Source of the DNA: Tritrichomonas musculus
Lineage: Eukaryota; Parabasalia; Tritrichomonadida; Tritrichomonadidae
Length of the DNA: 64,000 nt
Reading direction: 5' to 3'
NCBI GenBank assembly: GCA_039105265.1
Contig: JAPFFF010000058.1
Location: 1,014,072 to 1,078,071 of the forward strand
In this document: in pieces, positions 1 through 64,000 of the stretch
How positions within the stretch are numbered: position 1 is the first letter of the stretch
How the letters are laid out: every line of letters begins with the position of its first letter
Program-made: the position numbers and the translations under genes
The notes under the pieces: model-generated
The model's database searches: none
Told to the model about the DNA's origin: nothing
Seen by the model: only the letters and a program-made list of their open reading frames with translations

Positions 1-360
1 AAAAATACAGAAGTTCTTCCACAACTTTTTTCACCAGAAATCGTCTATAGCGAATGTTATGGGCCAGAATATAAAGGACTTGATCAAATTATGCGCTGGT
101 TCCGTGATTGGAACGAGAGCGGATGCGTCCTCGAGTGGCGAATTAAAAGTTTTATCCATGACGGAAACCGTTTAGCAGTTGAATGGTTTTTCAAGTGCAC
201 TTTTAAAGGAGAAACTGGCGGCTTTGACGGCGTTTCACTTGTAACTTTTAATGAAGAAGGCTTTATAACCTTAGTAAAAGAGTTCCAGTCGAAAGCAGAA
301 CATGTTTTCCCGTATAAGGAGGGAGATCATACTGATCTCCTTAGAGGAAGCAATTTTTGA
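1..360 (+). CDS. SnoaL-like / NTF2-fold small protein, 5' truncated by window edge
   Basis: The reading frame is open from base 1 to a TGA at 358-360, giving 119 residues whose start lies outside the window; the internal Met at 91 is not the likely start because the upstream codons read as the same domain. The pattern of a short helix with YGPEYKGLDQIMRWF, then alternating strands ending in FDGVSLVTFNEEGFITLVKEF, is that of SnoaL-like polyketide-cyclase/NTF2-fold proteins, small cone-shaped domains that usually bind or isomerise small molecules. The family call rests on the overall pattern, especially the W-F/D-G-S-L strand and the E-F-Q end. The substrate cannot be read. No neighbour is close enough to suggest a pathway. 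Confidence 0.7.
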   Translation, partial: KNTEVLPQLFSPEIVYSECYGPEYKGLDQIMRWFRDWNESGCVLEWRIKSFIHDGNRLAVEWFFKCTFKGETGGFDGVSLVTFNEEGFITLVKEFQSKAEHVFPYKEGDHTDLLRGSNF

Positions 361-1533
361 ATAGTTCTTTTATTTTAATCCTCATTTTTAGCAAATAAAA
401 GGAATATTTCAGTTAAATAAACATTTATTCTAATAGAAAAAAATAAGAAGAAAATGAAGAATAATATTTACTGAGACTATTCATGTTAAAAAAAATGCAT
501 CTTTTTATGTTACAAAATTTTTACCGATCCTTCCTTTTGATGTAAGTCTCGGTAAAAATTATGTAAAAATATAAAAAGATGCATCAATTTTTCTATTTAC
601 ATAAATATTCTCAAAATATTATTCTCCATTTTTCTCCTATTTTTTCTTTCAATTAGTTCTCTCAAAAAGCTGAGGCACAATCTCTCTTGAAAAATATATA
701 TTTTTAAACAATCAATTCAAAAAGTTCACTTATCAAAACAAAATAGATCTATGTAAGTAATTGATATTTTGATTTTAGATGATCATTGGTATTATACCAA
801 TACTTACATAATAATATAAACACGAAAAAAAATAAAAGTAAATTATTTATCCTCTGAATTAAATAATTAATTGTTCATGATGCTTTAGCTAAATGATGAC
901 GGGAGAACTTTTTTTTCCATGACAAGTAAAGAACAGACTTTTGTTCATACTTTTCATTTTTCTATAGGGAGAAGTAGTGATCTATATGCAATTCAACTTG
1001 TAGACGAAACTTTCAAAAAGAGTTCATCATTGAGGCAGGTAATAACATTGATTTTCCATATAAAACAACAATTACAAAAAAGTTCTTTTAAAAACTAAAT
1101 AAATATTAGTGATTGATGATTGACAGTAAATTTGAAGATTAACAATCCCTCTTTGAATATTGCTGAAAAATTCCTATCAGAATCAGATAGATATCTGAAA
1201 TATGCTTTTTTTCGGTTTTGCGATTCAAAATATAACAAGTCACTTTTTGAATAGTCATTCAAAAAGTGCCAATTTATAAATGATTATATTTATCTTGAAC
1301 AATTATTATTTAAAATAAATTTTTCCCCTAATAATATAAAGAAAATATAATATAATATATTTTTTTAACATAAATATTTTTTAAAAGCTAACAGTTTCGT
1401 TTTTGAAAAAACTGAAGACTGAGTTGATAAAAATATGTTAATGCTAATGATATTTTAGAAAAACACATTTGAGTTCAGTTTCAATAATTGGAATAAATTC
1501 TTCAAATATATATTCAAAATTGAATAAATATAA
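361..1533. other. AT-rich intergenic region
   Basis: No convincing gene was seen. The only clear structure is the hairpin at 496-585. Short coding-like stretches around 890-1040 carry stops in all frames. Confidence 0.5.
496..585. repeat. Imperfect 90-bp palindrome
   Basis: TGCATCTTTTTAT and AATTTTTACCGA in the left arm (496-527) are mirrored by TCGGTAAAAATT and ATAAAAAGATGCA in the right arm (549-585), with about 21 bases between. It could be a very short palindromic MITE or a structured transcript end. No target duplication was recognised. Confidence 0.5.
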
Positions 1534-1606
1534 GTGCCACTGGCCCAATGGATAAGGCGTGTGCCTACGGAGCATGAGATTCTAGGTTCGAGTCCTGGGT
1601 GGCACG
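1534..1606 (+). tRNA. tRNA-Arg (anticodon ACG)
   Basis: A 73-nt cloverleaf with a perfect 7-bp acceptor stem (GTGCCAC at 1534-1540 with GTGGCAC at 1599-1605) and discriminator G1606. The D region reads GCCCAATGGATAAGGC. The anticodon loop is CTACGGA, so the anticodon is ACG (decoding CGU/CGC/CGA after A-to-I editing). The T arm is CTAGG-TTCGAGT-CCTGG. The anticodon stem includes wobble pairs. There is no intron and no encoded CCA, as expected for a nuclear eukaryotic gene. Internal A and B boxes overlap the D and T arms. Confidence 0.95.
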
Positions 1607-1614
1607 TTTTTTTT
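1607..1614 (+). terminator. RNA polymerase III T-run terminator
   Basis: Eight consecutive T residues follow the tRNA discriminator base directly, the usual Pol III termination signal. Confidence 0.85.
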
Positions 1615-2436
1615 AGTACTTGTAAGATTTTTTTGTTTCATCTTACACCAGACATTGAAATACAACCATAAACAAACAAATTAATTATTCATATATATCA
1701 AATTCAAATTAAACAAAAATATCTTTTATTCAAAATAATAATATCAAAAATAAAAATCCATTTTAACCAGTAAAACAATTTCTGTTTAAAGACACTCCCA
1801 ATAATTTTCATTAACCTAAATGTATGCAAAATTGTCTCTAAAAAAGAACTCTCCAAAACCATTTTCATAATCAGTTTTCCCATTATCTAGCTTTGTTGCT
1901 CAAATAAATAATTTTCCCATTTGACATATTCTTGATCTATTTATGGATTACACCAATCAACATCAACAGCTTTACAAAAGCCTAAATTTAAGTATTAGTT
2001 ATCCATATCATTGTTCTTTTTTTATTTTCTAATTTATAATTTCCTTTTGTTTTTAAATCTTCATCATGATGACAAAAACATCTAAATTCTAAAAGATATG
2101 CTAGAAATTAAAGTCGAAATTTGGAAAAATTTAAAATTTTTATTTCTTTTCAAATTGCAAAATATTTTTTGAAAGAATTTGAATAAAATAATGAAAAAAA
2201 AATTTTATCTCACCTTTTGATAACATACTTAAAAAATGAAAATAATAAAATATTTTGAAATTTTATTAATTTTTCATGAAATAAATAATAAAATAAAACT
2301 ATAAAGTAAAATTAAATATATTAACTTCATTTTATTTTTTATTATTTTATGGTTTAAATCGCAAAATTAAGAAATAAAAATTCGGGTGAATTCAATTTTA
2401 TTTATCGGTGAAATTTTTTTCTATTAAATAATAACT
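1615..2436. other. Intergenic region with a possible decayed minus-strand gene
   Basis: Minus-strand translation of about 1780-2110 gives stop-interrupted but protein-like pieces, for example NGFGEFFFRDNFAY and KAVDVDW, in shifting frames. This may be a dead gene of an unrecognised family. 2110-2436 is plain AT-rich DNA. Confidence 0.25.
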
Positions 2437-2442
2437 TCATTT
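2437..2442 (+). promoter_or_regulatory. Trichomonad-type initiator (Inr) TCATTT
   Basis: TCA+1TTT matches the trichomonad initiator TCA+1YTW. The predicted start A2439 lies 18 nt before the ATG at 2457, and the leader is almost all T. Confidence 0.55.
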
Positions 2443-2456
2443 TTTTTTTTTTTTTA

Positions 2457-3821
2457 ATGAATTATCCTAAAAAAGCAAATTTGTATGATCCATTAAGCTC
2501 AACACCAAGTGCTCAATCAACATCATATACCAATTACAATAATTATAACGCAAGCAACAATTATTCGCAAAACAATCAAAATTATAATAATCAAGCAAAC
2601 CAGAATAATCAAAATAACTACGATCCCCTTATCGATAATTATCAAGAAGGAACAAATAATAAATCCAATAATTCCGATCCATATAATTTTGACTATTTTG
2701 ATCCTCTTAGTACAAATAACAACAATAATCAATCTAACCAAAATCAAGCAAGTTCATCTAATTATATACAGACAAGTTCCAATAACAATTATAATCAATC
2801 AAGCACAAATAACTACAACCAGTCTAATCAAAATTATTATGACTCTTCTAATTCAACCTTTAAAAATCAATATGGCCAAACCCAGCCAAATAATTGTTAT
2901 CAATCAAGTCAAAATTGCTTTAACGGATCAAATTCTAATATGATGAATAATCAGTCAAGCCAAAACTATTTCAATCAATCAAATTCTAACATGAATAATC
3001 AATCAAGCCAGAATTACTTTAATCAATCAAATTCTAATATGTATAATCAGTCAAGTTCTAATATGTATAACCAATCAAGTCAGAACTACTTCAATCAATC
3101 AAATCCTAGCATAATAAATCAGTCCAATCAGAATTATTATAATGAATCTAATTCTAGTTTGTACAACCAGTCAAGCCAGAATTATAATAATCAATCAAAT
3201 TCTAACATGAATACCCAAAGCCAAAATGACTTTAACCAGTCTAATTCTAAATTAAACAATCAAAACCAGAATAGCTTTAGTCAAGCAGCTTCTAATAATA
3301 ATTCGCAAACATATCAGAATAATTCAAATACTTATTTACAAGTAAATTCTAAAAACAGGAAACAATCAAACACCGTATTTAATAGTCATACAAATCAAAA
3401 TAGCTTTATTCAAACAAACTCTAATACTAATTACGAACAACCTGATACAAATTTGATGTCAGAAGATGAAGAAAAGACTCAGAGAAATGAACAGAATGAA
3501 TCTGAATACAATAATACAAATAATGATTCGGAAAAGAATCCTAAACCAATTCCTATTGGAAAAGATGATGATAATGATAATACAAATAATGAAAATAGTA
3601 AAAGCAGTTCTCGCTTCGATTCAAAATCCAAGTTTCACTTGAAATCTAAGAACAATAAAGAAAGTAAAAGAAAATTCAAGGATAAATCAAATGACGCTCT
3701 TTCGAAAACAGAAGAAGGTATGAACAATGTTCTTAGTGCTACAGATGAAAAAATCGGAAAACCAATTGTTGGATTTTCAGAAAAAGTGGGTGCAAGCTTT
3801 AAGAAATGGTTTAAGCTTTAA
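2457..3821 (+). CDS. Asn/Gln/Ser-rich low-complexity (prion-like) protein
   Basis: A 454-residue protein whose first ~330 residues are built of N, Q, S and Y, with a degenerate repeat of about 13-18 residues around NQSSQNYFNQSNSNM. Three DPL motifs lie in the first ~85 residues (LYDPLS, NYDPLI, YFDPLS), spaced like short linear docking motifs. Residues ~345-400 are acidic (EDEEKTQRNEQNE, GKDDDNDN), then comes a basic stretch (KSKNNKESKRKFKDK). The protein ends in a more ordered, possibly amphipathic helix around GFSEKVGASFKKWFKL. No folded domain, signal peptide or membrane segment is visible. It resembles prion-like assembly proteins in composition; endocytic-adaptor or RNA-granule roles are only possibilities. 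The start is supported by the initiator 18 nt upstream. Confidence 0.75.
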   Translation: MNYPKKANLYDPLSSTPSAQSTSYTNYNNYNASNNYSQNNQNYNNQANQNNQNNYDPLIDNYQEGTNNKSNNSDPYNFDYFDPLSTNNNNNQSNQNQASSSNYIQTSSNNNYNQSSTNNYNQSNQNYYDSSNSTFKNQYGQTQPNNCYQSSQNCFNGSNSNMMNNQSSQNYFNQSNSNMNNQSSQNYFNQSNSNMYNQSSSNMYNQSSQNYFNQSNPSIINQSNQNYYNESNSSLYNQSSQNYNNQSNSNMNTQSQNDFNQSNSKLNNQNQNSFSQAASNNNSQTYQNNSNTYLQVNSKNRKQSNTVFNSHTNQNSFIQTNSNTNYEQPDTNLMSEDEEKTQRNEQNESEYNNTNNDSEKNPKPIPIGKDDDNDNTNNENSKSSSRFDSKSKFHLKSKNNKESKRKFKDKSNDALSKTEEGMNNVLSATDEKIGKPIVGFSEKVGASFKKWFKL

Positions 3822-5312
3822 AAAATTTTATTTTATTTTTTTTTTGCGTTAGTTTGTTGATCATAGAGTTTTTAAATAAATAATTGTTAATTGTATTAAT
3901 CTCTTAATAAATTATTTTACAGTTGTTCTACTTTTGCAACTGCATATACATTAAATATAATTATATTTGAATAAATTCTTTAGAAAATATTTGAATAATC
4001 TCTATCAATTTATTTCGGAGCACTATTCCTACTTCTTTTTTTTTCTGAGAATTTTATTTTAATGTTGAATTCCTTATCAAAATATTGAGATAAAAAAGTT
4101 AAGTGATGGCCACTTTATCTTGACGATGTCCACTTTTTCTTTATACTCTAATAAATAATTTATTTAATTATTATAATATATAATTCATGTATTTTATATC
4201 CAATATTATAAAATGTAATGGTTGAAATAAAGACTTTAATTAAAATTCAATAAATAATAAATAAATATATATATATATAGATAAATTCGTTATAGAAATT
4301 AATAGAGTTTTTCAGAATTTTCGGTTAGTTTTCAAATTTGAATGCTTCATTCAATTTCCTTTCAATTTTTTGATGCAAACATGCAAGGTAGTCGTTTCTC
4401 GTGCACTAAAAGATTTCAAAGTTTCTTATTTCCAAAAAATATTCTTATGGTCGCATATCATATGAATTTAGGATTCTTTATTCTTCAATTTTTTTTTTGG
4501 GAGAAAATTAGTTAATATTATTTAAGAAAAATTCCTCCATATTTTTACTTTAGTAATCTGATGATTTGCTTCTAGTGTTGAAAGAAAATGAACAAATAGT
4601 GCCTAATTTACTTTTTATTAAGGGTGAGAGTCAAACTGGAAAAAAATAATTTTTATTAGCTGAAAAATATAAAAATAATTAAATATTATATAGAGGCATG
4701 TCAACCAAAATTCTACTCGATAAATTTTTTTGAAAATGATAATATAAGATTTAAATGATGTATATTAAAACTTTTCCTCTTGAGCAAACGAAAACTTCTA
4801 TACAGTTTTTAGTTTTCATTCAAATCATCATTTTTAACTCAATATCTTTAATTCAAAAAGTAGATATATTCAAATTTGATATATTGAAAAATGAATTCTC
4901 TTTCATTTTTGATAAGATCATGATTGAATACCATTTCAATTTGAGAGAATTTTTATTGAATAGCTTTTCAATTTGAGAGATGGTTAATTGAATATTCTTT
5001 CAATTTGAGAAGAATAAATAAGTTTTATTTATAACTTGGAAATTGAATTATCAAAAATTTATTTTATGATATAAATATTCTTAGATATTAATTATAAATT
5101 TATAAAAGTAATTATATTTGCATATCACAAAAAATTTAAAACAAATATTTTAAAATATTTTATTTTGATTTTATAAAGTAGGTAAAATCATTATTTGAAT
5201 TTTAATAAAGAAGTATATAATTTTTATTAATCAACAAAATAAATTTCTGCTCTAATATTCTCAAATATTTATATAAAATATAATTATTTGAAAAAGTTCG
5301 ATCGGTAAAAAT
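3822..5312. other. AT-rich intergenic region
   Basis: No gene was seen. At 3920 a 25-base stretch beginning TACAGTTGTTC resembles the mariner-like terminus at 8140-8265 but the similarity stops there. Three copies of TTTCAATTTGAGA occur about 33 bases apart between about 4930 and 5015. Confidence 0.4.
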
Positions 5313-6612
5313 AGAGGTATTCATGTAGAGAAATTGACGAAATATTGTAATTTTGATCATATTTTCTTTATTTTTATTTTGAAACTAAGAATGTGCTTTA
5401 ATGGATAAGAATTTTATACTCCTATTTTTGAGATATTTCTATTTTTATTTTTCTGAATAAGAATCGTTTTATAATTGAGAGGCTATATAATTTTTTTTAT
5501 ATAAAAATTGATTAAATATAAATATATATATAATTCTATTTTATTAATTATTATAGTATATATATATTGATAACTTATTAATACTTTTATGTTTATAAAA
5601 TATTTATTTTCTAGAGATACACTTGTTTATATTTTTTTTTATTTTTTATAAATTTTTAACTTTTTCAGTTATTATATTTTATATATTGAAATAATAAACA
5701 TTTTTTATCCTAGTGGTATTTTTATTATAACATTATTTTATTTTATATATATAATATATATTATATTTTATATACTATTTATACTTTATATTTAAGTTTT
5801 ACATTATATATTAAATAGATAAATTAACAAAAAAAAAATGAAAAATTCAATAAAACGATGATTTTTAATTGAAATTCTAAAAAAATATGTTGCTTTGTAT
5901 TGTGATTATTTTTTGGATTTCAATATATTAAATATTATAGATATTTTTATAATATATTACATAATAATTTTACTTTATAAAAAATATTTTTAATGATATT
6001 TTTAAGAAGATGAGGAAATTTATATTTTTCAAGAATCACTTCACTATTAACTTCACTTCACCGAAAATAATCATCTCACGTCACTAAAAAATAATAACGT
6101 ACCAAAATACGATGAAAAATAATTCAAAATAATGCAAAATATAAAATTACATTTTTCTTTAAAATGAGAGTATAAAGTAACTTATTTACATAATATAATT
6201 TATTTAAATATTTATTATTATTATATTGTACAATTATTATATAATTATTTCGTAAATCAATTGAGAAATAAGTTATTTTCTTAATTTTTTAATGTAAATT
6301 TGCATTTAAATTTATATATGGCTAATAATTTGGAAATGCAACAGATAATATATTTTATAAATAAAATAAAAAATATTATTATTGATTTGTAATTCATAAA
6401 TATTTTATTTGACTCGAGATATAGACGAAACATTATTTTTTAAATTGTTTTTAAATTCTCAACATCCATTAAAACCAATTATGGCAAATGTCAGTATTGG
6501 ATATATAGAAGTAAATAATCTTAATATTTTTTTCATAAGATAAAATATTCATTCAATTAAAGTAAAAATAAAAAAATCAAATAACGAGTTTTCACTTCAC
6601 ATGAATACCTCT
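5313..6612. mobile_element. Non-autonomous DNA transposon, copy 1 (14-bp TIR, 8-bp TSD)
   Basis: A 1,300-bp element bounded by perfect 14-bp terminal inverted repeats (AGAGGTATTCATGT and ACATGAATACCTCT) and by an 8-bp direct target duplication GTAAAAAT at 5305-5312 and 6613-6620. A second copy lies at 41546-42833. The interior is very AT-rich with no plausible transposase; near the right part it carries runs of CACTTCAC-like motifs. The 8-bp duplication fits hAT, P or Merlin-type transposition, but the TIR does not match a family I can name. Confidence 0.9.
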
Positions 6613-6620
6613 GTAAAAAT

Positions 6621-8139
6621 AAAAAATGATTTATTTCAAAATTTTTTTTATATAATTTTAAAGTAAAATGAAATGAATTTATAATAAGTTCTATAAATCC
6701 TCTAAAAATCTTATTTTGAGCACTAATTATATTTTATTTTTTCAATGAACTATCAATTGAATTGAAAGTATAATATTAGTGTATATTGAAACGTATAAAA
6801 GAAAATTCCAATATAATTATTAAAATGGATGTTTTATTTTGATTAAAAAATGAAATATTATTAGTATCACAGAAATTTGAAAATAAGACGTTTTATGTTT
6901 AGATATTTAAAGAACGTATAGAGTAATCATAAAAACCATTAGTAATTTGTTAATATTATTAAGTTATAAATGTAAAGAATCTTGGATCTTATATTTCTAT
7001 AGAGTGGATAAAATGAAAAATCAAAATTGATGTTTTTTACCTAAAAACTATAAATTTTTATTGTACAAACTAAATAATTGGATTTCAAAGATCATAAATA
7101 CATTCTTCTTTTTTATACTAATCTTTTATAATTGGACTTATCTTATTTTCTACTTTCACTTTTTGAGAGCTTTTTTTTGGTTGATATGCCTCTTATTATA
7201 TTTTATGACTAAATATATAAAAAAAGCATATATCAAAAAATTATACAAATTCAATGGGAATTCCTCTCATTTTTAAAAAACCGCTTACAATAGAAGCAAA
7301 AAAAATAAAGAATTTGTTTTTCAATATCTACTTAATTTTTTGGAATTTATTTTATAAAATATAACAATATTTAAAATAATTAAAACAATGCATATGCTTA
7401 AATACATTGAAAAAGTTTTAAAAAGTATTGAAAAAGTGGATTTTAAATGAAGCACAACTCTGTGTAGAAGCAAAATTAACATATAAAACCTATATAATTT
7501 TGAATCTATATATTACGAAGTTTAATGTAACAGAAAGCTTTTTTTTGACCCTCACCCTTAAATTTTTGAAAAAGATACTGAATCTTTTATGCAAAAAATG
7601 TATTAAAATCTCCTTAATTTTATATATGATTCATATAAAAATATTTAATTACAGAAACATATACATAAATTAAATAAATGTATTTAATATAATTATAATG
7701 TTCATTTTCGATCAGCATATTTCATTAACATCAGTTTATTTTAGAAATTATTTGAACATACACTAAATATACAGTTTAGTTTATTACAGAAAAGCTGATG
7801 TTATACATTTTTTATTAATGGAAATTGAAATCTTTTTATATTTTGAATAGTTTATATTTGTATTTTTCTGCGTAAAAAGCGGTTGGAAAAACTTTAGAAA
7901 TTAATATAATACTATTTAGTAAACTTGATGGAAAAAGCATCGATAATGATGGGTAATGTAAAAAGCTTCTCCTGATTTTTTTTTTGAATGGTTGAACCAT
8001 TGATAATGGTTTTAAACTATCTATTACAATATAAATAAAAACTATTTTTTCGGATTTTTCAAAATATTAATTTTTTGCTGAAAAAAAAATTGATCAATAT
8101 TGGCAAATGAATTTTACTGTTTTTTTAAAAAATCATAAA
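6621..8139. other. AT-rich intergenic region
   Basis: Only short compositional open frames occur here (for example 7061-7276 and 7428-7673), rich in F, I, K, L and Y and without an initiator. No feature is supported. Confidence 0.4.
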
Positions 8140-8265
8140 AAAAATTCTGTTACGAAAGTGGATAAAAAATCAAAAAGTTAGGTGATAATAAATTTTGAAA
8201 ATTTTGGTGGTTACATTTTCTGTTACGAAAGTGGATTTTTTCGTTACAAAAGTGGAACAACTGTA
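8140..8265. mobile_element. Solo right end of a mariner-like element
   Basis: Read on the minus strand from 8265, the sequence begins TACAGTTGTTCCACTTTTGT and continues with alternating TCCACTTTCGTAACAGAAA and GTAACC motifs. The same arrangement is seen in the TIRs of the TA-flanked element at 11232-14570. No partner end of equal length was found; the nearest match is a 25-base piece at 3920. Confidence 0.4.
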
Positions 8266-8989
8266 TAAAACAAAATGGCAGCCTGAGATCGTAGCGTTTA
8301 ATATTCGGGAAAAGATATATTGTTATGGATACATCAAAGAATAAAAGTACGATTGCAGAGAGAGTGAAACTTTAGAGCAAAAAAAATTATTTTAATATTT
8401 CCATAAATAGCAAATATTTAACCCCAAATAACTCCAATTATATTAGAATAAGGCAAGAATAGTACAAATGTTAAAATAAAATTAAAAAATAAAAAATTCA
8501 TTCAACCAAAAAAGTTTTAAAAAAGTGAGAGGAAATTGAATACTCAAACTCGACACTTAATGATAAAATAATCCCACAATTTTGTATTAAATCAATTGAA
8601 CGAACTATATAAAAATCTGAATAAATAAATAAATAAAAATATAAAGATATTTCACCAGAGCGATCTTATTTGGCTGCTGAATCCATGATTTTTTTTTTCA
8701 ATGATGACAATATAATATCAGAATATTATTATCGATGATATCTTAATAATGATCATATAAAATTTAAATTAATTCCAGAAATAAAAACATACATATATAA
8801 ATAAATTTTAAAATTAAAATAAATCCAAAAAAATCACTGAATCTCGATATTTCATCAGTAATTTTATTTATGAAGGAACTCCTCTTAAGCCATAAATTGA
8901 AAAAAAAAAACTTCAGATTTTTTGAAATTTTCAAAATTTTAGTAAAAATGAAGTATAAATGTCATAAAAATAAATATCCACATCACCAA
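8266..8989. other. AT-rich intergenic region with a short coding-like relic
   Basis: Plus-strand bases about 8306-8372 read GKRYIVMDTSKNKSTIAERV before a stop, which looks like protein rather than noise but is too short to name. The rest is AT-rich DNA. Confidence 0.25.
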
Positions 8990-8995
8990 TCATTT
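8990..8995 (+). promoter_or_regulatory. Initiator TCATTT before the 109-residue gene
   Basis: TCA+1TTT with the A at 8992, only 6 nt before the ATG at 8998. Leaders this short are normal in trichomonads. Confidence 0.5.
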
Positions 8996-8997
8996 TT

Positions 8998-9327
8998 ATG
9001 AAGAGAGGTAGGAAGGGATCTGACCAAAGTACAGAAATCATTATTGGTACTGCTAGTGTATATACCGTCATAAAGCTGGATCGGAAAGGAAGAATAGTTG
9101 GATCACTAAACGAAGAATTAAATAAAGTAAGGCAATTGCAACCTGAAATATTAAACCAAAAGGAAAAAAGCACAGATAATGCCAGCTCAAATGAAGCTGA
9201 TCTAGACATTTTTCCTCAATTTCAGAATGACGAGAATAATGATTTACCAGACAATTCATTTGGAAATGAATATTGGCTTCCACAAGGAGATGACAGCAAT
9301 TACCCTCTTTTCCCACTATTTTATTGA
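8998..9327 (+). CDS. Small hypothetical protein, basic N-terminus
   Basis: A 109-residue protein that I do not recognise. It begins with a basic stretch MKRGRKGSDQ, slightly AT-hook-like, then a short ordered-looking region (STEIIIGTASVYTVIKLDRKGRIVG), a charged helix (NEELNKVRQLQPEI), and an acidic tail rich in N, D and E ending YPLFPLFY. Support for it being real is its codon use, richer in G and C than its surroundings, and the initiator 6 nt upstream. The frame is closed by a TAA at 8971-8973 just upstream, so the ATG is the natural start. It could also be the tail of a larger DNA-binding protein that has lost its N-terminus. Confidence 0.55.
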   Translation: MKRGRKGSDQSTEIIIGTASVYTVIKLDRKGRIVGSLNEELNKVRQLQPEILNQKEKSTDNASSNEADLDIFPQFQNDENNDLPDNSFGNEYWLPQGDDSNYPLFPLFY

Positions 9328-9981
9328 AATAATAAAACTACCATGATTATTCTCTAAATATTATTCAATTTTATAACGTTTCATTAATAAAACGCAATTT
9401 TACCATTTTTCTGTATTTATTATAAAATATATATGATTTACAATCATAAATTCCTTATCTTTTTCATGAATTTCACCTACCAAATATTTATATCTTTTTA
9501 CTAGTTAAGATTATTTTTGTTATTATCCGTTCAAACTTCATTTATACATGTATAAAATATGCAAAAACATTCCAATATTGAAAATATTCTTATATAAAAA
9601 TAGAATAAAAAAGATATCATTCTAAAATTCAAATTATCATTAATCATTGGCAATATTACAAATAAAATTCAAATTATAATAAGCTTATAACGTTTTATAT
9701 ATATATTTCCCCACCAAAAAGAGATTTAAACTTGATTTTTAAAAAGGGCATATTATAGAGATAACTTTATAACGTATTTTTTGAAAAAAGAATTAGGTTT
9801 ATTTCATAAAAATAAGAAGTTAATTATTTTAATCCATAAATTTTATTATTTTATATGATTTTCAAAGAAATATTTGCTTTTTAAAATTTCAAAACCTTAG
9901 AAAATTTGATTTTCAATATTGAATAAACTCATAGAATGTCATAAATTGAAAAACTTAATAGAAAATTTCTAAAAACGATCA
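9328..9981. other. AT-rich intergenic region
   Basis: Nothing was recognised on either strand apart from short homopolymer runs. Confidence 0.4.
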
Positions 9982-9989
9982 AAAATAAT

Positions 9990-11209
9990 TATGGTTGCAT
10001 TTGGCACGGTTTGGGCAAAAAAGCTGCCCACCCAAGCTATTTTGATAACCCAACGGGGATAAGCAAATTATTTGTTGATTTTATATTATTTTTAACTTTT
10101 CTTAAAAATATGTATATTTTAAATATGTGGTTTTGCATAAAATATTAAAATAAAATTAAAATTAAAATAGATATTTTGGAGTTTTTATTTTTTTATTTTT
10201 TTGTTTATCTATTCAATTTTTTCAAAGATAAATTCTGTTGTTATTTACAAATTCTATTGGGCTGGATACTTTTCTATGTTTTCATTCAATTTTTCAGTTA
10301 AAAAATAAAAATTTGCCCTGGGCAAAGTGGCTGGGCAGCTACGATAGCCCATTTTTTCAATCCTTTTTAATCGGGGCTGGGCTAGCCCAAGGGAAGTTAT
10401 ATGATAAATTCAAAAGCTATTTTTAATATTTTTCTTTTTAAATCATTATCTTTTCTTTAATATATGATATTAATTGATTATTGTGTTTGATAAAATAAAA
10501 TAATTCAAACATCTTTTTGTATATAAATAAAATATAGTTTGGAATGGATTTTTTGCATGATATTTCATTAATATAATCATAAAATTTGGATAATAAATTG
10601 TTATAAATTACAATATATTTAAAGATCATATATAATAAAAATAAAATATTAAACAAATTAAAATAATTTTATTTTTGTTATTGAATACTTTAATAAATTA
10701 AAAAAATAAATATTTATGAATATTCTCATTTAAAGTATATCTAATCATTATATTATTACATATTAAAAATAGATTTGCATTAAAAAATAAAATATATAAA
10801 TATTTTGTTTAAAATAATTAAGAAAAGATATAATATTTAAAAAGGACATTTTAATTAACAGAATTCACAAAATAAATAAAAAGAATTCCATGAATAAAGG
10901 GCACATTACCGATTTTTTTAGTTCAAATCATAATAAAATGATGAAAATGATGTATTATTAGATTCAAATGCAACTACATTCCACAACTCGCAATTAAATT
11001 CAGAACAAATATCATCATTTTCATATTTTGGAAGTATTGACATATATTCTATGCTTTTTTTCAATACCGAAAAGTTCACTCTCTAAGGGCGTCCTTAAAA
11101 AGTGGCCTTTACATTGCAAAATTGATCACATCACTTCATCATAATTTTTGAAGCTCAATTGCCCAGTGGGCTGCCCATTTCTTCAATTTTTTGACCCTAT
11201 GCAACCCTA
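9990..11209. mobile_element. hAT-like non-autonomous transposon, 1.22 kb
   Basis: The ends are TATGGTTGCAT and, inverted, TAGGGTTGCAT (11 bp with one mismatch). They are flanked by a perfect 8-bp target duplication AAAATAAT at 9982-9989 and 11210-11217. TIRs of the form TAGGGTTGCA with 8-bp duplications are typical of the hAT superfamily. GC-rich motifs around TGGGCAGC and GCCC occur near both ends and at about 10315-10395, as subterminal repeats do in hAT elements. No transposase frame is present; the 62-codon frame at 10238 is an accident of these repeats. Confidence 0.85.
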
Positions 11210-12371
11210 AAAATAATCTGTTTACTATCAATACAGTCTTTTCGGGATTATAACGGAAATATCCACTTTAAAAATGGAAATGTTCATTATGATTACCGAA
11301 ATTCAATTTTTATGAGAAAAAAATTGTTGAAAATCTTTTTTATAAAACATTCATTTAAAAATCATGGTTTTATTTAATAAATTATAAATAAAAAGATTTT
11401 AAATCATCATAAATATGAAATATATACCGAAAAAGGGAAAATATCAACAAAATTTTTTTCTCATAAAAATTGAATTTAATGGAATATATTTAAGATTAAT
11501 ACTTAATATTAGTGTTGTTAAAAGTTATAGACAAAAATATAACCGAAATACAACCGAAATACCAAAAACAGAGTTAGTCAAATCAAAATACCAAAAACAA
11601 AGCTAGTCAATTAAAGATTAAAACGATTAAATAACATTTAAAAAGTTTCTATCATTGAAATTATGATAAGCAATTGAGAATAAATTTTTTATTTGATCAA
11701 AAGCTATTCTGAATTTTTGAGAATACCTAAGAAAATAAAAACATAACTTTTTGGTTGACAAAAATTAAAATAAACTCTATTTATCTTTATCTTTATTAAA
11801 TTTATTTTTTTATATATATAATTAATTACTAAAAAAAATATATTTATACTTGTTTGCAAATATAAAAAGCAATAAATTTTACAAGAAAATTGAATAACCT
11901 TTTTTCACAATATTTTTATTAATTTTATTTTGAAAATTTACTAAAAAATAATTAAGATTAGCTCAAAAAAATCAAAAAAGATTAATTCAAATTTGCTTTA
12001 AAAATGTTTTTATATGTTTAAATTGGTCTTTAAAGTCTATTTTAATTTTTTTTGATTTTGACAAAAGTCTGTTTGGAATTTTTGTATATAACTTTTAACA
12101 ACACTACTTAATATAAACTAAAATGTCCAATAAATTTTATTGAATGCGAATAAATTTTATTAATTTTATGAAGAATCAAAAATAATATTATTTAATTTGA
12201 AAAACATTTTACTATTTTATCTTTTTATTTTTAAATTATTTAAAACATTTTTAATAAAAAAAATAATTGTAGATCAAGATAAAAATAAAAAACTAATATC
12301 GAGAAAATAACGTATTTACAATTGAAAATTTTAAACGGACAAGTTGTATCTATATCTATATATTATATTAA

Positions 12372-13800
12372 GCTATCGCTTCTCAGCTGCAGGTGGAGGT
12401 AAAGAAATAAGGAAACTAAGTTTCCACCTGCGGCTGAGCTGCGACAGCTGCAGGTGGAAAATCACTATTTACCAATTTAGCCTTCCACCTGCGGCTATCG
12501 CTTCTCAGCTGCAGGTGGAGGTAAAGAAATAAGGAAACTAAGTTTCCACCTGCGGCTGAGCTGTGACAGCTGCAGGTGGAAAATCACTATTTACCAATTT
12601 AGCCTTCCACCTGCGGCTATCGCTTCTCAGCTGCAGGTGGAGGTAAAGAAATAAAGAAACTAAGTTTCCACCTGCGGCTATCGCTTCTCAGCTGCAGGTG
12701 GAGGTAAAGAAATAAAGAAACTAAGTTTCCACCTGCGGCTGAGCTGCGACAGCTGCAGGTGGAGGTAAAGAAATAAAGAAACTAAGTTTCCACCTGCGGC
12801 TATCGCTTCTCAGCTGCAGGTGGAGGTAAAGAAATAAAGAAACTAAGTTTCCACCTGCGGCTGAGCTGCGACAGCTGCAGGTGGAAAATCACTATTTACC
12901 AATTTAGCCTTCCACCTGCGGCTATCGCTTCTCAGCTGCAGGTGGAGGTAAAGAAATAAAGAAACTAAGTTTCCACCTGCGGCTGAGCTGCGACAGCTGC
13001 AGGTGGAAAATCACTATTTACCAATTTAGCCTTCCACCTGCGGCTATCGCTTCTCAGCTGCAGGTGGAGGTAAAGAAATAAGGAAACTAAGTTTCCACCT
13101 GCGGCTGAGCTGCGACAGCTGCAGGTGGAGGTAAAGAAATAAGGAAACTAAGTTTCCACCTGCGGCTATCGCTTCTCAGCTGCAAATGGAAGTAAAGAAA
13201 TAAGGAAACTAAGTTTCCACCTGCGGCTATCGCTTCTCAGCTGCAGGTGGAGGTAAAGAAATAAGGAAACTAAGTTTCCACCTGCGGCTGAGCTGCGACA
13301 GCTGCAGGTGGAAAATCACTATTTACCAATTTAGCCTTCCACCTGCGGCTATCGCTTCTCAGCTGCAGGTGGAGGTAAAGAAATAAGGAAACTAAGTTTC
13401 CACCTGCGGCTGAGCTGTGACAGCTGCAGGTGGAGGTAAAGAAATAAAGAAACTAAGTTTCCACCTGCGGCTGAGCTGCGACAGCTGCAGGTGGAAAATC
13501 ACTATTTACCAATTTAGCCTTCCACCTGCGGCTATCGCTTCTCAGCTGCAGGTGGAGGTAAAGAAATAAGGAAACTAAGTTTCCACCTGCGGCTATCGCT
13601 TCTCAGCTGCAGGTGGAGGTAAAGAAATAAAGAAACTAAGTTTCCACCTGCGGCTGAGCTGCGACAGCTGCAGGTGGAAAATCACTATTTACCAATTTAG
13701 CCTTCCACCTGCGGCTATCGCTTCTCAGCTGCAGGTGGAGGTAAAGAAATAAGGAAACTAAGTTTCCACCTGCGGCTGAGCTGCGACAGCTGCAGGTGGA
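12372..13800 (+). repeat. A-type GC-rich palindromic array, left copy, shuffled half-units
   Basis: About 23 half-units of 61 bp. Each contains a hairpin with the 8-bp stem CCACCTGC/GCAGGTGG. There are two hairpin cores (CTATCGCTTCTCAGCTG and CTGAGCTGCGACAGCTG) and two AT-rich spacers (GTAAAGAAATAA type and ATCACTATTTACC type). Core and spacer types are combined irregularly: either core may follow the first spacer, and the second core may be followed by either spacer. Units are near-identical apart from A/G and C/T changes. Confidence 0.9.
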
Positions 13801-14142
13801 AGTAATTACTTAAATGTAACATTTCAAACTTCCACCTGCAGCTATCGCAACTTAGTTGCAGGTGGAACTAATTATGCGAATTGAACTTCCACCTGCAGCT
13901 AAACTGCGATAGCTTCAGGTGGAAGTAATTACTTAAATGTACCATTTCAAACTTCCACCTGCAGCTATCGCAACTTAGTTGCAGGTGGAACTAATTACGC
14001 GAATTGAACTTCCACCTGCAGCTAAACTGCGATAGCTTCAGGTGGAAGTAATTACTTAAATGTACCATTTCAAACTTCCACCTGCAGCTATCGCAACTTA
14101 GTTGCAGGTGGAACTAATTACGCTAATTAAACTTCCACCTGC
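13801..14142 (+). repeat. B-type 123-bp tandem repeat, left copy (~2.8 units)
   Basis: Period 123 bp (starts at 13795, 13918 and 14041). Related to the A type by the CCACCTGCAGCT/GGTGGAA hairpin stems but with different spacers (AGTAATTACTTAAATGTACC and CTAATTACGCGAATTGAA types). Confidence 0.85.
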
Positions 14143-14234
14143 AATTAAAAGTTTTAAATATTTTTTTATTTATATTATTTTTCTTTTTTTATTTGTTCAA
14201 AATATTTTTTTTTTTTAAATTATTTAACATAGGA

Positions 14235-14261
14235 CACTTTTTGAGCGAAGCTCAAAAAGTG
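14235..14261. repeat. Perfect hairpin in element tail, left copy (GCGAAGC core)
   Basis: CACTTTTTGAGC, loop GAA, GCTCAAAAAGTG: a 12-bp perfect stem with a 3-nt loop. The apex GCGAAGC is a DNA mini-hairpin known for exceptional stability. The element ends 12 nt further on. Confidence 0.9.
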
Positions 14262-14273
14262 GCCATTCTTGTA

Positions 14274-15793
14274 CAATTGTAAATACAAAGACCAAGGCTT
14301 AATTATTTATAAGTTGATGTAAGAATATATAATTAGAAAACATTCATAAGGCAACGTATATTTGATATATTGGAAATTTAATTAAAATAATATATATAAA
14401 TCATGATTTTTTAAGTGAGTGTTTTATCAAAAAGATTTTCACAAAAAAATGGTTACACTTTCCGTTATAAAATCAAATTTTTCCGTAATCATAATGAACA
14501 TTTCCGTTATCATAATGAACTTTTCCGTTATTATAGTGGATATTTCCTTTATAATCCAGAAAAAACTGTAATTAAATCAATTATAATTTATAAATAATTA
14601 TTTGAATAGTTATAAATGTAATAAATTAAAGATCTACAAAAAATTGAGTGATGAATAAAAAAAATATTAATATTTTTAAACAAATTTATTGAAATAATAT
14701 ATGACTATATTTAATAAATATAAAGATTCTAGAAAATAAACTTTTTATTGCTGAATCTCTTTTATATTAGTGAACTATTTGCACAATTGCAATTGGACAT
14801 TAATGAATATATTAGTTTGATGTACAGAGAGCTCTCTGTACTTCAGCCTGAACAAAAAGAAATTGATAATTTTCAGGCTATTTTTCGTTAGGGCATCTAT
14901 CTTCGGTATCACAATTTTTGAAGTTGAGAAAATTTTCAACTTATAAGTAAAAGTAACTAAATAAATTGAAGTAAAGGGTTTCATTTCTAGAATAATTTGT
15001 TCAGTAAACGATCATGATCATTTTAATAGAAGGCGAATAAACATATTTTATAATCAAATAGAGTAAAAATAATTGAAAAGGCAGATAATCTCAATGCCAA
15101 ACAAAAAGTTCATATCGTATCCTGACTAAATACAAATTCAATGCTTTTATCCGGTGAAATGAATGCTAATTTTCAACTTTTTGAATGTCGTAAAAGTTTT
15201 CAATCTTTCCATTAATCTTTTACGACATTCAAAAATTGAATAATAATTATAGTGAAACCAAAAAAGATTGATGGAAAAAAAATTCAATAAGTGTTTAATA
15301 CACTTTTTTGCTATCAAAAATTTGATCGTTTTCCTTTAATAAGTTTTGGTTTAAATCAATCTTTTTTGTTCTTCTCAAAAAAACAAAAAGAGAGATAATT
15401 TTTCAAAATTTGGCCTTCAATTGACCCATATGAAATATCCAAATCCTGAAAAATCATATGTCTTTTTTGCTCCTTGGGAAGAACAATGTGGATTGCCATA
15501 GTTCATTTATGTTTTGCATATGCATTATAATAAATAATTAATGCCATATTTCATAATGGTTGGTAAGTATGAAAGAGTTTTAAGAGTTCGTTAATGCTAT
15601 CAACCTAATAAAAAAATGAAGAAAAAAAAAATTATTTAAATTCTGTGGATAAGAAAATTTCCTCTCAATTCTATCAATTTTTTTAATAATAATTATCTAA
15701 CTATTGGCTCTATATCGCAATTATATATTTTATATTTATAATATATTATAGACTTAACATAAATATATTTATCATTGACCTGTATCTTTTTTT
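14274..15793. other. 1.5-kb spacer between the two inverted satellite elements
   Basis: The first 300 bp are the right terminus of the mariner-like element. Beyond it, plus-strand 14745-14891 reads about 45 uninterrupted coding-like codons (for example EYISLMYRELSVLQPEQKEI) before a stop. Around 15400-15470 the frame KYPNPEKSYVFFAPWEEQCG is also protein-like. Both look like gene relics of unknown family. A hairpin lies at 15172-15240. Confidence 0.35.
15172..15240. repeat. Near-perfect 24-bp inverted repeat
   Basis: TTTTTGAATGTCGTAAAAG near 15178-15196 is mirrored by CTTTTACGACATTCAAAAA at 15217-15235, extended outward by TTCAA on both sides, with a ~20-base loop. Confidence 0.8.
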
Positions 15794-15930
15794 TACAAGA
15801 ATGGCCACTTTTTGAGCTTCGCTCAAAAAGTGTCCTATGTTAAATAATGTAAAAAAAAAAAAAAAAAAAATTTTGAACAAATAAAAACTAAAAGAAAAAT
15901 AATATAAATAAAAAAATATTTAAAACTTTT

Positions 15931-16403
15931 AGTTGCAGGTGGAAGTTTAATTCGCGTAATTAGTTCCAACTGCAGCTAAGTTGCGATAGCTGCAGGTGGA
16001 AGTTTGAAATGGTACATTTAAGTAATTACTTCCACCTGAAGCTATCGCAGTTTAGCTGCAGGTGGAAGTTTAATTCGCGTAATTAGTTCCAACTGCAGCT
16101 AAGTTGCGATAGCTGCAGGTGGAAGTTTGAAATGGTACATTTAAGTAATTACTTCCACCTGAAGCTATCGCAGTTTAGCTGCAGGTGGAAGTTTAATTCG
16201 CGTAATTAGTTCCAACTGCAGCTAAGTTGCGATAGCTGCAGGTGGAAGTTTGAAATGGTACATTTAAGTAATTACTTCCACCTAAAGCTATCGCAGTTTA
16301 GCTGCAGGTGGAAGTTTAATTCGCGTAATTAGTTCCAACTGCAGCTAAGTTGCGATAGCTGCAGGTGGAAGTTTGAAATGGTACATTTAAGTAATTACTT
16401 CCA
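15931..16403 (-). repeat. B-type 123-bp tandem repeat, right copy (~3.8 units)
   Basis: Period 123 bp (15938, 16061, 16184, 16307). Same family as 13801-14142 but with TTCCAACTGCAGCT where the left copy has TTCCACCTGCAGCT. The change sits in a hairpin stem and weakens it. Confidence 0.85.
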
Positions 16404-19400
16404 CCTTTAGCTATCGCAGCTCAGCCGCAGGTGGAAACTTGGTTTCCTTATTTATTTACTTCCACCTGCAGCTGAGAAGCGATAGCCGCAGGTGGAAGGC
16501 TAAATTGGTAAATAGTGATTTTCCACCTGCAGCTGTCGCAGCTCAGCCGCAGGTGGAAGATTGGTTTCCTTATTTATTTACCTCCACCTGCAGCTGAGAA
16601 GCGATAGCCGCAGGTGGAAGGCTAAATTGGTAAATAGTGATTTTCCACCTGCAGCTGTCGCAGCTCAGCCGCAGGTGGAAGATTGGTTTCCTTATTTATT
16701 TACTTCCACCTGCAGCTGAGAAGCGATAGCCGCAGGTGGAAGGCTAAATTGGTAAATAGTGATTTTCCACCTGCAGCTGTCGCAGCTCAGCCGCAGGTGG
16801 AAGATTGGTTTCCTTATTTATTTACCTCCACCTGCAGCTGAGAAGCGATAGCCGCAGGTGGAAGGCTAAATTGGTAAATAGTGATTTTCCACCTGCAGCT
16901 GTCGCAGCTCAGCCGCAGGTGGAAGATTGGTTTCCTTATTTATTTACCTCCACCTGCAGCTGAGAAGCGATAGCCGCAGGTGGAAGGCTAAATTGGTAAA
17001 TAGTGATTTTCCACCTGCAGCTGTCGCAGCTCAGCCGCAGGTGGAAGATTGGTTTCCTTATTTATTTACCTCCACCTGCAGCTGAGAAGCGATAGCCGCA
17101 GGTGGAAGGCTAAATTGGTAAATAGTGATTTTCCACCTGCAGCTGTCGCAGCTCAGCCGCAGGTGGAAGATTGGTTTCCTTATTTATTTACTTCCACCTG
17201 CAGCTGAGAAGCGATAGCCGCAGGTGGAAGGCTAAATTGGTAAATAGTGATTTTCCACCTGCAGCTGTCGCAGCTCAGCCGCAGGTGGAAGATTGGTTTC
17301 CTTATTTATTTACCTCCACCTGCAGCTGAGAAGCGATAGCCGCAGGTGGAAGGCTAAATTGGTAAATAGTGATTTTCCACCTGCAGCTGTCGCAGCTCAG
17401 CCGCAGGTGGAAGATTGGTTTCCTTATTTATTTACCTCCACCTGCAGCTGAGAAGCGATAGCCGCAGGTGGAAGGCTAAATTGGTAAATAGTGATTTTCC
17501 ACCTGCAGCTGTCGCAGCTCAGCCGCAGGTGGAAGATTGGTTTCCTTATTTATTTACTTCCACCTGCAGCTGAGAAGCGATAGCCGCAGGTGGAAGGCTA
17601 AATTGGTAAATAGTGATTTTCCACCTGCAGCTGTCGCAGCTCAGCCGCAGGTGGAAGATTGGTTTCCTTATTTATTTACCTCCACCTGCAGCTGAGAAGC
17701 GATAGCCGCAGGTGGAAGGCTAAATTGGTAAATAGTGATTTTCCACCTGCAGCTGTCGCAGCTCAGCCGCAGGTGGAAGATTGGTTTCCTTATTTATTTA
17801 CCTCCACCTGCAGCTGAGAAGCGATAGCCGCAGGTGGAAGGCTAAATTGGTAAATAGTGATTTTCCACCTGCAGCTGTCGCAGCTCAGCCGCAGGTGGAA
17901 GATTGGTTTCCTTATTTATTTACCTCCACCTGCAGCTGAGAAGCGATAGCCGCAGGTGGAAGGCTAAATTGGTAAATAGTGATTTTCCACCTGCAGCTGT
18001 CGCAGCTCAGCCGCAGGTGGAAGATTGGTTTCCTTATTTATTTACTTCCACCTGCAGCTGAGAAGCGATAGCCGCAGGTGGAAGGCTAAATTGGTAAATA
18101 GTGATTTTCCACCTGCAGCTGTCGCAGCTCAGCCGCAGGTGGAAGATTGGTTTCCTTATTTATTTACCTCCACCTGCAGCTGAGAAGCGATAGCCGCAGG
18201 TGGAAGGCTAAATTGGTAAATAGTGATTTTCCACCTGCAGCTGTCGCAGCTCAGCCGCAGGTGGAAGATTGGTTTCCTTATTTATTTACCTCCACCTGCA
18301 GCTGAGAAGCGATAGCCGCAGGTGGAAGGCTAAATTGGTAAATAGTGATTTTCCACCTGCAGCTGTCGCAGCTCAGCCGCAGGTGGAAGATTGGTTTCCT
18401 TATTTATTTACTTCCACCTGCAGCTGAGAAGCGATAGCCGCAGGTGGAAGGCTAAATTGGTAAATAGTGATTTTCCACCTGCAGCTGTCGCAGCTCAGCC
18501 GCAGGTGGAAGATTGGTTTCCTTATTTATTTACCTCCACCTGCAGCTGAGAAGCGATAGCCGCAGGTGGAAGGCTAAATTGGTAAATAGTGATTTTCCAC
18601 CTGCAGCTGTCGCAGCTCAGCCGCAGGTGGAAGATTGGTTTCCTTATTTATTTACTTCCACCTGCAGCTGAGAAGCGATAGCCGCAGGTGGAAGGCTAAA
18701 TTGGTAAATAGTGATTTTCCACCTGCAGCTGTCGCAGCTCAGCCGCAGGTGGAAGATTGGTTTCCTTATTTATTTACCTCCACCTGCAGCTGAGAAGCGA
18801 TAGCCGCAGGTGGAAGGCTAAATTGGTAAATAGTGATTTTCCACCTGCAGCTGTCGCAGCTCAGCCGCAGGTGGAAGATTGGTTTCCTTATTTATTTACC
18901 TCCACCTGCAGCTGAGAAGCGATAGCCGCAGGTGGAAGGCTAAATTGGTAAATAGTGATTTTCCACCTGCAGCTGTCGCAGCTCAGCCGCAGGTGGAAGA
19001 TTGGTTTCCTTATTTATTTACCTCCACCTGCAGCTGAGAAGCGATAGCCGCAGGTGGAAGGCTAAATTGGTAAATAGTGATTTTCCACCTGCAGCTGTCG
19101 CAGCTCAGCCGCAGGTGGAAGATTGGTTTCCTTATTTATTTACTTCCACCTGCAGCTGAGAAGCGATAGCCGCAGGTGGAAGGCTAAATTGGTAAATAGT
19201 GATTTTCCACCTGCAGCTGTCGCAGCTCAGCCGCAGGTGGAAGATTGGTTTCCTTATTTATTTACCTCCACCTGCAGCTGAGAAGCGATAGCCGCAGGTG
19301 GAAGGCTAAATTGGTAAATAGTGATTTTCCACCTGCAGCTGTCGCAGCTCAGCCGCAGGTGGAAGATTGGTTTCCTTATTTATTTACTTCCACCTGCAGC

Positions 19401-22400
19401 TGAGAAGCGATAGCCGCAGGTGGAAGGCTAAATTGGTAAATAGTGATTTTCCACCTGCAGCTGTCGCAGCTCAGCCGCAGGTGGAAGATTGGTTTCCTTA
19501 TTTATTTACCTCCACCTGCAGCTGAGAAGCGATAGCCGCAGGTGGAAGGCTAAATTGGTAAATAGTGATTTTCCACCTGCAGCTGTCGCAGCTCAGCCGC
19601 AGGTGGAAGATTGGTTTCCTTATTTATTTACTTCCACCTGCAGCTGAGAAGCGATAGCCGCAGGTGGAAGGCTAAATTGGTAAATAGTGATTTTCCACCT
19701 GCAGCTGTCGCAGCTCAGCCGCAGGTGGAAGATTGGTTTCCTTATTTATTTACCTCCACCTGCAGCTGAGAAGCGATAGCCGCAGGTGGAAGGCTAAATT
19801 GGTAAATAGTGATTTTCCACCTGCAGCTGTCGCAGCTCAGCCGCAGGTGGAAGATTGGTTTCCTTATTTATTTACCTCCACCTGCAGCTGAGAAGCGATA
19901 GCCGCAGGTGGAAGGCTAAATTGGTAAATAGTGATTTTCCACCTGCAGCTGTCGCAGCTCAGCCGCAGGTGGAAGATTGGTTTCCTTATTTATTTACTTC
20001 CACCTGCAGCTGAGAAGCGATAGCCGCAGGTGGAAGGCTAAATTGGTAAATAGTGATTTTCCACCTGCAGCTGTCGCAGCTCAGCCGCAGGTGGAAGATT
20101 GGTTTCCTTATTTATTTACCTCCACCTGCAGCTGAGAAGCGATAGCCGCAGGTGGAAGGCTAAATTGGTAAATAGTGATTTTCCACCTGCAGCTGTCGCA
20201 GCTCAGCCGCAGGTGGAAGATTGGTTTCCTTATTTATTTACCTCCACCTGCAGCTGAGAAGCGATAGCCGCAGGTGGAAGGCTAAATTGGTAAATAGTGA
20301 TTTTCCACCTGCAGCTGTCGCAGCTCAGCCGCAGGTGGAAGATTGGTTTCCTTATTTATTTACTTCCACCTGCAGCTGAGAAGCGATAGCCGCAGGTGGA
20401 AGGCTAAATTGGTAAATAGTGATTTTCCACCTGCAGCTGTCGCAGCTCAGCCGCAGGTGGAAGATTGGTTTCCTTATTTATTTACCTCCACCTGCAGCTG
20501 AGAAGCGATAGCCGCAGGTGGAAGGCTAAATTGGTAAATAGTGATTTTCCACCTGCAGCTGTCGCAGCTCAGCCGCAGGTGGAAGATTGGTTTCCTTATT
20601 TATTTACCTCCACCTGCAGCTGAGAAGCGATAGCCGCAGGTGGAAGGCTAAATTGGTAAATAGTGATTTTCCACCTGCAGCTGTCGCAGCTCAGCCGCAG
20701 GTGGAAGATTGGTTTCCTTATTTATTTACCTCCACCTGCAGCTGAGAAGCGATAGCCGCAGGTGGAAGGCTAAATTGGTAAATAGTGATTTTCCACCTGC
20801 AGCTGTCGCAGCTCAGCCGCAGGTGGAAGATTGGTTTCCTTATTTATTTACCTCCACCTGCAGCTGAGAAGCGATAGCCGCAGGTGGAAGGCTAAATTGG
20901 TAAATAGTGATTTTCCACCTGCAGCTGTCGCAGCTCAGCCGCAGGTGGAAGATTGGTTTCCTTATTTATTTACCTCCACCTGCAGCTGAGAAGCGATAGC
21001 CGCAGGTGGAAGGCTAAATTGGTAAATAGTGATTTTCCACCTGCAGCTGTCGCAGCTCAGCCGCAGGTGGAAGATTGGTTTCCTTATTTATTTACTTCCA
21101 CCTGCAGCTGAGAAGCGATAGCCGCAGGTGGAAGGCTAAATTGGTAAATAGTGATTTTCCACCTGCAGCTGTCGCAGCTCAGCCGCAGGTGGAAGATTGG
21201 TTTCCTTATTTATTTACCTCCACCTGCAGCTGAGAAGCGATAGCCGCAGGTGGAAGGCTAAATTGGTAAATAGTGATTTTCCACCTGCAGCTGTCGCAGC
21301 TCAGCCGCAGGTGGAAGATTGGTTTCCTTATTTATTTACTTCCACCTGCAGCTGAGAAGCGATAGCCGCAGGTGGAAGGCTAAATTGGTAAATAGTGATT
21401 TTCCACCTGCAGCTGTCGCAGCTCAGCCGCAGGTGGAAGATTGGTTTCCTTATTTATTTACCTCCACCTGCAGCTGAGAAGCGATAGCCGCAGGTGGAAG
21501 GCTAAATTGGTAAATAGTGATTTTCCACCTGCAGCTGTCGCAGCTCAGCCGCAGGTGGAAGATTGGTTTCCTTATTTATTTACCTCCACCTGCAGCTGAG
21601 AAGCGATAGCCGCAGGTGGAAGGCTAAATTGGTAAATAGTGATTTTCCACCTGCAGCTGTCGCAGCTCAGCCGCAGGTGGAAGATTGGTTTCCTTATTTA
21701 TTTACCTCCACCTGCAGCTGAGAAGCGATAGCCGCAGGTGGAAGGCTAAATTGGTAAATAGTGATTTTCCACCTGCAGCTGTCGCAGCTCAGCCGCAGGT
21801 GGAAGATTGGTTTCCTTATTTATTTACCTCCACCTGCAGCTGAGAAGCGATAGCCGCAGGTGGAAGGCTAAATTGGTAAATAGTGATTTTCCACCTGCAG
21901 CTGTCGCAGCTCAGCCGCAGGTGGAAGATTGGTTTCCTTATTTATTTACCTCCACCTGCAGCTGAGAAGCGATAGCCGCAGGTGGAAGGCTAAATTGGTA
22001 AATAGTGATTTTCCACCTGCAGCTGTCGCAGCTCAGCCGCAGGTGGAAGATTGGTTTCCTTATTTATTTACCTCCACCTGCAGCTGAGAAGCGATAGCCG
22101 CAGGTGGAAGGCTAAATTGGTAAATAGTGATTTTCCACCTGCAGCTGTCGCAGCTCAGCCGCAGGTGGAAGATTGGTTTCCTTATTTATTTACCTCCACC
22201 TGCAGCTGAGAAGCGATAGCCGCAGGTGGAAGGCTAAATTGGTAAATAGTGATTTTCCACCTGCAGCTGTCGCAGCTCAGCCGCAGGTGGAAGATTGGTT
22301 TCCTTATTTATTTACTTCCACCTGCAGCTGAGAAGCGATAGCCGCAGGTGGAAGGCTAAATTGGTAAATAGTGATTTTCCACCTGCAGCTGTCGCAGCTC

Positions 22401-23225
22401 AGCCGCAGGTGGAAGATTGGTTTCCTTATTTATTTACCTCCACCTGCAGCTGAGAAGCGATAGCCGCAGGTGGAAGGCTAAATTGGTAAATAGTGATTTT
22501 CCACCTGCAGCTGTCGCAGCTCAGCCGCAGGTGGAAGATTGGTTTCCTTATTTATTTACTTCCACCTGCAGCTGAGAAGCGATAGCCGCAGGTGGAAGGC
22601 TAAATTGGTAAATAGTGATTTTCCACCTGCAGCTGTCGCAGCTCAGCCGCAGGTGGAAGATTGGTTTCCTTATTTATTTACCTCCACCTGCAGCTGAGAA
22701 GCGATAGCCGCAGGTGGAAGGCTAAATTGGTAAATAGTGATTTTCCACCTGCAGCTGTCGCAGCTCAGCCGCAGGTGGAAGATTGGTTTCCTTATTTATT
22801 TACCTCCACCTGCAGCTGAGAAGCGATAGCCGCAGGTGGAAGGCTAAATTGGTAAATAGTGATTTTCCACCTGCAGCTGTCGCAGCTCAGCCGCAGGTGG
22901 AAGATTGGTTTCCTTATTTATTTACTTCCACCTGCAGCTGAGAAGCGATAGCCGCAGGTGGAAGGCTAAATTGGTAAATAGTGATTTTCCACCTGCAGCT
23001 GTCGCAGCTCAGCCGCAGGTGGAAGATTGGTTTCCTTATTTATTTACTTCCACCTGCAGCTGAGAAGCGATAGCCGCAGGTGGAAGGCTAAATTGGTAAA
23101 TAGTGATTTTCCACCTGCAGCTGTCGCAGCTCAGCCGCAGGTGGAAGATTGGTTTCCTTATTTATTTACCTCCACCTGCAGCTGAGAAGCGATAGCCGCA
23201 GGTGGAAGGCTAAATTGGTAAATAG
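16404..23225 (-). repeat. A-type 122-bp satellite, right copy (~56 near-identical units)
   Basis: Exact 122-bp period over 6.8 kb (for example 16523, 16645, 16767). Each unit has two hairpins with CCACCTGC/GCAGGTGG stems, one enclosing AGCTG-TCG-CAGCT, and two AT-rich spacers; unlike the left copy these alternate strictly. The first unit is divergent, forming the junction with the B type. Elsewhere the main visible variation is one C/T site (TTTACCTCC versus TTTACTTCC). Each unit carries several E-box-like CACCTG and CAGCTG sites. GC content is far above the surroundings. Confidence 0.95.
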
Positions 23226-23700
23226 AGAATATCAAATCAAAGATATGAAGTGTTTTTTTTTCATCCACCTTTTCGCTCTCAAAAATTTAAAAAATATTAT
23301 ATTTTAATCATTTTTGAATAAAAACTCTTTATATATTAGAGATAGGATTTTTTTAATGATAGATTTGATATACTGATATTATTCTGATTTTTTTAAGCCT
23401 ATGTTCAAAATGAACTCTTATTATATATAGGATAATAAAATAAAAGTATGCAAAATTTGAGGTGATTATTTTTTATAACTTTTTGTGTTATATAAAAAAT
23501 AAACTATTCAAATCTTCAATCAATCTTTTTTTGTGGCACTATAAATCCTTATTTTTCTCAAATGAAACTACATATAGTTTCCAAATATATCCATATAAAA
23601 CTATAATTAAATACAGTTGTTACAATACTTATTTTGAAATTTAGTGGGAAATCCTTGAGTATAGAAAAAGTTTGTTCATAATAATTTTCAAAAAATCTAG
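23226..23700. other. AT-rich region before the ubiquitin-like gene
   Basis: No gene was seen; the open frame at 23462-23644 is compositional. TCATAA at 23676-23681 is a weak initiator candidate for the gene at 23701. Confidence 0.4.
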
Positions 23701-24372
23701 ATGCATATATTGATTAAAATAATTAACAGTAAAAGTATTGATATCGATATTGAACAAACAGCCAAAATAGAAGATCTAAAAGCGAAAATATATGAAAAAG
23801 AAAAAATTCCTCCTGAACAACAAAAAATTATTTTTTCAAATACCCAACTTGAAAATGGAAACACGCTACAAGATTATAGTATACAAAAAGATTCAGTATT
23901 GTATATGATAATCAGAGTAGTTGATGATCCAAATCCATTAAATTATATAACAATTTGGAAAGATGATAATATTGATAATGAGGAAAATTCAAGATACAGA
24001 AAAGAATTGGAAGAAAAAGCATATTCAGGCGTATATTTCACGAAAGTAACAAATGAAGCATTAAATATAATTAAAACAAATAATAAAAAAATAAAATTGA
24101 TAACAAATGGAGGGGCTGGATTGACAGGCAAAACTTTAATTGAAGAAGCCAGGAAAATTACAGGAAAAACTTCTGTTTCTTTAGTTTTCGCAAGATCTCC
24201 TCAACATTTACAATGGATCACTCAAATGGAAAACGTATTATTCACAACAAGTCCCGATATGTTCAAAAAGTTTGTGGAATTAAAAATGGATAAAGATTCA
24301 ATTATTAAATTCATTGATGCCCTTCAAAAAGAAAATAATATAAAATTTAAAATCAATGAAAGCAACCTCTAA
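23701..24372 (+). CDS. Ubiquitin-like domain fused to a receiver/TIR-like alpha-beta domain
   Basis: A 223-residue protein. Residues 1-73 are a ubiquitin-like fold: MHILIKI strand, then KIEDLKAKIYEKEKIPPEQQ, IIFSNTQLENGNTLQDYSI and a last strand VLYMIIRV. IPPEQQ and the LENG-TLQDY pattern match ubiquitin closely, but there is no C-terminal di-glycine, so it cannot be processed and conjugated as ubiquitin is. Residues ~80-215 form an alternating strand/helix domain: YITIWKDDNIDNEENSRY, then KIKLITNGGAGLTGKTLIEE, SVSLVFARSPQHLQWI and NVLFTTSPDMFKKFVEL. This resembles CheY-receiver or TIR-like folds; that part is inference. The architecture suggests a ubiquitin-like adaptor, perhaps proteasome-binding. 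A clear initiator is not visible upstream; the only candidate is weak. Confidence 0.75.
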   Translation: MHILIKIINSKSIDIDIEQTAKIEDLKAKIYEKEKIPPEQQKIIFSNTQLENGNTLQDYSIQKDSVLYMIIRVVDDPNPLNYITIWKDDNIDNEENSRYRKELEEKAYSGVYFTKVTNEALNIIKTNNKKIKLITNGGAGLTGKTLIEEARKITGKTSVSLVFARSPQHLQWITQMENVLFTTSPDMFKKFVELKMDKDSIIKFIDALQKENNIKFKINESNL

Positions 24373-24807
24373 TTTGCTTTTTTTCATAAAAATCTTTACT
24401 AATGCAATATTCAAGATTAATTTTAGAAATATTTTTTAAATAAGTGCATTCTGAAATATCCAAGATTATTTTTTTAAAAAAATTGAAATTAATCATGACT
24501 TTTAAACATGATTAGTAGCATTTTTAAATAAAGGAAAAGTAAGTAAATTGGATTATTTAAGTTATTTTTTGTAATTCTTTGATAAATTTAATAATTTACA
24601 ATTTTTACGGATAATTCATTAACAAAACGTAATGGTTGATTTCCATAATGATTCCAAAAATCAATCTGTGTTTGATGTTTTAACTTTCTGTTTTTAATAT
24701 TTTTTTTTTTTTTTTTTCAATCTTCAATTTCAATTTGAAATTGAATGCATCACTTCATTTTAATTTCAGCCCTTTTTAAATTCAATTTAATTATCTTTTA
24801 TTTTTCT
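24373..24807. other. AT-rich intergenic region
   Basis: Holds homopolymer T runs near 24700 and the 3' and 5' flanks of the adjacent genes; nothing else was recognised. Confidence 0.4.
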
Positions 24808-24813
24808 TCATTT
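24808..24813 (+). promoter_or_regulatory. Initiator TCATTT before the Cdc123-like gene
   Basis: TCA+1TTT with the A at 24810, giving a 24-nt leader to the ATG at 24834. Confidence 0.55.
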
Positions 24814-24833
24814 TTAATTAAGACCAAAAAAAT

Positions 24834-25955
24834 ATGTCAAATCAATCTTTTGCTATTCCAAGGTATTCAAAGCAATTTTATTATGTTGAATCTTGGTATC
24901 CATTAATTGAAGATTTAACATTTAAAACATGGATCTTACATCTCACTCAAGAAGAAGGCGAATTATTGAATCGAATTACTCTTCAAACAATCAGAAGGAA
25001 GCCAATCGCTAAAAAAGACCAAGAATCACTGAAAAAATGCATTTCAAAAATATCTGATTTCTTCGAAAAAGTTAAAAAAGAATCGCCACCAAATTCTGGC
25101 TATTTTCTTCGTCTTGGAAGCCGTTCGTTAAAAGATGCTGTTTTTCACACAAAAAAAGCATTCAAAAGATTTAAAGATTACCTTTACCAACGATATTTAG
25201 ACGAATACAAATCATTAAATCTTGAAACAAAAGAAGAAAAATTTTCCTGGGTAAATAAAAAGACAGAAATGAATGATCTGTATTACATATCAGAATGTGA
25301 TATTCAAGCTCTCAAATGCTATAAAATTTCACAAATGTTCGAACTTTTTTTCAATAGTGAAAGAATTTTTATTGATTTAAATCGTGAAGCAAAATTCGAA
25401 TCACCTAAATACTCATTGAACTTCAGACTTTGGGACGATAGAATAACATATGACATGGAATTCAGAGGTTTTGTTTATCATCACAAATTCTGTGCACTTA
25501 CACAATATGACAACAGAATGCATCACAGTCAAGTGCATCAAAACAAAGAGAAAATATTGCAAGCAATTACTGACTTTTATGAAACAAAGGTCAGACCAAG
25601 AATGGAGCCAAATTGCCCAATACCAGAAGGTGCCTACGTGATTGATTTTGCTGTCATTTTCAATGGTACTGATGTTGAAGAAGTTATTGTAATTGAAATA
25701 AATAATTTTACTAGGACAACAGGCTCATCTTTATTCCACTGGGATATGGATATCGACGTGCTGACTGGAAAGAAGGACTTCGAATTTAGACTCATCGAAG
25801 AAAACAGGTATGCTAATGTTGATTATAGCAACGTTATTGACTCAGAAATAATAATGACGAAGAATAATATTAAAGCGAAAATTATTAATGAAAATAAATC
25901 ATTCTCAGAAAAGTATTTCAAATGGAGAAAAAAGGTTGTGCCAATGAATGTGTAA
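24834..25955 (+). CDS. Cdc123/D123-family ATP-grasp protein
   Basis: A 373-residue protein with the landmarks of Cdc123 (D123), the ATP-grasp-fold chaperone that assembles translation factor eIF2 in fungi and animals. Seen in order: an N-terminal segment with FYYVESWYPLIEDLTFKT (~15-35); YFLRLGSRSLKDAVF (~88-102), matching the family's K-L-S-SPKDA loop; FRLWDDRITYDMEFRGFV (~196-213) with HKFCALTQYDNRMHH after it; YVIDFAVIF (~264-272); and VIVIEINNFTRTTG with LFHWD (~282-303), the metal/ATP-binding end of the fold. Length is close to the family norm (~330-370). Sequence divergence leaves open whether it is the true Cdc123 orthologue or a lineage-specific paralogue. Cytoplasmic; no signal peptide. 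Confidence 0.75.
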   Translation: MSNQSFAIPRYSKQFYYVESWYPLIEDLTFKTWILHLTQEEGELLNRITLQTIRRKPIAKKDQESLKKCISKISDFFEKVKKESPPNSGYFLRLGSRSLKDAVFHTKKAFKRFKDYLYQRYLDEYKSLNLETKEEKFSWVNKKTEMNDLYYISECDIQALKCYKISQMFELFFNSERIFIDLNREAKFESPKYSLNFRLWDDRITYDMEFRGFVYHHKFCALTQYDNRMHHSQVHQNKEKILQAITDFYETKVRPRMEPNCPIPEGAYVIDFAVIFNGTDVEEVIVIEINNFTRTTGSSLFHWDMDIDVLTGKKDFEFRLIEENRYANVDYSNVIDSEIIMTKNNIKAKIINENKSFSEKYFKWRKKVVPMNV

Positions 25956-26049
25956 GATAAGTCTCTTTTTATAAAAATTCATTAAAAAAGAAAGAATTTT
26001 TATTATAATTTTTGTTATATTAATTTAGTATAGATTGTTGAAGCTATTT

Positions 26050-26735
26050 TTAGCAAATGAAACAATTTTGCTTCTTATCATCATCATTTTTACCATCTTC
26101 TTTCTTATCATCTTCAACTTTTTTTTGTCTTCAACTTTTTCTTCATGCTTTGAAGATTCATTTTCCACATTATTTTGCTGACTTGGAAAGAGATCTTTTA
26201 TCACTCCATTGTTTGTCAATTCAACTGGTGTTCTTCATTAAAAAAAGTATATAATCATTAAATTATAACTAAAATTGCATTAAATTCACAGATAAAACTT
26301 TGTCTTTTTGGCTGATTTCAATTTTTTCATGGCTCAACAAAAGTTTAGCAATCTCCACATTTTCTTCTTGAACAGCCAAATGCATCGGCGTCTTGTAAAG
26401 CAAACCTAATTGAAAATTTCATTTAATTTTTTCACTGAAAATGCCATTAAAAACTCTTGAATTGAAATTGAATCAAAAATGTTGTATTTCAAATAGTTGT
26501 TTTCTTATTAACTTCGATATCTTCTCTTTTTAGTAAAAGTTCAACAATTTCTTTATTTCATGTTATTACAGCCATGCAAAGCGGAGTAATTGAATGAGAA
26601 GTGATGAAAAATTCAATTAATAAAAAATTAATCTAAAATTGAATAACGATTTACATTAATTTCTTTTTGTACCAACAAAAGTTCAACTATATCAATATTT
26701 CTCTTCTTGATTGCCGCATATAATGGTCCATTATA
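26050..26735 (-). pseudogene. Decayed ankyrin-repeat gene with C-terminal CFIC
   Basis: Minus-strand pieces of at least three ankyrin repeats survive: GPLYAAIKKRNIDIVELLLV near 26650-26735, ITPLCMAV and EIVELLLKREDIEVN near 26520-26595, and KTPMHLAVQEENVEIAKLLL near 26300-26400. They are separated by stop-containing AT-rich DNA. The acidic/basic tail at 26050-26219 would end KKQNCFIC, a possible prenylation-type end, but is out of frame because of an A8 run near 26120. It is a relative of the intact ankyrin gene at 47227-49773. Confidence 0.75.
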
Positions 26736-26900
26736 AAAAAAATAATTTGAAATTTCATTAATCAAAAAATTTTTGAAATTCTATCAAAAAAATTATAGAA
26801 AATGTCATAAATGTAATAAATTAAAAACGAAATTAATAAATAATATTTGAAACTGTATCAGAAAAAATAATTTCAAATTTTGTGAGAAACATAACTTTTT

Positions 26901-26995
26901 GAATGACTTTTAAAAAACTTTTTGCTCATTCTTCAGAAAAAGTTGATCAAAACAGTTGAAAAGGCAAAAAATTATATCTATCAAATTGAGGCAAA
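26901..26995 (+). repeat. 95-bp exact duplicate of part of the VWA relic
   Basis: Identical to 27586-27680, a piece of the decayed VWA domain. The copies lie 685 bp apart in the same orientation; local duplication or an insertion-mediated copy are both possible. Confidence 0.85.
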
Positions 26996-27173
26996 AAATA
27001 TTAATGCCAATAATTGTCAGTTATCGATTCAATACAGTTTGTTACATGGTTGTAAGTATATTCTTTCTATAAAAATTAGGTAAAAATATAAAAAATTTAT
27101 TTTATCATGAATTTTGACTATATGAATATAAGCACATATTTTTTTAGCAATTACAGAATAAACCAATTTAAGG

Positions 27174-27990
27174 ATGACTTCAGTAACAATTGAAAATGTT
27201 TCTAAAGATAAAATTACAGCAGTTATATTTCATGACAAACTCACAATTACAGCCAATAACAGATGTTTGCACCAATTATAAAGGATATTATATAAAAATT
27301 GAGGATCATATAGGCAGATTAACTATCAATTCAGCAAAAAATATAGATGAGAATTTCTTAATAATGAAAAAATTCCAACACCAGTCCAAAACCAAATGGA
27401 ACTAACATACAATGCTGCAGTAATCACCATTATTTCAGAATTTGAGCCAATTAAAACAGATCTGAAAGAATATGTTTTTCTAATTGATTGCTCGGCATCG
27501 ATGCTTGGAGAATCCATTTAGAAATTCAAAAAGTCCTTTCATATATTCTCATCAAATGGCTGCTACTTCAACATTATCCCGTTTGGAATGACTTTTAAAA
27601 AACTTTTTGCTCATTCTTCAGAAAAAGTTGATCAAAACAGTTGAAAAGGCAAAAAATTATATCTATCAAATTGAGGCAAATCTAGGATGACAAATTCAAA
27701 AAACATGTCAGAACAACCAGGAAAAGTCAAAATATTAATAACATCATTAACAATGATGAAGTTTACAAATACCAAAAAGTGATTGAAAAAGTTACTCAAA
27801 ATTGCAGTTATAACAGAATTTTATGATTAGCATTTGGAAGCCAGACTTAGTTCTCAACAAGGAAGATCGGAAGATTAGCAGATGAAATCTTCTGAACATA
27901 TTTAAACATCGGCAAATTTCTCAGATTTTTTTGTTTTGAATTTGTTTCGTTGAACAACTTTTCAATTATTGACTGTATTTTAAATTCAAA
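27174..27990 (+). pseudogene. Decayed VIT/von Willebrand A-domain protein gene
   Basis: A stop- and frameshift-riddled relic. It opens with ATG at 27174 (MTSVTIENVSKDKITAVIF), then a VIT-like part (NQMELTYNAAVITIISEFEP). The VWA start follows: KEYVFLIDCSASMLGESI, with the DxSxS metal-binding (MIDAS) motif D-C-S-A-S intact. Next come CYFNIIPFGMTFKKLFAHS and weak downstream pieces to about 27990. At least five stops interrupt it. VIT/VWA proteins are an expanded trichomonad family. Confidence 0.8.
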
Positions 27991-28200
27991 CCAATATATA
28001 TTAATAAGGATATTCTAATATTGTATATAAGGCTGATTTTCTACATTTGAATTAGAAAATTAATAATACAGATATCCATTCTATCATTCTGATACTTGCC
28101 TTAGATGTGAATGCAAAAAGGTTTTATTATTATTTAATGATTTGTTAATAATCTCTGTAGAAAAAATGCTATTAATTTTTATTTATAACTTTTACTGTCA

Positions 28201-30300
28201 TTATGTATTCTGTCCTATCTTCAATAATGGACATCCACGGAAGCAATTCCTACCAATTAACTTTACAGAAGAAGGAATTGTTATTTGTGTCAACGATGAA
28301 CATCCTTCGAAAGCAGAATCTCCAATTTCGGTTACAGAAGAAGGAATCGTGATTTGTGTCAACGACGAACATCCACCAAAACAATTCTTATCAATTAACT
28401 TTACAGAAGAAGGAATTGTTATTTGTTTCAATGACGAGCATCTATGAAAAGCAAATTCTCTAATTGAAGCTACATAAGGAGGGATTGTGATTTCTGTCAA
28501 TGATGAACACTTATTAAAACAATTCCTACCAATTAACTTTACCGAAGAAGGAATTGTTATTTGCTTCAATGACGAACATCCATAAAAAGTAGAATCTTCA
28601 ATTGAAGTCACAAAAGGAGGGATTGTGATTTCTGTCAATGATGAACATCTACAGAAAGCACTTTTCCCAATTGAGGTTACAGAAGAAGGAATTGCAATTT
28701 CTGTCAACAATGAGCATTCACAAAAGAGAGACCATCCAATTATTCTCACAGAAGAAGGAATTGAAATACACTTCAACGACGAGCATCCATAAAAAGTATT
28801 CCATCCAATTTTTCTTACTGAAGAAGGAATTGAAATTTGCTCCATTGATGAACATCCACGAAAAGCACTGCTGCCAATTGATGTTACTGAAGGAATAGAA
28901 ATTTGCACCAGTGATGAACAACCTTCAAAAGAATTTTCTTCAATTTCGGTTACAGAAGAAGGAATCATGATTCTTGTCAACGATACACAGCATTTGAAAG
29001 AGCCTTTACCAATTTTTGTTACAGAAGGAGGAATTGTGATTTCTGCCAACGATGAGCAACCTTCAAAAGAATTGTCTCCAATTTCTGTTACAGAAAAAGG
29101 AATTGAAATTTGAATCATCGATGAGCAACCTTCAAAAGAATTGTCTCCAATTTCTGTTACAGAAGAAGGAATTGTAATTCCTGTCAACGATGCGCAACAT
29201 TTGAAAGAGCCTTTACCAATCTGTGTTACAGAAGAAGGAATTGTGATTTCTGCCAACGATGAACAACCTTCAAAAGAATTGTCTCCTATTTGCGTTACTG
29301 AAGGAGGAACTGTGATTTGCTTCAACGAAAAACACAGATTCTTGATTCTGAAAGAAAATGCACTCTGTGAACTAGAGATGATGTCTCCAATTTCTTCAGG
29401 GAAAAAGTGGTAGTTATAACAATTAACAATACAAAACGCAAAATGGCCAATTTCTATTTCATTCAAAAAGTTGTCCTTTATGTAACCAGCCACGTCATTG
29501 TGGTGGCAAATAACCGACTCTTCATATAACTTATAACTGCTTTCTTGCCTGACTTTGTTTTCTTCTAGAAAATGGATCAAGTCAGCATTATTGGAATGCA
29601 CTGCGTAAAGCCACAAAGAATCACTCAGTGGAACGTTGTTGTATTGCAGATATCGAACGATTTGAATCGACCCATAAAAAGACGCATATTCAATCAACGT
29701 TTGTCTTTTTTCTAACAGAAAAAAAATCGTTTCATAAATTGAAGGCTCAATCCGATTTGAAAGCGATGTATTGGATCGAGTTGTATACGAACTAAATTCT
29801 TCAACGAGGTCTTGTCGTATTAACGTACAAATATATGAGTCGTTTTCGCCTGTTCGACATTTGCATTCAAAATTTTCGTTTTCTTTTTCATATTCTTCTT
29901 TGATTTCGCTTTCAATTTCATTCGTATCAATGAAAGATTTGAGACCTGGATACAAATAATGACTGTATGGAAAATTGTTTTTATCTTTCTGAAGTTTAAT
30001 ATAATTTTTTTATTTGGTCGGATGAGGTTTTGTTCTAAAAGTAGTAAAAGAATTCGCTTGTTGTTTTTAAAAAATTGGTAGATATCAAAGTCACTTATTT
30101 GAGGTTCTGTTTCGTGGATTATCTGCTATTTTTGATATTAAGTGGAGCGTTGATAGGCTTTCTTCTTTATTTTTTAAATAATCTCGTTTTTTAAATTCTT
30201 TAAATAACAGCTCTATATCTTCATTTTCTGAAGAATCAATGAATTCCATTAGAGAAGAATACATTTCTTTCTTTTCCCGAATAATTAATTCGATTTCCAT
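28201..30300 (-). pseudogene. BspA-like leucine-rich-repeat protein with DUF3447 region, two frameshifts
   Basis: The long intact part (about 29990 down to 28201) has a DUF3447/ankyrin-like region with TLIEYASFYGSIQIVRYL and LWLYAVHSNNADLIHFLEE. It is followed by 16 BspA-type LRR_5 repeats of 23 residues (consensus LTEITIPSSVTSIGxSAFxGCSS). The family N-terminus is encoded upstream from ATG at 30298-30300 (MEIELIIREKKEMYSSLMEF) in a different frame. Two single-base steps break it: one at the GG at 30116-30117 and one at the T7 run at 30005-30011, with clearly coding sequence (DIYQFFKNNKRILLLL) between them in a third frame. BspA-like proteins are typically surface-associated in trichomonads, but no membrane helix or signal is seen here. 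A true pseudogene or a homopolymer sequencing error fit equally well. Confidence 0.8.
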
Positions 30301-30977
30301 GCTTTAATGTCCAAAATAAAAAAAAATTGTCATTTTGATAATTATGCAATTGAAAATTTAATAATACCTTCAAAAATATTTCTTATTCTATATCAAAATT
30401 AAAATCAAATTTATATATATATTTTAAATAAAATATGTTTTTAATATAAAATAGAATTATTTATATTTAAATTCATAATATAATGAGTTTTTATCAATAT
30501 ATTTACAAAATATTATTCAATTAAATTGAATCAGTTTTCAAGAATAATATTATTCAAATATCTCAATATTTTTGAAATAATTAATAATTTGAAAAGGATA
30601 AGATGCTTAATAAAATAGTATATATTCATATAATACAATATATTTTCTCAAAATTTAAAATTTCTTGAAATTTTTTTCAAACAGTTAAATTTTTATTCAG
30701 CAGCCACAATAAAAAGAATCATATAGTTATCTATCGTTGTTCAACAACTTCTATGTTCATAATATTTAAAATTGTTTTGAATTGATCAATTCAGATCATG
30801 AAATATGACGCTGAGAATTTCGACTTTTTGAATCACCAAAAAAGTTATATGTTTTTGATAAAATAGCATGAATTTATTGATATCATTTCATTTTTACAAA
30901 TAAATTGAAATATTATCTTTTGATCAATAAACTTTACTAGCAATTGACTTTTAAACAAAATTTGAGAAGACAAGTAG
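30301..30977. other. AT-rich intergenic region
   Basis: Nothing was recognised. The expected initiator just upstream of 30300 is missing on the minus strand (GACATT where TCATT would be expected). Confidence 0.4.
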
Positions 30978-31130
30978 ATCTTCATTTCAACTCCTTCATC
31001 TGTAGCATCCATTGGATACTGTGCTTTCTCTGGGTGTTCATCTTTGTCAAATATTTCAATTCCTTGATCAGCTAATGAAAATGTCCTTGGATTTTCGCTT
31101 GATGTCAAAATTACAAAAATTTGACGATTC
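30978..31130 (+). pseudogene. BspA-like LRR fragment
   Basis: Plus-strand frame reads TPSSVASIGYCAFSGCSSLS and NISIP, then a stop and residual text. This is one and a half LRR_5 repeats of the type seen complete at 28201-29955. It is bounded by a stop at 30975, with no start nearby. Confidence 0.75.
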
Positions 31131-31910
31131 AATATATTTTTTTATGAATGTAAAAATGTTTATTAGAATATTATTTTGTAAAATTAATGCATATGATTGA
31201 TGCATGACTCTTCGAATGTAATGCTGAATAAGCATACATACATTAATTTTTCAAAAACGGTATTGCGATCGGATGTAAAGTGTCAAAAGATTTTAAAAAA
31301 CTGTAAAAATCAAAACAAACCAAATATATAAATAGAGCACATTATACATAATAACTTATTAAAATATTGGAAGGATTTTCTACTTTGATTTGGTAATTTA
31401 TGTTGATTAAATTTGAATGAAAATCTCATTTTATCCTTTCAAAAAACATTTTTTTCATATGGCATGTCAATAAAATTTAAAATTTACTTCCAAATTTCAT
31501 TAAAGAATTTGATTTTATATTATATAAAATTAACTGTTATATAATTTTTTTAAGCATTTCCAGGTTATTTAATTTTACTCTCAATTTTTTGACACTTTAC
31601 ATCCGATCACAGTCAGGGATGCATTTCGGGCACGGGCAGGGCAACTTGCCCGAACAAACCTGTCTGCCCGGGCAGTGCCCGGGCAGATCTTTGGGCATCG
31701 GGCACGCCCGGGCAAAAATACGTTAGCACTTTTCGGGCAGCCCTTTTTTGCCCGGGCATCTATCGTCGGGCAGTGCCCCATAATTGCCCGAAAGTTTTAA
31801 AAGTTCATAGTAATATTTAAATTTTTCTAATGATGTTTTTCCAAAATAAATTAATTTTTGATTCATTAATACTTATTTTATGATTAATATAATTTTTATG
31901 TATGAATTAA

Positions 31911-34017
31911 GGGTGCACTTTAAACGGTCGTCATGAAAAATATAAATATCTTCACATATATAATGAATTAATTGCCATAAATAGAATATTTATTTGTTAT
32001 TCTTTTTATATTAATTATTAAAATAGTTTAATGCCAATATATGAAATATTACAAAAATAAAATATTCAAATTTCATGTAAAATCAAAAATTTGAAAATTC
32101 GCTCTTTAAAAATCTTTGTAATCCGATATACATTAACATATCAAAATTTGAGAGAATAAGGTTTAAATCATAAGCCCCTCTATTAAAAATAAAGATTTTA
32201 AAAAATATTAAAATATACGTTAGATAGTTATCTATTTTTAGAAGGTAATGTTAACCAAAATCATAAACGTACGAAAAATTATAAAATCGCTGCAAACTTT
32301 TTTGTGATGAATAAAAAAAAATTAGATTCAATTTATCATATTTACCATCACTTCAACGACAAATATCACGTTCGTTCTCGTAAAGCCACACAAAAAAAAG
32401 ATATCAAATATTGATGCTGAAAACTTTTTTTGATAAAACTTTGTAAATCAGCATATTTTTATATTATAATTAATTTGTTATAATTATGAGAAAATACATT
32501 AAGTAGATATTGCTGAGAAGAAAAATTTGAAAAAAAACGTATTTGCTTTATAAGTTTTTTTATAGTTTATTTAATCAAATGTAATATTGACAAATCGATT
32601 TAATATTAATTAAAGTTTTCTTTTAGTATAAAAGAACTATTTTTCGTGCTGATGATTGTCGAAATATGATGTCAATCAGCATGTCAAAAATAATATTTTT
32701 AAGCTTACTCTCTTTACATCTCTTCTAAATTTCGCATAACTTTAATAAAAAGGTAAAAATTAAGCAAAATATTAAGGCATAAAGGTCTCTATTCAAAATA
32801 AAATGATTCAAATTTTTTACACCAAAACGACGTTTTACATAAATAAATTATATGATTCATCATGTATCGATGGTATTAAAATAGAATTAAAGAAGAAATT
32901 TATGATAAATTTTATTTCAAATAAGATTTTGATTAAATTTTTAATAACAAAAAAATGGTGGAAAAAAAAAAAAGAATCAAAAAAAGATGAAGAAGATGAT
33001 AAAAAAGTTGATGCTAAAAATACTGAATAAGACGAAGATATAAATGCAGAAAAATATATAAATATTGAATGATACTATTAAAATAAATATAATTTTGATG
33101 TTAAAATTTTGTATCATTTATTTTGAATAGAGACCTTTATGCCTTAATATTTTGCTTAATTTTTACCTTTTTATTAAAGTTATGCGAAATTTAGAAGAGA
33201 TGTAAAGAGAGTAAGCTTAAAAATATTATTTTTGACATGCTGATTGACATCATATTTCGACAATCATCAGCACGAAAAATAGTTCTTTTATACTAAAAGA
33301 AAACTTTAATTAATATTAAATCGATTTGTCAATATTACATTTGATTAAATAAACTATAAAAAAACTTATAAAGCAAATACGTTTTTTTTCAAATTTTTCT
33401 TCTCAGCAATATCTACTTAATGTATTTTCTCATAATTATAACAAATTAATTATAATATAAAAATATGCTGATTTACAAAGTTTTATCAAAAAAAGTTTTC
33501 AGCATCAATATTTGATATCTTTTTTTTGTGTGGCTTTACGAGAACGAACGTGATATTTGTCGTTGAAGTGATGGTAAATATGATAAATTGAATCTAATTT
33601 TTTTTTATTCATCACAAAAAAGTTTGCAGCGATTTTATAATTTTTCGTACGTTTATGATTTTGGTTAACATTACCTTCTAAAAATAGATAACTATCTAAC
33701 GTATATTTTAATATTTTTTAAAATCTTTATTTTTAATAGAGGGGCTCATGATTTAAACTTTAATTTCTTATTATATTTAAATAAACAATAATAATAATCA
33801 TATAAAAATGTATTTACTAAAATTTTTATAGATATCATATCTACATCTTCATTTCTACATGATTTTCGCTTTACATAATCCCAAAATGCTTATTATAGTT
33901 TGTGTGTTTGCAATAATTACAATATTTTAAAAATAATTGCTTATATTTACCAAAATCAAGCATTTTTATAGTGTTATGATATGACCATTTAACCTCTCAA
34001 ATCAGTGGAGTACACCC
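31911..34017. mobile_element. TTAA-flanked element, third level of nest
   Basis: GGGTGCACTT at 31911 and, inverted, GGGTGTACTC ending at 34017, each immediately outside bounded by TTAA (31907-31910 and 34018-34021). TTAA duplications are the signature of piggyBac and Kolobok superfamilies. The TIR is short and imperfect, so the call is moderate. About 250 bp of flank lies on each side of the inner foldback. Confidence 0.5.
32161..33758. mobile_element. Foldback element with ~656-bp inverted arms, innermost of nest
   Basis: The left arm 32161-32817 and right arm 33103-33758 are near-perfect inverted copies (one clear mismatch, TCATAAGC versus TCATGAGC, near the outer end). The arms surround a ~285-bp core. 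Outer flanks read TTTAAA on both sides, which could be a TTAA-type target site, but since it is palindromic this is unproven. The core holds a 75-codon frame (32803-33030) ending in a charged stretch; it is not convincing as a gene. The long-TIR layout recalls foldback or Polinton-end derivatives. Confidence 0.85.
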
Positions 34018-34255
34018 TTAATATTATAATTTTTATAAGTTGAATAAAATTTCATAAATTGTGAAATCAAGAAATTTTCCATTCAAAATATTTTTGCCAA
34101 TTCAAATTTGAATCATTTTTACTTTCTCGAAAAAAAATCATAACAATAGATTTTTAAATTGATTTATTCAACAAAATTGATATAAAAGAATAAAATTATT
34201 TATTTATTTTTATTATTTTGTTTATTTTTTTATAAAGAAATGGTTGAGATCTTCG

Positions 34256-34289
<34 letters not shown>

Positions 34290-34499
34290 GAAGATTCGAA
34301 CTTAATACCTTTTTATTTCTCGGGCAATTTCCGGGCTACAACTCAATTTTTTTTTTGGGCAATGATATCACCAACCGTCGGGCTGACAGTTAGCCCGATG
34401 CAGCCCGACCTGATCTTTCGGGCAGGAAAAGTGACATTGCCCCGGGCATGCCCGGGCTGCCCTTTGTGCATCCCTGATCACAGTACCGTTTTTTCAAAA

Positions 34500-35181
34500 T
34501 AAACTGGTAGACTAGGCTTTTGTGTCCAAACGAGTTTGTATTCAAAAAGTATCCAATGGATACTCATTTTTGTTCGTTATTTTTTGAGAGAATTTGAGTA
34601 TCCAAAATAGCCAAAATGGACACTTTAATTCAATCTTGGATACACCTTTCAATTTTCATTGATTATTTTGAATGTATATTTCGTTTGACCAATTATATCG
34701 ATCCAAATTTACATTGAATTTTATTTTTTATTTCAAATGTTGATCTTCTTGGTCAAAATCATTCTTAGTGAATTTGAAAAGTTTATAATTTATATTTGAG
34801 AGGTTTTTTAAAAATTAAGAATAGTTGGTGTTTAAGGCATTTATTATTGCTTTTTTTCTGATATTAATGAGTTTATTAAAGTAAAAATAAAGTATCCAAT
34901 AAAAAATTTTTTGGATACTTCAACACAAATCTTTGAATAAAATACTAAATAAAAAAGCAGTTTTATGTCCAAAAAAAGTGACAGCTTTTTACAAAAAGTC
35001 GAAAATGGACACTCAGTTCACTGGATACAAAAGCCTAGCTAGTAGTCATTTTTGCATACAACTCAATTTTCAATTTATTATTGAAAACTAATAATTATTT
35101 ATTTCAAAATTGAGTTGATTATTTTCATTTTTCAATACTATTCAGAAAAATTGAGTTGTATGCAAAAATGACTACCAGTTT
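34500..35181. mobile_element. Small palindromic MITE (about 147 bp) interrupted by another element
   Basis: The right part ends GAGTTGTATGCAAAAATGAC followed by TACCAGTTTA. The left part begins TAAACTGGTAG and, after the insert, continues TCATTTTTGCATACAACTC, so the two ends mirror each other over about 35 bp. Both termini carry TA. It starts one base after the target duplication of the MULE-like element. Confidence 0.6.
34512..35038. mobile_element. 527-bp MITE inserted in the left terminus of the palindromic MITE
   Basis: TIRs CTAGGCTTTTGTGTCCA and, inverted, CTAGGCTTTTGTATCCA (17 bp, one mismatch). Flanks CTGGTAGA (34504-34511) and CTAGTAGT (35039-35046) are degenerate copies of CTGGTAGT, the sequence expected from the intact end of the host MITE, i.e. 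an aged 8-bp duplication. Non-coding. Confidence 0.6.
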
Positions 35182-35264
35182 AATATTTTTAATAAACATT
35201 TTTACATTCATAATAAAATATGTATTGGAAAAAAATAATATTTATTATTAACTAATTCATACTT

Positions 35265-35525
35265 TCAAGGACAACGATACTTGTTTGCAAGGAGATGGTG
35301 AAACTCTCTTCAATTTAGGTGGCATGCATCAAGCAGGAGTTGGTTGTGAAGTTGATAATGAAAAATCAGTTGAAAGGAGCAGGTAGCGTCAAATGCATGC
35401 ACAATCTTAGTACAATGCTATTCTATGGCAGAGGCGTCCAACAAAGCAATGAAGAAGGATTCAAATATTTGAAAATGGCCGCCGATATTGAAAACAGTCT
35501 TTCAATTTGGGAGTTGTTGGGATAA
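35265..35525 (+). pseudogene. Sel1-repeat gene fragment
   Basis: Two Sel1-like repeats in two frames: LFNLGGMHQAGVGCEVDNEK, then after a frame change GAGSVKCMHNLSTMLFYGRG with GFKYLKMAADIENS. Sel1 repeats are ~36-residue helical hairpins used as scaffolds and are abundant in trichomonads. The fragment starts right after mobile DNA and ends at a stop in mid-repeat. Confidence 0.75.
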
Positions 35526-35736
35526 GCTTAAAAACAAATTCATTATCACATCATTTTTAAAAAATGCATAAATGAAATGTATAAAAATATTAAAAAATGA
35601 ATCATTAAAAAAAAAAAATAAATTTAGTATTTAATTTTTGAATAGTTTATTCATTGAAAAAGTTCAAGAGCCAACTTAGCCCTTAATAAGATAATCATTC
35701 AACTTTCGAATAAAAATTAATTTTAATTTTAGTTGC

Positions 35737-37773
35737 TTAGCGTTGATAGCGGACTGGCGTGTTTGGTGTGTTTGGCGGCGGATCTCCACCGACGAAAACA
35801 GCACTCATATATTCACCTGCAACGCAGAAAGTGGCACCGCCTGTCATCGTCGTCTCTGTTGGCGAATAAACGTTTCCGTCGCTTGGGCCACTGCTGAGGA
35901 GGAGTTGGCCATAACGGTTGTATCCACAGGCGAGGACTCTGCCTTCACGCGTCTCGAAAAGTGAATGAAGACATCCGGCGTAGGCTGCCCTGATTTCCTG
36001 ACCAGAAAGTGACGAAATCTCAGTGAAAGATGGAACTCCACTTCTTCCTTGCTCAAAGCCGAGCTGGCCATAACTGTTTGATCCGCGCCCAAAGACTCGG
36101 CCTTCACTGCTGACTGCCAGGCAGTGATCGCACGAGCCAGACAGCCAGACGACTTTTTGGCCTGACAATTCTGAAACCTCTGAAAATTTGAGGACGCAGC
36201 TTCCTGATTCGACGACTGACGCGAAGACCCGCCCGCTCCAGCTCAGCGCAAAAACTGAATTGTCGAGGCAGGCAACCATCGTCGCCTTCTCGCCGCCAGG
36301 AAGAGAAACAGCATCGATGCGCGACGATGGCGAATTTCTGACTGAGCCACGGTTGATGAAGATGACTTCACCGTCGGTGCAGATTGCAGCAGTATGCGTA
36401 TAACCGCCGAAAAGTGACACTGGTTCGTGGCTGCCGATGTCAAGAAAAACTGGGGTGCCTCCGTTTATTCCATAATCGCAGAAAACGAGCTGCCTCCCGC
36501 TGCCACAACTTTTTGTGAACATGTAGAGAGTGCCATAATCAGTGCAGACAGCAGAAACAGGCGCGAGCGGCCGCCCGCTGCTGTCATTCATCGAAAATTC
36601 TTTAAATCGGCTGATGCCTGTCTTCTCGAGCGAGCCGCTGATTCGGCCGTCGTTGTTGTAGCCAACTCCGATCAGAGAGCCAGAACGAGTGACAGAAACC
36701 GAGTGGTGGCAGTAGGCTGAGTAAGACAGAAGCGAAGACGGATCCAGCTGCAAATTCTGAGGAGGGTGGATGACTGCATCATTATGCTTGTTTTTACTGG
36801 GGTTTTCGCCAATCTGACGGTCTTCATCATATCCGCCAACGACGATATTTTCAGCGTATCGTTGAATGTGACGATAGAAACCGTTTCCTTCTCTTTCGTT
36901 TGACTTGGACGATTTTTGCCGTGAATCTTTCATGCTGAAGTAGAAGCACTTCCTGATCTTGTTCCAGAGCGGGACTGTCATTTCATTCGGATTGAATTTG
37001 TCAATGAACTCTTTCAATTTAGATTCACTCAAAAAGTCAAAATTGACCTCTTCATAGAAATAAATGTCACTCAAACCGTCATCCATTGAAAATTGACACT
37101 TTTCTTCATCATCATCTTCTTTTTTGCTCGTGAATTTGTCAATCAGGTCAAGGAGCCAGTCTTCGCTTTCAATCGTCAGTTTGGCGCTTTTTAAAATTGA
37201 ATAAAAAACAGTTCTAGAAAGGTCAATTATTTGATCAGTATCAATCGAATATAATTTTGATGCAATGTATTCAATAATTTTACTCTGATTCCACATTTCG
37301 GATGAATCAGAATTCATTTCAAGAAATGAAACAAATTCTAGTTTTTCGCTGATTTTCTTCTCAAAATTTTCTTCTTCATCATCATCAGCGAAAAGTTCGT
37401 CAAGTTTCGTGAACATTTCTTTGTTTTTTAAAAGAATCGAGATGATTTGAAGCTGAAAACATTCTTCTTTGTTCAGATCTATCGAGTTACCTTTACTGAT
37501 TGATTCAAAAAGAGAAAAGACTTCTTCACTCATTTTAGTTAAATAATTAGTTTTCGATCGATTGGTAGAATTCGTGTCAGAAAAATGAACAGAAGTAATT
37601 GTGGGATCTGATTGATGAATTTGTGAAACTTTTGGAGAAATAAATTCTGCAAAGAGATTTTTCATTTGGATCTCGTGCTCTCCAAAAATAAATTTAAAGT
37701 CTTCACCATAACTTTGATTTTGGACTAGATTTTTTAATCCTGCTGATGATAATATGAACGATTTCTTGCTCAT
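35737..37773 (-). CDS. BTB-like N-terminal plus RCC1-repeat protein
   Basis: A 678-residue protein from the ATG at 37771-37773; an ATG 22 codons upstream (37839) is open but less likely, because MSKKSFILSSAGLKNLV is the typical start of this trichomonad family. Residues ~20-130 are BTB/BACK-like (EDFKFIFGEHEIQMKNLFAEFISPKVS), followed by helical and acidic regions. From about residue 310 to the end are RCC1-type beta-propeller repeats (SVSVTRSGSLIGVGYNNDGR, CLAVSSEGRVFGRGSNSYGQLG, SLFETREGRVLACGYNRYGQ). RCC1 propellers bind proteins or chromatin and some act as Ran GEFs; with a BTB-like part a scaffold or ubiquitin-ligase adaptor role is plausible. A TCAATT just upstream is an imperfect initiator. 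Its 3' kilobase is much richer in G and C than its 5' half. A TAAA follows the stop by a few bases. Confidence 0.8.
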   Translation of the reverse strand: MSKKSFILSSAGLKNLVQNQSYGEDFKFIFGEHEIQMKNLFAEFISPKVSQIHQSDPTITSVHFSDTNSTNRSKTNYLTKMSEEVFSLFESISKGNSIDLNKEECFQLQIISILLKNKEMFTKLDELFADDDEEENFEKKISEKLEFVSFLEMNSDSSEMWNQSKIIEYIASKLYSIDTDQIIDLSRTVFYSILKSAKLTIESEDWLLDLIDKFTSKKEDDDEEKCQFSMDDGLSDIYFYEEVNFDFLSESKLKEFIDKFNPNEMTVPLWNKIRKCFYFSMKDSRQKSSKSNEREGNGFYRHIQRYAENIVVGGYDEDRQIGENPSKNKHNDAVIHPPQNLQLDPSSLLSYSAYCHHSVSVTRSGSLIGVGYNNDGRISGSLEKTGISRFKEFSMNDSSGRPLAPVSAVCTDYGTLYMFTKSCGSGRQLVFCDYGINGGTPVFLDIGSHEPVSLFGGYTHTAAICTDGEVIFINRGSVRNSPSSRIDAVSLPGGEKATMVACLDNSVFALSWSGRVFASVVESGSCVLKFSEVSELSGQKVVWLSGSCDHCLAVSSEGRVFGRGSNSYGQLGFEQGRSGVPSFTEISSLSGQEIRAAYAGCLHSLFETREGRVLACGYNRYGQLLLSSGPSDGNVYSPTETTMTGGATFCVAGEYMSAVFVGGDPPPNTPNTPVRYQR

Positions 37774-39400
37774 AATAATTGATAAATTTTTGCCATATTT
37801 TTTTTCATTCAATTTTTTACAGGAGAATGTTAATCTCACAAAATATAATCGTTTATAGACTGACAGATTCTATGAGCTTATTCAAATAAATTGAGAGATT
37901 ATTTTATTTTATATAATTTATATATTTCTTATAAAAAATCATATTAATCAATCAAATAAACATTTAGATAAAATATAATAAATATAGATACTTCATATAT
38001 ATTATATAAAAACATATTATTAAATTCTAATGTAATAATAAAAATGAAATTGAAGAATAAAAATAAGTCTGTGTTAAATATTTTTCACAAATAAGTATAT
38101 TTTATACGAAATAATATAAATATCCTATTTTCTCATCAAAGAATTAAACAATTTAAATACCTGAAATATTTATGCAATAGACTCTTTATTTTATTCCAAA
38201 TTTTATATTTTGAGAGAATATCCATATTACTCATTAGTAATCATCTAACAAATCTGTATTTTATTCGCTACATTGTTCTAAAACGAACCTCGCAAAAAAA
38301 ATCCGAACGATAGATTCAATTTTTTCAAATTATATTGAGAGAAAACTCTTAATTTTACTCGTTGGAAGATTAGAATTTCAATTAATTATTTTCATCATAT
38401 ATATTGAAAATTGAATATTATTAAAAATATTAAAAATTTATTTCTTTAATATCATAATTATGAATAAATATATATAAAATATTATAATTGAAATAAAATT
38501 AATAAATATAATATATAATAATAGAAATAATAATAAAATAGAGACATTTTTCTAATAAATAAATCAAAGATAAATGCTTATTTTTGTTTGAAAAAAAGCA
38601 AAGAATAATAATCTATGTTTATTTTAATAATAATTATATATAATTATAATTAAAATAAAAATATATCTTTAATAAAATGAATATAGTATTAATATTCTCT
38701 ATTACTTTACAAAATAAAGAATATTGTATTGAATATTTTATCTTAATAAAATGATATAATCGTTTTTTATAAGAAAATTATTTTAACGATTTCAATTTAT
38801 TCAATTTATTTGAGACCATTTATCTCAATTAATTGAATTTTGAGAAATGGTCTCAAATTAACTTTCAACTCTGAACTTATTAAGGTATTCATTCAATTAT
38901 GAAGTATTCAAAAAGTGACAACAAAAATACAAATTTTGCGAAAAATATCATTATAAATTTTAATTTTTTTATTAAATATTCATAAAAATAAAAATATCAT
39001 TATATAATATATTTATATTATTGTATATCATGCTAAAAGTAGAGATAATTTCATAAATAATCACTCAGATTTTTTTTCTAAACTTATCAAATTGTAAAAT
39101 TTTCATTCAAAAAGAAAAATTAGTTTATTTTTATATCATACGTCAATTTTACCATTTTATTTAGTAAATAAATTTATGTCATCATATATTTTATTATATT
39201 ACAATATGATATCATAAACTGCTTTTGTTCAACCTTAATAGGGTCTCATTAAAATCTTACACAATTTTTTGGGCGAAAGCCAATCGACAAATAGAATTTT
39301 TTTTTTTTTTTTTAATAAATTTAATTCAAATATTTGTTGTTAATTGGTAAAAAAAAAATTTCTCGAATGGTCCACTTTTTGAACTTTTCCCTCTCAATAA
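37774..39400. other. AT-rich intergenic region
   Basis: No gene was seen. A hairpin at 38808-38858 (ATTTGAGACCATTT mirrored by AAATGGTCTCAAAT, with a further inner pairing) is the only structure, together with a T run at about 39298-39314. Confidence 0.4.
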
Positions 39401-39621
39401 TCTCCAGATGTTTATGCTTTTGCCATTTTAATATATGAAGTTGTTACCAACTAAATTCAATATCCAAGTTTTCAATCAGGGGAAATGACCTCTTTTCAAT
39501 TTAGCAAAAAAAATTTTGAAGATGATTATCGTCCTACATTTGATGTGCCATTAAAAAGTCAATTCAAGAGTTGATTGAAAAAAGCTGATCATCAAACCCA
39601 AGAAAAATACCATCTATTTAG
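39401..39621 (+). pseudogene. Protein-kinase C-lobe relic
   Basis: The text SPDVYAFAILIYEVVTN (kinase subdomain IX, D-V-Y-x-F) is followed after a stop by YPSFQSGEMTSFQFSKK, then after a frame change FEDDYRPTFDVPLKSQFKS, and finally SSNPRKIPSI preceded by a TGA where the family has Trp (C-W-S-x-x-P-x-x-R-P-S-F). The N-lobe and catalytic loop are missing. This matches the tail of the TKL-like kinases expanded in trichomonads. Confidence 0.75.
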
Positions 39622-39934
39622 AATATACTAAACAATAAATATATTATTATTTATCTATTAATATGAGAGAGACAGTTTTATGTTTATTTTTATGTCATCA
39701 GATTGCTTTTAATTCAGGTTTTTGTATGAATAACAAGGAGGAATGAATAAATGCGCATTTATATAAATAAATTATTTTTATCAAATTTGAGATGTTTCTT
39801 TATATTTTATCAAAGTTATTTGAAAAACTTGTGAACAATTTTCTATGCCTCTTAATTTTTGATAAATATTATTTATATTTTGAATTGATTATTTCTTATC
39901 AAATATGCTTCAACCAAAAGAACGCCAATTGATA

Positions 39935-39940
39935 TCATTT
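39935..39940 (+). promoter_or_regulatory. Initiator TCATTT before the membrane-protein gene
   Basis: TCA+1TTT with the A at 39937, 21 nt before the ATG at 39958. Confidence 0.55.
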
Positions 39941-39957
39941 TTATATAAGAATAGTAA

Positions 39958-40872
39958 ATGGCTACTCTCACCAAGCCTTCAACGCTTCTATGGCTATGCT
40001 TTTGCTTGGTCCTTGTTGTTAACCTAGCAGTTATGTGCATCCCAGTTTTCATCAAACAAGATGTTGTTAAAAATCTGATCAAACCATTCACAACGGCAGT
40101 ATTTATGATGGAAGGAATTTACTTCCTATTACCAAACGGAATTGGTGGATATGACTCAAGACTTATAAATACTGGAAGTGCAATTTGCGTTTTATTCATT
40201 GTTGTTTTTGCGATGCTTGAAAACTTTCTCCCAGAAGCACCAAATTCACAAGGAGGAAATAATCAAGATAATAATCAAGGTAATGATCAAGAAAATGGTA
40301 ATGTAGATCATAATGTTGACCAACAATCAATTCCAGCTGAACAAAACACCTCAAAACCATCAGATGGAAAGCCAAGTCTCGACAACATGGGTGACTTCAA
40401 ATATTTGACTGCGATCTACGTCGTAATTATGTGGTGCACATACATGATGGACGGAATGGACTTCTTTGCAGGCATGAAAAACGGTCCAAAACGACTAATC
40501 AACGGTTTGTTTGTCTACATCTTCCGCCTCGGGACACTTCAATATGTATATGGAATGCTCGTTATGAACGACAACCCACCAAAATGGCTCTACTACCTCT
40601 ACATGGTCCCGCAAGCCGTTTTGTGGCCAATTGCAGCCTTGATTTCATTCTACGTTGACTCGCCAACAGGATCAATGCACAGCTGCACACACTGCTTCGC
40701 GGCAATCATGGCCGGCGCGATCCTCTACATGGGCTTCAGGATGATGTACCAATTCCAGCAGGCATTCAAAGACGACAGCGACACAAAAAACCGAATCATT
40801 CAGGGTGCCACTCTCGCCGTTGGCTACCTCTGGTTCTGCTTCATCGGAGGAATTTGGACAATGAACAACTAA
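39958..40872 (+). CDS. Eight-helix membrane protein, ZIP-transporter-like topology
   Basis: A 304-residue protein with about eight hydrophobic segments: residues ~9-31, 42-60, 68-90, then a hydrophilic N/Q/D-rich loop (~91-142), and ~145-165, 180-203, 210-233, 240-263 and 278-300. Three helices, a variable polar loop, then five helices is the layout of ZIP zinc/iron transporters. MMEGIYFLLPNG and CTYMMDGMDFFAGM sit where ZIP helices 2 and 4 carry related motifs. The family's metal-binding H-x-x-P-E/H-E-x-P signature is not seen, so transport of metal is uncertain and another polytopic family is possible. The 3' half uses more G/C-ending codons than the 5' half. Confidence 0.75.
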   Translation: MATLTKPSTLLWLCFCLVLVVNLAVMCIPVFIKQDVVKNLIKPFTTAVFMMEGIYFLLPNGIGGYDSRLINTGSAICVLFIVVFAMLENFLPEAPNSQGGNNQDNNQGNDQENGNVDHNVDQQSIPAEQNTSKPSDGKPSLDNMGDFKYLTAIYVVIMWCTYMMDGMDFFAGMKNGPKRLINGLFVYIFRLGTLQYVYGMLVMNDNPPKWLYYLYMVPQAVLWPIAALISFYVDSPTGSMHSCTHCFAAIMAGAILYMGFRMMYQFQQAFKDDSDTKNRIIQGATLAVGYLWFCFIGGIWTMNN

Positions 40873-40880
40873 TTTATTGT

Positions 40881-40987
40881 TATGTTTTATATTATTAATA
40901 AATCAAATCTTATGAATGAAATTTATGTTTTATATTATTAATAAATCAAATCTTATGAATGAAATTTATGTTTTATATTATTAATAA
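40881..40987 (+). repeat. 43-bp tandem repeat in the 3' flank (2.5 copies)
   Basis: TATGTTTTATATTATTAATA begins copies at 40881, 40924 and 40967. The repeats start 8 bp after the stop codon, so they probably duplicate the 3' end-processing region. Confidence 0.85.
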
Positions 40988-41236
40988 TGCCATGCTCGAC
41001 CTTCCATTCCATTATTAAAATTTTGACAAAAATTCATTTGAATGAAATGAAAACAAAATTTTGGTTGATAATTAAAGTTTAAATAACGATGTTAACGTTG
41101 TCAACGATCTTATCCAAAAAAGTGCCACCGTTATTGAAATTATTCAACATTGACCATACCTCAAATTTCAATTATTGGTCACACCTTAAATTTTATCAAA
41201 ATCAAATAATTTTTTCCATTTTTTATATCAATATCA
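40988..41236. other. Short AT-rich intergenic stretch
   Basis: Nothing was recognised; it ends at the target duplication of the hAT-like element. Confidence 0.4.
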
Positions 41237-41244
41237 GTATTTAT

Positions 41245-43359
41245 CAGCGTTGTTTATCGATACGACTAAATACCGGTTACCAAAAAAGTATCGGTATTCG
41301 GTAAATATCGATACTTTTTTGCTCGATATTTTTTTGTATCGATACAAAAGCGCTTCGGTATTTTTCGAGTATTGGCGGTTATTCAAAAAGTACTTTATAA
41401 TACTTTTTATCAGTATCGATACGGTATTTTGAAATATAAATTTTATTAATAAATAATGAATAAAAATATTAAAACATTTGATTATTTAATTTAAATAAAT
41501 ATTTTAATTATAAATATAATTACTCGTTTATAAAAAGTATATTATAGAGGTATTCATGTAGAGAAATTGACGAAATATTGTAATATTGATCATATTTTCT
41601 TTATTTTTATTTTGAAACTAAGAAAGAACTTTAATGGATAAGAATTTTTTACTCCTATTTTTGAGATATTTCTATTTTTATTTTTCTGAATAAGAATCGT
41701 TTTATAATTGAGAGGCTATATAATTTTTTTTATATAAAAATTGATGAAATATAAATATATATATAATTTTGTTTTATTATTTATTATAGTATATATATAT
41801 TAATAACTTATTAATATTTATATGCTTAAAAAATATTTATTTTCTAGAGATACACTTGTTTATATTTTTTTTATAAATTTTTAACTTTTTCAGTTATTAT
41901 ATTTTTTATATTGAAATAATAAACATTTTTTATCCTAGTAGTATTGTTATTAAAACATTATTTTATTTTATATATATAATATATATTATATTTTATATAC
42001 TATTTAAATTTTATATTTAAGTTTTACATTATATATTAAATAGATAAATTAACAAAAAAAAATGAAAAATTCAATTAAACGATGATTTTTAATTGAATTT
42101 CTAAAAAAAATATGTTGCTTTGTATTGTGATTATTTTTTAGTTTTCAATATATTAAATATTAAAATTATTTTTATAATATAGTACTTAATAATTTTACTT
42201 TATAAAAAATATTTTTAATAATATTTTTAAGAAAATGAGGAAATTAATATTTTTCAAGAATCACTTCACTATTAACTTCACTTCACCGAAAATAATCATC
42301 TCACGTCACCAAAAATAATAACGTACCAAAATACGATGAAAAATAATTCAAAATAATGCAAAATATAAAATTACATTTTTCTTTAAAATGAGAGTATAAA
42401 GTAACTTATTTACATAATAAAATTTATTTAAATATTTATTATTATTATATTGTACAATTAGTATATAATTATTTCGTAAATCAATTGAGAAATAAGTCAT
42501 TTTCTTAATTTTTAATGAAAATTTGCATTTAAATTTATATATGGCTAATAAATTAGATATTAAACAGATAATATAATTTATAAATAAAATATAAAATATT
42601 ATTATTGATTTATAATTCATAAATATTTTATTTGACTCGAGATATAGATGAAACATTATTTTGAAAATTGTTTTTAAATTCTCAACATCCATTAAAACCA
42701 ATTATGGCAAATGTCAGTATTGGATATATAGAAGTAAATAATCTTAATATTTTTTCATAAGATAAAATATTCATTCAATTAAAGTAAAAATAAAAAATCA
42801 AATAACGAGTTTTCACTTCACATGAATACCTCTTATATTATTATATTTCTTCAGAAATCTCATCATATCCATTTTCAATAAACAATCAAAATTTTCGATA
42901 TCATTATTAACATTATAAACAATAAAATTTTTATATTTTATGTACTCTTTCAAATTAATAATTAATAACAATAATTCTGAAATGCTATATTCATCTACAA
43001 ATAGAAATTGAAATAAAAATGATTAAATATATGGTTTTACAAAAACCATTGATTATTCAATCATTACAATGACTATTTGTTATAAAATATCTAATTAAAG
43101 AGAAACAGCATTATTCATCAAAATTTCAAAAATTTTATAATTTAATTGGCCTTTTGTCAATAAAATTAAAGTGAATCTGATACAATTTTTTTTTAAAAAA
43201 AAAACGTCAAAAAACCTGACGTTCGATACAAATTTTCCACTTTTGTATCGATACTTCGGTTTTTTATCGATATATACCGTTACCAGCGGTTAGAGCCGGT
43301 AATATCGATATTTTACCGGATAAATAACCGCTACCGGAGAGGATCGATACACAACCCTG
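41245..43359. mobile_element. hAT-like element with TATCGATAC/ACCGGTA subterminal motifs
   Basis: Ends CAGCGTTGTTTATCGAT and, inverted, CAGGGTTGTGTATCGAT (15 of 17 match), flanked by a perfect 8-bp duplication GTATTTAT at 41237-41244 and 43360-43367. Both ends are rich in TATCGATA, CGGTA and ACCGGT motifs, as hAT subterminal regions are. Without the inserted element at 41546-42833 it is about 820 bp. No transposase is present. Confidence 0.85.
41546..42833. mobile_element. Non-autonomous DNA transposon, copy 2 (nested in the hAT-like element)
   Basis: 1,288 bp, same orientation and clearly the same element as 5313-6612, with identical 14-bp TIRs and its own perfect 8-bp target duplication TATATTAT at 41538-41545 and 42834-42841. 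Differences from copy 1 are scattered substitutions and small indels in A/T runs. Non-coding. Confidence 0.9.
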
Positions 43360-43659
43360 GTATTTATTGATCTTAGACAATAATTTAAATATAAAAATGG
43401 AATTGGATGGCATAAATATTTCTTAAACAAGGAATGCCAATTAAATTCACTTTTTGTGAACAAAGAAATAATTTTAAAATAAATTTTCGGTTGAGAAAAT
43501 ATTATCTATTTTTTAAAAATGAATTCAATTTTATTCTTATTTGATTGTACCATATTTTATTCATATTTGAAATGAATAAGAAAATAATTTCAACAAAAAA
43601 TTAAATGAAATTACATTTATCATTTATTATATTCCATTTAAATTTATGGAATTTTACGC

Positions 43660-45272
43660 TAAGATTTTATCACATTTTAGCAAATATTTTTTATTACATT
43701 TCAACTAATAGTTTTATTACATTTCAACAAATGTTTTATCAAATTTCGATAAATAAATTGTATTGGATTTCAACTCTTTTTTTTAAGTAGTTTCAACAAA
43801 TATTTTTTTGGAATTTCAACAAATATTTTATGACATTTCAACAAATATTTTATGATATTTAAAACGAATATTTTTATTTAATTTCAACAAATTATTTTAT
43901 GATATTTCAACAAATATTTTTTTTTGGAATTTCAACAAATATTTTATGATATTTCAACAAATATTTTATTATATTTAAAACGAATATTTTATGACATTTC
44001 AACAAATATTTTTTGGCATTTCAACAAATATTTTTTATTGGATTTCAAAAAAAAAATTTATTACATTTCAACGAATATTCATGAAGTTTTCCAAAAAAAA
44101 AAAAAAATTTATCTTGTTTCGATTAATGTTCTCATGTAATTTCAGCAATCATTTTCATAGAATTTGGGCAAGCCTTTTATGAAATAACATTTTTTTTTGT
44201 TCATGGAATTTATTCCAATATCTTTATAATATTTCCCCGAAATATTTTACAAAGTTCAACCCAATCTTTTATCCAATTTATATCTAATTTTGATAAAATT
44301 TATATATCAAATATTTGATCTAATTTCCAAAAATATCTTATACAATTTCAACAAATATTTTATCGAATTTCATCAAACATTTTATCGAATTTCAACAAAT
44401 ATTTTATAGCATTTCAACAACTATTTTAATAACATTTCAACAACTATTTTATATAATTTCAAAAAATATTATATAACATTTTAAACAAATATTTTTTGAT
44501 ATTTAAAACAAATATTTTATAGAGTTTAAAAAATTTTTTTATTACATTTAACCAAAAATTAATAAAGTTTCAATAACTATTTTATAAAATTTCAACAAAT
44601 ATTTTATGGGATTTCAACAAATATTTTATCAAATCTCAGCTAATATTTTTATATAATTTTAACAAATATTATATTGGATTTTAACAAATATCTTATGAAA
44701 TTTCAACAAATATTTTATACGATTTCAACAATTATTTTATACAATTTCGACAAATATCTTATGAAATTTCAACAAATATTTTATTACATTTCAACATATA
44801 TTCTTATTCAATTTCAGAAAATATTTTATAAAGTTCTTAAAATATATTTAATTACGTTTGAATGAAAATTTTATATCATTTCAATGAATATCTGATATAG
44901 TTTAAAATAAATAATTTAATGAAATTCAAAATGCATTTTTATGGGATTTCAACATGATTTAATGAAATTTAACATTTATTATTTATCGAATTTGAATAAT
45001 TTTTTTCATTACATTTCATCTAATATTCAATGAAATTTAAAATAATTATTTTGATCTTGTTTCAAATATTATTTTATATAATTTCAAAATATTCTTAATA
45101 ACATTTTAAATGATTTTTTTTATCGAATTTCATCAAATATTTAATTGCATTTCAACAAATATTTGATGGAATTTCAAAATCATTTTTTAATCCAATTTTT
45201 TTTATTTTTAATAAAATTTTATTTTTTATTTTTATCTTATTTCAATCAAGCATTTTATGAAATTCAACAAAT
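43660..45272 (+). repeat. Degenerate AT-rich minisatellite (ATTTCAACAAATATTTTAT)
   Basis: More than 1.5 kb of imperfect copies of ATTTCAACAAATATTTTATG at roughly 20-30-bp spacing, densest at 43690-44060 and 44350-44830 and more decayed toward 45270. Frames through it read FNKYL/FQQIF patterns, but these are products of the repeat. It ends about 60 bp before the coiled-coil gene. Confidence 0.8.
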
Positions 45273-45332
45273 TAATTTTTTTATAAAATTTCATCCAATG
45301 TTTCACAACCACCACAAGTATCCAGCAAGGAA

Positions 45333-45986
45333 ATGACAGAATTAAATAATCTGAAAAATAAAAATTCTGAACTGGAAAGAACTATAACTAATCTGAATAA
45401 TAAAAATAATGAGCAGGAAAGAGCTATCAATGATCTGAAGAGGCAAAATAATGAACAGGAAAGAACTATCAATAATCTGAAAAATAAAAATAATGAACAA
45501 GAAAAAGCTGTCAATGATCTGAAAAAGAAAAATAATGAACAAGAAAAGACTATCAATGACCTGAAAGATAAAAATAATGAACAAGAAAAAGCTGTCAATG
45601 ATCTGAAGAAGAAAAATAATGAACAGGAAAAGACTATCAATGATCTGAAAAATAAAAATAATGAACAGGAAAAAGCTATCAAAGATCTGAAAGATAAAAA
45701 TGAACAACAGGAAAAAAATATCAATGACCTAAAAAATAAAAATAATGAACAGGAAAAAGCTATCAATGATCTGAAAGATAAAAATGAACAACAGGAAAAA
45801 ACCTTAAATGAATATAAAGGTACCATTGATAACCTTCAAAAACAAGTAACAGAATTGACCAACCAGAATGCTAACATTATGAGCAACATGTCATCAATGA
45901 TTCAACAACAATTAATGCAAATGTTACAAAATGGAACTATTCCAACACCAGCAAATGCGAATGCACAAGAAAAAGAAAAAGAGTGA
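45333..45986 (+). CDS. Coiled-coil repeat protein
   Basis: A 217-residue protein dominated by 14-residue (two-heptad) repeats, consensus LKNKNNEQEKAINDLK, about ten copies through residue ~160, predicting a long parallel coiled coil. The tail (ELTNQNANIMSNMSSMIQQQ, then PTPANANAQEKEKE) is different and may be a capping or tetramer-like region. The frame is open 19 codons upstream of the ATG (to 45276, reading SSNVSQPPQVSSKEM), so the true start may have been lost; no good initiator precedes it, only TCATCC at 45291. It could be the surviving C-terminal part of a longer cytoskeletal-type protein cut by the upstream minisatellite. The function is unknown. Confidence 0.6.
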   Translation: MTELNNLKNKNSELERTITNLNNKNNEQERAINDLKRQNNEQERTINNLKNKNNEQEKAVNDLKKKNNEQEKTINDLKDKNNEQEKAVNDLKKKNNEQEKTINDLKNKNNEQEKAIKDLKDKNEQQEKNINDLKNKNNEQEKAINDLKDKNEQQEKTLNEYKGTIDNLQKQVTELTNQNANIMSNMSSMIQQQLMQMLQNGTIPTPANANAQEKEKE

Positions 45987-46619
45987 AAAAATTGTCAAAA
46001 TGACTTTATTTTTTTTCCAACCGTAATAATCAATAAATTAATTTAAATTTAAAATGCTTTTTGATTTTATTTAATCATAAGCTTATGATCAAAATTGGTT
46101 TCCTTATAGAGTGATCGAATTTGACATGAATTATAATACATGCATGTCAAAGATTCGTAATTTTATGAAACAGTAGTCGTTCACAGTTTCTTTTCTATCA
46201 TCAATAATGAAATGCTGATGTAATCACATATATGTCTATTTTTTCACTGTTTTGTTTATTATGGAAAAGAAATTGATATTTGTTTAATGCTTTCTTTATT
46301 TTATTTCTCCGAAATATTGTATCAATATTATATCCGCAGCATATTATACTTTTATAATATAAAATTTTTAAGGAAAAATTGATTTACAATCTTCATTAAA
46401 TTGGTACTTAGTCATAGCAAATTAAAAAAAAAAAGTATTCAATTGAGTATTTCAAATTATCTGACACCATTGAAAAAAATAAAATTGAACTCAAAGACTT
46501 TCTTTATTTAATAACAAATAATACAGAAAATCATTACCAAAATCCATCTCTGTTTCCAAAAAAGGAGCAAATTCTATAATTTTAAAAAGAATATATCAAA
46601 CAAATTTTTTTCAAATTAT
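45987..46619. other. AT-rich intergenic region
   Basis: Nothing supportable; scattered coding-like words around 46440-46600 may belong to the same dead LRR gene as the next feature. Confidence 0.35.
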
Positions 46620-46760
46620 GAACTTTTCAATGCATTTGCTTGTTTTAAAGCATTGAAGCAAATTCATATTCCAAATTCAGTAGAATTCATTGGAAAATAT
46701 GCATTTTATTAAGATATTAATTTACACTCATCATTAAAAATAATTGGTAAAACAAAAATA
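46620..46760 (+). pseudogene. BspA-like LRR fragment
   Basis: Reads LFNAFACFKALKQIHIPNSV then EFIGKYAFY, a stop, and further weak text. This is one LRR_5 repeat with the typical I-P-N-S-V and I-G-x-x-A-F spacing. Confidence 0.65.
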
Positions 46761-46876
46761 ATAAGAAACTAATTATTTTATTGATTTTTAAAATAATTCA
46801 ATATTTTTTATTTGGAAAATCGTAATCATTATTGCCCGGGGCGGTTTAGGTCAATATTGATTAAATGTATGAATAA

Positions 46877-47200
46877 GGAAAAATGCTTTTTACTGGTGAT
46901 TGAATTAATATGGATAAAGAAGAGTCTGGAAAATACCTTTAAAAAGCAACTGATAAAGGTCATAATAAAGCCATGCTTCTTTATATAAAAATTATTTATC
47001 ATGAATATAGAGTAAAAAGAGATTTCAACGAAATTATGATTTATTTGAAAATGGCAGGAAAGCTTGGTGATCCTGAAAGAATGCTAATTAATGGAAAATT
47101 TCTTTTCACAGGAACAGAAATTGAACATAACAAAGCAGAAGCTGTTAAATGGTTCAAATTAAGAGCCGTAAAAAAGATACTGAATCTATGTTTTTCTTAG
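46877..47200 (+). pseudogene. Sel1-repeat gene fragment
   Basis: MLFTGD-stop-INMDKEESGKYL-stop-KATDKGHNKAMLLYIK is followed by DFNEIMIYLKMAGKLGDPER and LFTGTEIEHNKAEAVKWFKL, i.e. about three Sel1 repeats with two stops and drifted residues. It ends in unrelated text and lies tail-to-tail with the ankyrin gene 27 bp away. Confidence 0.75.
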
Positions 47201-47226
47201 AGCTGATCTGTTACAATTTTGATTTT

Positions 47227-49773
47227 TCATAATGCATTCAATACTTTTAATATTAACAGTTGGCCTATTTCATTGTTTTGAGTTATATCAATAGGTTTTT
47301 TACCTAATTCATTTACAATTGACACGTCAATTTTTTTATTTGATAATAGAAGACGAGCAATTTCAACATTATTCATTTCAGCAGCCATATGCAAGGCAGT
47401 TTTTTCAATTTTTTTAGTAAAGAAAAACCAAATTGCCTTTTCAAAAAAATGATATTTCATGTTGATTTGAATATCATTTCTCGTTAATAAAAGACGAACA
47501 GCATCTAGCGAATCTTTTTGGATTGCAAGATGCAGGGCTGTTTTTTCTTCCTGTTTTACTGCACCCTTTGAAGTTTTTCTTCTTATTAAAAATGTTTCAT
47601 TTACATCCAAACTTGCTTGTTCCAACAACATTTTTAAAATATCAATGCTTTCGGTTTCAACAGCCAGGTGCAATAGCGCCTTTTCTCTATATTCATTCCA
47701 CGACAATTCTTTTCGGTTTGAATTATATATTGATTTATAATTTATATTGATTTCTTTCCTTGTTAACAAAAGTTTAACAATATCAGAATCTCCTATTTCA
47801 ACAGCCTTGTATAAAGGTGATTTCTCATATGATCCACCATCATCTTTGAATTTGAGAACATTCACCAAATTTACATCAACATTTTCATTTGATAGTAAAA
47901 TAGAAATCAAGTCTTTATTTTCATTTTCAATAGCCAAGAAAAGTGCTGTCTTTTCATTTATCACATCATCTTTACATTTTTTATATTTGAAAAAGGAATT
48001 GGCATCAATATCGTCTCTTGTAAGCAGTAATCGAATGATATCAAGATTCTCGCTTAAAGCAGCTTCATGAAAAGAAGTGCCTTCAAAATAAGCATAGTAA
48101 TATCCATAATTTATATATGAAGGCATATTTATATCAATCTCGTTTTTTGAAACCAAAATTTGAACGATTTTGGGATAATTTGCTTCAACAGCAAGTGATA
48201 AAGGTGTCTGTTTGCTTTTTATTTGATCAGGTTCTCCTACTATTTTCACAATTTTTTCATTATTTACATTAATGTTTGCTTGGTTTATTAAAAACTCAAC
48301 CATTTTGGCATCATTATTCTTTATTGCAAAATGCAGTGGTGTCATCTCTTCTTTCTCTTTGTCTTGAGTAGAAAACGAATTCACACAAAATGATTGCAAG
48401 TTAACATTGATATCTGGCTGTGCTAATAATAGCTTCACCATATCAATATCTCTGTTTATAACAGCCGCTGCAAGTGGCGTGTTTTGATTAGAAACGCTAT
48501 TATTATTTTTAAGTGATCTTTCATTGACATCAATCTTGTTTTTATCAAGTAAAAGTTTCACAATTTCCAAATTGCCTTTTTTGACAGCAACCTGAAAAGG
48601 CGACAGTTGTGTTTCATTCTTTCTATATTTATCAATTGGCTTTTGACATGCTCTTTTACACATTGAATCTTTAAAACCGCAATTTAGCAATGATTCAACA
48701 ATCGATAAGTAATCAAATTTGCAAAAGTCATAGAAAATATTTGAATTGATTTCGAGTTCATCAGGAAAGAAATGAAAATTGAAATGTTTCATGCAAATTG
48801 ACAAGAAATCGAAATCTGAATTCTTTGGAATATTCAATAAGTTTGTTTGAATATAATATGCGAAATTATTGTGATGACATTTGATTGCTTCAATAAGACA
48901 TTTAATAAATGTAGAATCTTCTGGTTTTATCTCTTCTTCTTCAAGAAAATGAATCAAGTCTGCATTTTGGCCATGAATTGAATAGAGCCACAATGACGGA
49001 GTCGGTTTAACATTGTTCATGATCAAATACTTGAAGATCTGGATCGATCCATGAAAGGCACAATATTCAAGTAAGTTTGTATTTTTAGTTTCGAGTAAAA
49101 ATGAATTCGTCTCAAAAATTGACGGTTGGATTTCTGACGATAAATGATAATTTGCTTGATTTACGTATGAAATGAATTCTTCAACAGCATCATCTTTGAT
49201 TAACTTGCATATATATTTGTCATTTTCTCCATTTTTTCGGTTTATTTCAAATAATTCGAAATCTTTTTCAATATTTTCAATATTAAGAATTAGTTCTGAT
49301 TCATATTGAAAAAAACGAGAATTAAAATCTTCTACTTTTTTGTCATCTAAAAAATCTTTGATTTCTGGATAAAAAAATTGTAAATAATGCTTTTTTGAAT
49401 AATCTGATTGAAAAACCGAAAAAACGTATTCATCAGGGACTAGAATTTTTTCTTTGAAAAGAATCAAAAGAATTAATTTGTTACTAACAAACATGCGAAG
49501 TATTTGATTGTTTGTAAAATTTTTCTTGATATCATCTTTAAATAATCGAAAAATTTCTTCATAAATTTTATAAAAACAAGGTTTTCTATGATAATTATTT
49601 GCTATATTCAAAAGTAAATGTAGCAATTCTTTAAATTGTTGTAGATTTTGCTTTTCTGATATATCATTAAAATATTGAATGACGCTATTTTCGTTGTTTC
49701 CCTCATCATTTAAAAAATTGATTAAAATCTTCTGAATTTCTTTCATTTGGCTTATATCTTCGTAGTATTTCAT
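47227..49773 (-). CDS. DUF3447 / ankyrin-repeat protein
   Basis: An intact 848-residue protein. Residues ~1-230 are the helical N-terminal region shared with the BspA-like gene at 28201-30300 (compare LEYCAFHGSIQIFKYL, SLWLYSIHGQNADLIHFLEE). Residues ~245-340 are the DUF3447 part. From ~375 to ~825 there are ten ankyrin repeats of the expanded trichomonad type (for example NTPLAAAVINRDIDMVKLLL and KTALHLAIQKDSLDAVRLLL), each with a 10-15-residue insert between units, and a closing half repeat (KKPIDITQNNEIGQLLIL). Ankyrin arrays are protein-binding scaffolds. No membrane segment or signal is present. The ATG lies 10 nt after an initiator A. It gives a template for the nearby ankyrin relic. 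Confidence 0.9.
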   Translation of the reverse strand: MKYYEDISQMKEIQKILINFLNDEGNNENSVIQYFNDISEKQNLQQFKELLHLLLNIANNYHRKPCFYKIYEEIFRLFKDDIKKNFTNNQILRMFVSNKLILLILFKEKILVPDEYVFSVFQSDYSKKHYLQFFYPEIKDFLDDKKVEDFNSRFFQYESELILNIENIEKDFELFEINRKNGENDKYICKLIKDDAVEEFISYVNQANYHLSSEIQPSIFETNSFLLETKNTNLLEYCAFHGSIQIFKYLIMNNVKPTPSLWLYSIHGQNADLIHFLEEEEIKPEDSTFIKCLIEAIKCHHNNFAYYIQTNLLNIPKNSDFDFLSICMKHFNFHFFPDELEINSNIFYDFCKFDYLSIVESLLNCGFKDSMCKRACQKPIDKYRKNETQLSPFQVAVKKGNLEIVKLLLDKNKIDVNERSLKNNNSVSNQNTPLAAAVINRDIDMVKLLLAQPDINVNLQSFCVNSFSTQDKEKEEMTPLHFAIKNNDAKMVEFLINQANINVNNEKIVKIVGEPDQIKSKQTPLSLAVEANYPKIVQILVSKNEIDINMPSYINYGYYYAYFEGTSFHEAALSENLDIIRLLLTRDDIDANSFFKYKKCKDDVINEKTALFLAIENENKDLISILLSNENVDVNLVNVLKFKDDGGSYEKSPLYKAVEIGDSDIVKLLLTRKEININYKSIYNSNRKELSWNEYREKALLHLAVETESIDILKMLLEQASLDVNETFLIRRKTSKGAVKQEEKTALHLAIQKDSLDAVRLLLTRNDIQINMKYHFFEKAIWFFFTKKIEKTALHMAAEMNNVEIARLLLSNKKIDVSIVNELGKKPIDITQNNEIGQLLILKVLNAL

Positions 49774-49774
49774 T

Positions 49775-50008
49775 TTAAAAAATGATCGTAAAAAGCAATT
49801 TTTTTCTTTTTTTCCGAATTTTTGAGTAAAACAGAAAAATTCTTACCATTTGACCAAATAAAATGGCCAAAATAAAAACAAATAAATTTTCCAATACAAA
49901 CTTGGAAACTTTTTTTAAAGGAGCACTTCCCAAAAGAGTTGTAAACTTTTCATTGAATAAGCTCATAGATATATCTTTCAATACTTCCAAATTATGAAAA
50001 AATTTAGG
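49775..50008 (-). other. Possible C-terminal end of a truncated membrane-anchored protein
   Basis: The minus-strand frame is open from a TGA at 50009-50011 to 49775, reading SLFNEKFTTLLGSAPLKKVS then FVLENLFVFILAILFGQM, a tail-anchor-like hydrophobic segment, and a basic end. An ATG at 49964-49966 is possible. GTAAGA follows GQM, so an intron donor cannot be excluded. The frame ends where the transposon array begins (28 bp away), so the rest of a gene may have been displaced. It may also be chance. Confidence 0.25.
49780..49785 (-). promoter_or_regulatory. Initiator TCATTT (minus strand) before the ankyrin gene
   Basis: Minus-strand TCA+1TTT with the A at 49783, followed by TTTAAA and the ATG at 49773-49771. 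Confidence 0.55.
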
Positions 50009-50035
50009 TCAAAAATGATGATATTTGACCTAAAC

Positions 50036-50909
50036 AGAACATAGGAAACTCTCGAGATATGAAATCGCGGCGGAGAGTCTTTCAAAAAGTTGTGATTTTC
50101 ATAACGAGTCTCCAGACGTAAATGTAAAAATGTTTCAAAATTTATGGTATTATAAGAATATATATTGCAAGCATCTTAATATATATCAATTGTTATATTT
50201 TTATTAGCTTCGCTTTGCATCGAGTTATTAATAAAATATATTTCAAAAATTTGATTTCTGTATTTTTGCATTAAATGTCAGAAAAAAAAATAGTTGTACC
50301 TACATAATCAGTATAACAATAATTGCATTACTGTATTGTATATGATTATAAAATTATAGGATTGTATGTTTATTGTATATAGAGTAATAACCAAAAACTC
50401 CTATCCGTGAAGAATGAGATTTTTTATATTAAGATAAAAATACAAAAAAACTCGTTACTAACAATATCGGCCAAAATTCAATATTTTTACCCAAAAATTG
50501 GTTATTTGTCTTATTATGATGTTAAAAACACGATTAAGCAAAAAAATTGCGCATTATAAGTATATATCCCGAGATAAAGCGATTTACACTATTTTTAGCC
50601 GATTTTACGATTTTTTTTGGAAAAAACGATTCCAGGACAGAGCCAACGAATGACCGGTATATTACATTTATCTTAAATAGTAGTATACATTGCATTATAT
50701 ATTATATTAAATTTTTAGAAAAATCGTCCGCCAAATTTTCGAGAAAAATCAATTACAAAATTATACTACATTTGAATAGAAATTCCTCTCAATTTTGGCA
50801 ACTTTCTTTGATCATATCTCAGTATATACGCAAAATTAGGAAAATGTTTTCTATTAAAATATTCTTATAATATGATATACTTTATTATATATTAATTTCA
50901 AAAGATTAT
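50036..50909. other. Spacer of array unit 1 with leading 18-bp TIR
   Basis: Begins AGAACATAGGAAACTCTC directly against unique DNA, then lacks the 69 bp (GTCGATATGC to TTTTAAGC) found in every later spacer. A 107-codon frame (50547-50870) is conserved in all copies but lacks an ATG at its start and shows no coding character. No transcription signal was identified. Confidence 0.6.
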
Positions 50910-50995
50910 GAGAGTTTCCTATGTTCTATAATTTTTCGTGGTCATGCTTTTTTTTCCTTTCAAATTTAAAAACCTCTGAAATTTTCAATATAGAA

Positions 50996-51001
50996 TCATT
51001 T
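50996..51001 (+). promoter_or_regulatory. Initiator TCATTT before the transposase gene (copy 1)
   Basis: TCA+1TTT with A at 50998, an 11-nt leader. Repeated at 54095, 57194, 60293 and 63392 in the other units. Confidence 0.55.
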
Positions 51002-51008
51002 TTTTTTA

Positions 51009-52985
51009 ATGGCGCCTAAGCGAAATCCATCATGGTTTACTCCCGAAACAGGAGCAAAAGCAAGATCTCAGCAAACTTACGAAAAGCTCTTAGAAGACAA
51101 TCAAAGATTACAAGGTGAAAATGAAAGGTTAATTTTGGAGAATACAAGGCTAAAAAGACAAATAGCAGACTTACAGAAAATTAAATTGAATATACCAGAA
51201 GACAAACAAAAAACGATTAATATTAGTCCAATAGTATTAAGATTCATCGGCGCTACATGGGATAATATAACAAAATTTCCTCAAGGAAGACGTTATGATG
51301 GACTTCACGAATTCTTTGCACTGTTAAGCATGATGAGTCCACATTACTTCAATATTTTAAATACCAATTTATTGTTTCCAACATATAAAACTGCTTCAAC
51401 ATATAGAAAGCAAGCTCTCGCTAATTTAGGAATACATGACGACATTTTTAATGGCGATATACAAAATATTTTGAATATCATGTCAAGGTTTTTACCAAAT
51501 AATTTTACTGGAAAAGGAGTTATCATGGTTGATGCTGCATATGTTACACCGTATGTCAAAGTAAACAAAAATGGTAGGATTGATGGCGTGCTAAATCTCA
51601 AAGAGATCGATCCAGAATTAGCAGAAACATTTATTAATGATGACAACGAATTTTTAGAATTTATTAAATTAAATTATAACTCAGTGATACAAGCAGAATT
51701 CGGTATGACATTTGCACCATTAAATCCAGAATTTAAACAGTTTCCAATTGCATGTATTCCGTCGACGTCAGGTAAGGCAACACAAGAGTTACGCGAAAAA
51801 ATTGAATCGATCATATCACTCATGCCAAAAAACATAAGTATTATCGGATTAGGCACTGATGGTGACAACACTTATAGCATATATGCAAATATATTCATCG
51901 ACAAAATTATTGGTAACTTCGAAAGATTCCTAAGTCTTGGTGCTGTTGGTATAATTAAAATATTTGCAGTATTAATTCATTTTTCAGATCCATTGCACCT
52001 GACAAAAAGAGATCGTTACAGAAAATCCTCTCTTGAAGAATTCCTAGTTTCTCCATATGATTCTTATGAAACACGGTCTGCAGAAGATTTAAAAACTATT
52101 GGAATTGCTCCTTACTTATTGGATAACAACAAAGGACGTAAAATGGAAGATGACCTCCCAAAAAAATTGTTTACTTTACAAACAATTCAAAAAATAATTG
52201 ATGACGAAGACTTTTATTTACTTTTATCAATGCTTCCTTCTACACTCTTACTAGAGGCACTATTCAGGAATTCACTAAGTCGGCAAGAGACTATTGACTA
52301 TCTTTTACTTGGTGCAAGTATTGTATTGATTTATTATCTTATGCAACAATATGTCATTGAACACAACTTAAAAATTTATCGTGTGCAGCCCAATACCTAT
52401 AAGAAAATGAGATGTTTCACAGATAATTGGTGTAAACAATACATATTTACTGCAATTGGAATTGCATCTCAAATAATCACTGAAGAAGCTATTGATACAG
52501 GCGCATGCAGTTCACACTACCAAGAACACAATTTTGCAAATGTTCGGAGGCATAATAAAAAAGATGACAGCCACGTGAATTTCCAGAAATCAATGAAATA
52601 CATTCTATTGGAGCACGAATTGTACAAGAACATGCCTATTGAAGAAAAAGTTCCAGAATCACGAAGTGACAGTGGGAAGAAAATTTTTGACAACACTCCA
52701 GTTGAAGAACGTCCAATAATTTACTATCTTCGGCAAGCATTGTACCTTTGGAAGAATGTTCAAATTGTAAGAAAAATGCCATTATTGAAGTTAATCGATC
52801 CAAAGCCAAGAAAAATGCCATTTCAAGAGTTAAGTGGGATTTTGGGGAATTTTTATGAAAAAAATCGATGTTCAATTTCTACCAAATCAACGGGCATGAT
52901 AAAAACAGCTGGTTTGAACAACATGATATTTTGGAATGCTGATGAGCAGTTGAATAACTTGGTTAATGATGATGATTCTGAATAA
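51009..52985 (+). CDS. P-element/THAP9-like DDE transposase, copy 1
   Basis: A 658-residue protein. Residues ~24-58 form a leucine-zipper-like coiled coil (LLEDNQRLQGENERLILENT) in place of a THAP zinc finger. The RNase-H-like core shows VIMVDAAYVTP (D175), IIGLGTDGDNTYS (D284/D286), HFSDPLHLTKRDRYR (D327, H330, K333; the D-x-x-H-L-x-K-x-x-R motif of P-superfamily enzymes) and SSHYQEHNFANVRR (E506, matching the late catalytic Glu in E-x-x-F-x-x-x-R). A helical insertion between the D-x-x-H motif and E506 replaces the GTP-binding insert of the Drosophila protein; no GTPase motif is visible. The basic start MAPKRNPSWF could aid nuclear entry or DNA binding. An initiator lies 11 nt upstream, and TAAA overlaps the stop, as in trichomonad polyadenylation signals. 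All key residues are intact. Confidence 0.75.
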   Translation: MAPKRNPSWFTPETGAKARSQQTYEKLLEDNQRLQGENERLILENTRLKRQIADLQKIKLNIPEDKQKTINISPIVLRFIGATWDNITKFPQGRRYDGLHEFFALLSMMSPHYFNILNTNLLFPTYKTASTYRKQALANLGIHDDIFNGDIQNILNIMSRFLPNNFTGKGVIMVDAAYVTPYVKVNKNGRIDGVLNLKEIDPELAETFINDDNEFLEFIKLNYNSVIQAEFGMTFAPLNPEFKQFPIACIPSTSGKATQELREKIESIISLMPKNISIIGLGTDGDNTYSIYANIFIDKIIGNFERFLSLGAVGIIKIFAVLIHFSDPLHLTKRDRYRKSSLEEFLVSPYDSYETRSAEDLKTIGIAPYLLDNNKGRKMEDDLPKKLFTLQTIQKIIDDEDFYLLLSMLPSTLLLEALFRNSLSRQETIDYLLLGASIVLIYYLMQQYVIEHNLKIYRVQPNTYKKMRCFTDNWCKQYIFTAIGIASQIITEEAIDTGACSSHYQEHNFANVRRHNKKDDSHVNFQKSMKYILLEHELYKNMPIEEKVPESRSDSGKKIFDNTPVEERPIIYYLRQALYLWKNVQIVRKMPLLKLIDPKPRKMPFQELSGILGNFYEKNRCSISTKSTGMIKTAGLNNMIFWNADEQLNNLVNDDDSE

Positions 52986-53083
52986 AAGATAATTTTTTCA
53001 TTTCACTTTTTATATATAGAAATATTTGAATATTTTATGACATGTCAAAAATTTTAAAAAAATATAGAACATAGGAAACTCTC

Positions 53084-54008
53084 GAGATATGTCGATATGC
53101 TTCGAAATTAATAATATATACTCACCATAGATAGTTATTGATGATTTCAGATTTTAAGCGAAATCGCGGCGGAGAGTCTTTCAAAAAGTTGTGATTTTCA
53201 TAACGAGTCTCCAGACGTAAATGTAAAAATGTTTCAAAATTTATGGTATTATAAGAATATATATTGCAAGCATCTTAATATATATCAATTGTTATATTTT
53301 TATTAGCTTCGCTTTGCATCGAGTTATTAATAAAATATATTTCAAAAATTTGATTTCTGTATTTTTGCATTAAATGTCAGAAAAAAAAATAGTTGTACCT
53401 ACATAATCAGTATAACAATAATTGCATTACTGTATTGTATATGATTATAAAATTATAGGATTGTATGTTTATTGTATATAGAGTAATAACCAAAAACTCC
53501 TATCCGTGAAGAATGAGATTTTTTATATTAAGATAAAAATACAAAAAAACTCGTTACTAACAATATCGGCCAAAATTCAATATTTTTACCCAAAAATTGG
53601 TTATTTGTCTTATTATGATGTTAAAAACACGATTAAGCAAAAAAATTGCGCATTATAAGTATATATCCCGAGATAAAGCGATTTACACTATTTTTAGCCG
53701 ATTTTACGATTTTTTTTGGAAAAAACGATTCCAGGACAGAGCCAACGAATGACCGGTATATTACATTTATCTTAAATAGTAGTATACATTGCATTATATA
53801 TTATATTAAATTTTTAGAAAAATCGTCCGCCAAATTTTCGAGAAAAATCAATTACAAAATTATACTACATTTGAATAGAAATTCCTCTCAATTTTGGCAA
53901 CTTTCTTTGATCATATCTCAGTATATACGCAAAATTAGGAAAATGTTTTCTATTAAAATATTCTTATAATATGATATACTTTATTATATATTAATTTCAA
54001 AAGATTAT
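53084..54008. other. Array spacer 2 (full length)
   Basis: Begins GAGATATGTCGATATGC and contains the 69 bp missing from spacer 1. Otherwise identical by eye. No gene. Includes GCGGCGGAGAGTC near its left part and several A/T runs. Confidence 0.6.
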
Positions 54009-56182
54009 GAGAGTTTCCTATGTTCTATAATTTTTCGTGGTCATGCTTTTTTTTCCTTTCAAATTTAAAAACCTCTGAAATTTTCAATATAGAATCATTT
54101 TTTTTTAATGGCGCCTAAGCGAAATCCATCATGGTTTACTCCCGAAACAGGAGCAAAAGCAAGATCTCAGCAAACTTACGAAAAGCTCTTAGAAGACAAT
54201 CAAAGATTACAAGGTGAAAATGAAAGGTTAATTTTGGAGAATACAAGGCTAAAAAGACAAATAGCAGACTTACAGAAAATTAAATTGAATATACCAGAAG
54301 ACAAACAAAAAACGATTAATATTAGTCCAATAGTATTAAGATTCATCGGCGCTACATGGGATAATATAACAAAATTTCCTCAAGGAAGACGTTATGATGG
54401 ACTTCACGAATTCTTTGCACTGTTAAGCATGATGAGTCCACATTACTTCAATATTTTAAATACCAATTTATTGTTTCCAACATATAAAACTGCTTCAACA
54501 TATAGAAAGCAAGCTCTCGCTAATTTAGGAATACATGACGACATTTTTAATGGCGATATACAAAATATTTTGAATATCATGTCAAGGTTTTTACCAAATA
54601 ATTTTACTGGAAAAGGAGTTATCATGGTTGATGCTGCATATGTTACACCGTATGTCAAAGTAAACAAAAATGGTAGGATTGATGGCGTGCTAAATCTCAA
54701 AGAGATCGATCCAGAATTAGCAGAAACATTTATTAATGATGACAACGAATTTTTAGAATTTATTAAATTAAATTATAACTCAGTGATACAAGCAGAATTC
54801 GGTATGACATTTGCACCATTAAATCCAGAATTTAAACAGTTTCCAATTGCATGTATTCCGTCGACGTCAGGTAAGGCAACACAAGAGTTACGCGAAAAAA
54901 TTGAATCGATCATATCACTCATGCCAAAAAACATAAGTATTATCGGATTAGGCACTGATGGTGACAACACTTATAGCATATATGCAAATATATTCATCGA
55001 CAAAATTATTGGTAACTTCGAAAGATTCCTAAGTCTTGGTGCTGTTGGTATAATTAAAATATTTGCAGTATTAATTCATTTTTCAGATCCATTGCACCTG
55101 ACAAAAAGAGATCGTTACAGAAAATCCTCTCTTGAAGAATTCCTAGTTTCTCCATATGATTCTTATGAAACACGGTCTGCAGAAGATTTAAAAACTATTG
55201 GAATTGCTCCTTACTTATTGGATAACAACAAAGGACGTAAAATGGAAGATGACCTCCCAAAAAAATTGTTTACTTTACAAACAATTCAAAAAATAATTGA
55301 TGACGAAGACTTTTATTTACTTTTATCAATGCTTCCTTCTACACTCTTACTAGAGGCACTATTCAGGAATTCACTAAGTCGGCAAGAGACTATTGACTAT
55401 CTTTTACTTGGTGCAAGTATTGTATTGATTTATTATCTTATGCAACAATATGTCATTGAACACAACTTAAAAATTTATCGTGTGCAGCCCAATACCTATA
55501 AGAAAATGAGATGTTTCACAGATAATTGGTGTAAACAATACATATTTACTGCAATTGGAATTGCATCTCAAATAATCACTGAAGAAGCTATTGATACAGG
55601 CGCATGCAGTTCACACTACCAAGAACACAATTTTGCAAATGTTCGGAGGCATAATAAAAAAGATGACAGCCACGTGAATTTCCAGAAATCAATGAAATAC
55701 ATTCTATTGGAGCACGAATTGTACAAGAACATGCCTATTGAAGAAAAAGTTCCAGAATCACGAAGTGACAGTGGGAAGAAAATTTTTGACAACACTCCAG
55801 TTGAAGAACGTCCAATAATTTACTATCTTCGGCAAGCATTGTACCTTTGGAAGAATGTTCAAATTGTAAGAAAAATGCCATTATTGAAGTTAATCGATCC
55901 AAAGCCAAGAAAAATGCCATTTCAAGAGTTAAGTGGGATTTTGGGGAATTTTTATGAAAAAAATCGATGTTCAATTTCTACCAAATCAACGGGCATGATA
56001 AAAACAGCTGGTTTGAACAACATGATATTTTGGAATGCTGATGAGCAGTTGAATAACTTGGTTAATGATGATGATTCTGAATAAAAGATAATTTTTTCAT
56101 TTCACTTTTTATATATAGAAATATTTGAATATTTTATGACATGTCAAAAATTTTAAAAAAATATAGAACATAGGAAACTCTC
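54009..56182 (+). mobile_element. P-element-like transposon, copy 2
   Basis: Exact 3,099-bp displaced copy of 50910-53083, with both inverted ends present (right end AGAACATAGGAAACTCTC at 56165-56182). Confidence 0.65.
54108..56084 (+). CDS. P-like transposase, copy 2 (identical protein)
   Basis: Encodes the same 658 residues as copy 1, including D175, D284, D327 and E506. The absence of even silent changes by eye implies very recent duplication, ongoing homogenisation, or an assembly repeat. Confidence 0.75.
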   Translation: MAPKRNPSWFTPETGAKARSQQTYEKLLEDNQRLQGENERLILENTRLKRQIADLQKIKLNIPEDKQKTINISPIVLRFIGATWDNITKFPQGRRYDGLHEFFALLSMMSPHYFNILNTNLLFPTYKTASTYRKQALANLGIHDDIFNGDIQNILNIMSRFLPNNFTGKGVIMVDAAYVTPYVKVNKNGRIDGVLNLKEIDPELAETFINDDNEFLEFIKLNYNSVIQAEFGMTFAPLNPEFKQFPIACIPSTSGKATQELREKIESIISLMPKNISIIGLGTDGDNTYSIYANIFIDKIIGNFERFLSLGAVGIIKIFAVLIHFSDPLHLTKRDRYRKSSLEEFLVSPYDSYETRSAEDLKTIGIAPYLLDNNKGRKMEDDLPKKLFTLQTIQKIIDDEDFYLLLSMLPSTLLLEALFRNSLSRQETIDYLLLGASIVLIYYLMQQYVIEHNLKIYRVQPNTYKKMRCFTDNWCKQYIFTAIGIASQIITEEAIDTGACSSHYQEHNFANVRRHNKKDDSHVNFQKSMKYILLEHELYKNMPIEEKVPESRSDSGKKIFDNTPVEERPIIYYLRQALYLWKNVQIVRKMPLLKLIDPKPRKMPFQELSGILGNFYEKNRCSISTKSTGMIKTAGLNNMIFWNADEQLNNLVNDDDSE

Positions 56183-57107
56183 GAGATATGTCGATATGCT
56201 TCGAAATTAATAATATATACTCACCATAGATAGTTATTGATGATTTCAGATTTTAAGCGAAATCGCGGCGGAGAGTCTTTCAAAAAGTTGTGATTTTCAT
56301 AACGAGTCTCCAGACGTAAATGTAAAAATGTTTCAAAATTTATGGTATTATAAGAATATATATTGCAAGCATCTTAATATATATCAATTGTTATATTTTT
56401 ATTAGCTTCGCTTTGCATCGAGTTATTAATAAAATATATTTCAAAAATTTGATTTCTGTATTTTTGCATTAAATGTCAGAAAAAAAAATAGTTGTACCTA
56501 CATAATCAGTATAACAATAATTGCATTACTGTATTGTATATGATTATAAAATTATAGGATTGTATGTTTATTGTATATAGAGTAATAACCAAAAACTCCT
56601 ATCCGTGAAGAATGAGATTTTTTATATTAAGATAAAAATACAAAAAAACTCGTTACTAACAATATCGGCCAAAATTCAATATTTTTACCCAAAAATTGGT
56701 TATTTGTCTTATTATGATGTTAAAAACACGATTAAGCAAAAAAATTGCGCATTATAAGTATATATCCCGAGATAAAGCGATTTACACTATTTTTAGCCGA
56801 TTTTACGATTTTTTTTGGAAAAAACGATTCCAGGACAGAGCCAACGAATGACCGGTATATTACATTTATCTTAAATAGTAGTATACATTGCATTATATAT
56901 TATATTAAATTTTTAGAAAAATCGTCCGCCAAATTTTCGAGAAAAATCAATTACAAAATTATACTACATTTGAATAGAAATTCCTCTCAATTTTGGCAAC
57001 TTTCTTTGATCATATCTCAGTATATACGCAAAATTAGGAAAATGTTTTCTATTAAAATATTCTTATAATATGATATACTTTATTATATATTAATTTCAAA
57101 AGATTAT
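56183..57107. other. Array spacer 3
   Basis: Same as spacer 2 by eye; no gene seen. Confidence 0.6.
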
Positions 57108-59281
57108 GAGAGTTTCCTATGTTCTATAATTTTTCGTGGTCATGCTTTTTTTTCCTTTCAAATTTAAAAACCTCTGAAATTTTCAATATAGAATCATTTT
57201 TTTTTAATGGCGCCTAAGCGAAATCCATCATGGTTTACTCCCGAAACAGGAGCAAAAGCAAGATCTCAGCAAACTTACGAAAAGCTCTTAGAAGACAATC
57301 AAAGATTACAAGGTGAAAATGAAAGGTTAATTTTGGAGAATACAAGGCTAAAAAGACAAATAGCAGACTTACAGAAAATTAAATTGAATATACCAGAAGA
57401 CAAACAAAAAACGATTAATATTAGTCCAATAGTATTAAGATTCATCGGCGCTACATGGGATAATATAACAAAATTTCCTCAAGGAAGACGTTATGATGGA
57501 CTTCACGAATTCTTTGCACTGTTAAGCATGATGAGTCCACATTACTTCAATATTTTAAATACCAATTTATTGTTTCCAACATATAAAACTGCTTCAACAT
57601 ATAGAAAGCAAGCTCTCGCTAATTTAGGAATACATGACGACATTTTTAATGGCGATATACAAAATATTTTGAATATCATGTCAAGGTTTTTACCAAATAA
57701 TTTTACTGGAAAAGGAGTTATCATGGTTGATGCTGCATATGTTACACCGTATGTCAAAGTAAACAAAAATGGTAGGATTGATGGCGTGCTAAATCTCAAA
57801 GAGATCGATCCAGAATTAGCAGAAACATTTATTAATGATGACAACGAATTTTTAGAATTTATTAAATTAAATTATAACTCAGTGATACAAGCAGAATTCG
57901 GTATGACATTTGCACCATTAAATCCAGAATTTAAACAGTTTCCAATTGCATGTATTCCGTCGACGTCAGGTAAGGCAACACAAGAGTTACGCGAAAAAAT
58001 TGAATCGATCATATCACTCATGCCAAAAAACATAAGTATTATCGGATTAGGCACTGATGGTGACAACACTTATAGCATATATGCAAATATATTCATCGAC
58101 AAAATTATTGGTAACTTCGAAAGATTCCTAAGTCTTGGTGCTGTTGGTATAATTAAAATATTTGCAGTATTAATTCATTTTTCAGATCCATTGCACCTGA
58201 CAAAAAGAGATCGTTACAGAAAATCCTCTCTTGAAGAATTCCTAGTTTCTCCATATGATTCTTATGAAACACGGTCTGCAGAAGATTTAAAAACTATTGG
58301 AATTGCTCCTTACTTATTGGATAACAACAAAGGACGTAAAATGGAAGATGACCTCCCAAAAAAATTGTTTACTTTACAAACAATTCAAAAAATAATTGAT
58401 GACGAAGACTTTTATTTACTTTTATCAATGCTTCCTTCTACACTCTTACTAGAGGCACTATTCAGGAATTCACTAAGTCGGCAAGAGACTATTGACTATC
58501 TTTTACTTGGTGCAAGTATTGTATTGATTTATTATCTTATGCAACAATATGTCATTGAACACAACTTAAAAATTTATCGTGTGCAGCCCAATACCTATAA
58601 GAAAATGAGATGTTTCACAGATAATTGGTGTAAACAATACATATTTACTGCAATTGGAATTGCATCTCAAATAATCACTGAAGAAGCTATTGATACAGGC
58701 GCATGCAGTTCACACTACCAAGAACACAATTTTGCAAATGTTCGGAGGCATAATAAAAAAGATGACAGCCACGTGAATTTCCAGAAATCAATGAAATACA
58801 TTCTATTGGAGCACGAATTGTACAAGAACATGCCTATTGAAGAAAAAGTTCCAGAATCACGAAGTGACAGTGGGAAGAAAATTTTTGACAACACTCCAGT
58901 TGAAGAACGTCCAATAATTTACTATCTTCGGCAAGCATTGTACCTTTGGAAGAATGTTCAAATTGTAAGAAAAATGCCATTATTGAAGTTAATCGATCCA
59001 AAGCCAAGAAAAATGCCATTTCAAGAGTTAAGTGGGATTTTGGGGAATTTTTATGAAAAAAATCGATGTTCAATTTCTACCAAATCAACGGGCATGATAA
59101 AAACAGCTGGTTTGAACAACATGATATTTTGGAATGCTGATGAGCAGTTGAATAACTTGGTTAATGATGATGATTCTGAATAAAAGATAATTTTTTCATT
59201 TCACTTTTTATATATAGAAATATTTGAATATTTTATGACATGTCAAAAATTTTAAAAAAATATAGAACATAGGAAACTCTC
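57108..59281 (+). mobile_element. P-element-like transposon, copy 3
   Basis: Exact displaced copy with both inverted ends. Confidence 0.65.
57207..59183 (+). CDS. P-like transposase, copy 3 (identical protein)
   Basis: The same 658-residue product as copies 1 and 2, with its own initiator (57194) and the TAAA at the stop codon. Confidence 0.75.
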   Translation: MAPKRNPSWFTPETGAKARSQQTYEKLLEDNQRLQGENERLILENTRLKRQIADLQKIKLNIPEDKQKTINISPIVLRFIGATWDNITKFPQGRRYDGLHEFFALLSMMSPHYFNILNTNLLFPTYKTASTYRKQALANLGIHDDIFNGDIQNILNIMSRFLPNNFTGKGVIMVDAAYVTPYVKVNKNGRIDGVLNLKEIDPELAETFINDDNEFLEFIKLNYNSVIQAEFGMTFAPLNPEFKQFPIACIPSTSGKATQELREKIESIISLMPKNISIIGLGTDGDNTYSIYANIFIDKIIGNFERFLSLGAVGIIKIFAVLIHFSDPLHLTKRDRYRKSSLEEFLVSPYDSYETRSAEDLKTIGIAPYLLDNNKGRKMEDDLPKKLFTLQTIQKIIDDEDFYLLLSMLPSTLLLEALFRNSLSRQETIDYLLLGASIVLIYYLMQQYVIEHNLKIYRVQPNTYKKMRCFTDNWCKQYIFTAIGIASQIITEEAIDTGACSSHYQEHNFANVRRHNKKDDSHVNFQKSMKYILLEHELYKNMPIEEKVPESRSDSGKKIFDNTPVEERPIIYYLRQALYLWKNVQIVRKMPLLKLIDPKPRKMPFQELSGILGNFYEKNRCSISTKSTGMIKTAGLNNMIFWNADEQLNNLVNDDDSE

Positions 59282-60206
59282 GAGATATGTCGATATGCTT
59301 CGAAATTAATAATATATACTCACCATAGATAGTTATTGATGATTTCAGATTTTAAGCGAAATCGCGGCGGAGAGTCTTTCAAAAAGTTGTGATTTTCATA
59401 ACGAGTCTCCAGACGTAAATGTAAAAATGTTTCAAAATTTATGGTATTATAAGAATATATATTGCAAGCATCTTAATATATATCAATTGTTATATTTTTA
59501 TTAGCTTCGCTTTGCATCGAGTTATTAATAAAATATATTTCAAAAATTTGATTTCTGTATTTTTGCATTAAATGTCAGAAAAAAAAATAGTTGTACCTAC
59601 ATAATCAGTATAACAATAATTGCATTACTGTATTGTATATGATTATAAAATTATAGGATTGTATGTTTATTGTATATAGAGTAATAACCAAAAACTCCTA
59701 TCCGTGAAGAATGAGATTTTTTATATTAAGATAAAAATACAAAAAAACTCGTTACTAACAATATCGGCCAAAATTCAATATTTTTACCCAAAAATTGGTT
59801 ATTTGTCTTATTATGATGTTAAAAACACGATTAAGCAAAAAAATTGCGCATTATAAGTATATATCCCGAGATAAAGCGATTTACACTATTTTTAGCCGAT
59901 TTTACGATTTTTTTTGGAAAAAACGATTCCAGGACAGAGCCAACGAATGACCGGTATATTACATTTATCTTAAATAGTAGTATACATTGCATTATATATT
60001 ATATTAAATTTTTAGAAAAATCGTCCGCCAAATTTTCGAGAAAAATCAATTACAAAATTATACTACATTTGAATAGAAATTCCTCTCAATTTTGGCAACT
60101 TTCTTTGATCATATCTCAGTATATACGCAAAATTAGGAAAATGTTTTCTATTAAAATATTCTTATAATATGATATACTTTATTATATATTAATTTCAAAA
60201 GATTAT
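59282..60206. other. Array spacer 4
   Basis: Same as spacer 2 by eye; no gene seen. Confidence 0.6.
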
Positions 60207-62380
60207 GAGAGTTTCCTATGTTCTATAATTTTTCGTGGTCATGCTTTTTTTTCCTTTCAAATTTAAAAACCTCTGAAATTTTCAATATAGAATCATTTTT
60301 TTTTAATGGCGCCTAAGCGAAATCCATCATGGTTTACTCCCGAAACAGGAGCAAAAGCAAGATCTCAGCAAACTTACGAAAAGCTCTTAGAAGACAATCA
60401 AAGATTACAAGGTGAAAATGAAAGGTTAATTTTGGAGAATACAAGGCTAAAAAGACAAATAGCAGACTTACAGAAAATTAAATTGAATATACCAGAAGAC
60501 AAACAAAAAACGATTAATATTAGTCCAATAGTATTAAGATTCATCGGCGCTACATGGGATAATATAACAAAATTTCCTCAAGGAAGACGTTATGATGGAC
60601 TTCACGAATTCTTTGCACTGTTAAGCATGATGAGTCCACATTACTTCAATATTTTAAATACCAATTTATTGTTTCCAACATATAAAACTGCTTCAACATA
60701 TAGAAAGCAAGCTCTCGCTAATTTAGGAATACATGACGACATTTTTAATGGCGATATACAAAATATTTTGAATATCATGTCAAGGTTTTTACCAAATAAT
60801 TTTACTGGAAAAGGAGTTATCATGGTTGATGCTGCATATGTTACACCGTATGTCAAAGTAAACAAAAATGGTAGGATTGATGGCGTGCTAAATCTCAAAG
60901 AGATCGATCCAGAATTAGCAGAAACATTTATTAATGATGACAACGAATTTTTAGAATTTATTAAATTAAATTATAACTCAGTGATACAAGCAGAATTCGG
61001 TATGACATTTGCACCATTAAATCCAGAATTTAAACAGTTTCCAATTGCATGTATTCCGTCGACGTCAGGTAAGGCAACACAAGAGTTACGCGAAAAAATT
61101 GAATCGATCATATCACTCATGCCAAAAAACATAAGTATTATCGGATTAGGCACTGATGGTGACAACACTTATAGCATATATGCAAATATATTCATCGACA
61201 AAATTATTGGTAACTTCGAAAGATTCCTAAGTCTTGGTGCTGTTGGTATAATTAAAATATTTGCAGTATTAATTCATTTTTCAGATCCATTGCACCTGAC
61301 AAAAAGAGATCGTTACAGAAAATCCTCTCTTGAAGAATTCCTAGTTTCTCCATATGATTCTTATGAAACACGGTCTGCAGAAGATTTAAAAACTATTGGA
61401 ATTGCTCCTTACTTATTGGATAACAACAAAGGACGTAAAATGGAAGATGACCTCCCAAAAAAATTGTTTACTTTACAAACAATTCAAAAAATAATTGATG
61501 ACGAAGACTTTTATTTACTTTTATCAATGCTTCCTTCTACACTCTTACTAGAGGCACTATTCAGGAATTCACTAAGTCGGCAAGAGACTATTGACTATCT
61601 TTTACTTGGTGCAAGTATTGTATTGATTTATTATCTTATGCAACAATATGTCATTGAACACAACTTAAAAATTTATCGTGTGCAGCCCAATACCTATAAG
61701 AAAATGAGATGTTTCACAGATAATTGGTGTAAACAATACATATTTACTGCAATTGGAATTGCATCTCAAATAATCACTGAAGAAGCTATTGATACAGGCG
61801 CATGCAGTTCACACTACCAAGAACACAATTTTGCAAATGTTCGGAGGCATAATAAAAAAGATGACAGCCACGTGAATTTCCAGAAATCAATGAAATACAT
61901 TCTATTGGAGCACGAATTGTACAAGAACATGCCTATTGAAGAAAAAGTTCCAGAATCACGAAGTGACAGTGGGAAGAAAATTTTTGACAACACTCCAGTT
62001 GAAGAACGTCCAATAATTTACTATCTTCGGCAAGCATTGTACCTTTGGAAGAATGTTCAAATTGTAAGAAAAATGCCATTATTGAAGTTAATCGATCCAA
62101 AGCCAAGAAAAATGCCATTTCAAGAGTTAAGTGGGATTTTGGGGAATTTTTATGAAAAAAATCGATGTTCAATTTCTACCAAATCAACGGGCATGATAAA
62201 AACAGCTGGTTTGAACAACATGATATTTTGGAATGCTGATGAGCAGTTGAATAACTTGGTTAATGATGATGATTCTGAATAAAAGATAATTTTTTCATTT
62301 CACTTTTTATATATAGAAATATTTGAATATTTTATGACATGTCAAAAATTTTAAAAAAATATAGAACATAGGAAACTCTC
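60207..62380 (+). mobile_element. P-element-like transposon, copy 4
   Basis: Exact displaced copy with both inverted ends. Confidence 0.65.
60306..62282 (+). CDS. P-like transposase, copy 4 (identical protein)
   Basis: The same 658-residue product as copies 1-3, with its own initiator at 60293. Confidence 0.75.
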   Translation: MAPKRNPSWFTPETGAKARSQQTYEKLLEDNQRLQGENERLILENTRLKRQIADLQKIKLNIPEDKQKTINISPIVLRFIGATWDNITKFPQGRRYDGLHEFFALLSMMSPHYFNILNTNLLFPTYKTASTYRKQALANLGIHDDIFNGDIQNILNIMSRFLPNNFTGKGVIMVDAAYVTPYVKVNKNGRIDGVLNLKEIDPELAETFINDDNEFLEFIKLNYNSVIQAEFGMTFAPLNPEFKQFPIACIPSTSGKATQELREKIESIISLMPKNISIIGLGTDGDNTYSIYANIFIDKIIGNFERFLSLGAVGIIKIFAVLIHFSDPLHLTKRDRYRKSSLEEFLVSPYDSYETRSAEDLKTIGIAPYLLDNNKGRKMEDDLPKKLFTLQTIQKIIDDEDFYLLLSMLPSTLLLEALFRNSLSRQETIDYLLLGASIVLIYYLMQQYVIEHNLKIYRVQPNTYKKMRCFTDNWCKQYIFTAIGIASQIITEEAIDTGACSSHYQEHNFANVRRHNKKDDSHVNFQKSMKYILLEHELYKNMPIEEKVPESRSDSGKKIFDNTPVEERPIIYYLRQALYLWKNVQIVRKMPLLKLIDPKPRKMPFQELSGILGNFYEKNRCSISTKSTGMIKTAGLNNMIFWNADEQLNNLVNDDDSE

Positions 62381-63305
62381 GAGATATGTCGATATGCTTC
62401 GAAATTAATAATATATACTCACCATAGATAGTTATTGATGATTTCAGATTTTAAGCGAAATCGCGGCGGAGAGTCTTTCAAAAAGTTGTGATTTTCATAA
62501 CGAGTCTCCAGACGTAAATGTAAAAATGTTTCAAAATTTATGGTATTATAAGAATATATATTGCAAGCATCTTAATATATATCAATTGTTATATTTTTAT
62601 TAGCTTCGCTTTGCATCGAGTTATTAATAAAATATATTTCAAAAATTTGATTTCTGTATTTTTGCATTAAATGTCAGAAAAAAAAATAGTTGTACCTACA
62701 TAATCAGTATAACAATAATTGCATTACTGTATTGTATATGATTATAAAATTATAGGATTGTATGTTTATTGTATATAGAGTAATAACCAAAAACTCCTAT
62801 CCGTGAAGAATGAGATTTTTTATATTAAGATAAAAATACAAAAAAACTCGTTACTAACAATATCGGCCAAAATTCAATATTTTTACCCAAAAATTGGTTA
62901 TTTGTCTTATTATGATGTTAAAAACACGATTAAGCAAAAAAATTGCGCATTATAAGTATATATCCCGAGATAAAGCGATTTACACTATTTTTAGCCGATT
63001 TTACGATTTTTTTTGGAAAAAACGATTCCAGGACAGAGCCAACGAATGACCGGTATATTACATTTATCTTAAATAGTAGTATACATTGCATTATATATTA
63101 TATTAAATTTTTAGAAAAATCGTCCGCCAAATTTTCGAGAAAAATCAATTACAAAATTATACTACATTTGAATAGAAATTCCTCTCAATTTTGGCAACTT
63201 TCTTTGATCATATCTCAGTATATACGCAAAATTAGGAAAATGTTTTCTATTAAAATATTCTTATAATATGATATACTTTATTATATATTAATTTCAAAAG
63301 ATTAT
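62381..63305. other. Array spacer 5
   Basis: Same as spacer 2 by eye; no gene seen. Confidence 0.6.
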
Positions 63306-64000
63306 GAGAGTTTCCTATGTTCTATAATTTTTCGTGGTCATGCTTTTTTTTCCTTTCAAATTTAAAAACCTCTGAAATTTTCAATATAGAATCATTTTTT
63401 TTTAATGGCGCCTAAGCGAAATCCATCATGGTTTACTCCCGAAACAGGAGCAAAAGCAAGATCAAGACAATCAAAGATTACAAGGTGAAAATGAAAGGTT
63501 AATTTTGGAGAATACAAGGCTAAAAAGACAAATAGCAGACTTACAGAAAATTAAATTGAATATACCAGAAGACAAACAAAAAACGATTAATATTAGTCCA
63601 ATAGTATTAAGATTCATCGGCGCTACATGGGATAATATAACAAAATTTCCTCAAGGAAGACGTTATGATGGACTTCACGAATTCTTTGCACTGTTAAGCA
63701 TGATGAGTCCACATTACTTCAATATTTTAAATACCAATTTATTGTTTCCAACATATAAAACTGCTTCAACATATAGAAAGCAAGCTCTCGCTAATTTAGG
63801 AATACATGACGACATTTTTAATGGCGATATACAAAATATTTTGAATATCATGTCAAGGTTTTTACCAAATAATTTTACTGGAAAAGGAGTTATCATGGTT
63901 GATGCTAAATCTCAAAGAGATCGATCCAGAATTAGCAGAAACATTTATTAATGATGACAACGAATTTTTAGAATTTATTAAATTAAATTATAACTCAGTG
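63306..64000 (+). mobile_element. P-element-like transposon, copy 5 (internally deleted, cut by window edge)
   Basis: Begins with the same GAGAGTTTCC end as the others but carries two internal deletions in the gene. The right end is outside the window. Confidence 0.65.
63405..64000 (+). pseudogene. P-like transposase copy 5, broken by two deletions
   Basis: A 26-bp deletion after 63463 shifts the frame and stops translation after 27 codons (TGA at 63486-63488). A second, 56-bp deletion follows 63906, just after the codons for V-D-A of the first catalytic Asp motif, with TGCT present at both sides of the lost segment. The remaining sequence appears identical to the intact copies, so the damage is younger than, or spared by, homogenisation of the array. 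Confidence 0.85.

What the first reader, a model, noticed from the sequence alone, without database searches (positions are those of the whole stretch)
12372..23225. Two inverted copies of a non-coding element built from GC-rich palindromic 122/123-bp satellites
A GC-rich array in very AT-rich DNA appears twice in opposite orientation, each time in the order A-type array, B-type array, unique ~130-bp tail, with the tail ending at the same base (CTTGTA). That shared order and sharp tail end make it a transposable or replicating unit rather than a plain satellite. Copies differ greatly in array length (1.4 versus 6.8 kb of A type). I know of no described trichomonad element of this kind. Alternatives are a giant foldback element whose arms are 12372-14273 and 15794-23225, or two separate insertions.
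Basis: partly seen in the sequence, partly recalled or inferred. Interest (0 to 1): 0.88.

Follow-up and report, generated by a model that had tools for sequence, protein, structure and literature searches.

The report
Jumping DNA packed with palindromic satellite
Two mobile DNA elements of the rolling-circle (Helitron) type, made almost entirely of a long GC-rich repeated sequence, sit in opposite orientation in the genome of a mouse-gut protist; they show how a transposon can scatter satellite DNA.

Summary
The two arrays are copies of a non-autonomous Helitron-type (rolling-circle) element in the Tritrichomonas musculus genome. Copy 2 is complete (15796-23432, minus strand); copy 1 (12372-14271) lacks its 5' end. 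I found 76 tails and 70 5' ends in the genome (lower bounds); 50 pair into elements of 0.8-15.3 kb, ten of exactly the same length. The 3' end is a hairpin, ten bases ending in CTTG, then host T (50 of 50 distinct flanks read). Empty sites show insertion between A and T without target duplication, as in Helitrons, not at TT as in Helentrons. A Rep/PIF1-helicase Helitron in the same genome has a nearly identical 5' end and the same hairpin stem and loop, with an array element fused in front of it; its two copies are identical in the three stretches compared. One pair of near-identical satellite elements differs by eight whole 122-bp units. Tandem arrays inside non-autonomous Helentrons are published for oysters and Drosophila, so the kind is known. 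What differs is the trichomonad host, the CTTG end, the TTA|T target and arrays of about 60 units.

The parts
15796..23432 (-). Copy 2: complete non-autonomous Helitron-type element, 7,637 bp from 5' TCC to 3' CTTG (7,639 if the two host bases TA are counted, as)
23226..23432 (-).
16403..23225 (-). A-type array of copy 2, 122-bp units, each two inverted GC-rich boxes plus AT-rich spacers
   Evidence: A/B boundary read by eye
15925..16402 (-). B-type array of copy 2 (about 123-bp units); boundaries approximate, by eye
15796..15924 (-). AT-rich tail of copy 2 ending in CTTG
15806..15832 (-). 3' terminal hairpin of copy 2 (12-bp stem, GAA loop), 10 nt from the 3' end
   Evidence: the same sequence in copy 1 was folded
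12372..14271 (+). Copy 1: 5'-truncated element, 1,900 bp, 29 boxes
12372..13801 (+). A-type array of copy 1 (irregular order of half units); end approximate
13802..14142 (+). B-type array of copy 1; boundaries approximate
14143..14271 (+). Tail of copy 1 ending in CTTG; host sequence begins with T at 14272
14235..14261 (+). 3' terminal hairpin of copy 1 (12-bp stem, GAA loop)
   Evidence: DNA fold of 14219-14271: -14.7 kcal/mol, shuffle mean -2.99, 0 of 200 shuffles as good

Best explanation
Each array is the body of a non-autonomous Helitron-type rolling-circle transposon. Shown: fixed 5' and 3' ends, a terminal 3' hairpin, insertion between A and T (host TTA|T) with no duplication, many dispersed copies, and a Rep/PIF1-helicase element in the same genome with a nearly identical 5' end and the same hairpin stem and loop. 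Inferred: the Rep/helicase made by such partners nicks at the A|TC junction, the helicase peels off one strand, the hairpin and CTTG end mark the stop, and the strand is joined at a TTA|T site. Whatever lies between the ends is copied along, including the satellite. The array can gain or lose whole 122-bp units (seen in one pair of near-identical copies), most likely by slippage or unequal exchange (inferred), and length variants then spread as lineages (inferred from equal lengths at different sites).
For: 3' boundary sharp in 42 of 42 and 50 of 50 distinct flanks, next base always T. 5' boundary sharp in 44 of 44 distinct flanks, always preceded by T; the next two bases are host by the empty sites and read TA in 68 and AA in 2 of 70 matches. 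70 5' ends and 76 tails (74 plus two) pair into 50 elements, with repeated exact lengths: ten of 6,663, four each of 5,260, 3,606 and 1,411 bp; eight of the ten were read at the 5' flank and all eight differ. Empty sites: 14 of 14 fetched copies of a host repeat, out of 40 scored and 147 candidates, carry the A-T junction predicted by A|T insertion, and a local duplicate at C37 fits exactly. Hairpin. Partner: ORF of 1,808 aa with Helitron_like_N and PIF1; its inner 5' end has 4 mismatches and a 1-base gap to copy 2 over about 206 bp; copies on C1 and C6 at different flanks, with 3,384 of 3,384, 220 of 220 and 414 of 414 compared bases identical. Rep-tail linkage: 5 of 20 Rep places have such a 3' end within 5 kb downstream on the same strand, 0.04 expected; four end in CTTG, the one on C19 in CTTA, and C1 and C6 are copies of one element. 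Array change: copy 2 versus the C85 copy, 2 mismatches and one 976-bp (8 x 122) gap.
Against: The 3' end is CTTG, not the canonical CTRR. The intact Rep element ends in GTCCCTTG, not CATTCTTG; the one Rep place with the exact CATTCTTG end (C8, L071) has only a 494-aa fragment without a helicase hit and no 5' end that I could recognise, so no intact partner with both identical ends was seen. Two of three joined-flank searches found no empty site. 20 of 70 5' ends and 26 of 76 tails are unpaired; read by eye, five of those 20 (two of them the Rep composites) have one of the variant 3' ends downstream. Only a few elements were read in full. No transposition was observed.
Confidence: 0.92

Rival explanations
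1. Helentron/HINE-type element (rolling-circle relative with endonuclease that inserts between T and T).
For: Flanks read T...T around TATCC...CTTG; internal satellite arrays are described for this group (PMC7492417, PMC4067079); a 10-bp subterminal inverted repeat (ATTTTGAACA / TGTTCAAAAT) can be read from the ends by eye.
Against: Empty sites carry an A-T at the junction that only A|T insertion explains (14 of 14 fetched, plus C37). The partner protein has no endonuclease hit in Pfam at E 0.01.
Confidence: 0.05
2. Giant foldback element, or one local inverted duplication of a plain satellite.
For: Two convergent copies 1.5 kb apart in the window; a second convergent tail pair on C41; short inverted matches between the left flank and the middle.
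Against: 50 paired single elements, 44 distinct 5' flanks and 50 distinct 3' flanks read; no match between the outer flanks.
Confidence: 0.01
3. Plain satellite spread by segmental duplication or ectopic recombination; the tail is only linked sequence.
For: C27 has nine tails in one direction, four spacings exactly 4,109 bp, as in a local tandem amplification.
Against: Flanks differ right after CTTG T and right before the 5' end at dozens of sites, and empty sites exist.
Confidence: 0.01

Closest known systems
Cg_HINE elements of the oyster Crassostrea gigas (PMC7492417; outline, abstract and first part of Results seen)
   Same: Non-autonomous rolling-circle elements whose centre is a satellite-like tandem array, exceptionally two array types in consecutive order, with a 3' palindrome.
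   Different: Those are classed as Helentrons; monomers 138-181 bp, 3.62 per array on average over the 13 clusters and at most 29.3. Here about 60 units of 122 bp in copy 2, A|T target, trichomonad host.
DINE-1 / HINE of Drosophila and mite (PMC4067079; passages seen)
   Same: Non-coding, 3' stem-loop, no target modification, tandem repeats in some copies, Rep/helicase partner.
   Different: T-rich/TT target and endonuclease-bearing partner there; here TTA|T and no endonuclease hit.
Canonical Helitrons (definition as given in PMC4067079)
   Same: 5' TC, 3' hairpin about 10-11 nt from the end, A|T insertion, no duplication, Rep plus helicase.
   Different: 3' CTTG instead of CTRR; body made of a GC-rich palindromic satellite.

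Membership tests
Helitron (canonical) | 5' end TC next to host A | tested here: met
   Element starts TCCTATATATAA; the base before it is A in 70 of 70 matches allowing 3 mismatches (one TCT variant, C2:5877091); boundary set by empty sites
Helitron (canonical) | 3' end CTRR | tested here: not met
   CTTG in 42 of 42 distinct tails, where 2 substitutions were allowed, and in the intact Rep element; so it is filed as a Helitron-type variant, not as a canonical CTRR Helitron
Helitron (canonical) | Palindrome of 16-20 nt about 11 nt from the 3' end | tested here: met
   12-bp stem with GAA loop (27 nt, somewhat longer than 16-20), 10 nt from the end
Helitron (canonical) | Insertion between A and T without target duplication | tested here: met
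   14 of 14 fetched empty copies of one host repeat and one local duplicate; 2 further searches found no empty site
Helitron (canonical) | Partner with HUH Rep and PIF1-type helicase | tested here: met
   1,808-aa ORF, Helitron_like_N 65.3 bits, PIF1 106.7 bits; HVH at residues 854-856 and YVLKY at 974-978 (positions; meaning of the motifs recalled). That this partner moves the element is inferred.
Helentron / HINE | TT target | tested here: not met
Helentron / HINE | Endonuclease domain in the partner | tested here: not met
   no such Pfam hit in P0001 at E 0.01; relatives P0005, P0009, P0010 and P0012 list PF03372 (that PF03372 is the endonuclease family is recalled)
Helentron / HINE | Subterminal inverted repeats of 12-15 bp | tested here: inconclusive
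   10-bp inverted match read by eye; not tested against chance
Foldback transposon | Long inverted arms as one mobile unit | tested here: not met
   single-arm elements dispersed

The most novel reading that the evidence does not exclude
The satellite is not passive cargo but a working part: a repeated ladder of GC-rich boxes that can pair with each other, acting on the displaced single strand or as a protein-binding platform that helps the element replicate or be recognised, so that selection keeps the boxes and favours long arrays.
Probability: 0.15. Interest if true: 0.7.

Novelty: new variant of a known kind. Interest (0 to 1): 0.45.

Why it matters
It extends transposon-borne satellites, which the papers I saw describe for Helentrons of molluscs and insects, to a trichomonad and to an A|T-inserting Helitron type, with a Rep/helicase relative in the same genome that moved recently (two copies identical where compared). 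Because equal array lengths recur at different sites and one pair differs by whole units, the copies may form a natural series in which birth, growth and spread of a satellite can be timed. I found no description of Helitrons in Tritrichomonas, within limits: one search listed 25 papers, of which passages of two were seen; one search listed 15 of 257; one search found one paper, not opened. The T. musculus genome paper has no match for 'transpos' or 'satellite' in its main text.

Tried and rejected
TT-target (Helentron) boundary: it looked right from flank counts and was dropped after the empty sites. Giant foldback and segmental duplication: dropped. Empty-site searches at C1:3356 and C28:1771 found no empty site; six of the nine joined flanks were not searched. 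A 5' end for the C8 Rep fragment (L071) was not found. The N-terminal 260 residues of the partner look like a ubiquitin-specific protease only weakly: Pfam UCH 20.1 bits against a cut-off of 23.9, best solved-structure match E 0.24, no UCH hit in relatives P0002-P0004 at E 0.05; not claimed. The single-box palindrome score was measured on clipped boxes in the wrong register and is not used. In one search the 3' end of L017 was not recognised, so its box count is not bounded by the element.

Literature: of PMC7492417 I saw the outline, abstract and first part of Results; of PMC4067079, PMC7845603, PMC4021607 and PMC11978803 passages only; all other papers only as search listings.

Full report
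Where it is. The window is C58:1014072-1078071 of a 193.4-Mb genome in 746 contigs. Contig C27 has 2,238,950 bases, the length of the contig of a protein labelled Tritrichomonas musculus; C1 (11,419,247) and C15 (3,579,227) equal the longest contig and the N50 printed for T. musculus in PMC11978803 (passages). The paper gives 756 contigs and 193.49 Mb. So the host is this mouse-gut commensal.

The observation. Searches confirm two GC-rich arrays in AT-rich DNA, in opposite orientation, each A array, B array, tail. The units are 122 bp (A) and about 123 bp (B). Each unit holds two GC-rich boxes (62% GC as cut) separated by AT-rich spacers. One A unit, folded as DNA, forms a single long hairpin at -39.6 kcal/mol against a shuffle mean of -13.6 (0 of 200 shuffles as good), because the two boxes are inverted copies of each other.

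The 3' end. A genome search with the tail scored 40 of 293 candidates and gave 40 near-full-length tails plus five weak second matches. A 29-base pattern found 74 tails with at most one mismatch; the reversed control found none. Among 42 distinct 3' flanks all begin with T after CTTG; with later loci 50 of 50 (identical flanks collapsed, tails near a locus end skipped, CTTG part of the pattern, some variant tails admitted). The end is a 12-bp stem with GAA loop and then ten bases that finish in CTTG.

The 5' end. Aligning left sides showed a shared 5' segment beyond the array. A 37-base pattern found 70 copies with at most three mismatches, control 0. In 44 distinct 5' flanks the base before TATCC is always T and the sequence further out varies.

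Pairing. 50 of 70 5' ends pair with one of 76 tails on the same strand within 17 kb. Lengths run from 787 to 15,328 bp: ten of 6,663, four each of 5,260, 3,606 and 1,411, three each of 2,022 and 1,867. (These count two host bases, TA.) The two longest were not read inside and may hold other DNA. Of 15 loci counted for boxes, 13 have them and L052 and L057 have none in the 1,529 bases before the 3' end; two 1,867-bp copies (L067, L069) are identical over 1,500 compared bases and have eight boxes in the last 1,529 bases, then unrelated AT-rich DNA before the last part of the tail. So tail and array usually, not always, go together.

Target site. The flanks alone would fit a TT target. I joined flanks of nine insertions and searched three. 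One gave 40 scored full-length matches out of 147 candidates. I fetched 14 of these; all 14 carry T-run, A, T, A-run (one with an extra AT), which fits host A | element TCC...CTTG | host T and not T|T or a duplication, apart from run-length jitter of one or two bases. At C37 a duplicate of the target lies in the left flank and fits exactly. The other two searches gave no empty site. So the target is TTA|T, without duplication; the T before TA is constant in 44 of 44 flanks, TA in 68 of 70 (AA in 2).

The partner. Helitron_like_N has 22 matches in the genome, all over the curated cut-off, at 20 places after merging neighbours. At C1:1486614-1498245 a satellite element whose tail is cut before the hairpin is followed directly by a second 5' end, with 4 mismatches and a 1-base gap to that of copy 2 over about 206 bp. 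Then comes a 1,808-aa open frame with Helitron_like_N and PIF1 helicase, then a hairpin with the same stem and loop ending GTCCCTTG before T. The composite recurs at C6:2054781-2066413 with other flanks. Three compared stretches (3,384, 220 and 414 bases) are identical between the two, so it moved recently; the rest of C6 was not read. The nearest relative of the Rep/helicase part, P0002, is 63% identical and unnamed; the search scored only the 7,996 best candidates. A Rep fragment of 494 aa on C8 ends in the exact CATTCTTG tail. Five of 20 Rep places have such a 3' end within 5 kb downstream on the same strand against 0.04 expected; the one on C19 ends in CTTA, and C1 and C6 are one element. 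The stem and loop serve other groups in this genome as well: a second pattern gave 93 matches with at most two mismatches, 66 of them GTTTCTTG (counted by eye).

How the array changes. Copy 2 and the 6,663-bp copy on C85 differ by two mismatches and a single 976-bp gap, which is eight units. The ten 6,663-bp copies (eight read at the 5' flank, all different; one read in full) suggest that array length is passed on at transposition. Whether slippage, unequal exchange or rolling-circle replication changes it was not tested. Length differences are not all multiples of 61.

Copies 1 and 2. The outer flanks share no match at E 1e-3; the middle has short inverted matches (67-71 bp) to the left flank and a 30-bp match to the right one. 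They are most simply two insertions, of which copy 1 has lost its 5' end.

Placing it. It works like a Helitron and meets the 5' TC, hairpin, A|T and Rep/helicase criteria; CTRR is not met. Satellite-bearing non-autonomous relatives are known as Cg_HINE (PMC7492417) and DINE-1/HINE (PMC4067079), which are Helentrons. Searches of the held library for Helitron with Trichomonas (25 papers listed), with trichomonad and related names (15 of 257 listed, none of the 15 with the word Helitron) and for T. musculus with transposable (one paper, not opened) showed no description of such an element; PMC7845603 only names a Helitron-finding program and PMC4021607 mentions Helitrons only in its background and references. 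The other listed papers were not opened. I judge it a well-supported new variant of a known kind.

Noticed in passing
window 51009-62282 (+): Four copies of a 658-aa open frame, the same as printed, spaced exactly 3,099 bp, near the end of contig C58; a tandem gene or element array.
   Followed up: no
G000:C27:595000-634000 (L002-L010, L072): Nine tails in one direction, four spacings exactly 4,109 bp; the unit read (L072) holds array, tail and about 3 kb of other DNA; looks like local tandem amplification of a truncated element.
   Followed up: partly
L115:5685-6464 (-), first 260 aa of the Helitron protein: Possible ubiquitin-specific-protease-like N-terminus (Cys and His boxes by eye), below the curated cut-off.
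   Followed up: partly
genome-wide: The same hairpin stem and loop with GTTTCTTG, GACACTTG or GTCCCTTG ends in 93 further matches (at most 2 mismatches): a larger group of Helitron ends with group-specific last bases.
   Followed up: no
C64:428269-429679 and C25:224128-229225: Two elements of different length (1,411 and 5,098 bp) at the same position of the same host repeat; either a hot site or one insertion whose array changed after the repeat was copied.
   Followed up: partly
C18:1653372, C23:424366, C207:9288: 1,867-bp derivatives that carry unrelated AT-rich DNA between array and terminal tail, as if a new 3' segment was picked up (C207 by length only).
   Followed up: partly
window 28201-29118 (-): Leucine-rich-repeat open frame that resembles the BspA-like proteins of trichomonads (family judged by eye, not tested).
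   Followed up: no
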